This document shows positions 1-50,417 of a stretch of DNA of 50,417 nt, one piece after another. Source of the DNA: Bacillota bacterium. Its GTDB lineage: Bacteria > Bacillota > SHA-98 > UBA4971. Each line of letters starts with the position of its first letter. Position 1 is the stretch's first letter. The notes under the pieces were generated by a model. It ran no database searches and was not told the origin of the DNA. It saw only the letters and a program-made list of their open reading frames with translations. The translations under genes were made by a program, and so were the position numbers. The stretch covers positions 1 through 50,417 of the forward strand of contig JAAYXB010000052.1 in the NCBI GenBank assembly GCA_012516125.1. The letters are read 5' to 3'.

Positions 1-18
1 ACCAACTTCGCCCGTCAC

Positions 19-364
19 CTGGTCCCCGCGTAACCACCTTGCGAGATATCCAAAAACCCCTGGTCCCCAGGGGACCAGGTTTTGCATGCAGATGGTCCCC
101 AGGGGATCAGCCTCGCGGACAACCTGGTCCCTGGTGCACCACCCCCGGCGGCGGCCGAGGCGTCCTGGTCACGAGAGGACCAGGACGTGGTGCCAGGCTG
201 GTCCCCAGAGGACCATCTTCATGCGAGATCTGGTCCCCGGTGCTCCATGTTGCCTGGTTTTGGCGCCGGAGGCCGGCAGGGGTGGCGCCCAGAGGAGCAG
301 ATTCCAAGCTGGGCTGATCCCCGCGGGATCAGGTCTGCCCGTAACCTGGTCCTTGGGGGATCAC
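19..364. repeat. Tandem array of palindromic CTGGTCCCC hairpins
   Basis: About ten units of a short palindrome built on CTGGTCCCC / GGGGACCAG start near 19, 60, 92, 124, 165, 198, 230, about 280 (degenerate), 314 and 346. The best are 60-78 (9-bp arms around one A), 161-187 (CGTCCTGGTC, 7-nt loop, GACCAGGACG) and 314-332 (CTGATCCC, CGC, GGGATCAG). Spacings run 41, 32, 32, 41, 33, 32, so three hairpins form a higher-order unit of about 105 bp repeated about three times. Arms differ between units while pairing is often kept. The array is probably cut by the window edge. All frames are open across it, but none gives a convincing protein. Confidence 0.7.
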
Positions 365-700
365 ATGCATCCCGGCCGCCGCTGGCCGCGTGCCCACTTC
401 GCGTGCCCGCTAGGTGCGTTATGTCATAAGACCAGGCAGGGTGTCATGTACTCGCAGTTGCGCGGTCGCAGGATGCCAGAATGAAAGGCTATCGGGACCT
501 GTGAAATCTGGTACTATACAGCCCAGGCTCGAACTTGCAAGATACGTACGCGTTCGTACGCGTTCGACGACACAGCGTTCGGGCAAATACAGGGCGCGTA
601 ACACCGTCGTTGTGGCTTCGAACCTGGTTACCTGTAGCTGGGTTTTGCGCACAACTGGTAGAGCACTATTGGGAACGCGGTCAAGTTAAGAAAGGGCCTG
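365..700. other. Intergenic stretch, one short tandem repeat
   Basis: I see no gene here. It contains a perfect 10-bp tandem repeat, GTACGCGTTC, at 546-555 and 556-565. The overlapping open frames on both strands have no recognisable domain and no good ribosome-binding site. Confidence 0.4.
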
Positions 701-1213
701 CTAAGAGGCCGGTTGCGGGGGTGCACCTACTGTTTTGCGGCACGTGACCATTGCGCCCTTTCCCTGGAAAGGCGTTTCTACCGCGGAAAACGAGTCTATA
801 CCACAGGCGGGATTTGCCATAGGCCAGCCATGCGCGCGAAATGCTTTCTTGAAGGTCCACACAGACTCTTGGCTTTTCCGGGCGACAGCAGCAAGCAGTG
901 CATCGCTGAAGTCAACACCTTTGTCGCGGTAGTCCGTGAGGGCTTCAAGCGCAATGTCTTCCTCCTCGACCTCGATACCCCGAATGCCCATGAAGTCGCG
1001 GATCGCGCCGTAGATCTCCTCCCGGGCGTACCTCTCGCTTTCCAGGATATACACAACCTCGCAGAGAATGTGTAAGGCGACTTTGAGCCGGTGCGCCCCG
1101 GCCTCAGCGGCTTCGATGAGAGCCCTCGCTCTCGCGCTGTGATCTGCGTGGTCGTTGAGGAGGTAGCGTAGAATCACGTTGGAGTCCAGCCATCCCGCGC
1201 TCTCAGTCTTCAC
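701..1213 (-). CDS. PIN-domain toxin (VapC-like)
   Basis: Likely a ribonuclease toxin of a type II toxin-antitoxin pair; 170 aa. The PIN fold is seen in LDSNVILRYLL (Asp10), Glu52 in LCEVVYIL, and VDFSDALLA (Asp101/Asp104). The last PIN acidic position, usually TFD, here reads TFKKAF, so a Lys replaces the acid. The GTG start at 1213 overlaps the antitoxin stop as GTGA, which indicates translational coupling. The last 35-40 residues go beyond a normal VapC (about 135 aa) and look unstructured. Family assignment is firm; catalytic activity is less certain because of the Lys. Confidence 0.82.
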   Translation of the reverse strand: MKTESAGWLDSNVILRYLLNDHADHSARARALIEAAEAGAHRLKVALHILCEVVYILESERYAREEIYGAIRDFMGIRGIEVEEEDIALEALTDYRDKGVDFSDALLAAVARKSQESVWTFKKAFRAHGWPMANPACGIDSFSAVETPFQGKGAMVTCRKTVGAPPQPAS

Positions 1214-1491
1214 CTCCCGCCGTCCCCTTCACTCCCGAGCAGCCGCTGGGCACGCATGGCTCTCGCCTTGACCCTGGCTGTCTCGATATCCAGGGGTTCC
1301 ATCCCAGGCCGATGCAGCCTTCCGAAGACCTGAGACGAAGGTACGTTGGCCGGAACACGTTCAACGTAGACCCGGTCGCCATCCTGCCGGAACATGATTC
1401 TGTCGCCCTTCTGAATGGACAGAAACCTGCGGACTTCAAGCGGCACTGTGATCTGCCCCTTCGAAGTCACTCTGGCCGTAGCCATGCTCAT
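1210..1491 (-). CDS. AbrB/MazE-type antitoxin
   Basis: A 93-aa DNA-binding antitoxin partner of the PIN toxin that follows it. Residues 3-45 form a SpoVT-AbrB swapped-hairpin domain: ARVTSKGQITVPLEVRRFL followed by GDRIMFRQDGDRVYVE. The C-terminal half, rich in Arg and Ala, would bind and neutralise the toxin. The ATG at 1491 is chosen because GGGGAGAG lies just upstream; a longer frame reaching 1698 lacks any domain. The stop overlaps the toxin start by 4 bp. Such antitoxins usually repress their own operon. Confidence 0.85.
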   Translation of the reverse strand: MSMATARVTSKGQITVPLEVRRFLSIQKGDRIMFRQDGDRVYVERVPANVPSSQVFGRLHRPGMEPLDIETARVKARAMRAQRLLGSEGDGGR

Positions 1492-1579
1492 AGTCTCTCC
1501 CCTCCCCTCACCTTCGAGACCCCCCTTGCCCCGCTGCCGCTCGCGCGGCGCGTGCGTCTTGCGAGCATCTCCCCAGTTC

Positions 1580-1607
1580 ATCATACAATCCCCCCGTCGT
1601 CCGGCAA
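1580..1607 (-). promoter_or_regulatory. Candidate sigma-A promoter of the AbrB/PIN pair
   Basis: On the minus strand TTGCCG (1607-1602) is followed after 16 bp by TATGAT (1585-1580), about 90 bp upstream of the antitoxin start. This is a fair match to TTGACA/TATAAT. Judged by eye only. Confidence 0.35.
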
Positions 1608-2068
1608 GGAATGCAATACACATTCTTACTGTGTGTCCCATGCTCTTACAATATGCTTGGAGCCTTACCTTTGGGGTCGCCACAAGAGGCGCGGCCATAC
1701 CCAGCCGCCGTCACGCGGGGCACATTCACCGGACAAAAACGCCCATGCGTGCACGGGTGAGACACGCCCCTGCCATCGAGGCCCCATAAACTTCCAGCAC
1801 AGCCCGGCAGGAATTGTCGCCCTCACGTAGAATATGCGAATATGTAACCCATTGCACATTCGTGGCCTGGACCTACGCGTCAGCGCAGGTCATCGGAATG
1901 GTTGGAGTCGATAAACACCAGGATTCAGGTTCGTTGCCGGATCGGAATGCGCGCATGGGAAACGCGCAACCCTGTGAAATCCTTTGCGCCCCTGCTCGCA
2001 GAGCCAATACGCAGATGGGACGCACTGCTGGAGCTGAGCACGGCGCCGCCACATCGGGGAGCGAGACG

Positions 2069-3154
2069 ATGCCGACCATCTATGAGATCGCAAAGCTGGC
2101 AGGAGTCTCTCCCGCCACTGTATCACGGGCGCTCAACGGAACCGGGTACGTGCGGGCGGAGCTACGCGAGCGCATTCGGGCCATTGCCGACAGCATGGAC
2201 TACCACCCCAACTCCCTGGCCCGGAGCCTCCTCAACAAGCGCACCTACACTCTGGGCCTCGTCGTCCCCGATATCACCAACCCCTTCTTCCCGGCGGTGG
2301 CGCGTGGTGTTGAGGACGTCGCCCACACCAACGGCTACGGGGTCATCCTCTGCAACACCGACGGGAACCTGCAGAAGGAAGCGAAGTATCTCAAGATGCT
2401 CCGCAGCAAGCGTGTGGACGGCGTAGTTTTTACGACCTCGCGGGTCCAGGCCAGCCACGTCCAGGACCTGCTCAACGCGGGCGTTCCTGTGGTCCTGGCA
2501 GACCGGCGCCTGGACGTCAGGTGCGATTCGGTATCTGCGGACAACGTCGACGGCGCGTACCAGGCGGTGGCCCACCTGCTCTCCCTTGGGCACACACGGG
2601 TAGCGATGATAACCGGCCCTACGAATCTCACGACCGCCCAGGAGCGCCTTGAAGGCTACAAACAGGCACTGTGCGAGCATGGAATCGCCTTTTCACCGCG
2701 CCTGGTGCTGGAAGGCGATTTCCGGCAGGAAAGCGGTTACAGGTTGGCCCGCGAGCTCCTTAAGATAGATCCCAGGCCGACCGCAGTCTTTGCCGCCAAT
2801 GACCTGATGGCAGTGGGAGTGCTCATGTCCCTCGAGGAGCAGGGCATCCGCGTGCCCGAGGACATGGCGCTGGTCGGATACGATGACGTGGTCCTGTCGC
2901 GGGTGACCCGTCCCAGGCTAACGACAGTGGCCCAGCCGAAATACGAGATGGGCGCGATAGCATGTGAGTTGCTGATCGGCCGAATAAGCCACCCAGAAAA
3001 GGAGCCTGAGAAGGTATTACTCAAACCACGGCTGGTTGTGCGGGAGTCCAGCGTAGTGCGGGAGGTAGAGCAGATGAGCCGACTCGCAATCACAAGGAAG
3101 ACACGGCGAACGCGGGCGACCGGGGACAACAACGGAAACGGGCAGGGCACGTGA
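2069..3154 (+). CDS. LacI-family transcriptional regulator
   Basis: A 361-aa sugar or nucleoside-responsive regulator. The N-terminal LacI helix-turn-helix is clear (IYEIAKLAGVSPATVSRAL, residues 4-22), followed by the hinge and a periplasmic-binding-like sensor domain: LGLVVPDITNPFF, VDGVVFTTSR, FAANDLMAVGVL, ALVGYDDV and RPRLTTVAQP. The ATG at 2069 sits behind GGGGAG and begins the family signature directly; the frame is open back to 1814, but that part has no homology. The basic tail after residue 340 is extra. It is followed by ribokinase and a nucleoside uptake and hydrolysis set, so it most likely controls those genes. The region 1608-2068 upstream holds nothing else I can identify, and I could not define its operator. 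Confidence 0.93.
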   Translation: MPTIYEIAKLAGVSPATVSRALNGTGYVRAELRERIRAIADSMDYHPNSLARSLLNKRTYTLGLVVPDITNPFFPAVARGVEDVAHTNGYGVILCNTDGNLQKEAKYLKMLRSKRVDGVVFTTSRVQASHVQDLLNAGVPVVLADRRLDVRCDSVSADNVDGAYQAVAHLLSLGHTRVAMITGPTNLTTAQERLEGYKQALCEHGIAFSPRLVLEGDFRQESGYRLARELLKIDPRPTAVFAANDLMAVGVLMSLEEQGIRVPEDMALVGYDDVVLSRVTRPRLTTVAQPKYEMGAIACELLIGRISHPEKEPEKVLLKPRLVVRESSVVREVEQMSRLAITRKTRRTRATGDNNGNGQGT

Positions 3155-3708
3155 GAACGGCACCTCGGCTTCAACCCCGCGCCAGGCCCAGCCCCAGCCC
3201 GGCCTCAGCCTCAGCCTCAGCAGCCTGTTCAGGCCCTGGGGACTCGACGGCATCGACAGGCGTAGGTGGTGTGGCTCATGCACGTCTTCCGGCGGCGTGG
3301 CCAGTGTTGGCGGTGTGGCTGGTGCGGTCGCCGTGGCCGGTGTGGCCAGTGTGGCCGGCGTGCGGCGGATGCGACATGTGAGCTAGACGGCACAGGTGGT
3401 TGGGTGCGGAACAGGCTCGGCGAATCATCGGCGACTCGCCAGGTAGGGTACGACGAACGAGGGCCGTATAAAGCAGCGATAGGTGACGGCAAGCGCAACA
3501 ATGGCACCGACAATGACAATGAACGACAATGACAGGGACAACGACAGGGACAGGGACAGGGACAGCGGCGGCAACGGCAGCGGCAGGGGCAGGAGCAGGG
3601 GCAGGGGCAGCGGCAGCACGGACACGCAATAGCCACTACCAACATACAGCGTGATGCGCAACAGAACTGACAAGAACGACAAGAGTGACAGATGAGGGTG
3701 GTCCGCTA
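3155..3708. repeat. Low-complexity intergenic spacer (degenerate GTGGCC- and GGCAGC-type repeats)
   Basis: This 550-bp spacer between the LacI gene and ribokinase has no supported gene. About 3295-3365 is a degenerate run of GGTGTGGC/GTGGCC units. About 3530-3620 is a degenerate hexanucleotide run of GGCAGC, GGGACA and AGGGGC units (for example CAGGGGCAGGAGCAGGGGCA). Purines dominate the second run on the plus strand. Its composition matches repeat blocks found inside coding linkers elsewhere in this window. Confidence 0.65.
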
Positions 3709-4698
3709 GTGAGCAGAATTGCTGTGGTGGGAAGCATCAACATGGATCTCGTGGCGACCGTGGAAACCCTGCCGCGCCAGGGGGAAACCGTGATAGGGAC
3801 CTCGTTCAGGCAGATGCCCGGCGGCAAGGGTGCAAACCAGGCCGTCGCCGCCGCCAAGATGGGCGCCACGGTCACGATGGTTGGCAGGATCGGAGCCGAC
3901 ACGTTCGGCGATACCCTTCTGACAAACCTCGCGGCAAACAGGGTAGAAACCGCCCGAGTCCTCAGGGATGACCGCCATCCCACGGGGGTCGCACTGATCA
4001 CCGTGGACAGGCTCGGGCACAACACCATCGTGGTATGCCCTGGAGCGAACGCTGTGTGCTCGCCGGACGACATCGACTCAGCCGACAGCGCTATCGCCCA
4101 GGTGGACGCTGTTATCGCCCAGCTCGAGATTCCCGTTGCCACAGTGAGCCGGGCACTCTCCCTCGCGAGGGCGCATGGTAAGCTGACAGTGCTCAACCCA
4201 GCCCCGGTGGCGGACCCCGCTTCCGTGAAGGCCCTGTTCCAGCACGTGGATATTATCATCCCCAACGAACTGGAGGCCGAGGCTCTCACGGGCGTGCCCG
4301 TAGCCCATGAGGCCGCCGGGTCTGGAGCAGCCACCGCAGTTGACGGGAGTGAAGCAGCTGCCACGGCCGCTGCGCTCGAGGCCGCAAGGCAGCTACGAGC
4401 TCTGGGCGCAAAGCGCGTGATCATAACCCTTGGCGAACGCGGAGCGGTGTTCGTCGGCCCAGAAGGCGAGATCGTTACCACGGCATTCCGGGTGCAGGCC
4501 GTCGATACCACGGCCGCCGGGGACGCCTTCGTGGCCACCTTCACTGTAGCGTGGATCGAAGGCATGCCACCCAAGGAATGCATGCGATGGGCGTGCGCTG
4601 CCGGCGCCATCGCCACCACGAAGCCTGGTGCCCAGCCTTCCTTGCCAGCCCGGCAGGAGGTGGAGGCTCTGCTCTCGGCGCCGTCATACGTTACGTGA
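3709..4698 (+). CDS. rbsK: Ribokinase
   Basis: Phosphorylates ribose to ribose-5-phosphate with ATP in the cytoplasm; PfkB family, 329 aa. Visible signatures are SRIAVVGSINMDLV at the N-terminus, PGGKGANQA for sugar binding, NPAPV, IIPNELEAEAL, VIITLGERGA, and the ATP/catalytic motif DTTAAGDAF with Asp266 and the catalytic base Asp272. The GTG at 3709 follows GAGGGTGG at a good distance and gives the usual family N-terminus; a GTG at 3685 is an alternative. A short Ala/Gly-rich stretch (GSGAATAVDGSEAAATAAA) looks inserted after the NELEA motif. It would use ribose released by the neighbouring nucleoside hydrolases. Confidence 0.93.
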   Translation: MSRIAVVGSINMDLVATVETLPRQGETVIGTSFRQMPGGKGANQAVAAAKMGATVTMVGRIGADTFGDTLLTNLAANRVETARVLRDDRHPTGVALITVDRLGHNTIVVCPGANAVCSPDDIDSADSAIAQVDAVIAQLEIPVATVSRALSLARAHGKLTVLNPAPVADPASVKALFQHVDIIIPNELEAEALTGVPVAHEAAGSGAATAVDGSEAAATAAALEAARQLRALGAKRVIITLGERGAVFVGPEGEIVTTAFRVQAVDTTAAGDAFVATFTVAWIEGMPPKECMRWACAAGAIATTKPGAQPSLPARQEVEALLSAPSYVT

Positions 4699-4876
4699 CT
4701 TCGTCGAGACATAACGACATAACGTCACCGCATGGGGTACGGATAGCCCGCGATGCGGAAGAGGCGGCAAGCCAGGAGCTACGGGCGGTGAAGGCGAACT
4801 GGTGGCAGAACCAGTGGAAGAACTAGTGTACGCGTTGAGACTGTCGTATGAGAACTATGCTACCGGTCCGTAGGAG

Positions 4877-4947
4877 GTCTGTAGCAGGATAAGCCGCAAC
4901 TAAATCCAACCGAACCACAACTACAGACGCGCATCGCCGGGATGCGC
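4877..4947 (+). other. Leader hairpins before nucleoside hydrolase
   Basis: Two inverted repeats lie just upstream of the hydrolase ribosome-binding site. GTCTGTAG (4877-4884) pairs with CTACAGAC (4921-4928) across 36 nt, and GCGCATC (4929-4935) pairs with GATGCGC (4941-4947) across 5 nt. They abut, so the leader could fold into two adjacent stems ending about 18 nt before the ATG. There is no U-run. They could be an mRNA stabiliser or an operator; function is not known. Confidence 0.4.
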
Positions 4948-4965
4948 TAGTGGAGGTGCAACTAA

Positions 4966-5925
4966 ATGAAGGTCATATGCGATGGGGATCCGGGTCACGA
5001 CGACATGCTCGCGTTCCTCCTTGCTGCAAAACACCTGGAACTAATCGGGATCACTACTGTGATGGGAAACCAGTCCCTGGAGAAGGTCACGAAGAACGCC
5101 CTCAAGATAGTGGAGTTCGCTGGCCTGACATCGATCCCGGTGGCGAAGGGAATGCCCCGTCCACTTGTAAACGAGCCGCTTTACGCTCCGGAGATCCACG
5201 GCGAGACCGGCCTCGACGGCCATGCTCTCCCGGAACCGACCACGCCCCTTGCCGACATGCACGCGGTTGACTTCATCATCAGCAGGGTCATGGAAAACGA
5301 CGACGTCACGCTGGTTCCGACGGGTCCGTTGACGAATATCGCCGCTGCACTCATCAAGGAACCTCGCATCGCTGAGAAAATCTCCTGCATCAGCCTTATG
5401 GGAGGCTCTCTGACGTATGGTAATAGCACCCCGGCGGCGGAATTCAACATATACGTCGATCCTGAGGCGGCCGCGGTTGTATTCAGGAGCGGCATTCCCA
5501 TCAAGACGTTCGGTCTGAACGTCACCAGGCAAGCTGAGGCAACAGAGGCTGAGGTCGAGCGCATCCGGCGGATCGGGACCCCCGTCGCCACCATCGTCGC
5601 AGATCTCCTGGACTTCTACCGGACCTCGCTCATGCGTGTTTTCGGTCTGAAGGGCGCCTCGCTCCATGATCCATGCGCGGTGGCCGTACTTATAGACCCA
5701 TCGATATTCGTAATGCAGCCCATGCACGTTGAGATAGAGCTAAAGGGCGAGTTCACACGGGGCATGACAGTCTGTGACTACCGACACAGGAGGCTTACCT
5801 CCGACAACCTCCAGGGCAAAGACGCCGTCATACGGGGCAAGAAGCCGAACGCAGAGGTAGCCGTGGCCATCGACAAGGAGAGATTCTTCGATCTCCTCAT
5901 AGATACGCTTGCGTCTTACAGGTAG
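4966..5925 (+). CDS. Inosine/uridine-type nucleoside hydrolase (first copy)
   Basis: Hydrolyses the N-glycosidic bond of ribonucleosides to base plus ribose; 319 aa, normal length for the IunH family. The calcium-binding signature CDGDPGHDD is at residues 5-13, followed by TGPLTNIAAAL, LMGGS, AEFNIYVDPEAA, FGLNVT and the C-terminal HDPCAVAVL with the calcium-ligand Asp. GGAGGTG lies 10 nt before the ATG. A second copy ends the ABC transporter operon at 12.1 kb, so the substrate range may be divided between them. Downstream of ribokinase and on the same strand, consistent with one catabolic unit. Confidence 0.94.
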   Translation: MKVICDGDPGHDDMLAFLLAAKHLELIGITTVMGNQSLEKVTKNALKIVEFAGLTSIPVAKGMPRPLVNEPLYAPEIHGETGLDGHALPEPTTPLADMHAVDFIISRVMENDDVTLVPTGPLTNIAAALIKEPRIAEKISCISLMGGSLTYGNSTPAAEFNIYVDPEAAAVVFRSGIPIKTFGLNVTRQAEATEAEVERIRRIGTPVATIVADLLDFYRTSLMRVFGLKGASLHDPCAVAVLIDPSIFVMQPMHVEIELKGEFTRGMTVCDYRHRRLTSDNLQGKDAVIRGKKPNAEVAVAIDKERFFDLLIDTLASYR

Positions 5926-6173
5926 CCCGGTGAGGTAGAGAAGGCTCCACGCTCCGGGACCAGGGGCGGGCGTCCGTGAGTGTCCAAGGTGCGAGTCTCT
6001 GATGGAAGCTGTTTATCGCGGGCTGTTTACGCCCCCGGCGATCGCCGCTTGTGCTGTGAGAAGCGCCGGTCTCGGGGCACCCATCGATCCGCAGTGGCAT
6101 GGGGTGGGCAAGACCACCAGCTTCGTCGGGATTGCACTTAACAAGCGCCGAGAGGAAGGAGGGCAGCACCTGC

Positions 6174-6809
6174 GTGGTAATGAAGGTGGCTCCGTGGCGT
6201 ATCATGCGGGATAAGACGGCTCTGCTCGTGATCGATATGCAGAACGCGTTCGTCGAAGAAGGTGGGCCGCTTGAGGTGCCCATGGCGCGAGCGTGCGTGC
6301 CCGCGATTCAGAGGCTGCTCGCCGCATGTCGACAACTAGGAGTACCTGTAATATACACCGTTTCGTCTCACTACGTAGATGGGGTGCTTGTGTCGCCCCT
6401 AGAGCTTGCGTACCAGCCTGAGTTGAAGGCCAGACTCATCAAGCCGGGGACCCATGCCTATGAGGTCTACGCGAGCCTTGCCCCGGGGCCAGGCGATTTC
6501 GTGCTCCAAAAGCATCGCTTCGACGCGTTCTACAATACGAACCTCGATACGCTACTCCATACGATGCGCTTTCCGACGGTCATCGATACAGTCATCATCA
6601 CGGGCACGGTCACAAGCATCTGCTGTGAGAGCACGGCACGCAGTGCTTTCATGCGGGACTACAAGGTCGCATTCGCATCTGACGGCACGGGAGGGCTGGA
6701 CGCTGATTCCCATAACGCGACGCTCAGGATTCTCGGTCGCTGTTTCGCCCGGGTCATGACTATTGATGAGATCATCCAAGAACTGAAGGAGCCAGCCTCC
6801 CGGCCCTGA
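6174..6809 (+). CDS. Isochorismatase-family cysteine hydrolase
   Basis: A cytoplasmic cysteine hydrolase of about 211 aa in the nicotinamidase/isochorismatase fold. The catalytic triad is visible: Asp in LLVIDMQNAF, Lys in VLQKHRFDAFYNT, and Cys in TVTSICCESTARSAF, where the first Cys aligns with the nucleophile. The cis-peptide region ITGTVTS is present. The GTG at 6174 has GGAGGG about 10 nt upstream; ATG at 6180 or 6204 is possible. It lies between two nucleoside hydrolases and the nucleoside importer. A role on a product of nucleoside breakdown, such as a base amide or nicotinamide, is inferred from position only; the substrate cannot be read from sequence. The 250 bp before it contain the palindrome CGGCGATCGCCG at 6036-6047. 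Confidence 0.85.
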   Translation: MVMKVAPWRIMRDKTALLVIDMQNAFVEEGGPLEVPMARACVPAIQRLLAACRQLGVPVIYTVSSHYVDGVLVSPLELAYQPELKARLIKPGTHAYEVYASLAPGPGDFVLQKHRFDAFYNTNLDTLLHTMRFPTVIDTVIITGTVTSICCESTARSAFMRDYKVAFASDGTGGLDADSHNATLRILGRCFARVMTIDEIIQELKEPASRP

Positions 6810-7249
6810 GCCCGCCGACCGGACGGGGAGTAGATCGGTAGACGGGCACGGAAACAGACAGACAGAGAACAAACAGACGGACAGACGGACGGAGAGGCGG
6901 ATGGATGAGCGAATAGATGAACGGACAGAATACAGGACCCGTGAACAGGCAGATAGCGAGAAACCTGTGTGGCCGAGGAGTCGCTCTGGTAGGGAGGAGT
7001 CTGGAGGAGGCTGGTGAAAGGAGGGGGTGGCAGGCCCACGGAACACATCCGCATTCCTTTGTGCGTGGTCAGACAAGAGGGTCAACAGACAAGCAGAGCC
7101 GGAGAGGCAAGGCGGCAGAAATTGCGGACCGTGCACCAGGAGAGAGGCAAGCATCACATGCCAAGTGGAGGTAATAGGCCGTTTGCAGGCTACATTCGCA
7201 AGTCGCAATTGCAAGCCGCATGACATCGTTCAAGAAGGAGGAAAAGACA
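6810..7249. repeat. Intergenic region with degenerate GACA/GACG tetranucleotide run
   Basis: No supported gene lies between the cysteine hydrolase and the binding-protein gene. About 6870-6935 is a degenerate run of GACA, GACG and GGAT units. Short palindromes such as GCAATTGC (7205-7212) occur near the binding-protein gene. The promoter of the transport operon should lie here, but I cannot assign it convincingly. Confidence 0.5.
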
Positions 7250-8272
7250 GTGAGGGATCGGCATTTCGGAAAGATCGCCGTTCTGGCCGTAGCAATGGTT
7301 ATGGTCCTCTCGTGCGTAGGATCAGTATCGTTCGCGAAGGCGCCGCTCAGGGTCGCCATGGTGGCAGCTGGCGGCCTGGGCGACAGGTCGTTCTATGACT
7401 CGGGCCACGCTGGGCTTGTGCGGGCACAGAAGGAGCTGGGCGTCGTCACGAAAGTGCTCGAATGCAAGGACGACCCGTCGCTCTACTATGACCAGCTGCT
7501 CGCGGCAGCGCAGAACTACGACCTCGTGTTCATAGTGCCCGGCTATCAGATGGACAAGGAGATCCAGGAGCTCGCCCCGCAGTTCCCCAATGTGACCTTC
7601 GTGTACATCGACGGAACCATCGATGTGCCCGGGGTTGTCTCCGTGGACTACGCTGAACACGAGGGGTCCTTCCTGGCCGGCGCTCTCGCAGCCATGATGA
7701 CCACGAGGTCGGGCATAAAGGGTATAGACCCGAAGACGAAAGTCATCGGCATGGTAGGTGGCATGGACATCCCTGTCATCAGGAACTTCCTCGCCGGCTA
7801 CAAGCAGGGCGCCGCTGCGGTCGATCCGTCTGTCAAGGTTGAAGTGCTTTACGCCGGCACGTTCAGCGACCCCGCCAAGGGCAAGGAGCTCACTTTCGCC
7901 CTCCACGACAAGGGCGCCGACATCGTCTACCAGGTCGCCGCCAAAACTGGTGAGGGCGTGCTGTTCGCATCGAAGGAGGCCGGGCACTACGCCATCGGCG
8001 TGGACTCCGACCAGTGCTACATCGTCCCCAATAACATAGTCGGCAGCATGATGAAGCGGGTCGATAACTCGGTCTACCAGACGATCAAACATGCCGTTGA
8101 AGGGACACTCAAGAAGGGCGCCGTTTACCACTACGGCATCAAGGAGAACGGCGTTGGCCTGTGCTTCTGCGAGACCATGCAGAAGGTCGTCCCGAAGGAC
8201 GTCATAGAAAAGCTCAAGAGCCTGGAGGAGCAGATCCGCTCCGGTAAGATCAAAGTGCAGGAGGCCAGCTGA
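7250..8272 (+). CDS. BMP-family (PnrA-type) nucleoside-binding protein
   Basis: Extracytoplasmic substrate-binding component of a nucleoside ABC importer; about 340 aa. GTG at 7250 is chosen because AAGGAGG sits 8 nt upstream; a start at 7220 would put that site inside the gene. A signal sequence follows: basic start, then IAVLAVAMVMVL, then either a lipobox-like VLSC or a signal peptidase site after FAKA. The BMP fold shows in MVAAGGLGDRSFYD, YDLVFIVPGYQ, FVYIDG, EGSFLAGALAAMM, IGMVGGMDIPVI, GADIVYQVAAKTG and GVDSDQ. The last ligand motif fits this family. First gene of the importer operon, separated from the ATPase by a strong hairpin. Confidence 0.94.
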   Translation: MRDRHFGKIAVLAVAMVMVLSCVGSVSFAKAPLRVAMVAAGGLGDRSFYDSGHAGLVRAQKELGVVTKVLECKDDPSLYYDQLLAAAQNYDLVFIVPGYQMDKEIQELAPQFPNVTFVYIDGTIDVPGVVSVDYAEHEGSFLAGALAAMMTTRSGIKGIDPKTKVIGMVGGMDIPVIRNFLAGYKQGAAAVDPSVKVEVLYAGTFSDPAKGKELTFALHDKGADIVYQVAAKTGEGVLFASKEAGHYAIGVDSDQCYIVPNNIVGSMMKRVDNSVYQTIKHAVEGTLKKGAVYHYGIKENGVGLCFCETMQKVVPKDVIEKLKSLEEQIRSGKIKVQEAS

Positions 8273-8339
8273 GGGGCCCAGCTGAGCGGACAGGTCCCGG
8301 GAGCGCAATGCGCTGGTGTAGGGCCCTGCCGTCCCGGGT

Positions 8340-8363
8340 GCCGTCCCTGGTACACGGGACGGC
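8340..8363 (+). terminator. Stem-loop between binding protein and ATPase genes
   Basis: GCCGTCCC (8340-8347), loop TGGTACAC, GGGACGGC (8356-8363): a perfect 8-bp GC-rich stem 68 nt after the binding-protein stop, with further imperfect pairing outside. There is no U-run, so it is more likely an mRNA stabiliser or partial attenuator. Such hairpins commonly give higher expression of the binding protein than of the membrane parts. That role is inferred. Confidence 0.45.
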
Positions 8364-8529
8364 GGGGACCCTGCCCTGGTCTTGTGGGTCCGGCATGGCC
8401 TGACACGCGCGAGTCTTGAACTAGAGCGAGCCAGGAGCGAACCAGCGCAGACCGGAACGAGCAGGAACGCGCCAGGACGGACCAGCATGGATACAATGCC
8501 CCAACCCGGAACAGGAGGACAGGCCAGAC

Positions 8530-10092
8530 ATGCCAGGTATGACGGATCCCGAGCGTGTCGTTGAGATGGAAGGTATCACAAAGCAGTTCCCCGGCGTACT
8601 TGCCAACGATCACGTCGACTTCGCAGCGTTTCGCGGCCGCGTTCACGCCCTCGTCGGCGAAAACGGCGCCGGGAAGACCACTCTCATGAGCATCCTATAC
8701 GGGCTCACCCGACCTGACGAGGGCACCATCCGGGTCCGTGGCAGGGCGGTCTCTTTCAGCAGCGCGAGGGACGCCATCGCCTGCGGCATTGGCATGGTCC
8801 ACCAGCACTTCATGCTGGTGCCGTCTTACACTGTCGCCGAGAACATCATCCTCGGCCAGGAGCCGACACGGCGCCGCCTGTTCCTGGACATGCAGACCGC
8901 CAGGGAACGGGTGAGAGAGCTCTCGGACCGGTATGGCCTCGCCGTCGATCCCGACGCGCGCATCCGCGACCTGTCAGTGGGCACAAGGCAACGCGTGGAG
9001 ATCCTCAAGCTGCTCTACCGGGGACTCGACATCCTCATCCTGGACGAGCCTACCGCCGTTCTCACGCCCCAGGAAACCCAGGGTCTCTTCACCACGGTGC
9101 GGGCCCTCGCGGAGGATGGCAGGACCATCATCTTCATCACCCACAAGCTGCCTGAGGTCCTCGCCGTCTCCGATCAGGTGACAGTTCTCCGAAGGGGACG
9201 GGTCGTCGGAAACGTCAGGACCACCGACGTTACAATGAAGGATCTCGCCACGATGATGGTGGGCAGAGAGATTTCACTGACGGTTGACAGGACCCCGGCC
9301 GCCCCGCGCGGCGAGGTCCTTGCGCTCCGCGGCGTGACCGCCATCGATAACAGGGGCGTAAGCGCGCTGAAGGGCGTGACCCTCGAGGTGCGCGCCGGTG
9401 AGATCGTGACCATAGCAGGCGTCGAGGGGAACGGCCAGACCGAGCTTGCCGAGGTTATTGCAGGCCTGCGCCCGCTTGCGTCGGGCCAAATCCTCATCGA
9501 CGGGCACGACGCGTCGAGGCTTCCCCCGAGAAAGCGCCGGGAACTCGGCCTCGGATTCATACCTGAGGACAGAATGAAGACGGGGCTTGCCCTGGAAGCG
9601 AGCGTGGAAGAGAACTTCATCATCGGCCGACACCATAGCGAACCTTTCTCGCGTCGTGGGCGCCTCAACTTCCGTCGAATCAGAGAACACGCGCTGGAGC
9701 TCATCCGGGACTATGACGTCCGGACTCCCGGGGCGCAAGTCCCTGCTAAGACCCTGTCCGGCGGCAACCTCCAAAAGGCCGTCGTGGCGAGGGAATTCTC
9801 GCGGGGCGCGAAACTCTACGTAGTGGCGCAGCCCACACGCGGAGTGGACATCGGGTCCCTCGAGTTCATCCATCGCAGGATCGTTGAGATGCGCGAGCGG
9901 GGAGCAGGGATCCTGCTCATTTCGACAGACCTCGATGAAGTGTTCTCGCTGAGCGATCGCATCCTCGTGATGTACGGAGGAGAGATCACGGGCGAGTTCA
10001 GGCCCGACGCGACCAGCCGTGAGGAGATTGGCCTGTACATGACGGGGACGAAGCGTATGAACATGAGGCGGTCTACGACGGGGGTGGCATGA
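8530..10092 (+). CDS. Nucleoside ABC importer, double ATPase subunit
   Basis: Drives nucleoside uptake; 520 aa with two ABC domains like RbsA/NupA-type proteins. The first half has Walker A GENGAGKT (43-50), Q-loop MVHQHFML, signature LSVGTRQRVEI, Walker B ILILDEPTAVL and the H-loop FITHKL. The second half has a degenerate Walker A (GVEGNGQTEL, no Lys), signature LSGGNLQKAV and Walker B-like YVVAQPTRGVD, as is usual in this family. AGGAGG lies 11 nt before the ATG; ATG at 8539 is an alternative. The stop overlaps the next permease start by 4 bp. Confidence 0.96.
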   Translation: MPGMTDPERVVEMEGITKQFPGVLANDHVDFAAFRGRVHALVGENGAGKTTLMSILYGLTRPDEGTIRVRGRAVSFSSARDAIACGIGMVHQHFMLVPSYTVAENIILGQEPTRRRLFLDMQTARERVRELSDRYGLAVDPDARIRDLSVGTRQRVEILKLLYRGLDILILDEPTAVLTPQETQGLFTTVRALAEDGRTIIFITHKLPEVLAVSDQVTVLRRGRVVGNVRTTDVTMKDLATMMVGREISLTVDRTPAAPRGEVLALRGVTAIDNRGVSALKGVTLEVRAGEIVTIAGVEGNGQTELAEVIAGLRPLASGQILIDGHDASRLPPRKRRELGLGFIPEDRMKTGLALEASVEENFIIGRHHSEPFSRRGRLNFRRIREHALELIRDYDVRTPGAQVPAKTLSGGNLQKAVVAREFSRGAKLYVVAQPTRGVDIGSLEFIHRRIVEMRERGAGILLISTDLDEVFSLSDRILVMYGGEITGEFRPDATSREEIGLYMTGTKRMNMRRSTTGVA

Positions 10093-11180
10093 TGGGCACG
10101 CGCTCAACGGGCAACACGTTCATCGATTTCTTGCGAGGCAGGTTGCAGACCGCCGGGACCCTGGCTTTCGCGATATTCCTGGCCTTCGCGGTCGGCGCGG
10201 TCATCATCGCGGCAAGCGGTGATAGCCCAATTGTCGCCTACGGCGCCATGTTCCAGGGAGCGTTCGGTGGCGTCTCGAAGACCGCTTCCACCCTCGCCAA
10301 AGCGACGCCGCTCATCATGACAGGCCTCTCTGTCGCGGTGGCGTTCAATGCCGGTATCTGGAACATCGGGTCGGAGGGCCAGCTCTTCCTGGGCGGGTTT
10401 GCCGCGGCATGGGTGGGCTTCACCGTGAAGGGCCTGCCTTCGCCGATTCACATCTTGCTGTGCCTCGCTGCGGCGGTGCTGGTCGGAGCATTCTGGGCGT
10501 TCATCCCAGGTCTGCTTAGGGTGAAGGGCAACACGAACGAAGTGGTCACCACGATCATGGCCAACCACGTCGCCACGCTCTTCACCGCCTATCTCGTGAA
10601 CTATCCCTTCAAGGTACCCGGGTCGGCGCGAGGCGCCACAGTTTACATCGAGAAGACCGCCGAACTCCTCCGGCCGATCCCGTTTTCCCGGTTCTCACTG
10701 GGGTTTTTCATCGCCGTCGGACTGGTCGTCCTCGTCTACCACTTGATGACCAGGACCACGCTGGGGTACGAGTGGAAGATGGTGGGGCTGAACCCGGAAT
10801 TCTCACGATATGGCGGCATTTCCCCGGAGCGGGCCATGCTCTCGGCCATGCTCGTAAGCGGGGCCCTCGCGGCGACGGCGGGAGCGGTAGAGGTCATGGG
10901 TGTCCATCAGAGGTTCATCGATAACATCTCGCCCGGCTACGGGTTCGACGGCATCCTGATCGCTCTCATAGCGGGCAATAACCCCATAGGCGTCTTCTTA
11001 GTGGCCGTCCTTTTCGGTGCTCTGCGCACAGGCGCTATCGGAATGGAGCAGGCTACCACGATACCGTCAGAGCTCAGCAGCGTGATACAGTCGCTCATAA
11101 TCCTGGCAGTCGCGGCCCAGGTAGGATTCAATGTCCTCCTCGGGCGGATGAGAATGAGAAGGAGGCGGGCAACTTGTTAG
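10089..11180 (+). CDS. Nucleoside ABC importer permease 1
   Basis: Integral membrane permease, 363 aa, BPD_transp_2 family (YufP/NupB-like), with about 8-10 hydrophobic segments beginning TLAFAIFLAFAVGAVIIAA. Characteristic stretches are FNAGIWNIGSEGQL, RVKGNTNEVVTTIMANHVA, GYGFDGILIALIAGNNP and the GALRTGAIGM region. It starts within ATGA of the ATPase stop and overlaps the second permease by 7 bp, so the three are co-translated. It should pair with permease 2 to form the channel. Confidence 0.95.
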   Translation: MMGTRSTGNTFIDFLRGRLQTAGTLAFAIFLAFAVGAVIIAASGDSPIVAYGAMFQGAFGGVSKTASTLAKATPLIMTGLSVAVAFNAGIWNIGSEGQLFLGGFAAAWVGFTVKGLPSPIHILLCLAAAVLVGAFWAFIPGLLRVKGNTNEVVTTIMANHVATLFTAYLVNYPFKVPGSARGATVYIEKTAELLRPIPFSRFSLGFFIAVGLVVLVYHLMTRTTLGYEWKMVGLNPEFSRYGGISPERAMLSAMLVSGALAATAGAVEVMGVHQRFIDNISPGYGFDGILIALIAGNNPIGVFLVAVLFGALRTGAIGMEQATTIPSELSSVIQSLIILAVAAQVGFNVLLGRMRMRRRRATC

Positions 11181-12118
11181 GCAACTTCCTCTCGCTCGCG
11201 CTGGTACGGGCGTCCATACGCATGGCCACACCGCTCACCCTCGCGGCGCTTGGGGGGACCGTCACGATGCAGGCGGGTATCCTTAATATCGCTCTCGAGG
11301 GGATGATGCTTGCCGCAGCCTTCTTCGCGGTCGCAGCGAGCCACTTCTTCGCCAACGCGTGGCTGGGCCTTCTCGCGGGAGTGGTTGCAGCCACCCTGAT
11401 CGGGCTGCTCTACGCTTTCTTCGTGGTTGATCTGAAGGGTGACACGTTCGTGATCGGCATTGCCCTCAACATCTTCGCAGCCGGTGGTACGGTTTACCTG
11501 CTGCGATCCATGTTCGGGGTAAAGGGCGCTTTCGTGTCGGATCGTATAAGGACTCTGCCTGACATCTCCATTGGGCTTGCGAACGTGTCCGGTCCCATTG
11601 CCGAAGTCCTTGACGGCTACTCGATTCTTACATACGTTAGCTGGGCCCTGGTGCTCGCATTCTCCATCCTGTTCTACCGGACGGCGTTCGGGCTCCGCCT
11701 GCGAGCGGCGGGTGAGCACCCGGTCGCCCTTGAAACCGTTGGCGTCAGCACCCGGCGCATGAGGTATCTTGCGTACCTCGGATCCGGCATTCTGTGCGGG
11801 CTTGGAGGGGCGCACCTGTCGCTGGGCTACCTGAACCAGTTCGCCGAGAACATGGTGGCAGGGCGCGGGTTCATTGCGCTTGCGGCGACCATCTTCGGTC
11901 AGGGGCGACCTCTTCCGGTTTTCCTCGCGTGCGTCCTGTTCGGCGCGGCCGATTCCGTCGCCATCCGGTTCCAGAGCCTCGGCATCCCGCCCCAGTTCGC
12001 GCTGATGACACCGTACGTGGTGACCACCCTCGCGCTCTGGCTCGTATCAAGACCGCGGGCGCCGAGGGTGAAGGAAGCGACAGCACACATGAGCACAAAG
12101 GAGGCAGATGCGGCATGA
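11174..12118 (+). CDS. Nucleoside ABC importer permease 2
   Basis: Second membrane permease, 314 aa, YufQ/NupC-like. Family stretches include TPLTLAALGGTVTMQAGILN, IALEGMMLAAAF, FGLRLRAAGEHP, GGAHLSLGYLNQFAENM and GRGFIALAATIFGQGRP. It starts with TTG at 11174 behind AAGGAGG, inside the end of permease 1. Its stop overlaps the second nucleoside hydrolase as ATGA. With permease 1 and the ATPase it completes the importer. Confidence 0.95.
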   Translation: MLGNFLSLALVRASIRMATPLTLAALGGTVTMQAGILNIALEGMMLAAAFFAVAASHFFANAWLGLLAGVVAATLIGLLYAFFVVDLKGDTFVIGIALNIFAAGGTVYLLRSMFGVKGAFVSDRIRTLPDISIGLANVSGPIAEVLDGYSILTYVSWALVLAFSILFYRTAFGLRLRAAGEHPVALETVGVSTRRMRYLAYLGSGILCGLGGAHLSLGYLNQFAENMVAGRGFIALAATIFGQGRPLPVFLACVLFGAADSVAIRFQSLGIPPQFALMTPYVVTTLALWLVSRPRAPRVKEATAHMSTKEADAA

Positions 12119-13089
12119 CATCGGAACATAGCGGCCACAACAACGCAAGGCCTGTCATCCTCGATTGCGACCCGGGCCATGACGACGCCCTGGCGATCCT
12201 GCTGGCGGCGGCGTCGCCGGAATTGAAGGTGCTCGGGATCACCACCGTATGTGGTAACACCACACTTGCCAACTCCACCAGGAACGCCCTGCGCCTCGTG
12301 AATTTCGCGAACCTCGGCATACCGGTTGCGAGGGGCGCGGCAAAGCCACTCCTGCGCGAGCCGTCCCTCGATGTACCCAGGGTCATACATGGGGAGTCCG
12401 GGCTCAACGGTCCCGAGATTCCGGAGAGCCCTCGGGGAGCGGTAGAGGAGTCAGCAGTGGAGTTCATCGTCCGGACCCTGCGCGAGTCGGACCGGAAGAT
12501 CACGCTCATCCCGACTGGTCCGCTCACGAACATAGCCACGGTGCTCCTCGCTGCCCCCGACGTGAAAGACAAGGTTGAGGAGATCGTGCTCATGGGCGGC
12601 GCGCTTCTGCACGCCGGGAACATCACCTCGGCGGCGGAGTTCAACATCTACGCCGACCCAGAGGCAGCGAAGATTGTGTTCCACTCAGGGATCCCCATTA
12701 CCATGGTGGGCCTGGACGCCACCATGAAGTGCGTCCTTACGGACGACATCATCGCCGAGATACGGTCCATGGGCACCCCGGTGCCGGTCCTCGCCGCCGA
12801 CCTGCTGGACTTCTACAACTCCACAATCAAGCGCCATTACTCCGAGGCAGGCGGGTCGCTCCACGATCCCCTTGCAGTGGCGGTTGTCCTTGACAGGACC
12901 CTCGTGGAGACCCGTCTCATGTATGTGGACGTGGAGACGCAAAGCGAACTCACACGCGGAGAGACGGTGGGCGACGTCTGGGGCATCACGGGCCATCACC
13001 CCAACGTGGAGGTCTGTCTCGACGCAGATGGGGACCGGTTCTTCGAGCTGCTCATAGGCAGACTGCGGGCGAAGTGGGGACGGAAGTAG
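12115..13089 (+). CDS. Inosine/uridine-type nucleoside hydrolase (second copy)
   Basis: A 324-aa IunH-family enzyme translationally coupled to permease 2 through ATGA, with AAAGGAGG upstream. Signature CDPGHDD at residues 19-25, then TGPLTNIATVLL, VLMGGAL, AEFNIYADPEAA and HDPLAVAVVLD. Clearly homologous to the copy at 4966 over the whole length but diverged throughout, so it is an old paralogue rather than a recent duplication. Coupling to the importer suggests that incoming nucleosides are hydrolysed at once. Confidence 0.95.
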   Translation: MTSEHSGHNNARPVILDCDPGHDDALAILLAAASPELKVLGITTVCGNTTLANSTRNALRLVNFANLGIPVARGAAKPLLREPSLDVPRVIHGESGLNGPEIPESPRGAVEESAVEFIVRTLRESDRKITLIPTGPLTNIATVLLAAPDVKDKVEEIVLMGGALLHAGNITSAAEFNIYADPEAAKIVFHSGIPITMVGLDATMKCVLTDDIIAEIRSMGTPVPVLAADLLDFYNSTIKRHYSEAGGSLHDPLAVAVVLDRTLVETRLMYVDVETQSELTRGETVGDVWGITGHHPNVEVCLDADGDRFFELLIGRLRAKWGRK

Positions 13090-13144
13090 CTCTGGCGCGA
13101 ACGTGCTGCGCAGGCTGCGCGGAGCGAACTTCACGTTCAGGTCG

Positions 13145-13190
13145 GCAGGCTACGCGGCAGAGCGCACAGAGCCTGCAAGGCGTAGCCTGC
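13145..13190 (+). other. Long-loop inverted repeat after nucleoside operon
   Basis: GCAGGCTACGC (13145-13155) and GCGTAGCCTGC (13180-13190) form a perfect 11-bp stem with a 24-nt loop, 55 nt after the hydrolase stop. There is no U-run. It could stabilise the 3' end of the operon mRNA or act as a processing or termination element. Confidence 0.4.
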
Positions 13191-13344
13191 GCCACGCCAT
13201 CAAGAACCCGCGTGCTTTTGCCTGGCGTCGCAACGCTGCGCACGCAGAACCGATGAGAAGGCGACTCAAACAAGCTACGGATCTGGGTAGGGCAGGCCGT
13301 TCCCGGGCAACACTATAACGCTACGAAGAATAGGGGGAACGGCC

Positions 13345-14532
13345 GTGGAACGCATTTTCGTGCAACGCATTCAGCGCATTTTGAAGTCCCTTGGATTCTG
13401 GGCCGGCGCAACGCGCGCTGCCTTCTCATCGGCGAGCATGGTGCCTGTGGTGCTCGGCGGCGCCGTTGCGGCCGCCCACGGCGCCTTTGCCGTGGGGCCG
13501 TTCTTGTTGAGCGCCGCCGGGGTGCTCGCCCTGCACCTCGCGTCGAACCTCGTGAACGACTATTACGACTACGCAAGCGGCGCCGACGTGATCCGCGACA
13601 CCCGCACGCCGTTCTATGGCGGCGGGACGATCCTCGTCGAAGGGCGGCTGAGCCCCCGACAGGTGTCACAGGCTTACAGGCTTCTCTACACAGTTGCACT
13701 CGCCACAGGGATCGCCCTCGCCGCAATGCGCAGCGTCGGGGGTCTCGGCTTGCACGCGGGCCTCCAAGTCTCCGGCGCGGTTGCTGGCGGCAACGCTATC
13801 GCTCCTGGCGGTGGTGTCGGTGCCAGGGCTAGCGGCGGTGCCGCTCTGGGTGGTGCCGCTGTGCTCGCCCTCGGCCTTGCGGGCTTTCTGTGTGGCTACT
13901 TTTACACCGCGCCCCCATTGCGCCTCTCGTACCGGGGGTTCGGTGAGGCCACAATCGGCCTCTCTTTCGGGCCGCTCACCGTCGCCGGCGTCTACTTCGT
14001 GCAAGCCGGCAGGCTTGGCGTGGAGGCCCTGGAGGCTCTGGTCGCTTCGATCCCGCTGGGCCTCCTTGTGGCAGCCATAGTCTTCGTGAACGAGTTCCCG
14101 GACCGCGCCGCCGATGGCGCTGCCGGCAAGCGCACGCTCGTGGTCCGCCTCCCCTTGCGCACAGCCCTCACTGGCTACAGCGCGCTCGTACTGGCGCCGT
14201 TCGCTATCGTCGCCGCCGCCATCCTGCTCGGACTGCTCCCACCCCCGACCGCTCTTGCGTACCTCGCCCTGCCCCTCGCCGTGCGGGGCATCCGGAACCT
14301 GCGCGCCGCTCACGGCACTCCCGCTCCGCGCCCCGGTCCCGATAGTTGTGGTAGCTCCGGCGGTCCTGCAGATCCCGGTGCCCCGAGCGCCCTGGGTGCC
14401 CGCCAGGTCTCCACAGTCTGCGGCGCGTACCTTGCGCCCCGTCAGGTGGCAGCCAGCATCTTAACTATCCTGCTGCACCTCGCGGTGGGTCTCCTCCTCT
14501 CGCTGGGTTTCACCTTGGACTCATTGAGGTGA
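13345..14532 (+). CDS. UbiA-family prenyltransferase (MenA-like)
   Basis: Integral membrane enzyme, 395 aa, that would transfer a polyprenyl chain to an aromatic acceptor; MenA (menaquinone synthesis) is the nearest function by pattern. The two Asp-rich metal motifs are present: NDYYDYASGAD (71-81) and NEFPDRAAD later, with YFYTAPPLRLSYRG between. GTG at 13345 follows AGGGGG. It is longer than the usual 290-310 aa because of two low-complexity insertions: a Gly/Ala block near residues 130-172 and a Pro/Gly/Ser block near 325-355. Both lie between membrane segments. No other menaquinone gene is nearby, so the substrate is uncertain. Confidence 0.87.
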   Translation: MERIFVQRIQRILKSLGFWAGATRAAFSSASMVPVVLGGAVAAAHGAFAVGPFLLSAAGVLALHLASNLVNDYYDYASGADVIRDTRTPFYGGGTILVEGRLSPRQVSQAYRLLYTVALATGIALAAMRSVGGLGLHAGLQVSGAVAGGNAIAPGGGVGARASGGAALGGAAVLALGLAGFLCGYFYTAPPLRLSYRGFGEATIGLSFGPLTVAGVYFVQAGRLGVEALEALVASIPLGLLVAAIVFVNEFPDRAADGAAGKRTLVVRLPLRTALTGYSALVLAPFAIVAAAILLGLLPPPTALAYLALPLAVRGIRNLRAAHGTPAPRPGPDSCGSSGGPADPGAPSALGARQVSTVCGAYLAPRQVAASILTILLHLAVGLLLSLGFTLDSLR

Positions 14533-14553
14533 CTCAAGCCTGGAAATAGGAGC

Positions 14554-14752
14554 CTAAGTGATCGTGCGTCAGTTCTCGCCCATCTTCCAATCGTTGCTGG
14601 GTTGCCGGTGTTGCACTCGGGGACGGCGCCCCAAGCGGGGCGCGCTTCGCCAAAATCCGACCCGTCAAGCCAGTGGCCGGATTTTGACACCCCTCGTGCA
14701 ATCACCGGCAACCCCTCCCAAAAGTCGGGAACACTTCTGCATCCTCACTTAG
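14554..14752. repeat. Hairpin-forming dispersed repeat, copy 1 (MITE/REP-like)
   Basis: A roughly 200-bp imperfect palindrome. Its ends are inverted: CTAAGTGATCGTGCGTCAG at the left, and CTAAGTGAGGATGCAGAAG read on the minus strand from 14752. Inner arms pair again: TTGCCGGTGTTGCAC with GTGCAATCACCGGCAA, and AAAATCCG with CGGATTTT. A side hairpin GCGCCCC-AAGC-GGGGCGC lies in the left arm. It begins 21 bp after the prenyltransferase stop, and its right end supplies the stop codon of the convergent gene. Homologous to the repeat at 30906-31104. Confidence 0.7.
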
Positions 14753-17631
14753 ATACCCACAATCGCCGCGACTCTGTCTGCGTATTCCTGCGCCCTCCCG
14801 GCGGCGGCGTCCTCGGCAACGGCTTCAGAGTAGATATGGACGAACGGTTCCGCCGGGTCGGGGAGCACTAACAGCCAGCCATCGTCGAAGAAGAGGCGCA
14901 GCCCGTCGATGAACTCCCGCCGCATGTCGGCCGTTTCCTCGGCAAGCACGCGCATGACCCGGCCTTTGTGCTCCCACGGGCAGGACACCGAGCGGCGTAC
15001 CATGGGCGGGATTGCGAGGCTGTCCACGACATGCGACAGCTCCACGCCCTGCCGTGCGAGGAACTCAAAGACCTTTGCCAGCGAGAACATGGCATCGAAG
15101 GCCGGCTGGAACCTGGGAAAGATGAATCCACCCTCAGTGTCGCCGGCAAACAGGATGTCCTGCCCCGCCCTGGAGGCAAACTCCATCAGCGAGCGGGCGT
15201 CCTGCCTCGTTCGCACTATCCTCGCGCCGTTCTCCGCCGCGATGCGGTCCACCGCGCTCGTGGCGGCCACGGTCGCGACGACGAGCAGCCGACCGCCACT
15301 CGCGGAAGTAGAAGAACCAGGGGCACGGGTAGGGGCAGGGGCAGCGGCAGAGGCAGAGGCAGAGGCAGGGCCGGAGGTAGGGGCGGAGATAGAGAGAGAA
15401 GGAGAGGTGGAAGCGCCCACGGAGACGGAACCAGAGGCAGAACCAGAGGCGGAGGCAGAGGTAGGTATGGAGGTGGGGGTGGGGGTGGAGGTGGAGGTGG
15501 AGGCATCCGCAAAGGTAGAGCCCAGGGTGGCGCCAGAGGCAGAGGCGTGGATAGCGGCGGCCCCGCCACCAGGAACGGGAGCAGCAGCGGAGCGCCCGAA
15601 CCCATCGTGCGTCCCAGGCCCATCGTGCGTCCCAAGCCCATCGTGCGTCGCGAGCCCATCGCACATCCCGAACGCGTCGCGCGTCGCCAGCCAGACCACG
15701 GCCGCAAGCAGCGTGTTGCCCTCCACAACCCTCCCCATCTCATCCACAAGGGCTAGCCTCTCACCGTCGCTTTCTACGAATACCCCCATGTCAGCCTTTA
15801 GGGTGCTCACGGTCTCCGACAGCTTCCTGAGGTGGGCCTCCCGGTCATCGCGGGTCTTGGGGGCGCGCGAGTGATCGGGATACGCGTTCAGCGCAACCAT
15901 GTCGCACCCGAGCCGTCCGAAGATGCTCGGCAGGAACATGGAGAGTCTGCTGTATGCATAGTCCACCACCACGCTGAGACGGGAATGCGCGATGGCTCGC
16001 GCATCCACATAGTTGAAGAAAGCCTCCGTGTAAGGCTCGAGCACCCGCCCGGGGAACTCCAGTTTGCCTACTTCGTCCGCATCGGTACGGCGGAAGTCCT
16101 CGCGGAAAAAGATGTTCTCGATCTTGCGCTCGTGCGCCCTGGGCAGGTTGATGCCCTGACTGCCGAAAAGCTCGATCAGCGTGAGCCTGGGGTTATCTGG
16201 GGACACCCGGATGTGTACCCCTCCGTCCACGCCGAGCGTCTTGATGTTGTAGCGGCTGACCGGGAGGGGCGTGGAGCGGAGGTCGAAGATGTTCACGCCC
16301 ACCGTCATCAGGCCACAGATGATGGACCGGAGGATCATCCTCGACGCCGGGTGGTCGTCGCGGCTCGTGGTGACCGTCGCCCCCTTGCCGATGGAGCTTC
16401 CGAACGATGCCCCAAGCTTCATAGCGAACTCAGGTGTAAGCTCGATGTTCGTGAGGCCCGCAACGCCCCTGTCCTTGAAGATGGACCCGGGCCATTTCGT
16501 GCCCCAGATGAGGCTCATGGTCACGCGCGATCCCGGCTCGATGACCTTGTTCGGCCAAACCTTGATCTGAGGCTGGAGTATGGCGCCCTGTTCGATTCTG
16601 CACCTGTCACCCACCACGACGCCATCATGACACGTGACGAAGTCCTTGATAATGGCGTGCTGGCCTATGACGGCACCCCGCACCTCAGCGCCCTGGCCCA
16701 CGAAGGTGTCCTGCCAGAGGATGCTCCGCTGGATGACCGCATCCTTCTCGATTATGCAGTTATCCCCCATAAACGTGTACTCGAAGCAGCCAGCGCCTGG
16801 GCCTATCCGGCAGTTTCGGCCTATGACGAGCGGCCCCGAGAGGCAAGCGTTCGCGGCGATTTCCGTGCCCTCGCCGACCCAGATGTCGGCGCCGATCTTG
16901 TTGCCCGGGATCTCCACCTTCACCCTGCCCATCACGGCGTCCACCTGGGCCTGCCTGTATTGCTGGATGTTGCCCACGTCACACCAGTATCCGGACGCCA
17001 CGTGCGCGTAAAGCCTCTTCCCGTCGCGCAGAAGCGCCGGGAACACGTCCTGGCTGAAATCGGTGGGCTTTCCCGGATCTATGTAGTCGAGCACCTCGGG
17101 CTCGAGGATGTATATCCCCGTGTTGACGGTGTCGCTGAACACCTCGCCCCAGCTCGGCTTCTCCAGGAACCTGCGTATCCTGCCCTCATCGTCGGTGACT
17201 ACGATGCCGTACTCGAGCGGGTTATCAACCCGAGTAGTAACGATGGTCGCCACAGCCGACCTCGCCTCGTGAAACCTCACAGCTTCCTGAAGGTCGATGT
17301 CGGTGAGGGCGTCCCCGCTTATCACGAGCACCCGCTCCCGGCCGAACACCTCGGCAGCCTTCTTCACGCTGCCAGCCGTGCCGAGGGGCACGTCCTCCAC
17401 CGAGTAGGACAGGTGCAGGCCCAGCTCCGCCCCGTCGCCGAAAAAGCTCTCGATCTCGTCGGCGAGGTAATACAGAGTGACCGCGATGTCGGTGATCTCG
17501 TGGCGCTTCAGAAGCTCGAAGATGTGCTGGATGATGGGCTTGTTGACCACGGGCACCATCGGTTTCGGACGGTTACACGTGAGCGGACGCAGTCTGGTTC
17601 CCTCTCCACCTGCCATAACCACCGCTTTCAT
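14749..17631 (-). CDS. Fused sugar-1-phosphate nucleotidyltransferase / phosphomannomutase
   Basis: A 960-aa fusion. Residues 1-235 are a nucleotidyltransferase ([36 protein letters not shown]); 250-370 are a left-handed beta-helix; 380-960 form a phosphomannomutase-type domain. In the mutase part the active-site Ser is in [12 protein letters not shown], the metal loop is [11 protein letters not shown] (first acid Glu instead of Asp) and the sugar loop is [10 protein letters not shown]. It would interconvert mannose- or glucose-phosphates and make a GDP/NDP-sugar. A low-complexity insertion of about 120 residues splits the mutase domain. Neighbours are a GH57 enzyme and a GT4 synthase, pointing to alpha-glucan or mannan synthesis. 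Confidence 0.9.
15300..15672 (-). repeat. Low-complexity repeat block inside the mutase domain
   Basis: Two in-frame repeat types sit between conserved mutase motifs. At 15601-15672 an 18-bp unit (CCCATCGTGCGTCCCAGG) occurs four times and encodes DGLGTH-type hexapeptides. At about 15300-15560 degenerate 6-bp units encode Ser/Thr/Ala/Pro dipeptides ([22 protein letters not shown]). The block is about 120 residues (654-778). Confidence 0.8.
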
Positions 17632-17662
17632 GTCAAGCCCCCCACTCGCGATACCAGCTCTC

Positions 17663-19624
17663 TTACTTTACAGACAGGACAGAGAAGTCGAGCCATGGGA
17701 ACGGGTCGTCGAGATCGCCCACCGTGGCGAGGTAGCGCCCGGCTTCCTCGCAAGCCCCCTCGTCCATCCCGGCCCCCTCCAGAAGCTGCTCGGCGTAATC
17801 CATGAGCCTGTCGAACCTCTCGGCATGCTCTCTGAAGCGCCTCGCCCCATACTCCGTCGCCTGCCGCTCCGTCACGAGGAACGGCCAGTCGCTCGACATG
17901 AGCAGGAAGAACTCCCTGAGCGCTTGGGCCTTTATGCCCTCGAGAAGGCCCGCGCAGGAGGACGGGCCCGCCTCACCACATGCGGCTGCCGCAGCGCCTG
18001 CGCCTGCGCCTGTGCCCGTGCCTGCGCCCCCGGCCGCGCCCGCGACCGCGCGCGCGACCGCGGCCACAACAGCCTTTGCGCCAGCGCCGGCCTCGACTCC
18101 CGTGACCTCCTCACCAGCCGCTTCTGGACGGCCACCCCTCTGGCCCGGCTGGCACAGCGCGCCGAGCCGTTTCACCCGCGCCTCGGCGGCATGGATCATC
18201 TCCCACATCCAGGCGGTGCCGTCGTTGAGCCAGACGTCGTGCTTGCCGCCCCGTCCCCAGGACGACTCGGGCACGTCCATGGCCTCCTTCGGCGGGTGGT
18301 CATCGAGGTCCTGCCCCGCCGACCTCGCCGCCACGTCGGCGCTCCCTGAAATCCCCTTGAGGACCTCGCCGAGCCACTCTACTCCCTCGTACCACCAGTG
18401 CCCGAAAAGCTCGGTGTCGTAGGGCGCCACGACCACGCCGTGCTCGCCGGTTTTCGCCCACCAGTCGGCAACTAGCTCGTGGACAAGCCCGACAAAGTGG
18501 GCAGCGTGCTCCCTGACCCTGGACGATGCGGCACCCGCGTCGTAGAGCTCCTTCGCCCCGAGATCGGTGTTCCTGGACGTGACCCGCCAGTACTGCAGGC
18601 CCGAAACGTCGTCCTTCTTGTGGAACTCCCGGTAGAGCCCATCACCCGGGTAACCGAGCCAGGAGGACCACACCTGGGTCGTTACGCGCTCATTCCGCCC
18701 GAAGCAGGCCACCTTCGACCTGCCGACGAGGTAAGGCTTGAAGGTCGTTCGCTCCGGCGCCCCGCCCCGTGCATTTGTCAGGTCGCTGCCGGTCCCGGAC
18801 CCGGCCGTGCTCACGTTGCCGCTCGCGCCTTCGCCCCTCGCCCGGCCTCCCCCGCTCGCTATTCCTATGGGCTCGCCGCCCTCCACGGCGTGCCTGTCAA
18901 CGAAGAAGTACTCAAGGCCCAGCGCCTGCAGGTACTCCTCCAAGCCCGGCCTATACGCGCACTCCGGCAGCCATATCCCCCTGGGCGCTCGGCCGAACCG
19001 CCTCGTGTAGCTCTCGCACCCGGCGGCAAGCTGAGCACGGATGGACGTGTCCTCTTTCAATAGCGGCAGGTATGCGTGGGTCGCCGCAGAGGTGATTATC
19101 TCAACGACCCCGCGTGCTTGAAGCTCGCCGAAGGCCCCTGCGATGTCCTGCGCGTACTCCGTGCGGAAAGCGCGTATCGCCCGGCCGTACCTCTCGCAGT
19201 AGGCCGCCGCCTGGCGCTCGCGGGTGCTATCGCCCGCGAGCCTGAACCGGCCCCGGTCGTCTTCGGCCCGCGAAAGGCGCGCCTCTGCCCACTTCAGGAA
19301 GCCTTCTCGCATGTAGTCGTCGTCAAGCTGGTCGAGGAGGATTGGGGTGATGCCCACTGTCACGCTCACGGGAGGGCTCCCCGTCGCGGACAGCCCTTGT
19401 GCGGCCTCGCCTGCCGCCGGGACCTGGTCCGCAATGGTCCGGAGCAGTTCTAGAAGCGGGATGTATGACTCCAGCATGGCCTCGTACAACCATTCCTCTC
19501 CGAAAGGCCACATCCCGGCCTTGCGGCAGTAGGGTATATGGCTGTGGAAAACGAACACGAGAGATCCCCTGGGTCCGACGTTGCCTGCGGCAAGACGCTC
19601 TTCACGACGCACCTCGCTGGACAT
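17663..19624 (-). CDS. GH57-family alpha-glucan branching-type enzyme
   Basis: A 653-aa GH57 protein of the DUF1957 branching-enzyme type, acting on alpha-1,4-glucans. Seen directly: HSHIPY (27-32), nucleophile Glu221 in [12 protein letters not shown], and acid Asp403 in [10 protein letters not shown], then [12 protein letters not shown]. Two insertions carry low-complexity sequence: Gly/Ser at about 255-290 and Ala/Gly at about 512-555. The ATG at 19624 has no clear ribosome-binding site; a GTG 22 codons later, behind AGGGGA, is possible and would start at FVFHSHIPY. Same strand as the fused transferase/mutase, 31 bp away. Confidence 0.9.
17960..18090 (-). repeat. Ala/Gly-coding low-complexity block in GH57 gene
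   Basis: Degenerate 6-bp units (GCGCCT, GCGCCC, GTGCCC) encode an Ala/Gly/Thr run near residues 512-555 (GGAGTGTGAGAGAAAAA). The block interrupts the C-terminal helical region and is absent from the usual GH57 layout. Confidence 0.75.
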
Positions 19625-20102
19625 CTGTCGTGCGCAGCGTCACGTGCCATGTCCGGTCAGCCAGGTCCCGTCCGCCACAACGGGTCCATCCGGTTGGTCG
19701 GTCTGCACGGTCCGGTCCAGTCCGGTGCGTCCGCAGACCGCCCCCTGCCGGGCCGCGCCGGCGGAAATGGCACGCGAAGCTGCTCCCCCCTTTCGTACGT
19801 ATGGTCACGCACGCTTGGTCACGCATGTTTGGTTACGCATGTTTGGTTACGCATGTCCGTGTGGGTATCTAAAGGTACTTGCCACGGGTCCCGCACCGCA
19901 GGTCAGGCGTTTCAGGGCCACCCTGCCCTGCCTTCTCTCTTCCCTACCCCGGGCCCGTTCCGGCAGGCTTCGACAAAAGGCATGGGCATGCCATGGCCCT
20001 CACCGCCGGCGGCCTGCCCCGCCGGGCGCCTCGATATCGCTTTTTCGTCTTGCAGCTCTCCCGACGTCTCGCAGCTCTCCCGACCAGGACACACGCGCCT
20101 GC
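19625..20102. repeat. Intergenic region with 14-bp and 19-bp tandem repeats
   Basis: No supported gene. At 19802-19857 a 14-bp unit (TGGTCACGCATGTT and variants) is repeated four times head to tail. At 20052-20084 GCAGCTCTCCCGAC occurs twice with a 19-bp period. About 19660-19735 is rich in TCCGGT units. The region separates the GT4 gene from the GH57 gene, both on the minus strand. Confidence 0.75.
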
Positions 20103-21323
20103 CTACCAGGACACGCGCGCCGCCTCATCCAGAACACGCTGGTATACGGAGTGGGTCGAGGCTGCAACCGCGTCCCAGGCGAACCTGGAGAGCGCCTCCT
20201 CGCGGCCCCGTTGCGAGATGAAGCTGCGAAAGCCTGGGTCGGACAGCACCCGCTTGATTCCCCAGGCGAGCGAGTCGGCGCTGCCAGAGTACACCTTGAC
20301 GCCCGTCTCCTCGTGCCGGATGACTTCGGCGAGCCCGCCGATGTCCGACGCCACAACGGGCGTGCCCCTCGCCATCGCCTCCAGCGCCACGATGCCGAAT
20401 GGCTCATACAGGCTGGGGAACACCGCCACGTCGGCGGCGGCGTAGAGCGCATCGCGCTCCTGGTCGCTGATGCGGCCCGCGAAGGTCACCGCCTGCCCGA
20501 GGCCCATGCTCGCCGCCTTCTCCCGCAGGACGCTTGCGTAGTACCCGTCACCGGCGATGACAAACCGCGTGTTCGGCATCTCCGCAACCACCTGCGGAAC
20601 CGCATCGAGCAGCACGTGAACCCCTTTCTCATACACGAGCCTGCCCACATAGAAGACCAGCCGGTCCTCAGGACGGGCATAGCGGAGCCTCATCTCGCGA
20701 ACGAATTCCGCGTCCGGCGGTGCTGCCGCTTCGGGATCCACGCCGTTCGGGATGACGTCGATCTTGTCCCCGGGCAGCGAAAATATCCTCTTCAGCTCGT
20801 CGGCCATGTAATGGCTGCAGCATATGACCCGCCACGCCTCGTAGGTGATCATCCACTCGACTTCATGAATATATTTCTGAAGGTCCGAGTGGATGCCTCT
20901 GTTTCTGCCGTATTCGGTGGAGTGGACTGTGACGACGAGTGGTAGGTGCAGGGCATGTTTGAGGGATTTGGCGGCAAAGCCGACCAGCCAGTCGTGTGCA
21001 TGCAGGATGTCGTGTTTCCGCCGGCCTCGCACTTCCAGCACCGTGCGGCTGGTGAGGCCGAAGTTGGCCTCCATGACCGTGTGAAGGAAGCTTCCGCCAC
21101 CTCCGCCGTAAGGATCCGCGCCCGCCTGGATGGCGGACCGCGCAACCCTGGACACCTTCACGCCGTCCTGCACAGAAGATGCTGCGTCGCCGCCTGAGCT
21201 TGCACAGATGACGTGAACCTTATCCCCCTGCTTAACCAGGGACCGCGCGAGCCCCGCGACCGCCGCGCCCAGCCCCCCGACCACATCCGGCGGATACTCG
21301 TATGAGAGCATCAGAATGCGCAT
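20103..21323 (-). CDS. GT4-family glycosyltransferase (glycogen/starch synthase-like)
   Basis: A 406-aa GT-B fold glycosyltransferase, probably adding glucosyl or mannosyl units from a nucleotide sugar. Motifs: MRILMLSYEYPPDVVGGLG at the N-terminus (with the GGLG phosphate loop), HAHDWLVG, VVTVHSTEYGRN, VIPNGVDPEAA, FYVGRLVYEKGVH and the E-x7-E motif EPFGIVALE. ATG at 21323 has GGAGG 8 nt upstream; the open frame continues to 21647 without homology. With the GH57 enzyme and the fused sugar-nucleotide enzyme it forms a coherent alpha-glucan set, though the exact polymer is not known. Confidence 0.92.
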   Translation of the reverse strand: MRILMLSYEYPPDVVGGLGAAVAGLARSLVKQGDKVHVICASSGGDAASSVQDGVKVSRVARSAIQAGADPYGGGGGSFLHTVMEANFGLTSRTVLEVRGRRKHDILHAHDWLVGFAAKSLKHALHLPLVVTVHSTEYGRNRGIHSDLQKYIHEVEWMITYEAWRVICCSHYMADELKRIFSLPGDKIDVIPNGVDPEAAAPPDAEFVREMRLRYARPEDRLVFYVGRLVYEKGVHVLLDAVPQVVAEMPNTRFVIAGDGYYASVLREKAASMGLGQAVTFAGRISDQERDALYAAADVAVFPSLYEPFGIVALEAMARGTPVVASDIGGLAEVIRHEETGVKVYSGSADSLAWGIKRVLSDPGFRSFISQRGREEALSRFAWDAVAASTHSVYQRVLDEAARVSW

Positions 21324-21522
21324 GGGCCCCGCCTCCTGTGTTGCAATAGTTCGACAAAGCCTCCGGCGTATCCTTCCGCTCGGCGAGATCCACAGCCGCC
21401 GCAAGCGCAAAGGAACGGCACGAAGCCCGTCGCATGAGAACGAGACCCGCCACCCTGGAAACAAGGAATCCTCGCGTCGATGTAGTAAACAATAGGCGAT
21501 GACACGGGTGCCCGGCCGCCGC

Positions 21523-21625
21523 GTGCAAAGGAGTCGTGCATAGGGACCGTGCATAGGGACTGTGCATAGGGACCGTGCAAGAGGGCCGGTCAAAAGGCCA
21601 TGCAAAGGAGCCGGCACGGAGCACC
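21523..21625. repeat. 13-bp tandem repeats upstream of nitroreductase
   Basis: Units of 13 bp follow each other from 21523: GTGCAAAGGAGTC, GTGCATAGGGACC, GTGCATAGGGACT, GTGCATAGGGACC, GTGCAAGAGGGCC, then more degenerate units including ATGCAAAGGAGCC near 21600. About eight units in total, ending shortly before the nitroreductase ribosome-binding site. The 21324-21649 gap is a divergent promoter region and holds no gene. Confidence 0.75.
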
Positions 21626-21649
21626 TTGACAGAACGTGGGGGACCAAGC

Positions 21650-22165
21650 ATGGAATTCATGGAAGCTATCAGGGAGCGACGGAGCGTACGCGCATACCAG
21701 GACCGGGAGGTGCCCTCCGATAAACTCGAAAGGGTGCTCGAGGCCGCCAGGCTCGCGCCGTCTGCAAGCAACCGTCAGATGTGGAAGTTCATCGTGGTGC
21801 GCGATCCAGAGAAGCGTCGACGGCTGGCGGAGGCAGCGAACGGCCAGTCTTTCGTGGCTCAGGCGCCGGTGGTGATAGCTGGAGTTGCGCTGCGCACCGG
21901 CCACGTCATGAGCTGTGAGGTCCCGAGTTACGCGGTGGACCTCGCCATCGCCATGGAGCACATCGCGCTTGCGGCCGCTTCAGAAGGTCTTGGCACGTGC
22001 TGGATTGGAGCGTTCTCACAGACGAGGGCAAGGGATATCCTCGGGGTGCCACATCAATACAAGATCGTCGCCTTGATGCCCCTCGGATACCCCGCCGACA
22101 GCGCACGGCCGAAGGTGAGAAAACCGCTGGATGAGATCGTATGCTACGAGCGGTTCTCTGAGTAG
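21650..22165 (+). CDS. Nitroreductase-family oxidoreductase
   Basis: A 171-aa FMN-dependent NAD(P)H oxidoreductase of the short nitroreductase type. Signatures: EAIRERRSVRAY (FMN phosphate contact), LEAARLAPSASNRQ, FIVVRDPEKR, VDLAIAMEHIALAA, EGLGTCWIGAF and the C-terminal RKPLDEIVCYERF. ATG at 21650 has GGGGGA upstream. Cytoplasmic; the substrate is not predictable from sequence. Divergent from the GT4 gene, with tandem repeats in between. Confidence 0.93.
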   Translation: MEFMEAIRERRSVRAYQDREVPSDKLERVLEAARLAPSASNRQMWKFIVVRDPEKRRRLAEAANGQSFVAQAPVVIAGVALRTGHVMSCEVPSYAVDLAIAMEHIALAAASEGLGTCWIGAFSQTRARDILGVPHQYKIVALMPLGYPADSARPKVRKPLDEIVCYERFSE

Positions 22166-22411
22166 CCGGTCTCGACGGGGCGGACCGATAACCTGGTGAT
22201 TCCTGGCAGAATGCCCCGCCCCTATCGACAGATGCCTTCGCCTGGCCGACTGACCCGAGGGAACTGAAGACCCGCGCATGTTCAAGAAACGCGCAGCGAA
22301 ATGACGGATGAAAACAAGGTGGAAGGAGGAGGGGCCGCACCATTCCCTGTCCCGGAGTGCGGGCGGACCGCCCGCACGCGGATGCCAGGAATAGGGGGGC
22401 GGCGGGATGTA

Positions 22412-23464
22412 ATGACACACAAGGAAAAGAAAACTTCAAGGAAGCACCGTAACAACAGCAGGATACCCAGAAGGACCCCCTGGACCGTTGAAGAGGTCCG
22501 CGAGATGCCTACCGACAAGATCCTCGCTACTCTCCACAGCCTTGGTATCCCCATCTCCATGGACGACTTCCGCGAGCAGGTTAAGCAGTTTTGCTCGGCG
22601 GAAGACCTGAGCGACCATTGGTTTGAGACCCACCATATCACAGCCACCGGGTGGGATGAGGACTTCCCGTGGTACGCAGCGTGGGTCCTGTGGGAACGGC
22701 TCGATGGTGACACCATTCCCTACGAAAGCATCACCGAGCTCATGGGCGAAGAGCTTGTCTTCGACATCGACGAGGATGAGGATGAGGATGAGGATGAGGA
22801 GGGTGTCATCCCGGATACCGCTGGGTTAGACGAGGACGACTACGACGTTTTTGACTTCCAAGACGAGGAGGACTTCGACGAGGACGCCGAAGAAGAGTAC
22901 GAGGACGAGGGCCCGTTCGACGACTTCGACTTCCTCGGATCGTCCGCGAGCTTCTCCGTGTGCTGGATGCAGCTTCGGGCATGGGACTATATAAAGGCCC
23001 TCTTCTCGGGCAAGGCAACGTCTATCGAGGAGGCTATGGAGATCTGCTCCGGCGCCTCGTCGCTCGGCGAATGGTGCGTGGCACTTGCTGACAATCTGGG
23101 CTTTGAAGCAGCCTCCAGCCCGAGCCTGGCCCGGGAAAGGCTGCGCTTTGCGAGGGAGTTCTGCGAGTTGTTCCCCGAGAGCGACGAAGAATTCATCCAG
23201 CTAATGCGGTCGGCGGAAGCCGAGGCGCTGTTCGCCCTCGGCCGCATCGAGGAGGGCGATGAGGTCTTCAGGACCATCGTGCAGCAGTGGCCTGACTGGA
23301 CATGGGGTTACATACACTGGGGCGACGCGTACGTCGATAAGACCGCGAGACATCCCGAGTACGCGGCAAGGGCACGGGAGATCTTCAACGCCGCGCTTCA
23401 ACACGCCGACGAGGACGACGCGGAGGTCATCCGGGAGCGCCTTGAGGATCTCGGTGAGTCATAA
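22412..23464 (+). CDS. Acidic protein with TPR-like C-terminus, function unknown
   Basis: About 350 aa. The basic start (HKEKKTSRKHRNNSR) is followed by a region ending in GEELVFDID, then an extremely acidic middle (about residues 115-170, with runs such as DEDEDEDEDEE and EEDFDEDAEEEYEDEG), then a helical C-terminus that resembles one or two TPR units: EAEALFALGRIEEGDEVF and WGYIHWGDAYVD. The GAGGAT hexamer repeat encoding DE is at about 22770-22800. ATG at 22412 is chosen because basic residues start the homogeneous coding region and GGCGGGAT precedes it. TPR/SEC-C-like proteins of this type occur in many Firmicutes with no fixed function. Cytoplasmic, no signal. Confidence 0.75.
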   Translation: MTHKEKKTSRKHRNNSRIPRRTPWTVEEVREMPTDKILATLHSLGIPISMDDFREQVKQFCSAEDLSDHWFETHHITATGWDEDFPWYAAWVLWERLDGDTIPYESITELMGEELVFDIDEDEDEDEDEEGVIPDTAGLDEDDYDVFDFQDEEDFDEDAEEEYEDEGPFDDFDFLGSSASFSVCWMQLRAWDYIKALFSGKATSIEEAMEICSGASSLGEWCVALADNLGFEAASSPSLARERLRFAREFCELFPESDEEFIQLMRSAEAEALFALGRIEEGDEVFRTIVQQWPDWTWGYIHWGDAYVDKTARHPEYAARAREIFNAALQHADEDDAEVIRERLEDLGES

Positions 23465-23488
23465 GGCACCCAAAAGGGGGGCCACTCT

Positions 23489-23599
23489 GTGCAGGGGCTT
23501 TTTCTGGTGCTCAACCATGAGCTCATAGGCCCGGTCTTCTCCAAGATGGGGATCACGCTGGCCGGCGAGGCCGAGATGGCCAGGGACGAGAGCATTTAG
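23489..23599 (+). CDS. Possible 36-aa small protein
   Basis: GTG at 23489, nine nt after AGGGGGG, opens a 36-codon frame reading QGLFLVLNHELIGPVFSK and then MGITLAGEAEMARD. The hydrophobic start and acidic end look protein-like, and it begins 24 bp after the acidic protein. I recognise no family. It could equally be a gene remnant. Confidence 0.3.
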   Translation: MQGLFLVLNHELIGPVFSKMGITLAGEAEMARDESI

Positions 23600-23929
23600 T
23601 CTGGTGCCATGCCGTGTTGGGGGTGGGGTGGGCGGGCAGCACAGGTGTAAACGTCGGCAAACCACCCGGGGCAAGCAGGTGTCACCTGATATGGAGGCGA
23701 ATACAATTACGGTAAAGGCGGGGCTTCGGTACTTCTTTACCGTGTCGCGCGCGTGGAAGCAGTCCTGCGAGGTCGTCCGTAACCTTCTTGCGCAACGCGA
23801 TCGCGAAGGAAGATACTGGGACCATCCCGCTGAAGGCCCCGGTTAGCGAACATTGAGAGACTCCGGCAACGGCCGTCGCCCCGGGCGGCGGTATGCGCCT
23901 GCAAATACACGGACGGGGGAGGCGTGTAT
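23600..23929. other. Intergenic stretch with one weak short frame
   Basis: A 51-codon plus-strand frame from ATG 23691 to 23846 (MEANTITVKAGLRYFF at its start) has a weak AGGTG upstream and no recognisable domain. I do not call it a gene. Nothing else is visible apart from the ribosome-binding site of the next gene. Confidence 0.35.
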
Positions 23930-24520
23930 ATGTATGCCGCGTCGTCACTCAAGGTGCTGGCCGATGTGCTGACCCTCTCGAGGGGGGTTATCGCGATTCT
24001 TCTCCTGCGCGCCCGTAGCTTCGGAGATCCCGCGAACGTGGTCCGCTTTGTCGTTCTTCTCACCTTGCTTGGCTGGACGACTGACGTGTGCGACGGTAAC
24101 CTGGCGCGGGCCTCCGGACGCACCGGAGGCAGGATCGCGTCCGCCGATTTCGCCATGGATGTACTCATGATGTGGAGCGGCGGATATGCGTTCGCACGGG
24201 CTGGGATCATCCCGAGCGCGATCTTCATCGGTTACTCCGTGCTCATGGCTGTGGCTGCGCTGTTCTCCCGATTCAACAGGGCTGTGGTGCTAGGTTTCTG
24301 CGCACCGCTGTCGGGGTTGCCCCTCGTGGTAAGCTACGTGTACGCCCCGCGCTACTTTGTGATCTTCGCGCTGTGGATCGCCATCGTGCTCGTGGCGGAT
24401 TGGAAGCGCTTCACCCAAGTTGTTGACTCGTTCGTTGACGCGTTGCCAGACCCCGAGCGGCGTTTCATCAGGGGCATCCTGGGACGCCTCGGGTTTCATC
24501 ACACGGGTCTGTCCCGGTGA
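23930..24520 (+). CDS. CDP-alcohol phosphatidyltransferase-family membrane protein
   Basis: A 196-aa membrane enzyme that would transfer a phospho-alcohol from CDP-alcohol (phospholipid head group or similar). The family motif DG-x2-AR-x8-G-x3-D-x3-D is seen as DGNLARASGRTGGR followed by IASADFAMD: all Asp residues, Gly2 and the Ala-Arg are kept, but the later Gly is Ile. Several membrane segments follow. ATG at 23930 has GGGGGAGG 7 nt upstream; GTG at 23924 is less well placed. The C-terminus is basic and soluble. The substrate is not predictable. Confidence 0.85.
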   Translation: MYAASSLKVLADVLTLSRGVIAILLLRARSFGDPANVVRFVVLLTLLGWTTDVCDGNLARASGRTGGRIASADFAMDVLMMWSGGYAFARAGIIPSAIFIGYSVLMAVAALFSRFNRAVVLGFCAPLSGLPLVVSYVYAPRYFVIFALWIAIVLVADWKRFTQVVDSFVDALPDPERRFIRGILGRLGFHHTGLSR

Positions 24521-24521
24521 C

Positions 24522-24590
24522 CAAGTGAGGGTGCGTAAGAGCGCCGAAAACGCGTGGGCCTGCCGGTTCACCCGGCAGGCCACCGAATCC
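24522..24590. repeat. Short relative of the dispersed hairpin repeat
   Basis: Starting 2 bp after the phosphotransferase stop, CAAGTGAGGGTGCGTAAG resembles the end of copy 1 (CTAAGTGAGGATGCAGAAG). Then a perfect hairpin GGCCTGCCGG (24557-24566), TTCAC, CCGGCAGGCC (24572-24581) replaces the long stem. The right flank (CTTGCGC) pairs loosely with the left (GCGTAAG). It may act as the terminator of the upstream gene. The rest of the gap to 24800 holds only small imperfect hairpins. Confidence 0.5.
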
Positions 24591-24800
24591 TTGCGCAGCG
24601 ACCGATGGCTTCCCAGCTGTCGTGTTCCGCGGGCCGCAGCGACCCTTGCCAGGCAAGGACAATCGCCTGGGACCTGGGGAAGCTCGGGCTCTCGCCACAT
24701 GCCCACGGCACCACCCCGACGACAAGCGCCCTGACAACAGGCACCCTGACGACACGCACAACCGTGTGTCGGCTGACGGCGGGCACAGCCGCGCGTTGGC

Positions 24801-24953
24801 TCAGGCCTTCCGCAACTGCACCGCCTGCCAGCGGTTGCCGCAGGCCTCGCACTCCATCCAGTATGTATACAAAAACCCGTGCTGGCACGTGGTGATCCCA
24901 ATGGTATACTCACGGCCGGCTTCTCGGCCGCATTTCGGGCAAACTCGCAACAC
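24801..24953 (-). CDS. Small zinc-ribbon protein
   Basis: A 50-aa protein with two CxxC pairs: RVCPKCGREAG near the start and ECEACGNRW near the end, separated by GFLYTYW. This is the layout of small zinc-ribbon proteins that bind nucleic acid or act as accessory subunits. GTG at 24953 is chosen because GGGAGGAGGGG lies immediately upstream; a start at 24992 has no ribosome-binding site. Convergent with the phosphotransferase gene and divergent from the RHH/PIN pair. Confidence 0.72.
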   Translation of the reverse strand: MLRVCPKCGREAGREYTIGITTCQHGFLYTYWMECEACGNRWQAVQLRKA

Positions 24954-25097
24954 CCAGACCCCTCCTCCCGTCGGAATTGCCAAATGAGGCATGGGAAGCC
25001 AGCGGGAAGTCCGCGTTCCCCGTTATTCGAACTCCCTGGTTGCCATAATATGCTTCCACCGCCCGCTCTCGATACCGTCGACGGGCAAGACGTGTGC

Positions 25098-25126
25098 TTG
25101 ACATGTGCATACTCTAATACTAGAAT
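25098..25126 (+). promoter_or_regulatory. Sigma-A promoter and operator of RHH/PIN pair
   Basis: TTGACA (25098-25103), 17-bp spacer, TAGAAT (25121-25126): close to the consensus. The inverted repeat TCTA-ATAC-TAGA overlaps the -10 box and is a plausible operator for autorepression by the RHH antitoxin. Expected start near 25133, only about 12 nt before the GTG. Confidence 0.75.
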
Positions 25127-25144
25127 GCTCGTGGAGGTGCCACC

Positions 25145-25396
25145 GTGCGTACGACCATAGAAATCGACAACAGGCTTCGCGCGAAGCTGCTGGCTCTTGC
25201 AGCGCGGAGAGGGATTCGGGGCTACTCCCCGATCGTGCGCGAAGCCATCGAGGAGTACATCGCACGCCACGAAATGACCAGCGCCGACCTTGAGGAGATC
25301 CTCAGCCTTAAAGGCTCGTTGGGCAAGGAAGAAGCGGAAGAAGCGCAAGAGGCAGCGCAAGAGTTCTGGGGCAGGTGGCGATCGTGCCGATCGTAG
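25145..25396 (+). CDS. Ribbon-helix-helix antitoxin (VapB-like)
   Basis: An 83-aa protein. Residues 1-45 are an RHH domain: RTTIEIDNRLRAKLLALAAR then GYSPIVREAIEEYIA. The remainder is a charged helix (GKEEAEEAQEAAQEFW) likely to wrap the toxin. GTG at 25145 has GGAGGTG upstream. It overlaps the PIN toxin gene and is preceded by a near-perfect promoter, so it is the first gene of a two-gene operon. It should repress its own promoter together with the toxin. Confidence 0.88.
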   Translation: MRTTIEIDNRLRAKLLALAARRGIRGYSPIVREAIEEYIARHEMTSADLEEILSLKGSLGKEEAEEAQEAAQEFWGRWRSCRS

Positions 25397-25788
25397 TGGA
25401 TACCTGCGTCATAATCGACTTTCTCAAAGGGACTAACCCGGCCGCAGAGTATGTCACGAAGCTACTCGAAGGGGGAAACATGGCGATCACCGCCGTCACC
25501 GTATTCGAGTTGCGCGTTGGGATCCAGCCAGACACTAGACGCGACCGCGCCCTTGAAAAGCTCTTCAGCTTGATTCCTGTGCTGCCCTTTGATCGGGACG
25601 CTGCCCTGCGCGCCGCTCAGATAGAGATTGACCTGCGCGCACAGGGCAGCGTCATCGGCCCTGCTGATACGTTCATTGCCGCGATCTGCCTCGAACGCGG
25701 CGCACCTCTTGCCACGTTGAACTCGGCGCACTTCTCGCGGATTCCAGGTTTGAAAGTGTTGCAGGTTTGCAGCAATCCTGCCAGCTAA
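25384..25788 (+). CDS. PIN-domain toxin (VapC)
   Basis: A ribonuclease toxin of about 134 aa, normal VapC length. All PIN signatures are present: VVDTCVIIDFL (Asp6), TVFELRVGI (Glu), GPADTFIAA (Asp) and the C-terminal LATLNSAHFSRIPGL. GTG at 25384 follows AGGTGG; GTG at 25375 is possible and extends the overlap with the antitoxin. VapC enzymes usually cut tRNA or rRNA; the target cannot be read here. Confidence 0.9.
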   Translation: MPIVVDTCVIIDFLKGTNPAAEYVTKLLEGGNMAITAVTVFELRVGIQPDTRRDRALEKLFSLIPVLPFDRDAALRAAQIEIDLRAQGSVIGPADTFIAAICLERGAPLATLNSAHFSRIPGLKVLQVCSNPAS

Positions 25789-25836
25789 GAAGCCGCCTCA
25801 GCCGGCAGCGTCGCCTGCCCGCCGACCAGCACAGCA

Positions 25837-26679
25837 TCACGCCTTGCCACTTGCCTGGTCCTCGAGGGCGATCCGCTTCATCGCCTCCAGGGCGATGGAG
25901 ATGATCATGTCCTCGCCGCGCAGGAAGTCCTCGTCAGTTGCGTGATTAGCGATGGGGATGGACACCTTGCCCGCGGACTTGACTACTTTGCTCTTCGGCC
26001 CACCGTCCATGACGAACAGCGCACCGCACCGGAAGTGGCGGTAATGCCCCAGGATGAATACTGTGTCGCTTTCCATCTCCACGCAGATTACCCCGGCGTC
26101 GACCAGCATCTTGTTGAACTCGGGGTTCGGCGGAGCATAGAAAGCGTCCCCAGCACAGACCACGCCGATGTGGACGTGCGCCCCGAGCTGGCGCGCGACA
26201 TCGTAGAGCGCCCGGGTCACAAAGAAGTCGGCCACCGCAGGGAACGGCCCCGGCAGGAACTTGTATGACGTTCCGCCGTCGCGGTAGGTTGCGGTAGCGA
26301 TGGCGATGTCCCCCACGCCGATGTTTTCCTGAAGCCCGCCGGCCGAGCCGACGCGGATGAACGTCTCCGCACCCATCCTGCCCAGCTCCTCCATGGCGAT
26401 GGCGACTTGGGGGCCCCCCATCCCCGTTGAGCATACGGTCATCCTCACGCCGCCGTAGTAGCCGGTGTGGACGAACATGCCCCTGGTGGCGCTCACCTGT
26501 CGCACGTCATCCAGCCGCTCGGCGATCTTGCGGCCTCGGATGTGGTCGCCCGGGATGAAGCAATAGCGCGCGATGTCCTCATTGCGGGCCTTGATGTGGT
26601 GCTGGGTGTACTCTGGCCCTCCTACGCTCAGAACTTCCAATTTCAGCTCGCGTTTTCCGGGGTTCGCGCCCTTCTCCAT
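25837..26679 (-). CDS. Uridine phosphorylase-type nucleoside phosphorylase
   Basis: Cleaves a nucleoside with phosphate to base and (deoxy)ribose-1-phosphate; 280 aa, PNP/UDP family 1. Seen: YCFIPGDHIRGRKIAERL, VCSTGMGGPQVAIAMEEL, FIRVGSAGGLQE, GVVCAGDAFYAP and the substrate motif VICVEMESDTVF. ATG at 26679 has AGGGAGA 9 nt upstream; the frame extends to 26775 without homology. Next to phosphopentomutase, which would convert its ribose-1-phosphate product to ribose-5-phosphate. The exact base preference is uncertain. Confidence 0.9.
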   Translation of the reverse strand: MEKGANPGKRELKLEVLSVGGPEYTQHHIKARNEDIARYCFIPGDHIRGRKIAERLDDVRQVSATRGMFVHTGYYGGVRMTVCSTGMGGPQVAIAMEELGRMGAETFIRVGSAGGLQENIGVGDIAIATATYRDGGTSYKFLPGPFPAVADFFVTRALYDVARQLGAHVHIGVVCAGDAFYAPPNPEFNKMLVDAGVICVEMESDTVFILGHYRHFRCGALFVMDGGPKSKVVKSAGKVSIPIANHATDEDFLRGEDMIISIALEAMKRIALEDQASGKA

Positions 26680-26850
26680 GATTTCACATCTCCCTTCCAT
26701 CTCCACGCTGAGTGTAAGTTCAGAGAGATCCTTGTCACTTTTCCGGGAGTTGCCGCTGTTGCGCTCGGGAGACAACCCGCGGTACTCTCGATTCTCGGAT
26801 CCCGTTGAGCCCCCAGGACCGCGGATCCGGCGGCCCGAAACACCGCTGCG

Positions 26851-28056
26851 TCAATCCCTGGCGGCAATCGCCTCAAAGCTGTCGCCGGCGAGACCTTCGG
26901 CGGACACGCCGAGCAGGTCCGCCACCGTGCGACCGAGGTCTGCGAACGTATGGCGCGTGCCAAGGAACGCGCCCGGCCGTATGGCGCTGCCGTATACGAG
27001 TAGCGGGACGTATTCCCGCGAGTGGTCCGTGCTGGGGGTCGTGGGATCGCACCCGTGGTCGGCGGTGATGACAAGCACGTCGCCTTCGTGAAGCACGCCT
27101 GCAAGGTCCTCCATCATGCGGTCAAGCTCGGCGAGAGCGCGCGCATAGCCCCGGACATCGTTGCGGTGCCCCCACAGCATATCAAAGTCTATGCAGTTCG
27201 CAAATATGAGCCCCCGGCCTCTCTCGCGGGCAAAGCGGGTCACGGCTTTCATGGTGTCCTCGTTGTTGCCGGTGTGGTCCGACTTCGTGAGGCCCTGGAA
27301 GGCGAAGATGTCCTCGATCTTGCCGACCCCGATGACGTCCATCCCTGCCTCCTTCACGTGGTCCAGCAAGGTGCGACGCGGAGGCTTGATGGAGAAGTCC
27401 TTGCGGCGCTCAGTCCTTGTGAAGTTGCCCGGAGTCCCCACGAAAGGCCGGGCGATCACCCGCCCCACTCCATGCTCGCCCACCAGCAGCGACCGGGCTA
27501 CCTTGCACATCTCGTAGAGCCGCTCCACCGGGATCACGTCCTCGTGCGCGGCGACCTGGAACACGCTGTCGGCGGAGGTGTAGACGATGGGGAACCCCGT
27601 CCTCATGTGCTCCTCGCCAAGCTCCTTGATGATCTCGGTGCCCGAAGCGGGCTTGTTGCCGAGGACCTTCGTGCCGATCGCCTTCTCGAAGGCGTCGATG
27701 ACCTCGGGCGGGAAACCGCGCGGATACACAGGAAATGGCCGGTCGAGGACGATGCCGGCGATCTCCCAGTGGCCAGTGGTGGTGTCCTTTCCTGCGGACC
27801 TCTCGGCCATGCGTCCGTAGGCAGCAAGTGGGGCCGACACAGCGGGCACCCCCACGAGTGGCTCGCCGAAGGTCTCCGCGAGATTGCCGAGACCCAGGCG
27901 GCCCAGGAAGGGCATATCGAGCCCTCCCACCGCCTTCGCGGTATTGCGCAGCGTGTCGCTTCCTGCATCCCCATACGCATCAGCATCCGGCAACGCGCCA
28001 ATGCCAACGCTGTCCATCACGATCAGGATCACTCTATCTACGTTTGGCCTTCCCAC
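26851..28056 (-). CDS. deoB: Phosphopentomutase
   Basis: Converts ribose-1-phosphate or deoxyribose-1-phosphate to the 5-phosphate; 401 aa, alkaline phosphatase superfamily with two manganese ions. Motifs: [17 protein letters not shown] (metal Asp), [19 protein letters not shown] (phospho-acceptor Thr), [16 protein letters not shown] and [23 protein letters not shown] at 28056 is preceded by GGAGG; an upstream ATG at 28140 would add 28 residues without family resemblance. On the minus strand before the nucleoside phosphorylase, forming a phosphorolytic salvage pair. Confidence 0.95.
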
Positions 28057-28147
28057 GTGGCGTGCGCCTCCAGTTGCGCAGATTCGTGCGTGAAACGGCG
28101 CCATCGCGTTACGCGGCAGTCCGTGACCCCGACCACGCAAATCCTCC

Positions 28148-28525
28148 CTATTCCTGCAGCGCGGTTACGACGACTTCAGCGCCGTCCCTGACGCTTCTCA
28201 GCACTTTCGCTTCACCCTCGACCCTGCCGAAGACGTTCACCGGGCTTGCGGGGCGGATCTCGTTGCCCCGGCTTACTGGCGTCGGCCCAAAGAATATGCA
28301 GAAGGCCTGTCCAGGCGGCCAGTAACCCAGGTCGCCGGCCTCGACGACGTCTTTCGCGTTTTCGCTGGCGAGCCTCACGGGAATCTCAAAGTAGATCTCG
28401 TCGCCCCACCTGTTCGCGCGCCCGGTGATGGGCAGTGCGGCCCAGATGGCATCGGCGGTCGGCGTGTCGTTCAGGACGGCCTCGACTTTGACGTCACCAG
28501 CGGTTATCGAAATCCTCCTCGACAT
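28148..28525 (-). CDS. Cyclophilin-like fold protein (TM1367 type)
   Basis: A 125-aa single-domain protein. The pattern [20 protein letters not shown], then [40 protein letters not shown] and NVFGRVEG is that of the Cyclophil_like family, known structurally but without assigned activity. ATG follows AGGTGGG. It lies 91 bp upstream of deoB on the same strand and could be co-transcribed, which may hint at a metabolic role. Confidence 0.85.
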
Positions 28526-28644
28526 GAGTTTCCCACCTTTCCTCTCTCGAAGACGGTAAATCAGCAGTCTTCAGCGCCCAAACCCCACCGGCGCACGTCT
28601 CCTTTGCTCTTGCGCTCGCACCTAGAAACGTCACTCGGGCCTCT

Positions 28645-29073
28645 TCAGCGTGCTGCCGCACTGGGCACGACCTGAAAGCCGGCGACAAGAAAGTGCCGGT
28701 CGAGCGTGAGGACTGTCTCGATGTCTCGTTTCCTGCATATTACACAGCTGGTGCAATCAACCATCGAAAACCTCTGATCGTCGTGCTTCTCGAACATTGC
28801 CCACGCCTCCTCGAAGATTGCGGGGGTCACCCAGTCTATGAGTAGTCGCTCCTCAGCTACAGCTGCCTGCAGTGCCCGGTAAAACGACGCTGCGATCTTG
28901 TGCCCCATGTTGTACCGCAGAAAGGTGATGGTTTCGGAACAGACGTCGCTGGACGTTACAAGACCCGCGCCGCGTTCCAGCACCTCGCGCCACTCCTTTG
29001 CAACGGGCTCATGGTGCGGATCCTTTTCCGCGACAAGCGCTACCCAGGCCGCGGTGTCAACAAAGACCATCAC
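28645..29073 (-). CDS. PIN-domain toxin (VapC)
   Basis: A 141-142-aa PIN ribonuclease. MVFVDTAAWVAL carries the first Asp, SSDVCSETITFL the Glu, FSMVDCTSCVI the third acid and VLTLDRHFLVAGF the fourth, so the active site is complete. GTG at 29073 and ATG at 29070 are adjacent starts; the ATG gives the usual N-terminus. It overlaps the end of the RHH antitoxin gene, as expected for a coupled pair. Confidence 0.9.
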   Translation of the reverse strand: MMVFVDTAAWVALVAEKDPHHEPVAKEWREVLERGAGLVTSSDVCSETITFLRYNMGHKIAASFYRALQAAVAEERLLIDWVTPAIFEEAWAMFEKHDDQRFSMVDCTSCVICRKRDIETVLTLDRHFLVAGFQVVPSAAAR

Positions 29074-29360
29074 ACCCTGCGGCCCCCTTTCCGACGCCCT
29101 GTGGTCGTCTCAGCGTCCCGGCCGTAGAGATACCGGTCGTGGTCTTGCGCCGCGTAGGGAGGGACATCGCCCTTGTACATACCCACGAGACCAGCCAGCG
29201 GGTCATCAGGCCCGCTCTTTCGCCCTCTGCGCTCGAGCTCATCAAGGTATCCTGCTACAGCCTCCCGGACGAGCGATGCCTCCGACACCCCTTTCATAGC
29301 TGCCCACTTCTTCAAGAGGCTGTCGCTTTCGTCGTCCAGATAGATTTGTTTTCGCTTCAT
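29070..29360 (-). CDS. Ribbon-helix-helix antitoxin (CopG-like)
   Basis: A 96-aa antitoxin. Residues 2-45 form the RHH domain (KRKQIYLDDESDSLLKKWAA then GVSEASLVREAVAGYLDEL). The C-terminal part (YKGDVPPYAAQDHDRYLYG) would cover the toxin active site. GGGAGGG lies upstream of the ATG. Its promoter region has paired direct repeats that are likely its own binding sites. Confidence 0.88.
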   Translation of the reverse strand: MKRKQIYLDDESDSLLKKWAAMKGVSEASLVREAVAGYLDELERRGRKSGPDDPLAGLVGMYKGDVPPYAAQDHDRYLYGRDAETTTGRRKGGRRV

Positions 29361-29384
29361 GTCGTCAGATCCCTCCCATGTTGT

Positions 29385-29420
29385 CTATATACATCATTAT
29401 ATGGGTACTGTATACATCAT
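29385..29420 (-). promoter_or_regulatory. Promoter with paired operator repeats for CopG/PIN pair
   Basis: On the minus strand a perfect TATAAT (29401-29396) lies about 40 bp upstream of the antitoxin start. Two 13-bp direct repeats flank it: CTATATACATCAT at 29385-29397 and CTGTATACATCAT at 29408-29420, 23 bp apart, which is about two helix turns. This is the arrangement expected for cooperative RHH dimers. I see no good -35 box. Confidence 0.55.
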
Positions 29421-29518
29421 ATCCCTTATACCATGCGTCCGAGCGGGCGTCAATGAGGTCGCACATGTTTTCTGCGGTGGCCTGCGGGCCGGATTCGGCC
29501 GGGGGCTTGCCGTAAGGG

Positions 29519-29550
29519 CCCCTGTGCGGGAACAGGGGATCAGGTACCTG
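29519..29550. other. Stem-loop and palindrome before PAP2 gene
   Basis: CCCCTGT (29519-29525), 6-nt loop, ACAGGGG (29532-29538), directly followed by the palindrome CAGGTACCTG (29541-29550). Sited in the 29361-29727 gap, which otherwise holds no gene. The motif recalls the CTGGTCCCC palindromes at the left edge but is not the same. Confidence 0.4.
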
Positions 29551-29727
29551 GTGCACTGCACACTGCACGCAGGAACCTTCCCATTCCTGGCGAAGTTCAT
29601 CGTGGAGGCCGGGTCGTTGGCAGCTGTTGGCGGTTAAGTCCCTGGAAGCTGAAGTCCCGGGTGATCAGAGTCGTGGGCGGTTAGAGTCGTGGATAGTTGA
29701 AATCGTGGGTGGATGGAGGTGGCCGGC

Positions 29728-30597
29728 GTGACCCAGGTGGACATCATACGGGCGGTGCAGTCCATAGCGAATCCGGTGATCGACGTGGTCTTCGGCGCCA
29801 TCACGATGCTGGGCGCTGAAGGGTTCTTCATCGCGATCGTGGCGGTCCTCTTCTGGACGGTCTCAAAGCGGCTGGCGGTGAGAATCGGCGTGCTCCTCAT
29901 CCTATCTTCGTTCGCCAACTCCGGGCTCAAGGACCTCTTTCGGATGCCGCGCCCCTCCCCCGAAGACGTGCGGGTGATAATGCCTGAGACAGGTGGAGGA
30001 TACGGGTTCCCCAGCGGTCACGCGCAGGCGTCGACGGTCTTTTGGGGCTACCTTGCCCACGCCATCCGAAAGCGCTGGTTCACTATCGCCGCGATTGTGC
30101 TGGTTTTCCTCATAGGCCTCTCCAGGATCTACCTCGGGGTTCACTTCCCCGGCGACGTAGTCGGCGGCTTCTGTTTCGGCGGGATCATCCTCGCGGCGTA
30201 CATCTGGGTCACTGGCCGCCCGGAACTGCGCGCCGCCGCTTCCATCTCCACGGGCCGGCTCGTCTTTATCGTTGCGGCCGCTTCGTTCGCTTTGCTCTTC
30301 CTATACAGGTCGGCTGAGGCATTCAAGATGGTGGGCTTCCTCGTGGGGGTCGGCGTGGGATACGTATTAGAAGACAGATTCGTCCGCTCAGAGGAACGCG
30401 CGCCCTTTGCTACCCAGGTCCTAAAGATCGTCATCGGCCTCGGAGGGGTCTTTGCGCTCCGCGTCGGGCTGAAGGCTCTCTTCGCACCGGAGGCGGCGAT
30501 GCTTGCGCTCGTGCGCTACGCAGCAATGGCCGCCTGGGCCAGCTTCGGCGCGCCCTTCGTGTTTACACGGGTGCTCGGCCTCGCCCGACGCCAGTAA
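29728..30597 (+). CDS. PAP2-superfamily membrane phosphatase
   Basis: A membrane phosphatase of about 289 aa, likely acting on lipid phosphates such as undecaprenyl or phosphatidic acid derivatives. The three catalytic motifs are present: KDLFRMPRP, YGFPSGHAQ, and SRIYLGVHFPGDVVGG. There are about seven hydrophobic segments, with the active site on the outer face as usual for the family. GTG at 29728 follows GGAGGTGG; ATG at 29713 would put that site inside the gene. The C-terminal half adds several membrane segments beyond a minimal PAP2. The exact substrate is not known. Confidence 0.92.
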   Translation: MTQVDIIRAVQSIANPVIDVVFGAITMLGAEGFFIAIVAVLFWTVSKRLAVRIGVLLILSSFANSGLKDLFRMPRPSPEDVRVIMPETGGGYGFPSGHAQASTVFWGYLAHAIRKRWFTIAAIVLVFLIGLSRIYLGVHFPGDVVGGFCFGGIILAAYIWVTGRPELRAAASISTGRLVFIVAAASFALLFLYRSAEAFKMVGFLVGVGVGYVLEDRFVRSEERAPFATQVLKIVIGLGGVFALRVGLKALFAPEAAMLALVRYAAMAAWASFGAPFVFTRVLGLARRQ

Positions 30598-30608
30598 TGG
30601 CTTAGGCT

Positions 30609-30624
30609 GGGAGGCAGTCCTCCC
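30609..30624 (+). terminator. Short stem-loop after PAP2 gene
   Basis: GGGAGG-CAGT-CCTCCC, 12 nt after the stop. No U-run, so a weak candidate for a 3' end structure. Confidence 0.3.
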
Positions 30625-30905
30625 GGCCTCCTGGCCCGCCGGAATGCCGGTCTTGATGCAGACCGTAGTGTCCGGGGTGTATCCTGTCAAGAGGCTCACC
30701 GACTCCTACCACGCAAGGTTGAGGACGCCGAAGGCAGACACCGGTAGGCCGTTCCACACCCAACCCGGTGCAGCCCACTTCCGGGCGTCCGTGCAGGCGA
30801 CAGCCGGCCCGAATCTGAACCTGAAACGTGGGGACGCAGCATCCCGGGAACAGTGTCTTAGCACCTAACGGCAGGGGAGCGTGTTGCTTCCGAAAGCAAG
30901 AGAGA

Positions 30906-31104
30906 CTAAGCGAGGGTTCGTTAGTTCCACCTGGTTCGCCGACATCTGGTGGTTTGCCGGTGTTCCGTTCCTGGAGAGCGCCGCGAGCGGGGCGCGTTCC
31001 GGTGAAATCCGGCCTGCCGGGCGAGCGGCCCGATTTTGACACCCCTGGTGCAGTTGCCGGCAAGCCCTTCCGCAAGTCGGGAGCATTTACGCAGTGGCAC
31101 TGCG
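30906..31104. repeat. Hairpin-forming dispersed repeat, copy 2
   Basis: Homologous over its length to 14554-14752. It starts CTAAGCGAGGGTTCGTTAG, continues TTTGCCGGTGTTCC, AGCGGGGCGCG and GAAATCCGG, then CGATTTTGACACCCCT, GCCGGCAAGCCC and AAGTCGGGAGCA, in the same order and near-equal spacing as copy 1 (which has CGGATTTTGACACCCCT and AAGTCGGGAACA). It ends in the small palindrome CGCAGTG-G-CACTGCG. A separate hairpin TTGCTT-CCGA-AAGCAA stands at 30884-30899. The rest of the 30598-31306 gap carries no supported gene. Confidence 0.68.
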
Positions 31105-31306
31105 CCGAGGATAGCCGACTCGTAACCTCTTGGTCCTGCCATGGTGGGGGCAGCAGGCCCCCATGGAGCACCCGGCAGGAAACCGGGAAGGCAAGGCGAA
31201 GAAGATAACGCATACCTGCACAGAAAGCAGCTGCTTCGGGGACAGCCCCGGATCTTGAGCGTTTCGACCGGGAGCAGACTCATCGCTGACTGGAGGTGGT
31301 CCTGAG

Positions 31307-32518
31307 ATGCAGAGCACGTTCGCCGCACGGGCACGAAAACTTCACCGCTCCGAGCTTGCGGCCCTTTTCGCGCTGGCGGAGGAGCCGGGGGTCATATCGT
31401 TTGCAGGTGGATTCCCCGACCCGGGGTGGTTCCTGCCGGAGATCACCGAGATAAGCGACAGGGTCATGCGCACAAACCGGGGGGTCGCTCTGCAGTATGG
31501 TCCGACGCCCGGTTTCACCGCGCTCCGCGAGTTCATGGCGGCGAGGCTCACCGGCCAGGGCATGAGGTGCAGCGCAGCGGACGTTCTCATAACCAGCGGA
31601 TCGCTCCAGGGCCTGGACATCGTGTGCAAGATCTTCCTCGAGCCCGGCGACGTGGTCCTCACTGAGGCGCCCACATACATCGGGGCCCTCCAGACGTTCG
31701 CAAGCTACGAAGTGGACATCGTGAGCGTCCCGATAGACGCCGACGGCATGAGGGTCGACGCTCTCGAATCCCTGCTGGCGGACATACGCGCCGGCAAGCG
31801 GGCAGGCGGGCGCATGCCGAAATTCATCTACACAATTCCGTCGTTCCAGAACCCGTCGGGGTGCACCCTGAGTCTCGAAAAGCGGCGGGCCCTTCTCCGG
31901 GTTGCGTCCAGGTTCGGCGTCCCCGTGGTGGAAGACCATGCCTACGCCGAGCTCCGCTATGATGGGGCGGACTTACCTGCTCTCAGGGCCCTCGACGAGG
32001 ACGACGTCGTCATCCACCTTGGGACATTCTCCAAGATCTTCTCGCCCGGCCTCCGCCTGGGCTGGATGATCGGGCCGAGGCCCGTGATTGAAAAGGCCAT
32101 TCTTTTCAAGCAGGGCACAGACCAGTGTTCCAATTCCCTGGGCCAGATCATGGCGCTCGAGTACGGCAAACGGGGCCTCATCGAGAAGCAGATAGAGGTC
32201 ACCATCGCGAGCCTCCGGAAGAAGAGGGACGAGACGCTGAAGGCCCTCCGCGCGCACTTTGGCGACAGCGTAAGCTATACGGTTCCCCAAGGCGGCTTCT
32301 ACACATGGGTGACGTTCCCTGAAGGCATCGACACCGTGGCGCTCCTGCCGCGCGCCGTCAAAGAATACAGCGTCGCGTACGTTGCAGGCCCCTCGTTCTA
32401 CGCCGACCGCTCCGGCGCGAACCAGGCCCGCCTTTGTTTCAGCCAGCCCAGGGTGGACCAGATCGACGAGGGCATCCGACGGCTCCATGCGTGTTTCGGC
32501 GCTTGCGTCAGGCAATAG
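31307..32518 (+). CDS. PLP-dependent aminotransferase (LysN/MocR-like class I)
   Basis: A 403-aa class I/II aminotransferase. Signatures: ISFAGGFPDPGWF, LQYGPTPGFTALREFM, ITSGSLQGLDIV, FIYTIPSFQNPSGCTL, VVEDHAYAELRYDG, and the PLP Lys in HLGTFSKIFSPGLRLGWM. C-terminal ARLCFSQPR carries the substrate-carboxylate Arg. GGAGGTGG is 7 nt before the ATG. This clade includes 2-aminoadipate and aromatic or branched-chain aminotransferases; the substrate here is not fixed by sequence. Monocistronic by its spacing. Confidence 0.92.
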   Translation: MQSTFAARARKLHRSELAALFALAEEPGVISFAGGFPDPGWFLPEITEISDRVMRTNRGVALQYGPTPGFTALREFMAARLTGQGMRCSAADVLITSGSLQGLDIVCKIFLEPGDVVLTEAPTYIGALQTFASYEVDIVSVPIDADGMRVDALESLLADIRAGKRAGGRMPKFIYTIPSFQNPSGCTLSLEKRRALLRVASRFGVPVVEDHAYAELRYDGADLPALRALDEDDVVIHLGTFSKIFSPGLRLGWMIGPRPVIEKAILFKQGTDQCSNSLGQIMALEYGKRGLIEKQIEVTIASLRKKRDETLKALRAHFGDSVSYTVPQGGFYTWVTFPEGIDTVALLPRAVKEYSVAYVAGPSFYADRSGANQARLCFSQPRVDQIDEGIRRLHACFGACVRQ

Positions 32519-32548
32519 CCCGGACAGCAAGCCTGACGCCGTGCGCCG

Positions 32549-32851
32549 TCAGTATGGCCAGAAGGGGTCCACTGTTTTCCGGAACGGCGTCGACAAACAC
32601 CTGACGTCCTCCTCCGGCAGGTTGTAGTAGTTCTGCCACAGGCGGGCGGTCTTCCGTGAGAGGCGCCTCGAGTTCTTGACGACCTCGAGCCTCTGCTCGT
32701 CGGTATAATAAGACATCACCCACTGTATCGCCGCGTCGTCCCCCTCCTCGAGAAGACGCTCGATAACGAAGAAGGAATACTTGTCTGGATCCACCTTTTT
32801 CGGGTCCACATCCCAGAAGAAGCAGTGCACGAAATCCGGCAGGACCGCCAT
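32549..32851 (-). CDS. DUF6922-like protein
   Basis: A 100-aa protein. CFFWDVDPKKVDPDKY, VIERLLEEGDDAAIQWV and KNSRRLSRKTARLWQNYY match the pattern I recall for DUF6922, small proteins often placed beside nucleotidyltransferase-type toxins or other genes. No catalytic residues are evident. It begins 6 bp after the helicase stop with AGGTGG overlapping the end of that gene, so the two are probably co-translated. Confidence 0.72.
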   Translation of the reverse strand: MAVLPDFVHCFFWDVDPKKVDPDKYSFFVIERLLEEGDDAAIQWVMSYYTDEQRLEVVKNSRRLSRKTARLWQNYYNLPEEDVRCLSTPFRKTVDPFWPY

Positions 32852-32857
32852 CTGCGT

Positions 32858-35800
32858 TCACCACCTCGGTCCCCTTCCGATCCCGTTGCCATAGCGCCCG
32901 CTCCCGCTCGTGACAGCACGGCCGAACCGCGCAAGCTCGCGCCGCAGCCGGGCTTCGACGCTCTCAGGCAGGCGGCGCACGGGAAGGGGAATCGGCTCAC
33001 CGGCATCCGATTCACCAGCATCATCACCGGCGCCTGAGCGGCCCGACCCACCGCCCGGGCGCCGCCATGGGCCACGGATGGATCGCCCCAGGCCTCTACC
33101 CTGAACCATGCCCGAACCAGGCCCTGAGGCGAAACCTGAGCCTCGGCCTGAATCCGGACCCGCGCCTGGCTCTGGCCCTGGTCCTGGGCCTAGGCCTAGG
33201 CCTAGGCCTGGCCCTGGGTCTGAACCTGGACCTCCCCCTGGGGCTCGGCCGCCGCCCCCGCTCCCTGTCTCGGTTCTGTCCCCATCCGCCGCAAACGCTC
33301 CCGCCGACGCCGCGAAAGGCCCGGGAGCCCCATACCAGCCGACGCTTTCCCCCGGCGCCGCCCCCAGCGTGGACCTCTCTACGGGCTTGGGCGTATACGG
33401 CTCCATCTCCAGCAGATCGTGGAGGATGATGAGAGCGGCCTCCTTGTCCGGGACCCGGCCCCGCGGCGAGAGATCGGGGTCGTTCTGCGCGAAGGGCGGA
33501 ACCGGCGCGCCGACGCAGGACGGGCAGCCGTCCTCGCACTTGCACCCTTTCACGATCTCCAGGCATGCCCTGAGCACGTCCTCGAGCGACCTGTAAGCGC
33601 GCTCGGCAAACCCCACCCCGCCGGGATAGCGATCGTACACAAACAGCGTCGGTGAGCCGGTGTTGAGCGAGTCCACGACGGCCCCCACGTCCCTGGGGTC
33701 GCACATGGCATAGAGCGGCACCACCTCCGTGATGACGTTGCCGATCCCGTAGAGCCCCTCGGATGGGTCCCTCCCCCACCTGCGCACCAGGTTGAGCGTG
33801 GAGATGGGCGGTACCAGCCAGAAGGCGACTGTCCCCATGACCTGCGGCGGAAGGCTCACCTTCCCGAAACCGATGCTCTCGCGACCGTGGAACTTGATCT
33901 TCTTGAACATGTACACCAGCGAGGTCACGGTAACGTCCCCGAACGACGCCGTGGCCTTGTGGAACTTCGCGCTCTCCTGCTCGTTCTCGATCTTCACCGT
34001 GGATTCAGAGATAGACTGCGTGAAGTAGTCGACGTCGGCCTTCTCCACGAAGGCGACCTTCTTGTCCACATCGAGCTGGGACACGAAATACGTCTCGCCG
34101 TCGTGCAGGTAGATCGCCTCAGGATGGATCTGCTCGAAGGCGGAGAGCTCGTCCATGGTACCGATTACGCGGTTCGCCGCCGTGTCTTTCACGGAAGGCG
34201 GCCGGCGGTCGCGCCCTACCGCCGTCTGCGCCGGGTCCTGTGTCGTGTCCACGATCGTGTAGGTGTTGTCGGACGCGTTGCGCAGCTTGACCGCCTCCGA
34301 CGGGTAGGACGGGTGCGACCAGTACCACCTGTTCCCGCGACGCACGACTTCCCGCTGCTCTTCGAGGATCTCGAGGATAGCAGGCATATACTCGCCGAAC
34401 CGCGCGATGTCCTTCGCCCCTAGCGGCAGCTCGAACGCGGCGCAGCGCAGGTGTCTTGCCAGGATATACGGATTGTGAGGGTCGATGACCGCGCTTTCCG
34501 TCGCCCGCCCGAAGAAGTACTCGGGATGGTTCATGAGATACTGGTCTATGGGGGTGGACTGGCCCACCAGGATCACGAGTGCCTCCTCTTGCCCCCGCCC
34601 CGCCCGCCCGGCCTGCTGCCAGGTGCTGGCGATGGTGCCCGGGTAGCCCGTGAGAATGGCCGCGTCGAGGCTGCCGATGTCGATGCCGAGCTCAAGGGCG
34701 TTCGTGGACGTGACCCCGAGCAGCTCACCGGAGAACAGGCGCCGCTCTATCTCACGTCGCTCCTCCGGAAGGTAGCCCCCGCGATACGGCTTGATGGCAC
34801 GTGCCAGCGACGGGCTTATTTGCTGGAGACGCTCCTGGGCGAATCGGTAGATTAGTTCCGCCACCACGCGCGCCTTCACGAAAGTGATGGTCTGGACCCT
34901 GTCCCGGACAAGCTCGACCAGGAGCCGCTCCGCCTCGACGCTCGAGCTTCCTCGTTCCACCCGCGCCGCGTCCACGAACGGGGGGTTCCAGAACACGAAC
35001 TTTTTCGGCCCTCGCGGCGCGCCGTCGTCGTCGACGAGCGTGACGGGGCGATCTATGAGCTTTTCCGCAAGCTCCTTCGGGTTTGCGATGGTCGCGGAGC
35101 AGCAGATGAACTGCGGGCTTGAGCCGTAGTGCTCACAGATGCGTTCGAGGCGCCGGATGACACACGCGACGTTCGAGCCGAACACGCCTCTGTACGTGTG
35201 CATTTCGTCGATGACCACGAACGCCAGGTTCGCGAAGAACGGCCCCCACGACGGGTGCCTCGGCAGAATGCCCTGGTGGAGCATGTCAGGGTTTGTGAGG
35301 ATGATGTTCCCCTCGTCGCGTAGCTTACGCCTGGCGTTCGGGGGCGTGTCGCCGTCGTAGGTGCCTGCCACGATCGGCATGTCAGGATCGATCTCCCGGT
35401 AGCGGAGAAGGCCCCGAAGCTGGTCTTGAGCAAGCGCCTTCGTGGGAAACAGGTAAAGCGCCTTCGCCCCCGGGTCGACGGCGAGCCTCTCGAGGACGGG
35501 CGCGTTGTAGCAGAGGGTCTTGCCGCTCGCGGTGGACGTCACGATAGCGACATCGCGCCCCTCCCGGATCGCCTGTATCGCCTGGGCCTGATGGGTGTAG
35601 AGCCGCTCGATGCCCACCTTCGCCAGGATCGCGGCCACGCGCGGGTGAAGCGGCGGCACGACATCGCCGTAGCGCGCCTGCCGCGCAGGAATGTTCTCGA
35701 CGTGGACAATCTGGCCCCGGTACTCTGGTGCAAGCTTGAGCCGCTCTATGAATCTCGCCGCATCCATGTCCTTCGTGGCGCGACCTCCCGGCACGGCGGG

Positions 35801-35863
35801 CGCTCTACCCGGTGCGAGGCGCCCTGCCGAGCCCCGCCGCCGGCCTGTCGTCGCCTCCTCCAT
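32858..35863 (-). CDS. mrfA: MrfA-type DEAD/DEAH helicase with DUF1998 domain
   Basis: A 1001-aa ATP-dependent DNA helicase related to MrfA/YprA of Bacillus, which repairs mitomycin C lesions. Motif I is STASGKTLCYNAP, Walker B VIDEMHTYRG, motif III CSATIANP, motif VI QQAGRAGRGQEEA. The C-terminal DUF1998 zinc site is GCKCEDGCPSCV. The ATG at 35863 is chosen because AGGAAG lies 8 nt upstream; GTG at 35890 lacks a site. A Gly/Pro low-complexity insertion extends the C-terminus after the zinc site. The MrfB nuclease partner is not next to it in this window. Confidence 0.9.
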   Translation of the reverse strand: MEEATTGRRRGSAGRLAPGRAPAVPGGRATKDMDAARFIERLKLAPEYRGQIVHVENIPARQARYGDVVPPLHPRVAAILAKVGIERLYTHQAQAIQAIREGRDVAIVTSTASGKTLCYNAPVLERLAVDPGAKALYLFPTKALAQDQLRGLLRYREIDPDMPIVAGTYDGDTPPNARRKLRDEGNIILTNPDMLHQGILPRHPSWGPFFANLAFVVIDEMHTYRGVFGSNVACVIRRLERICEHYGSSPQFICCSATIANPKELAEKLIDRPVTLVDDDGAPRGPKKFVFWNPPFVDAARVERGSSSVEAERLLVELVRDRVQTITFVKARVVAELIYRFAQERLQQISPSLARAIKPYRGGYLPEERREIERRLFSGELLGVTSTNALELGIDIGSLDAAILTGYPGTIASTWQQAGRAGRGQEEALVILVGQSTPIDQYLMNHPEYFFGRATESAVIDPHNPYILARHLRCAAFELPLGAKDIARFGEYMPAILEILEEQREVVRRGNRWYWSHPSYPSEAVKLRNASDNTYTIVDTTQDPAQTAVGRDRRPPSVKDTAANRVIGTMDELSAFEQIHPEAIYLHDGETYFVSQLDVDKKVAFVEKADVDYFTQSISESTVKIENEQESAKFHKATASFGDVTVTSLVYMFKKIKFHGRESIGFGKVSLPPQVMGTVAFWLVPPISTLNLVRRWGRDPSEGLYGIGNVITEVVPLYAMCDPRDVGAVVDSLNTGSPTLFVYDRYPGGVGFAERAYRSLEDVLRACLEIVKGCKCEDGCPSCVGAPVPPFAQNDPDLSPRGRVPDKEAALIILHDLLEMEPYTPKPVERSTLGAAPGESVGWYGAPGPFAASAGAFAADGDRTETGSGGGGRAPGGGPGSDPGPGLGLGLGPGPGPEPGAGPDSGRGSGFASGPGSGMVQGRGLGRSIRGPWRRPGGGSGRSGAGDDAGESDAGEPIPLPVRRLPESVEARLRRELARFGRAVTSGSGRYGNGIGRGPRW
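33050..33260 (-). repeat. Gly/Pro/Leu-coding repeat block in helicase C-terminus
   Basis: Degenerate 6-bp units (GGCCTA, GGCCTG, GGACCC) encode PGLGLGLGPGPGPEPG near residues 868-938. The GGCCTA unit is tandem at about 33190-33210. The block lies after the last conserved helicase domain. Confidence 0.75.
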
Positions 35864-35909
35864 TCCCAGTTCTTCCTTGGGGTCTCGCACGGTCGTGCTT
35901 TACTGACGG

Positions 35910-36443
35910 CTATTCGATCATCACAAGCGAATACCAGTTCTGCTCCTGGCTTTCGTCGGCAAGCGTCTCTATCGGAAGCCCCTGCTTTCGGGCGGTGGCG
36001 TACACATCGATCCCCATAGCCTGCATGGCAGGCCTCGCCTTGCCCGGGAAGCGGCAGGGCTTGTCCTCCGGCAGGCTGCACTCCGCGCACAATCCGCAAT
36101 CGCTCATGCTGAACGCGAAGTAGTACCCGTCCACGTACGCCCGGCTCTCCACGGCAAACGAGATCCTCTGGGAGGAGTCCTTGTCGTGCGTGTGGATAAG
36201 CACAGCGTACCTGTAGCGCGACAGCACCTGTTCGGCCTCCCACGGCTTTAGCGCCCCAGGGGCCGACGGACACACCCAGCACTTCCCCCACGTGGAACAG
36301 CCGTACATGCACTTGAGGTAGGTCCTGGGATCGAACACGATGTCCCGCGCATCGATCACAAGGGCGTCGACAGCCCCGAGGCTCTTCGCCAACTCGGCGT
36401 ATTTCGCATACTTCCCCTCCAATTCTTTCCCCTTCTTCCACAC
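35910..36443 (-). CDS. DUF2284 metal-binding protein
   Basis: A 177-aa cysteine-rich protein. CMYGCSTWGKCWVCPSAPG and later CGLCAECSLPEDKPCRFP give about ten Cys in the arrangement of DUF2284, a predicted metal or iron-sulfur protein of unknown role. The rest is alpha/beta (YRYAVLIHTHDKDSS). The start at GTG 36443 has a weak AGGAT upstream; a TTG a few codons on is possible. Same strand as the helicase, 46 bp upstream, so it may be in the same transcript. Confidence 0.87.
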   Translation of the reverse strand: MWKKGKELEGKYAKYAELAKSLGAVDALVIDARDIVFDPRTYLKCMYGCSTWGKCWVCPSAPGALKPWEAEQVLSRYRYAVLIHTHDKDSSQRISFAVESRAYVDGYYFAFSMSDCGLCAECSLPEDKPCRFPGKARPAMQAMGIDVYATARKQGLPIETLADESQEQNWYSLVMIE

Positions 36444-36577
36444 GATATGATCCTACCACACCTACTGCGCCGAAAGCGGCCTACTGTTAGTTCGACAACC
36501 CGGCCGGGCTGTCCTGCCGCCGCCCTGCTGGTTCCTGCGGCGCGTCGATATCACGCTTATGTGTGATCTTTTATGTG

Positions 36578-36606
36578 TTGACAACAGTGTCTATCCATGG
36601 GATACT
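36578..36606 (+). promoter_or_regulatory. Sigma-A promoter of Phd/RelE-type pair
   Basis: TTGACA (36578-36583), 17-bp spacer, GATACT (36601-36606). The inverted repeat ACAGT...ACTGT (36584 and 36604 regions) spans spacer and -10 box and is a candidate operator. TATGTGT occurs twice just upstream (36559 and 36572 regions). Confidence 0.65.
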
Positions 36607-36648
36607 GTCGTCGTAGACCGCCGCATGGAACGGTTGGAGGTGACCCCG

Positions 36649-37023
36649 ATGCCCAAGAAGATCCCCGCGTCGGTGCTGGATTTCGTTACACACAACGTTT
36701 TGCAGGTGACCGACCTCACACGGAAGGGCCGACTCGCTGAAATCCTCGACGCGTACTCATGCAGGGAGAGCTCGGAAATATACGTAGTTCAAAACGCGAA
36801 GAGGCCAGGCGCGCAGGCCGCGCTGGTGGATGTGAGGTTCCTGAAGGAACTTCTCACCGTAAAGGAACTTGTGGATGAAGCGGTTGACGATCTCCTCGCG
36901 AGCGAAGTGAAGGCTAGGCTCGGCGAGCCCGCCCACGTACCTCTGGCGGATTTGGTATCGAAGCTTGGGCTCGACCTGAGCGAGGTTGCTCGTTTGGCCG
37001 AGAGCGAGGAGACAGAGGAATGA
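36649..37023 (+). CDS. Phd/YefM-type antitoxin
   Basis: A 124-aa protein. VTDLTRKGRLAEILDAY, then SEIYVVQNAKRPGAQAALVD and VRFLKELL follow the Phd/YefM antitoxin pattern (strand-helix with a Val-x-Lys/Gln-Asn core). The C-terminus (LASEVKARLGEP to ESEETEE) is helical and acidic, suitable for toxin binding. ATG at 36649 has GGAGGTGA 5 nt upstream. Overlaps the downstream toxin as ATGA. Confidence 0.78.
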   Translation: MPKKIPASVLDFVTHNVLQVTDLTRKGRLAEILDAYSCRESSEIYVVQNAKRPGAQAALVDVRFLKELLTVKELVDEAVDDLLASEVKARLGEPAHVPLADLVSKLGLDLSEVARLAESEETEE

Positions 37024-37421
37024 CCGTCGAGCAAGACCTGGAGCGTCTCCTCGGCAAGGATTGCCGCACCAAGGTGATACTCACCCGCAAGGCAGTGGCC
37101 GATATCGAAGCGCTCGACCGCGGGCTACAGAGCATCGTTGTCGCGGCGATAGTCAGGCGCGCCAGGGGAGGGCCTCTCTTGAAGCCTCGGGGTCTTGGCG
37201 AACCCCTTGGCCGCGGCCTTGCGGGAGTTGCAAAGATCAAGCTCAAGAGGCACGGCATGAGAATAGTGTACCGGCCGGTCGAGAGGGGCGACGCGATAGT
37301 CATGGAGATCCTCGCGGTGGGCCCGAGGGCTGCCGGCGAGGTGTACAAGGAAGTCGCTCGCCGTCTGAACGAGGTAGACAAGGATGCTGGGGGTGCAGGC
37401 GCACGAGAGCCGCCGAAGTGA
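37020..37421 (+). CDS. RelE/ParE-family toxin
   Basis: A 133-aa toxin. KVILTRKAVADIEALD, LKPRGLGEPLGRGLAGVAKI, then LKRHGMRIVYRPVE and VMEILAVGPRAAGEVYKEVARRL give the RelE fold with its basic mid-section and C-terminal helix. The N-terminal 16 residues and the tail after residue 118 are additions. Coupled to the antitoxin by ATGA. Whether it is a ribosome-dependent nuclease (RelE) or a gyrase poison (ParE) cannot be decided. Confidence 0.82.
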   Translation: MTVEQDLERLLGKDCRTKVILTRKAVADIEALDRGLQSIVVAAIVRRARGGPLLKPRGLGEPLGRGLAGVAKIKLKRHGMRIVYRPVERGDAIVMEILAVGPRAAGEVYKEVARRLNEVDKDAGGAGAREPPK

Positions 37422-37452
37422 AGGCGCGAGAAGGAGCGAGCAATAAGAACTA

Positions 37453-37476
37453 GGGGGCGCCCCATGGATCGCCCCC
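37453..37476 (+). terminator. Stem-loop after RelE-type gene
   Basis: GGGGGCG (37453-37459), 10-nt loop, CGCCCCC (37470-37476), 31 nt past the toxin stop and before the convergent SPOCS gene. It is followed by the mildly T-rich GGCATTTCGTTTCTG. Plausible terminator for the plus-strand pair. Confidence 0.5.
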
Positions 37477-37552
37477 GTGGTGGCATTTCGTTTCTGACTG
37501 AACCAGTATTAGCAGCACCGGGTCTGCATGAGACTTACGGTTTTGCCCTGGT

Positions 37553-39190
37553 TCACGGGATAACCAGCGTGTCGCCGACCTCGATGCGATCGGGATCAGG
37601 AATGGAGTTCGCCTGCACGATCGCGGCGACCGTCGTACCGTAGCGCTGAGCTATCTGGTACAGAGTCTCGCCTATCTGCACTACGTGGACCCGCCCTGAT
37701 GACGGAGCCTGCCCTCCGTCCGCCAGCGGACCCGGCAGCTCGGATGGCCCAGGCGCCGCGGGCACCGTGCCACCCCCAGCCTCTGTCGCCGTGTCGTTCA
37801 CACCCACGACAGCCGACACAGTATCCACACGGGTCACCATGGCCCAGCCCCGGAGCACGATCCTTACGTTGGCGGCCCTTGGCTCGACTGGCACGGCAAT
37901 CACCCTCACGACGTCCACGTCACTCACTGCAAAGAGCGTCGGTATTACCCCCGGAATCGCGAGGGTCACCGAAAATGGCACGGTCTCCACAGTGGCGAAC
38001 ACTCTCTGCGACGGAAGCGCCGCGAACAGCACTGTGACCCTGAGAATCCCCTCCACGATCACCACGCCGTCCAGCACGACCGTCTTCGTTACCTTCGCCC
38101 GCGCGAAAGCTTCGATTACCCTGCCGATCTCCGGTAGACCCGCCGGAACGATCACGCGTACCGAGACGGTAGAGTTGTCCTCTACCTGGCCAACGATCTC
38201 CTCCACAAGGAAGTCCCTGGTCACAGGGATTAGAAGGTCCGGAAGATCGTCAATAGCGGTAACGAGCGTAAGATCCTTGTCGACCGTGACGACCACCGAT
38301 ACGCGGAGCACCGCCCTTACCCTCAGCGTGCGTGCGTTTACGATCTCCGCCTCCGCAGCCTCGACCTGCACCGACGCGAACGCGAACATCCCCGGCTGCA
38401 CGCCCGGCAGGCCCACGATGGTGCTGAAGCTGAGGACACCGTCCACCGAGAACACAGGCTGCCCGGGGCTGATGGCCACATAGAGTATGCGTACCGAGAC
38501 CGCCCCGTTCACAACGATCTTGTTGTGCAGCACCTTTGTCGCGGTGACAGACGCTGCCGCGTCTGTCCTGATGATCCGGGACGCGCCGGGCTTGTCAGGC
38601 GGTATCGATATCGTCCCAACGGCGATGGTCTCAGCCTCTCCCTGCAGCACAGCTCGCTCCACAGTGACCACCCGTCGCTTCACAACGGGCACCACGGGCA
38701 CCTTCACCGTGGGTACAACGATTGCGGGCGGCACTTCGACCACGACCTCGGTTATCTCTTCCCTGAGCACCCGGACCCTGAGAGACACCAGCACATTCAC
38801 CTCGACAGTCCTCGCGTCGATGAGCCGTGACGTTGCGAAAACGCTCGTTACGAGCACCTCCGGGATCATGCCAGGGAAGACTCCCGGGACGCTCACACTC
38901 CCGAACAAGGACAGCGTGCCCTCGAACGCATGTACCGGTTGTGACGGTGCCGTGGACACGTAGAGAATGTTCACATCCGCGTTTCCCCGGATGACCACCG
39001 CCCCCGGTACGACCGTGATCTGGGTGACAGCGACCCGCGCCTGGGTATCGAGGATCGACGCAATATCCGGCTTCGGAGGCGGCACGACCAGGCGCCCAGT
39101 GGCTACAATGCTGGCGCTGACGTCGGCGACTACCACCTCGACCTTCACTTTTCTTCGCGGGAGACCCGCTACGGTCACACCTGAAGACAC
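37553..39190 (-). CDS. SPOCS-domain protein with C-terminal LysM
   Basis: 545 aa with three successive SPOCS (DUF3794) units and a LysM module at the end (HVVQIGETLYQIAQRYGTTV then QANSIPDPDRIEVGDTL). SPOCS units show VVIRGNADVNILYVSTAPSQ, IVVNGAVSVRILYVAISPGQ and VIVEGILRVTVLFAALPSQ. The architecture resembles SipL, which links the spore coat to the forespore surface through SpoIVA. GTG at 39190 is chosen because AAGGAGGG stands 6 nt upstream; a start at 39256 would bury that site. No signal peptide, consistent with mother-cell synthesis. A Gly/Pro linker precedes LysM. Last of three SPOCS genes in a row. Confidence 0.9.
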   Translation of the reverse strand: MSSGVTVAGLPRRKVKVEVVVADVSASIVATGRLVVPPPKPDIASILDTQARVAVTQITVVPGAVVIRGNADVNILYVSTAPSQPVHAFEGTLSLFGSVSVPGVFPGMIPEVLVTSVFATSRLIDARTVEVNVLVSLRVRVLREEITEVVVEVPPAIVVPTVKVPVVPVVKRRVVTVERAVLQGEAETIAVGTISIPPDKPGASRIIRTDAAASVTATKVLHNKIVVNGAVSVRILYVAISPGQPVFSVDGVLSFSTIVGLPGVQPGMFAFASVQVEAAEAEIVNARTLRVRAVLRVSVVVTVDKDLTLVTAIDDLPDLLIPVTRDFLVEEIVGQVEDNSTVSVRVIVPAGLPEIGRVIEAFARAKVTKTVVLDGVVIVEGILRVTVLFAALPSQRVFATVETVPFSVTLAIPGVIPTLFAVSDVDVVRVIAVPVEPRAANVRIVLRGWAMVTRVDTVSAVVGVNDTATEAGGGTVPAAPGPSELPGPLADGGQAPSSGRVHVVQIGETLYQIAQRYGTTVAAIVQANSIPDPDRIEVGDTLVIP

Positions 39191-39635
39191 CTCGCTCCCT
39201 CCTTCCCGCAAGGTCTTTACCAGGATATGATATGTTTGGGAGCGTCCGGGCGCCACCGCCCAGCTAGTCGCCCGGTCGCCGCATGGTCAGCGGTCTCGGC
39301 GACCACCAGTCGGGGGCCACCCTGCTGCTGATGGCCGCCTGCTGGCCCCCAGCAACTGGCCGCCGGCCGAAAGATGGTGGGGCCTGGACACCGAATGCTG
39401 GAGTCAGGTTTCGGAAAGCAGGATGCGGGGGGCTGAAAGCGGGAGGCTGAAAGCAGGATGCGAGAAGCTGGAGGCTGCCCGTCGGGCTTTTCCCCCCGGC
39501 AGCCCCTGACAGGCCCGAAAGACGTAGCGAGGGACCCCAGCGGGAGCGCTGGAGGTCCCTTGTTCCGGGGCCTTGGTCGGATGTCAAGCCCAGGTGTAGT
39601 GGTGCGTGTCTGCCGCGGACGACCGGCCCAAGTTA
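39191..39635. other. Intergenic region with strong stem-loop at 39530-39561
   Basis: No supported gene. AGGGACC...GGTCCCT at 39530-39560 encloses CCAGCG and CGCTGG, giving a long interrupted stem in the gap after the second SPOCS gene. About 39400-39480 holds repeated GAGGCTGAAAGCAGGATGC-like units (two to three). The stem could end transcription of the upstream SPOCS gene, though no U-run follows on either strand. Confidence 0.45.
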
Positions 39636-41054
39636 TCAGTTCATATCCCGGAACTCCTCGGGCACAAGGACGTCGATGACTACGTGCTTCTGCACGGTCT
39701 TGGTGACCTTGACGAACACCTCGATGATCGCCTCGACCAGCACGTCCCGGGTGCCGACCTCGGGCGGCGGCGTCACCCCGACCGGCAGGAGCTGAGCGGT
39801 GGCGAACTCCACCCTTGGCCGGACGAGGATGTTCATCCCAGGGAACGCGCCCGGCAGGTCCACGAACGTCGTGAAGGGCACCTCGAGGTGCATGTGATGG
39901 ACCGGCTGGTCCGGCAGAGCCGCCACGTATATCACCTGGAGGACAAGCCTCCCCTCAAGGATTACCTTGCCGTCGAGGATGTCCGACCGGGTTATCTCCA
40001 CCGTGGAACTGAAGACTCTGATGATCTTGGTCGCAGCCGGCTTCTCTTGAGGAATCGTGACTTCCTGGCGGATGTTAACCTGTTGGGTCACCTCGTTGAC
40101 AACGTCTTCGATGGCGACCAGCTGCCGCACAGCATTGATGGGAATCCTGTCGGACCTAACGTCCGTCACGACCCTCATCTGCTGGATCTCTGTGACTTTC
40201 GCAAATACGCTTAAGACCAGGTCTTGCATGATCGTCATCGGGTCGACGATGGTCGCCTGCGCGAACTCCACGGTCGGGAAGAGCTCAACCATGAGGCCGG
40301 GCATGGCTCCCGGGATCCTGATGTTAACGAGGAAGTTCACCGTCTGATGCATCTGGTGGACGGGCTGGTCGGGCAGATTCGCCACGTAGAGTATCTGGGT
40401 CCTGATTTGCCCCTGGACGATCACGAGATCCGGGATCACCCTCACCTCACTCGGCAACACCTCGGTACTGATGATACCGAGGATCTTCAAAACCGGCGGT
40501 TTGCCGGTCGGTACCGACAGGGTGTTGCTCAGTATCACCTGACCCGTGTTCTCGCCGACCACCCGCTCGACTCGCACAAGATTCTTCTCGACTTTCACCG
40601 GGATGCTCTTGAACATCACGTCGGTGACCACGTCAAGCTGCACGAGCTGCGTCACCTTGACGAAGAGCTCAATAATGAGTTCGATTTCAACTTCCCTCGG
40701 GTTTCTGATCACTATGTCGGAGAACGTGACCCTCGGCCTGACGATTACGGTCATCCCCGGCTGCGCTCCCGGGACGTCCACGAACTGAAGGAAGCTGATG
40801 GTGTGCTCCATATGATGCACCGGCTGCTCGGGCAAGGCGGCGACATAGATGGTCTGCACTGTCGCAGTCCCCTCCACGACCACCTTGTTCGGTAGCGGTG
40901 TCCCGGTCGCTGAGACTGTTACGTTGACGATGCTCAAGATCTTCTGGACGTCGGGCTTCCCGTTGGGCACCGACTGCACGCTTCTCAGAGTGACGGTTGC
41001 CACCCTCTCGCCGACGACCTCGAAGAGCTTCAGCCGCTCCCTCCTTAGAACCAT
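39636..41054 (-). CDS. SPOCS-domain protein, three repeats, no LysM
   Basis: 472 aa made of three SPOCS (DUF3794) units. Each has the core pattern VVEGTATVQTIYVAALPEQPVHHM, IVQGQIRTQILYVANLP and VILEGRLVLQVIYVAALPDQ (shown in part), followed by FVDVPGAQPGM-type and VKVTxxxQ segments. It lacks the LysM of its two neighbours. ATG at 41054 has GGAGGGAGAAGG upstream. Likely a structural protein of the spore envelope, by family; not a known enzyme. Gene order suggests origin by duplication of the neighbours. Confidence 0.88.
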   Translation of the reverse strand: MVLRRERLKLFEVVGERVATVTLRSVQSVPNGKPDVQKILSIVNVTVSATGTPLPNKVVVEGTATVQTIYVAALPEQPVHHMEHTISFLQFVDVPGAQPGMTVIVRPRVTFSDIVIRNPREVEIELIIELFVKVTQLVQLDVVTDVMFKSIPVKVEKNLVRVERVVGENTGQVILSNTLSVPTGKPPVLKILGIISTEVLPSEVRVIPDLVIVQGQIRTQILYVANLPDQPVHQMHQTVNFLVNIRIPGAMPGLMVELFPTVEFAQATIVDPMTIMQDLVLSVFAKVTEIQQMRVVTDVRSDRIPINAVRQLVAIEDVVNEVTQQVNIRQEVTIPQEKPAATKIIRVFSSTVEITRSDILDGKVILEGRLVLQVIYVAALPDQPVHHMHLEVPFTTFVDLPGAFPGMNILVRPRVEFATAQLLPVGVTPPPEVGTRDVLVEAIIEVFVKVTKTVQKHVVIDVLVPEEFRDMN

Positions 41055-41192
41055 TTCCCTTCTCCCTCCCTTTCCAACAATCGTGCTTTCCTGAACTCCA
41101 AAACGAGGCGACGTCCGGTCGGCTCCCTGACTGCCCTGGACAACGCGCGCCCGCACTTGCGCTCCGCCAGGCTGACATGATGCCCGCCGCTC

Positions 41193-41231
41193 GGGCAAAG
41201 GCCACGGGGACCGTGCCCGTGGCCTTTGCCC
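41193..41231. other. Perfect 16-bp stem-loop between SPOCS genes
   Basis: GGGCAAAGGCCACGGG (41193-41208), loop GACCGTG, CCCGTGGCCTTTGCCC (41216-41231). It is the strongest simple hairpin in the window, 105 bp past the stop of the first SPOCS gene and 139 bp before the next start. No U-run on either side, so it may be a processing or stabilising element between the genes rather than an intrinsic terminator. Confidence 0.65.
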
Positions 41232-41336
41232 AGGCGCCCGACGCCCGGATCGCCATAACGTGAAATGTTACAGGCGTTCTTGCTACCAAGAGGCTACCCC
41301 CTACCGGCCATCGGGCAATCTGCGGCCTCGCCTGGC

Positions 41337-42929
41337 CTAGCCCTTGGGCGCCGGGCAGGCAGGGATCTGGATGACCTGGCCTACCTGGAGATTCTCCGGC
41401 TGAATGCCCGGGTTGGCCTGGATTATCGCGGCCACGGTTGTGTTGTACTTGCGCGCGAGGGCCCAGAGCGTATCGCCCGGCTGGATCGTGACCATGACGA
41501 TGGTCGGCTGCGGGCACGGCACCTCCGGAGGCTTCACGACCACCACGTTGACCACGACGTTGAGCTGCACAGGCTCGGTGACCTTCGCAAACACGCTCAC
41601 CAGGACCTTCGCGGTGAACCGCCTGTCATCGACCACCTCGAAGTCCACGTGCTCGATGGCAACGCGCGTCTCGGCCAGGAATCCCTCCTGAGTGCCTGGC
41701 ACTTCCACCACCTGCGTGAACTTTAGGCGGTGTGACATGTGGTGCACCGGTTGGTCGCCCTCGGGGGTCTGGGCCACGTAAAGCGTCTGAAGCTCGACGA
41801 CGCCCTCGACGATGACCTTGCCGTCGATGATCCTGTAGGATGCCTCCTTGACCGACGTGTCGATCCTGAGGACGCGCTCGATGTTTGGCTTCTCCCTCGG
41901 CACTTCCAGGGTTTCCTTGAGTATCGTCTGCATCGTGTCCTCGCCGATGACGTCCTCCACGCGGAGCAGCCTCTTCTCCACGTCGAGCACGGTGGTCTTG
42001 GACGTCACCTCGGTGACGACCTCGAGCTGTCTTGTGACCGTCACCTTCGCGGTCAGCTTGAGCACCACATCAACGCTGACCGTGCGGAAGTCAAGTTCGC
42101 TAAAGCTCACCGCCTCGAGCACAAGTCTCACCTGTGCCCGCATGCTCACAGCCGCCCCGGGCACCTCGATGACCTGCGAGAACCGGAGCTGGGTCGAGAA
42201 GAAATGCACCGGCAACCTCGGCAGGTAAGGATCGTGAGGAACCGCCGCGTACAGGACATCCACGTCGATGAGGCCTTCCGCCACCACCTGCCCGTCGAGC
42301 ACCTGGATATCCGTGAGACGAGGCTTCGCTTCCACGCTGATGACCGACTCGATATCCGGCTTCTCGGGCGGTACCGCAAGCCTTCCGGTGACGAGAGCCT
42401 GTGCCGTCGCCTCCCCCACCACATCCTCGACCTTCAAGAGCTCCCTGGCCACCTGGAGGTCCGGCGGGCCGGTGACCTCGGTCACCACCTCGAGTTGCTC
42501 GGTCCTCGTGACCTTGACCGTTGCGGACAGGACGAGTCGCACGTCCAGGGTGCGGACGTCAACCAGGTCGAATGATACGTCGTGGATATCCACCTCGACG
42601 AACGCGTTCATCGAGGGATCCGTGCCCGGAACCTCGGCGATGAGCTCGAAGGATACATCCTGCTCAAGGAGTTGCACCGGCTGGGTGCCGGCAGCCACCC
42701 GTCCCACATAGAGCGCCCGCACCCTGATGGTGCCCTCCACCAGAACCTTGCCCCTTATGAGCTGGAATGAACTTGTGAGGATATCTGCGTCGACGCTGAT
42801 GATCTTCTCGGCGGTAGGCAGGTTCTCAGGGATCGTGAGCATCTCACGCAGGACCTTGCGCGCCGTGGTTTCGCCGACGACCTGTTCGACCTTGAGGAGC
42901 TCCTCCTTGAGCTCGACACCCACAGCCAT
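41337..42929 (-). CDS. SPOCS-domain protein with C-terminal LysM
   Basis: 530 aa: three SPOCS (DUF3794) units (roughly 1-155, 155-310, 310-465) and a LysM module (IQPGDTLWALARKYNTTVAA then QANPGIQPENLQVGQVIQIP). Unit starts read LKVEQVVGETTARKVL, LKVEDVVGEATAQALV and LRVEDVIGEDTMQTIL; strands such as VLVEGTIRVRALYVG and VIVEGVVELQTLYVA follow. Same SipL-like layout as the gene at 37553. ATG at 42929 is preceded by GGGGGAGAGG. First of the three-gene run, with a candidate SigE promoter upstream. Confidence 0.92.
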   Translation of the reverse strand: MAVGVELKEELLKVEQVVGETTARKVLREMLTIPENLPTAEKIISVDADILTSSFQLIRGKVLVEGTIRVRALYVGRVAAGTQPVQLLEQDVSFELIAEVPGTDPSMNAFVEVDIHDVSFDLVDVRTLDVRLVLSATVKVTRTEQLEVVTEVTGPPDLQVARELLKVEDVVGEATAQALVTGRLAVPPEKPDIESVISVEAKPRLTDIQVLDGQVVAEGLIDVDVLYAAVPHDPYLPRLPVHFFSTQLRFSQVIEVPGAAVSMRAQVRLVLEAVSFSELDFRTVSVDVVLKLTAKVTVTRQLEVVTEVTSKTTVLDVEKRLLRVEDVIGEDTMQTILKETLEVPREKPNIERVLRIDTSVKEASYRIIDGKVIVEGVVELQTLYVAQTPEGDQPVHHMSHRLKFTQVVEVPGTQEGFLAETRVAIEHVDFEVVDDRRFTAKVLVSVFAKVTEPVQLNVVVNVVVVKPPEVPCPQPTIVMVTIQPGDTLWALARKYNTTVAAIIQANPGIQPENLQVGQVIQIPACPAPKG

Positions 42930-42986
42930 CTCCTCTCCCCCTTTCTCGTGACAGGCATGAAACCAGTACACTCGCTTTTCATTTCT

Positions 42987-43016
42987 ACTATATGCGGGCG
43001 ACTAACCAAAATGTGC
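42987..43016 (-). promoter_or_regulatory. Candidate SigE-type sporulation promoter
   Basis: On the minus strand GCACATTT (43016-43009), 14-bp spacer, CATATAGT (42994-42987). Compared with the mother-cell SigE consensus (KMATATWT, 14 bp, CATACAHT) this gives 7 of 8 and about 6 of 8 matches. It lies about 60 bp before the first SPOCS gene. Judged by eye; other sigma factors are not excluded. The rest of the 42930-43241 gap is plain GC-rich sequence. Confidence 0.45.
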
Positions 43017-43241
43017 ATATATTTCTAGATGCGACGCCGCCCCGGCGACCGCGCGCACCCGTGGGCCGGGCCAGACAGTCTGCCACCCGGGGACAGGTAG
43101 GCAGCAAGGCACAGAGAGCAGGGCCGGGCGCCAGATCCGGGACTGGGATCCGCAGATCACCGGCCAGAGGCCAGGGCCCGGGGTCGGGATCCTGGAGCCG
43201 GGAGCCGCGAGCCGAAAAGGAAGTGCTCAGGGAAAGTCGGG

Positions 43242-44327
43242 CTATCCTGCAACAGACGCCGAGAGTTCGGGATCAACGCGCGTCCCCGCACCCACGACGC
43301 TCGACGGCGCCACCACCATCGAATCCAGGCAGCATGCGTCCCCAATCCGCGCCGCAGCCGCAACGATGCACCTGCGGACCTTCGCGCCCTTGCCCACCTG
43401 GACGCCGTTGTGGAGCACCGACTCCGACACGTGCGCCCCTTCACCTACGCTGCACCCGTGCCCAAGGACGACCCGCGGGCCCACCTCCGCCCTCGCCTGA
43501 ATCGCCACGTGGTGTCCCATGACAACCGGCCCCGCGAGACGGGCCGTCCTGTGGACCACCGCATTCTTCCCGCTCCACACCCCCCGCCCCACCTTGTGCC
43601 CTGGGATCATCACGTCGATCCTCCTGTCGAGGATGTCCATGTGAGCCTTCAGGTAGTTGCGCAGGGTGCCGATGTCGAGCCAGTAGCCGCGGCTCGCGTG
43701 CGCCCGCACTGCGGCGCCCTTCGCTAGCAGCGCGGGGATCACTTCCCGCTCGAATGAGATCTCGCGGCCTTGCGGCAGGTCCGCGATGACCGACGGCTCG
43801 ATCATATATATACCGGCGTTTATCGTGTTGACCGCCACTTCGTCCCAGCCGGGTTTCTCCAAGAAGCCTGTCACGAGGCCCGTTGAATCGACGAGAACCA
43901 GCCCGTACGCGGCCGGGTCATCCACTGTGACGGTGGTTATGGTCACATCGCTTCCTCGTTCCTCGTGCTCGGCAATGAGCCTCCCGAGGTCCATGTCGGT
44001 CAGCACGTCGCCGTTGAGCACCAGCACCCGCTCACCGCCCAGGCACGTCTCGCAGTTCTTTATGGCGCCGGCAGTGCCCAGCGCGACGTCCTCCACGGCG
44101 TACTCGATGGACACGCCCCACCTGGCGCCGTCCTGCAACCGCCGGGAGAACTCGGGCGCCATGTAATTCAAGCTGAGTACGATCCGGTGGATCCCGTGAG
44201 TCCGGAGGAGTTCGATCTGATACTCAATAAACGGCCTTGTAACCATCGGGACGAGGCCCTTGGGGTTATCGTGCGTGAGGGGCGCCAGGCGCGTGCCCCT
44301 GCCGCCGGCAAGGATTATCGCTTTCAC
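43242..44327 (-). CDS. Mannose-1-phosphate guanylyltransferase-like nucleotidyltransferase
   Basis: 361 aa. N-terminal nucleotidyltransferase: AIILAGGRGTRLAPLT (8-14 core), GLVPMVTRPFIEYQ, EDVALGTAGAIKN and LVLNGDVLTDMDL. C-terminal left-handed beta-helix repeats (VVHRTARLAGPVVMG, IGDACCLDSMVVAP). It would activate a hexose-1-phosphate, most likely mannose to GDP-mannose given the adjacent GDP-mannose dehydratase-like gene, whose stop it overlaps as ATGA. Related to the N-terminal part of the fusion at 14749 but without the mutase. Confidence 0.9.
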   Translation of the reverse strand: MKAIILAGGRGTRLAPLTHDNPKGLVPMVTRPFIEYQIELLRTHGIHRIVLSLNYMAPEFSRRLQDGARWGVSIEYAVEDVALGTAGAIKNCETCLGGERVLVLNGDVLTDMDLGRLIAEHEERGSDVTITTVTVDDPAAYGLVLVDSTGLVTGFLEKPGWDEVAVNTINAGIYMIEPSVIADLPQGREISFEREVIPALLAKGAAVRAHASRGYWLDIGTLRNYLKAHMDILDRRIDVMIPGHKVGRGVWSGKNAVVHRTARLAGPVVMGHHVAIQARAEVGPRVVLGHGCSVGEGAHVSESVLHNGVQVGKGAKVRRCIVAAAARIGDACCLDSMVVAPSSVVGAGTRVDPELSASVAG

Positions 44328-45679
44328 CGGCGATTCCCCCCGCTTCCGCTCCGGGCTGCGTCTCCGTCCCCGTCGCCGTCGCCGTGCCCGCGCCCGCGCC
44401 TGTCGTCGCTTCCGCCTTCGCCTCCGCCGCTACTCCTGCCTTCGCCACTGTCTACGCTGCTACCACTGACGCCATTGCTGTCGCTGCCGTTGGTGCTAGT
44501 GTTGGTACTGATGCTGACGCTGGTGCCGGCGCTGGTGCCGACGCTGGTGGTGGTGCTGGTGCCGGCGCTGGTGCCGGCACTGGCGCTGGAGGCGGTGCTG
44601 GTGATGACGCTGGCACTGGCGCTGGCGCTGTTGGCATCGGTGACGTTGGTGGCGCCGGTGATGCTGGTGACCCTGGTGGCGCTGCCGTACTCCTGGCGGC
44701 TCTCTGTGCATGCGGCCCTGCACGCCACCCTGCCGCGCCAGTACTCCAGCAAGTCCGCGAGGGTTTTCTCAAACGGGATGAGCGGTTCCCAGCCGGTCCT
44801 CCGCCGGAATTTCGTCGAGTCGCCCAGCAGCACGGGAACGTCCGACGGCCTCATCCTCCCGGGGTCATGCTCGATCCGTATCGGAACCGTGGACATGGCA
44901 AGGAGCATCTCGGCAACTTCGGAAATCCGATGGTCGCGCCCGCTGGCAATGACGTATACCTCGCCCGGCTCCCCGCGCTCGAGCGCAAGCCAGTAGGCTC
45001 GCACGACGTCCCGCACATCGGTGAAATCGCGCCTCGCCTCGAGGTTCCCCACCTTGAGAACAGGCTCGGCGAGCCCGTGCTCTATCTCGGCGATCTGCTT
45101 CGCGAAGCTGGATGTCACGAACACCTCCCCGCGCCTCGGCCCGGTGTGGTTGAAGGTGCGCGTACGGACCACCCGCAGGCCGTAGCTGCGGAAATACTGG
45201 TACCCTAGGAAGTCCTGGGCGATCTTGCTCACTGCGTAGGGGCTCTGCGGGCGGAGCGGGTTGTCCTCGTTTATGGGCACCTCGTCCTCGTGCACGAGGC
45301 CATATTCCTCCGATGAGCAGGCAATCTGGATGAGCGGGTCTATCCCGGCACGTCGCACGGCCTCGAAGAGGTTGAGCTCCCCGAGGATGTTGTTCATCAG
45401 GGTCTCCGCCGGGGCGAGCCACGACGTTGGCACGAAACTCTGCGCGGCAAGATGAAAAATGAGATCCGGTCGCACCTTCTGGACCGCCTGGTCCACGGCG
45501 GTCGCGTCCATGAGGTCGCACTCCACGAGCCTTATCCGGTCCCGGATGCCCTCGATGTTCTCGGTTCTGCTCCTCCACCTCACCGTTCCGTAGACTTCTA
45601 CGTCTTTGCGACTCAGCAGGTACTCAGCCAGGTGACTCCCGGCAAAGCCGGTGATCCCCGTGACAAGGGCCCTCACCAT
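44324..45679 (-). CDS. GDP-mannose 4,6-dehydratase-like SDR with Ser/Thr tail
   Basis: Residues 1-325 form an extended short-chain dehydrogenase: NAD(P) loop VTGITGFAGSHLAEYLL, HLAAQSFVPTSW, CSSEEYG, Tyr148 and Lys152 in YAVSKIAQD, NHTGPRRG and ARRDFTDVRDVVRAYW. This pattern fits GDP-mannose 4,6-dehydratase or GDP-6-deoxymannose reductase (deoxyhexose synthesis). The remaining 125 residues are a low-complexity Ser/Thr/Ala tail ending in GDGDGDGD, unusual for this family. ATG at 45679 has GGAGGAGAC upstream. Coupled to the nucleotidyltransferase that follows. Confidence 0.9.
   Translation of the reverse strand: MVRALVTGITGFAGSHLAEYLLSRKDVEVYGTVRWRSRTENIEGIRDRIRLVECDLMDATAVDQAVQKVRPDLIFHLAAQSFVPTSWLAPAETLMNNILGELNLFEAVRRAGIDPLIQIACSSEEYGLVHEDEVPINEDNPLRPQSPYAVSKIAQDFLGYQYFRSYGLRVVRTRTFNHTGPRRGEVFVTSSFAKQIAEIEHGLAEPVLKVGNLEARRDFTDVRDVVRAYWLALERGEPGEVYVIASGRDHRISEVAEMLLAMSTVPIRIEHDPGRMRPSDVPVLLGDSTKFRRRTGWEPLIPFEKTLADLLEYWRGRVACRAACTESRQEYGSATRVTSITGATNVTDANSASASASVITSTASSASAGTSAGTSTTTSVGTSAGTSVSISTNTSTNGSDSNGVSGSSVDSGEGRSSGGGEGGSDDRRGRGHGDGDGDGDAARSGSGGNRR
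44330..44700 (-). repeat. Ser/Thr/Ala repeat block forming the dehydratase tail
   Basis: Degenerate hexamers on the plus strand (GCTGGT, GGTGCT, GTTGGT, GCCGTC) encode ANSASASASV, SAGTSAGTSTTTSVGTSAG, ISTNTSTNG and GDGDGDGD on the minus strand. The frame stays open to a normal overlapping stop with the next gene, so this is a real protein tail rather than read-through after a lost stop, unless recently acquired. Confidence 0.78.
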
Positions 45680-45719
45680 TCTACCCGTCTCCTCCTCCGC
45701 CGCCTGCCGGGCGCCTCCG

Positions 45720-47321
45720 TCAGGCGGGCAAAACGGAGTCGCGGAGGGCTTTGAACCTGGTCCTGAAGGTGTCCCATATGAGTGGGTCCTCATCCCCGAG
45801 GTCTGCTATGGCAAGCCCTGCCAGGTTGAACCTGAGGACGAGATCCACGTAACTTGCGACGCTTGTTGCATCCATGAAGAAGACCGTGTGGTTCACGCGG
45901 AAGGACCTGTACCTGAACATGCAGGCACCGCCGGGCTCGGCGCGCACCACCGATGGCTTGTAGATGTCCAGGATGTCCGCTATCTCGGAGTGCGCGCGGC
46001 GCATCGGTGGAGCCCCGGGCGCGGCCGAGAAGTCGATGCCGAAGAGCGGAACACCGAGGACCATCTTCCACGGTGGGACCAGACGCACTATGCCCTTGAG
46101 GACGGCGCGGGCTCGTGCGGGCGATGCAGGCGGTGCGGGCACAGCGAGGCGCTCCGGCTCCTCATGCAATCGCACGATGATCTGTCTTACGATCCTGGCG
46201 AGCTCCTGATACTCCAGTGGGCTTCTCCCGGCGCCTTCACCTTCCGCGCCTGGTGCGGGGATCTCGAGGCTGAGGTCCCGCCCCTCGCGTTCGAGCACGG
46301 AGGCAAGCTCGCGCACGAAAGAGGTGAACGCATATCCGTCCCCAGGCCCGGGAGCACTTACCGAGAGGACGATGCCGTGAGCGCGGCTTCGCGCCGAGGC
46401 GCCTGCTATGCCCTTTATCGCGACGCGGCGCGCCGCAGCATCCATCAATACCGCATCGAGCGTCGCCTCGCCTGCCTCGTCGCTCACGCACGTGCGGTCG
46501 CGCTCGCGCTCCCGTCGCCGCTCACGTTCGCCGTCGGCGTCGAGGTTAGCGTTGGCGTTGGCATTGGCATTGGCATTGGCATTGGCGTGCGCGTGCGCGT
46601 TCGCGTTCGCGTTCGCGTTCGCATTGGAGTTGGCGTTGACAGGGGCATTCGCGTTGATGCCCGCGTTCGCCTTGGCGCTAGCGTTAGCGCTGGCTTGGCT
46701 CCGGCGGTCCGGGGGGAACGGGCGCGAGCCGAGAGCGACCACCGGCACTACCCGGATGTCAGCCAGGGACGCAAGGGCTGTAACCCTCTTGACCGGCTCG
46801 CCTGTGATCGTGCCATCAGCGTTCAGGGTGAACCAGCGCGGGGCCACCATGGAAATGAACGCCAGGTGACGTTCATAGGAATCCCAGGACCTCTCGGCAT
46901 CATCGCCTCCGGCGCAGTACGCGAGGAGGCGCGAAACCGGAATGTCGAGGCATTGGCCCTCGTGTACCTCGGGGTCTGGAAGCCGGTTAGCCTGGAGTAG
47001 AAGCTCGATTGGGATATTGTAGCGCCTGGCGATGTGGGCGCATGTCTCGCCGCTGGCCACAAAGTGCCTGAGCACCGGCTTTGCAAGCCCGGAACGGATC
47101 ACGGCAAACACTTCTTTGCCCGCGATGCCGTCCACCCGGAGCCTGTGGGCTTTCTGAAGGTCCCTCACTGCGTCCTTGGTCAGGATTCCGAAAACGCCGT
47201 CGATCTCGCCGGTGTAGTAGCCCAGACGCGATAGCTGCTCCTGGAGCAGGGCCACATCGCGACCCTTCATTCCGAAGCGGAGAAACCGCCTCCACAGATT
47301 TTCGCCCTGGGACTCAGCCAT
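45720..47321 (-). CDS. PG-binding/LysM protein with degenerate GH18-like domain
   Basis: 533 aa. Residues 15-75 are a peptidoglycan-binding domain (GRDVALLQEQLSRLGYYTGE, FGILTKDAVRDLQKAH); 83-130 a LysM (VASGETCAHIARRYNIPIE, CLDIPVSRLL); the rest resembles the GH18 barrel of spore hydrolases such as YaaH (WFTLNADGTI, YAFTSFVRELASVL, WKMVLGVPLFGIDF, DILDIYKP). Where GH18 enzymes carry DxxDxDxE this one reads GIVLSVSAPGPGD, so the catalytic Glu seems absent. An Asn-Ala repeat occupies 210-258. ATG at 47321 has GGAGGG upstream. Probably a binding or structural cortex/coat protein. Confidence 0.82.
   Translation of the reverse strand: MAESQGENLWRRFLRFGMKGRDVALLQEQLSRLGYYTGEIDGVFGILTKDAVRDLQKAHRLRVDGIAGKEVFAVIRSGLAKPVLRHFVASGETCAHIARRYNIPIELLLQANRLPDPEVHEGQCLDIPVSRLLAYCAGGDDAERSWDSYERHLAFISMVAPRWFTLNADGTITGEPVKRVTALASLADIRVVPVVALGSRPFPPDRRSQASANASAKANAGINANAPVNANSNANANANANAHAHANANANANANANANLDADGERERRRERERDRTCVSDEAGEATLDAVLMDAAARRVAIKGIAGASARSRAHGIVLSVSAPGPGDGYAFTSFVRELASVLEREGRDLSLEIPAPGAEGEGAGRSPLEYQELARIVRQIIVRLHEEPERLAVPAPPASPARARAVLKGIVRLVPPWKMVLGVPLFGIDFSAAPGAPPMRRAHSEIADILDIYKPSVVRAEPGGACMFRYRSFRVNHTVFFMDATSVASYVDLVLRFNLAGLAIADLGDEDPLIWDTFRTRFKALRDSVLPA
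46545..46690 (-). repeat. Asn-Ala dipeptide repeat block
   Basis: Plus strand GCATTG and GCGTTC hexamers in tandem (46555-46640) encode NANANANANA and AHAHANANA on the minus strand. The repeat runs about 45 residues with few interruptions, making it the most regular hexamer block in the window. Confidence 0.85.
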
Positions 47322-47467
47322 CTTTCAAGACACCCTCCGCGCAGCGAAGCCGATGCTCGCTGCAAGCTCATGGTGCATTGTATGCCCGGACGCGCCCGCG
47401 TGTTACGCCCTGAAGGCTTCTCCCCGCGCCGGCGCGCAGCGTAAGTCCGGGGATTAATGCCGCCTTC

Positions 47468-47485
47468 CCAAGTGAGGATTCGTTA
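47468..47485 (+). repeat. Solo end of the dispersed hairpin repeat
   Basis: CCAAGTGAGGATTCGTTA closely matches the left end of copy 2 (ACTAAGCGAGGGTTCGTTAG) and the right end of copy 1. No paired second end is seen within the 47322-47574 gap, which otherwise holds no gene. Confidence 0.4.
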
Positions 47486-47574
47486 TAGATGGGCAAGCTC
47501 GAAGTCAAGAGTTGCGCTGGGTGTGAACGGCATCACATAGGCGCAACCTACCTATGGTGCGCTTGCGCGTCGTC

Positions 47575-48261
47575 TCATCTTCGATGTTGGCTATTCATAG
47601 TGGAGAGCTGGCGCAACCGCTCCAGCACGCGCCGGATCCAGCTGTGACGGCAGCGGTCTTCCAACTGGGCGCCGCCTGGCGCCGGTTGTTCTGGCTGTTC
47701 TGGCACCCCCGGCTCCTCCGGCCGATCCTCTTCTGCAAGTTGCGAATTCCCGCACCCCTCTCGCGTCTCAACGCCGGTGACGACCGGAAGCACCACGGTC
47801 TCCAGCGCGAGCCCGTCAATGCGGACAGTCGCGACGACACCTATCTTATGTGCCCCGCCACCGGGCTTGTGTGCCCTGCCACCGGCTGCGCACGCGTCGC
47901 CGCCATCGACCCAGGCCCTCTGGAGTTCGATACCGAAACACGCCTCAACGCGCATACCAGAGCGAAAAGCCGCATCCTCGACGAAGACCCGAAGATCCTC
48001 AGCCCAGGAAACTGCCCGCACCAGTCCCCCGGCCACCAGGCAGTAGGCCCACACCATGAGGGTTGCCGACGCCAGGGCCGATCCGTCAAACACCTCCCAC
48101 GACGGGTCGAGCACATCGATGGCGAGGCCTACGAGCTCCTGCGCCTGCTCCGGCGCTTGCTGCGACAGGTACACCCCGACCTCTCGCGCAAGGCGGCACA
48201 CGACCCGCTCGACGCGCAGACTCTCTGTTCTGACGATCACATCGTCGAGCCTTCCCAGCAT
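47575..48261 (-). CDS. Divergent single SPOCS-like protein
   Basis: 228 aa, no obvious match at first reading. Position by position it resembles one SPOCS unit: LRVERVVCRLAREVGVYL against LKVEQVVGETTARKVL of the gene at 41337, then EVFDGSALASATLMVWAYCL against LIRGKVLVEGTIRVRALYVG, followed by RVEACFGIELQRAWVDGG and VATVRIDGLALETVVLPVV. The C-terminus is a disordered Glu/Pro segment then a basic helix. ATG at 48261 has GGGGAGG 7 nt upstream. Its place among spore-envelope genes supports the reading. The SPOCS relation is inference. Confidence 0.6.
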   Translation of the reverse strand: MLGRLDDVIVRTESLRVERVVCRLAREVGVYLSQQAPEQAQELVGLAIDVLDPSWEVFDGSALASATLMVWAYCLVAGGLVRAVSWAEDLRVFVEDAAFRSGMRVEACFGIELQRAWVDGGDACAAGGRAHKPGGGAHKIGVVATVRIDGLALETVVLPVVTGVETREGCGNSQLAEEDRPEEPGVPEQPEQPAPGGAQLEDRCRHSWIRRVLERLRQLSTMNSQHRR

Positions 48262-48311
48262 CCCCGCGCCTCCCCGGAGTCGAACCCGGCCCTGTGCTGC
48301 GCCACATCGCA

Positions 48312-48327
48312 CTGAATGGGTATTCAG
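48312..48327. other. Short inverted repeat in the leader of the SPOCS-like gene
   Basis: CTGAAT (48312-48317), GGGT, ATTCAG (48322-48327), about 50 bp upstream of the start on the minus strand. Possible operator or small stem; no further support. Confidence 0.3.
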
Positions 48328-48454
48328 GATGGCAAGGGCATATTCTGCTGGCAACCCGCCGGGCCGCTGGCCTGTTAGTCTGCCGGCCCGGTGCCCCGCT
48401 CAGGCCGGGTTCCCGCCGCACGGCACGACGAGGTAGGATGACGCATGGCCGCAT

Positions 48455-49480
48455 TCAAGGTGGGCTTGTCACCTTGTCCGCCAGAACATCGGCATAGGCA
48501 GCGGCGGTCACCCGGGCGGCATGGTCCCACGTGAAGCGCTCCCTCACAAGGGCTGCAAGCTCCGGCTGTCGCGGTGCCCTGTAAGCCGCCACGACCGCAG
48601 CCTTTATCGACTCGACGTCGGCGGGGTCGCAGTACCACGCAAGGTCTCCGAAGTACTCGCGGGCAGTGCCCCTGTCGGTTGACACGATGTTGCAGCCAGC
48701 CATCGCGGCCTCAAGGCTTGCGAGGCCCGGCGTCTCGAACCAGCTCGGCAGCACGTGGACCCGCGCCGCGGCATAGGCCCCGGCGATCTGCCGCTGGGGC
48801 ATGAAGCCGAGGAAGTGATGGGACGAGTCAGCCTCCTTCCTGCAAGCCTCGAAGTAGAACGGATCGTTCACAGGCCCTATGAACACTACGGGAAACCCCA
48901 GGCCCCGCGCGGCTCTCACGAGGGCAAGCTGGTTCTTTCTGGGCGAGATCCTGGCGCAGCACAGCACGAAATCGCGCACCCCGAACCTCGAGACGAACTC
49001 CCCCGGATCTGCGTGCGCGAAGCCCGGGTCTGCGCCGTTTGGCACCACACGAAAGGGCACCATCACTCCCAGGTCCCTCTGGATGAGGCGCGCCTCGGCC
49101 TCGGCGTTGGGGAGGAGCATGGCCGCGGACTCTACCACCCTGCGACGTAAGGGATTATCCTGCCGCCAGTATCTCAGCAGCGGGCCCTGTTGTCGGGGAT
49201 TCTCGTGCATCATGTACTCCTCGGGGTTCCAGTAGATGGGCGACACCACCACAGGCTTACCGCGCCTTATGGTGTTCTCGCACTGGGCGGCGGTCTCGGC
49301 CACTCTGGTCAGGTTGAAGAGGTGCACCAAATCATAACCCTCAAGGTCCGGGGCAAGCTCACTGCTATGATCCACGTCCACCCCAAGCGCCTGGAGCGCC
49401 CTCTTCGTCTCCAGGACCTGCACCGTGTCGCCTGCAGGGAGGACAAGGAGATCGGCTCTGCTCTGGAAAAGGACCCGCAC
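48455..49480 (-). CDS. GT4-family glycosyltransferase
   Basis: 341 aa GT-B glycosyltransferase. DLVHLFNLTR, LLPNAEAEARLI, VVPNGADPGF, FVLCCARISPRKNQLALV and the E-x7-E motif ETPGLASLE are seen; the catalytic core is normal, though the N-terminal domain is short. GTG at 49480 follows GGAGG by 7 nt. It would transfer a sugar from a nucleotide donor, plausibly the GDP-mannose derived sugar made by the genes at 43.2-45.7 kb, onto an envelope polymer. Likely part of the same minus-strand locus as the SPOCS genes. Confidence 0.9.
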   Translation of the reverse strand: MRVLFQSRADLLVLPAGDTVQVLETKRALQALGVDVDHSSELAPDLEGYDLVHLFNLTRVAETAAQCENTIRRGKPVVVSPIYWNPEEYMMHENPRQQGPLLRYWRQDNPLRRRVVESAAMLLPNAEAEARLIQRDLGVMVPFRVVPNGADPGFAHADPGEFVSRFGVRDFVLCCARISPRKNQLALVRAARGLGFPVVFIGPVNDPFYFEACRKEADSSHHFLGFMPQRQIAGAYAAARVHVLPSWFETPGLASLEAAMAGCNIVSTDRGTAREYFGDLAWYCDPADVESIKAAVVAAYRAPRQPELAALVRERFTWDHAARVTAAAYADVLADKVTSPP

Positions 49481-49504
49481 GTCTTTGCCTCCTCACACTG
49501 GAAA

Positions 49505-49530
49505 GGCAGGTATCATCCGTGATACCTGCC
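49505..49530 (-). terminator. Stem-loop between SPOCS gene and GT4 gene
   Basis: GGCAGGTATCA (49505-49515), TCCG, TGATACCTGCC (49520-49530): perfect 11-bp stem with a 4-nt loop. Read on the minus strand it is followed by TTTCC, a weak U-run, so it may terminate the SPOCS gene to the right; it stands about 25 bp before the GT4 start. Confidence 0.6.
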
Positions 49531-49554
49531 CTGGTTTGCGCCCCGCCGGTCCCT

Positions 49555-49650
49555 GCCGCACCGCACCGCGCTTCGTCGCGCCGCGCCTCGCGGCGCCTCG
49601 CCGCACCACACCGCACCCCGCCGCACCGCACCGCACCGCAGCGCCGCACT
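49555..49650. repeat. CCGCA/CACCG low-complexity run
   Basis: Degenerate pentamer-type repeats (CCGCA, CGCAC, CGCGCC) fill the 49531-49684 gap after the SPOCS gene. CGCACCGCACCGCACCGCA occurs near 49625. Noncoding by position. Confidence 0.65.
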
Positions 49651-49684
49651 GTGGGGACGCACCATGCCGCGCCGTGCTGCAGGC

Positions 49685-50417
49685 CTACGGATCGACCACG
49701 ACCCCAATCTGGCCGAACTCGGTGACCCTCACGTCTATCCGGATGACGATCTTCTCCGTGAAGCTGCCGGTCGCGGGGTCGAACTCCCAGACGATGTTCT
49801 CGATGAACGAGTGGTCCTGTTCATCCATGCCCTCGCGGACGGGCACTTCTGGATTGATGGGAGTAACCTCCACCATCTCGCTGAAGGGCAGGTCCTCCGC
49901 CAGGTGGTGCACAAGGTCGTCGGTGCCCACGTAGAAGATCTGCTTGTGCACAACCCCCTGCACTATGACCTTGCCGTTCTTCACGATGGAGCTGATCTCG
50001 CTGATCCTGGCCTCCACATCTACGATCTTCGTGGCCGCCAAGGTCTTCGTTTCCTCAATGAGCTTCTGCTTTGTGCCATGCCCAACCACGAGGTCGGCTG
50101 CGATAACCGTGCCGTACGGCTCTACGGCAACCGGTATCTGCTCCGTCTCCGTGACCTTCACGCCAAGGAGCAGGATTATCTTCTGCGTCAACGTCCCAGT
50201 GGCCGGGTCGAACTCGAACACGAGGTTGTCGACAACCGAGTGATCCTGCGAGTCCATGCCCTCCTGCACCGGGAAGTTCGGGTTCAGCGGCGGCACCTCC
50301 ACGAGGTCGCTGAACTCTATGTCCTCGGCGATATGGTGGACGAGATCGTCGGTGCCCACATAGAAGATCTGCTTATGCAGCGTGCCCTGGACGATGACCT
50401 TCCCGTTCTTCACGATG
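49685..50417 (-). CDS. SPOCS-domain protein, 5' end beyond the window
   Basis: The visible 244 codons are the C-terminal part; the frame runs off the right edge, so the start lies outside. Two closely similar SPOCS (DUF3794) segments are seen, each with KNGKVIVQG, LHKQIFYVGTDDLVHH or VHKQIFYVGTDDLVHH, AEDI or AEDLPFS, and FDPATG. This subtype, with HKQIFYVGTD, differs from the three SPOCS genes to the left and matches the more common clostridial DUF3794 form. GTG at 50413 is internal, since the same residues recur inside the second segment. It ends DVRVTEFGQIGVVVDP. Confidence 0.9.
   Translation of the reverse strand, partial: IVKNGKVIVQGTLHKQIFYVGTDDLVHHIAEDIEFSDLVEVPPLNPNFPVQEGMDSQDHSVVDNLVFEFDPATGTLTQKIILLLGVKVTETEQIPVAVEPYGTVIAADLVVGHGTKQKLIEETKTLAATKIVDVEARISEISSIVKNGKVIVQGVVHKQIFYVGTDDLVHHLAEDLPFSEMVEVTPINPEVPVREGMDEQDHSFIENIVWEFDPATGSFTEKIVIRIDVRVTEFGQIGVVVDP

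Follow-up and report, generated by a model that had tools for sequence, protein, structure and literature searches.

The protein described here carries a peptidoglycan-binding module and a LysM module ahead of a barrel derived from glycoside hydrolase family 18 (GH18) that has lost both catalytic acids, together with residues of the surrounding cleft. As judged from its sequence the protein is very probably non-catalytic, and its setting among spore-coat genes makes it a probable structural component of the SipL/SpoIVA layer of the coat. The gene, which we call the pseudo-GH18 gene, was found in a single stretch of DNA of 50,417 nucleotides (the window), which is one whole contig of the 98-contig, 3.24-Mb genome of a Bacillota bacterium. 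The features of the window are collected in Table 1.

Table 1. Positions in the window of the pseudo-GH18 gene, its parts and its neighbours.
Feature	Positions	Strand	Remarks
Second SipL-architecture gene	37553..39256	-	SPOCS + C-terminal LysM
SPOCS-domain gene	39636..41198	-	
SipL-type gene	41337..42971	-	544 aa; three SPOCS stretches + C-terminal LysM; Pfam SipL 189.2, LysM 59.9 bits
Sugar nucleotidyltransferase	43242..44327	-	
GDP-mannose 4,6-dehydratase-type gene	44324..45679	-	low-complexity tail
Pseudo-GH18 gene	45720..47321	-	533 aa, ATG start; PG_binding_1 - LysM - GH18-derived barrel without catalytic residues
RYRSFR basic motif, residues 470-475	45897..45914	-	conserved in class pseudoenzymes (RYRSxR)
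Former catalytic strand GIVLSVS, residues 316-322	46356..46376	-	S320 and S322 at Asp and Glu positions
Asn-Ala low-complexity insert, residues 212-259	46545..46688	-	48 aa; beta3-alpha3 loop; hexanucleotide array
LysM domain, residues 88-128	46938..47060	-	Pfam 35.6 bits
PG_binding_1 domain, residues 20-74	47100..47264	-	Pfam 66.7 bits
Putative sigma-K-like promoter	47377..47406	-	GTAAC-N17-CATACAAT; 55 nt before ATG
Conserved gene	47575..48354	-	between glycosyltransferase and pseudo-GH18; syntenic in genus and family
Group 1 glycosyltransferase	48455..49480	-	
SPOCS-domain gene	49685..50413	-	cut off by contig end

The open reading frame given in a preliminary description of this DNA is exact, and both N-terminal modules named there are recognized by Pfam. 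At residues 290-505 the window protein matches Glyco_hydro_18 weakly, its 25.0 bits falling short of the curated cut-off of 29.6, and an NCBIfam scan of the same protein placed no family above its cut-off. Within the family PG_binding_1 lies above cut-off in all 28 members scanned. Their Pfam scores for GH18 range between no match at all and 67.1 bits (G013), with the catalytic pair missing, as against 112.9-119.2 bits for three GH18s that bear the catalytic D-x-E and are presumed active. Among the matches listed from named genomes is a Myxococcota protein that aligns with residues 16-128 alone, and on viral contigs the pseudo-GH18 profile finds five loci, each matching only inside residues 4-87, the PG_binding region.

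The GH18 fold of the barrel is supported by profile comparisons. A profile of 16 relatives (A1) matches the YaaH/SleL-type structures 4s3k (E = 2.1e-49) and 4s3j (3.4e-41) and YdhD (3cz8, 7e-36) in the PDB, and against a profile of 11 D-x-E-bearing GH18s it gives an hhalign probability of 100 (E = 1.5e-76), co-linear from the N-terminal modules through to the end. An origin from a SleL/YaaH-type GH18 with loss of the catalytic residues, as the preliminary description had proposed, is thus borne out by the profile matches. The AlphaFold2 model of the window protein, computed from an alignment of the window, L039 and seven viral-contig GH18 pieces, has a mean pLDDT of 47.4 and a pTM of 0.37, with a barrel-like order of strands and helices; these values are too low for an overlay, and the case for the fold is carried by the profiles. 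In a tree calculated without the catalytic-strand columns the 28 pseudo-GH18s included are grouped on the same side of a branch with SH-aLRT 81; this is an unrooted tree from a quick search, carrying a long-branch warning, from which the degenerate G082, G153, G230, G120, G200 and G271 were excluded beforehand and which eleven later-found members never entered.

The ungapped hhalign pairing of GVNIDFENVP with GIVLSVSAPG places the catalytic Asp at S320 and the Glu at S322, so that S320-V-S322 stands where the D-x-E pair should be. The replaced strand had been noted from the sequence at the outset, although the D-x-E-bearing relatives carry GxNxDxE there rather than the textbook DxxDxDxE. The catalytic acid had been taken to be what was lost; the Glu is indeed gone, but it is not the sole loss. 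Eight further positions that are invariant in 10/10 D-x-E-bearing proteins are replaced in the window copy: Asn by L197, Asn by V318, Arg by G329, Asp by R379, Tyr by G410, Tyr by F427, Trp by F431 and Trp by A506. The position of the YD-motif Tyr is H386. By its profiles the barrel is homologous to GH18 and lacks the catalytic D-x-E at the end of beta4; by its LysM + GH18 architecture the protein resembles SleL/YaaH and lacks the catalytic Glu. Because this catalytic feature was checked and is missing, the protein is best regarded as a SleL/YaaH or GH18 enzyme that would no longer work.

The altered strand is not peculiar to the window. The class to which the window belongs is represented by 17 genomes in our collection, 15 of which have a full or near-full copy; in G012 the C-terminus alone is visible at a contig edge, where the copy may be cut, and in G008 the sipL gene starts 124 nt from a contig edge, so that a pseudo-GH18 gene may have been cut off. 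D-x-E is kept in none of the 15. The Glu is absent from 14 of them, and G010 alone has it, without the Asp. A loss unique to the window is therefore rejected, as is a sequencing or frameshift artefact, which would not recur in independent genomes as the altered strand does. By comparison, D-x-E is kept in 40/40 other GH18 rows, of which 39 are distinct since two represent the same locus; these comprise ten chosen GH18s and the best GH18-profile match in 30 of the loci L074-L108, a set that excludes the sipL-linked L093 and L094 and does not sample L089-L091.

The surroundings of the gene place it in a spore-coat locus. The window holds four SPOCS-domain genes on the strand of the pseudo-GH18 gene, two of them with SipL architecture, and the SipL-type gene is two genes away. 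In Clostridioides difficile SipL consists of three DUF3794 domains and a C-terminal LysM that binds SpoIVA, and it is essential for heat-resistant spores (PMC6436350, in the text available from it). Among 14 relatives' loci, 12 have the SipL-type gene downstream and 13 the SPOCS gene upstream, the remaining locus being one that starts at a contig edge; SpoIVA is present in 17/17 genomes searched. In genus g1 and family f3 the dehydratase and transferase genes separate the pseudo-GH18 gene from sipL; in the genus g2 loci they were looked for beside the pseudo-GH18 gene and not found. In family f2 (G013, G015) the dehydratase, glycosyltransferase and SPOCS neighbours are kept and sipL lies elsewhere. 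At E 0.01 neither Pfam nor NCBIfam matches the product of the conserved gene at 47575..48354. Among the scanned neighbours of the pseudo-GH18 gene no hydrolase gene was recognized. The spore setting that had been suggested is thereby upheld, and a role in the spore envelope appears likely.

How general is the association with sipL? A SipL profile (A2) matched 98 of 398 genomes of the phylum at E <= 1e-60, and the surroundings of all 98 matches were inspected for a pseudo-GH18-type gene no more than 5 kb upstream of sipL and on its strand. The script flagged 43 loci, rejected 49 and returned six with insufficient sequence. Two flagged loci (G212 and G183) were removed by hand, their matches being 4.7 and 2.8 kb off and limited to the N-terminal modules, and G200 was added, having been missed because two reading frames overlap. 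After this correction a pseudo-GH18-type gene stands upstream of sipL in 42/92 loci and is missing in 50, as found with a search profile that was built from known members and favours its own kind. The pseudo-GH18 is not generally needed by SipL, because it is absent upstream of about half of the sipL loci (49-50 of 92). It is the nearest gene to sipL in 34 loci, five in the class and 29 outside it, with spacings from a 120-nt overlap to a 528-nt gap; in eight class genomes two genes intervene. Outside the class there are 82 sipL genomes, five of them unjudgeable; in 29 of the 82, from 16 families, the gene immediately before sipL encodes a PG_binding protein whose C-terminal part is degenerate. 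The G375 copy is spread over two reading frames, G206 has only a fragment at a contig end, and in G027 a protein of this type is encoded on a 3.15-kb contig that does not include sipL.

The C-terminal parts of these proteins differ in how much of GH18 remains. When 44 of the 45 collected proteins (G375 was left out) were compared with the profile of D-x-E-bearing GH18s, 33 had an hhalign probability of at least 90, while with reversed profiles as control the probability never exceeded 0.9. The 11 that fell below 90 are two proteins of family f97 (88.9), five of f22 (76.0), G200 (9.9), G230 (4.8), G271 (1.0) and G082 (0.3). GH18 ancestry is thus supported for 17 of the 29 out-of-class sipL neighbours, in 10 families; the remaining 12, comprising these 11 and G375, are PG_binding proteins whose C-terminal parts are of uncertain origin. 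Taken with f1 and f3, the gene lies close before sipL in 18 families, and GH18 ancestry is supported in 12.

The catalytic residues vary among the 33 members of supported ancestry, the alignment of these columns being unsure for the most divergent. Neither residue is present in 21, the Asp alone in five, and the Glu without the Asp in six, namely G010 and all five f56 copies (as WE). One, G315, keeps D-x-E, so loss of the pair in every sipL-linked member is rejected. Residual activity in some relatives is therefore possible, given G315 and the six keepers of Glu. These same proteins provide the case for a family that is still hydrolytic, through an altered or weakened mechanism or only in some of its relatives; yet Asp, Glu and Tyr occur together in 0/33 members as against 10/10 D-x-E-bearing relatives, and the window copy has neither acid. 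We consider such a hydrolase highly improbable.

Upstream of the start codon there is a putative promoter. The element GTMAC-N17-CATAMAAT occurs 54-57 nt 5' of the ATG in 10/10 family f1 loci that include the start, is missing in 4/4 f2/f3 loci, and has no further match in 310,716 bp of 15 sources. It was defined post hoc, by eye from the upstream regions; 11 of its 13 columns are invariant, as against 1 of 117 flanking. Within the window alone the motif is at the level of chance (one match where 0.75 is expected, and one where 0.77 is expected with up to two mismatches), and CATACAAT occurs twice where 0.36 is expected, a count matched by 6/100 shuffles. Its weight thus comes from conservation in f1, and not from the window alone. 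A canonical sigma-E promoter with an ATA-type -35 was rejected, matching 0/14 upstream regions. In C. difficile mother-cell promoters have the -10 boxes CATATTAT and CATATAAT, and the -35 box of sigma-K is AC, according to the available part of PMC3789822. The element resembles these published mother-cell -10 boxes and the sigma-K -35, which supports, though does not prove, expression of the pseudo-GH18 in the mother cell.

The window protein contains an Asn-Ala repeat. The preliminary description had given it a length of about 45 residues and placed it ahead of the catalytic strand; it has 48 residues and sits in the loop after beta3, some 55 residues before that strand. Its source is a GTTGGC-type 6-bp tandem array (46545-46638), which extends to 46656 when read in 12- or 18-bp units. 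The nearest relative, G004, has a similar yet different run, G001 has Ser-Gly-Asn and Arg-Glu runs, and other relatives have short inserts or none. For the insert the closest pair has a dN/dS ratio of 0.20 and five others lie at 0.59-0.86, one pair giving no value, as calculated from few codons in an unsure alignment. The insert is a species-level hexanucleotide expansion in an expansion-prone loop, found in the window species and G004 only. It offers no explanation for the catalytic loss. A general functional importance is rejected, as the repeat is lacking from genus g2 and gives way to unrelated low complexity in other members of its own genus. Hexanucleotide arrays recur within the window, and the neighbouring dehydratase gene has a species-specific low-complexity tail of its own.

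The barrel is kept under purifying selection. For seven pairs of sequences the C-terminal part of the barrel has dN/dS ratios of 0.14, 0.09, 0.22, 0.09, 0.26, 0.29 and 0.23, and the N-terminal part lies between 0.16 and 0.31 in all seven. The surroundings of the catalytic strand, 27 codons in all, give 0.12-0.25 in five pairs and 0.42 and 0.85 in two. All 15 class copies are free of in-frame stops. In addition the class has acquired residues of its own, near-invariant within it, at positions where the D-x-E-bearing GH18s most often have another. Y330, S334, W418, P456, R472, S473, R475 and K524 occur in 15/15 members, and R470 and A501 in 14/15. By contrast, among ten D-x-E-bearing GH18s S334 is found in three, R470 in two, R472 in one, and the other seven in none. 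Four of these positions belong to the RYRSxR motif, a candidate for a new contact surface. A decaying relic without present function might be suspected from the great divergence of the family, with a quarter of its C-terminal parts (11/44) falling below 90% GH18 probability, and from the accumulation of low-complexity inserts. Such a relic seems extremely unlikely, however, in the face of uninterrupted reading frames, the low dN/dS of the C-terminal barrel, a conserved promoter-like element and newly near-invariant residues.

What, then, might the protein do? We favour a coat protein that works without catalysis in the SipL/SpoIVA layer, and think this probable. We infer that a sporulation promoter would drive its synthesis in the mother cell, and that it would stay cytosolic, since it has no signal peptide, and join the SipL/SpoIVA base layer on the forespore. 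A hydrophobic N-terminus is absent in 14/14 class proteins (best 12-residue hydropathy 0.02-1.13 over the first 40 residues) and present in 2/2 D-x-E-bearing relatives of PG_binding-LysM-GH18 architecture checked (2.6 and 2.9). PG_binding_1 and LysM would grip peptidoglycan or partner proteins, while the emptied barrel would provide a rigid platform whose conserved surface, RYRSxR included, would contact a coat protein or coat glycan. For these details of anchor and platform we put the chances at about even. A LysM in this setting need not mean peptidoglycan, because that of SipL binds SpoIVA (PMC6436350, available text).

Another use for an inactive barrel is the binding of sugar. Animals and plants have chi-lectins, for example YKL-40, which are GH18 proteins that have lost catalysis and keep an aromatic sugar cleft. 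Like them the pseudo-GH18 has a GH18 barrel without the catalytic Glu. A spore protein of this type would bind cortex or coat glycan in the old cleft, as a multi-site binder of peptidoglycan or polysaccharide; the GH18 ancestry, the constant presence of PG_binding_1 and the sugar-nucleotide and glycosyltransferase genes of the locus all fit this. The aromatic cleft is not retained in the window copy, however, where A506 and F431 replace Trp, and H386 and F427 replace Tyr, and the sugar genes are not found beside the pseudo-GH18 gene in the genus g2 loci. The two f2 copies, unlike that of the window, keep the beta8 Trp. If the window copy is a binding protein, as the preliminary description proposed, its binding would need a different surface or partner, and we think a lectin of this kind unlikely.

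An inactive relative might alternatively act on active enzymes, as a decoy or regulator that occupies their sites or binds a cortex hydrolase, preventing premature cutting of the cortex. Two further GH18 genes with intact D-x-E are encoded in the genome of the window. CspA and CspC, whose fold is unrelated to that of GH18, offer a parallel. These pseudoproteases have a regulatory, non-catalytic role in C. difficile spores, as the titles of cited works describe it. But sipL, to which the gene is linked, serves coat assembly, and the neighbours scanned include no recognized hydrolase gene, which makes a decoy improbable.

The coat-protein reading can be set beside known systems. The cortex-lytic SleL/YaaH type (4s3k, 4s3j) has LysM and a GH18 barrel in a spore setting and is co-linear with the pseudo-GH18 over the barrel, as is YdhD (3cz8). 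The pseudo-GH18 differs from them in lacking the catalytic Asp, Glu and cleft residues, in its extra N-terminal PG_binding_1 and in its linkage to a SipL-type gene. The closest D-x-E-bearing relatives of PG_binding_1-LysM-GH18 architecture that we found are proteins of G079, G036 and G117 (L018, L028 and L031), with the same order of modules as judged by alignment and, for G079, by Pfam; unlike the pseudo-GH18 they have D-x-E intact. BLAST with the SPOCS proteins of the window found none in 20 kb around the G079 copy. The Bacillus subtilis coat protein SafA has LysM and no transmembrane segment, and binds peptidoglycan and SpoVID (PMC8265636, available text). Its likeness to the pseudo-GH18, which with SipL/SpoIVA would perform a SafA-like task, lies in the proposed way of working, and homology is claimed for LysM only. 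SafA is not known to have a GH18 barrel or PG_binding_1.

Dead GH18s and spore pseudoenzymes are thus known kinds. We found no description of a dead GH18 at sipL in the open-access literature, most subscription papers lying outside the search, and a GH18 pseudoenzyme tied to sipL across many families did not turn up there either. One GH18, Moorella moth_0063, figures in a list of putative spore coat proteins (PMC8745062) and could be a named relative; it is a weak lead, and a SipL equivalent is reported as not found in that Moorella species in the available part of the same paper.

More broadly, the pseudo-GH18s may form a widespread family of GH18-derived pseudoenzymes that act as regular partners of SipL and couple the SpoIVA/SipL layer to cortex or coat glycan. 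The protein would then be to SipL-type spore formers what SafA is to SpoVID, its barrel reshaped into a platform for protein-protein contacts. We advance this tentatively, at somewhat less than even chances, with its weight reduced because, of the 29 out-of-class neighbours, no more than 17 have supported GH18 ancestry. In the available text of PMC8265636 peptidoglycan binding by the LysM of SipL is given as still untested. For the fastening of coat to cortex in spore formers that use SipL and not SpoVID, the pseudo-GH18 is a concrete and testable candidate, and neither chitinase nor cortex-lytic enzyme is a suitable annotation for such genes.

Some relatives retain part of the catalytic apparatus that the GH18-derived barrel of the window (pseudo-GH18) has lost. 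The pseudo-GH18-type gene close upstream of sipL in genome G315 (L221:1730-3580) has the D-x-E pair, present as VDVDLE, but carries arginine at the position of the YD-motif tyrosine, and from its sequence it is a possible intermediate. The copies of a family outside that of the window (L056, L109, L110, L111 and L112) have lost the aspartate, and the glutamate is present in all five, within a conserved WE; judged from these sequences, the residue may have taken on a new role there.

The conserved gene at 47575-48354 keeps its synteny with pseudo-GH18 in genus and family, at 29-81% identity, and has no match in Pfam or NCBIfam. Four SPOCS-domain genes form one cluster in the window, and most relatives' loci contain one further SPOCS gene upstream, which in the window is cut off by the contig end. 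The cluster is possibly an expansion of the SipL family.

Features of the window and their coordinates
Feature	Position	Strand	Remark
Conserved gene, function unassigned	47575-48354	-	syntenic with pseudo-GH18
GDP-mannose dehydratase-type gene	44324-45679	-	repeats at 44513-44684
SPOCS-domain genes	37553-42971 and 49685-50413	-	
Sugar nucleotidyltransferase-phosphoglucomutase/phosphomannomutase fusion	14749-17631	-	960 aa

The dehydratase ends in a C-terminal low-complexity tail of ~130 residues rich in Ser/Thr/Ala/Gly. That of genome G004 is shorter, and the four remaining genus members have different tails or none of this kind. Hexanucleotide tandem arrays lie at several sites in the window (e.g. 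3531-3617, 15318-15503 and 33164-33233), and because they recur they suggest a genome prone to 6-bp expansions.
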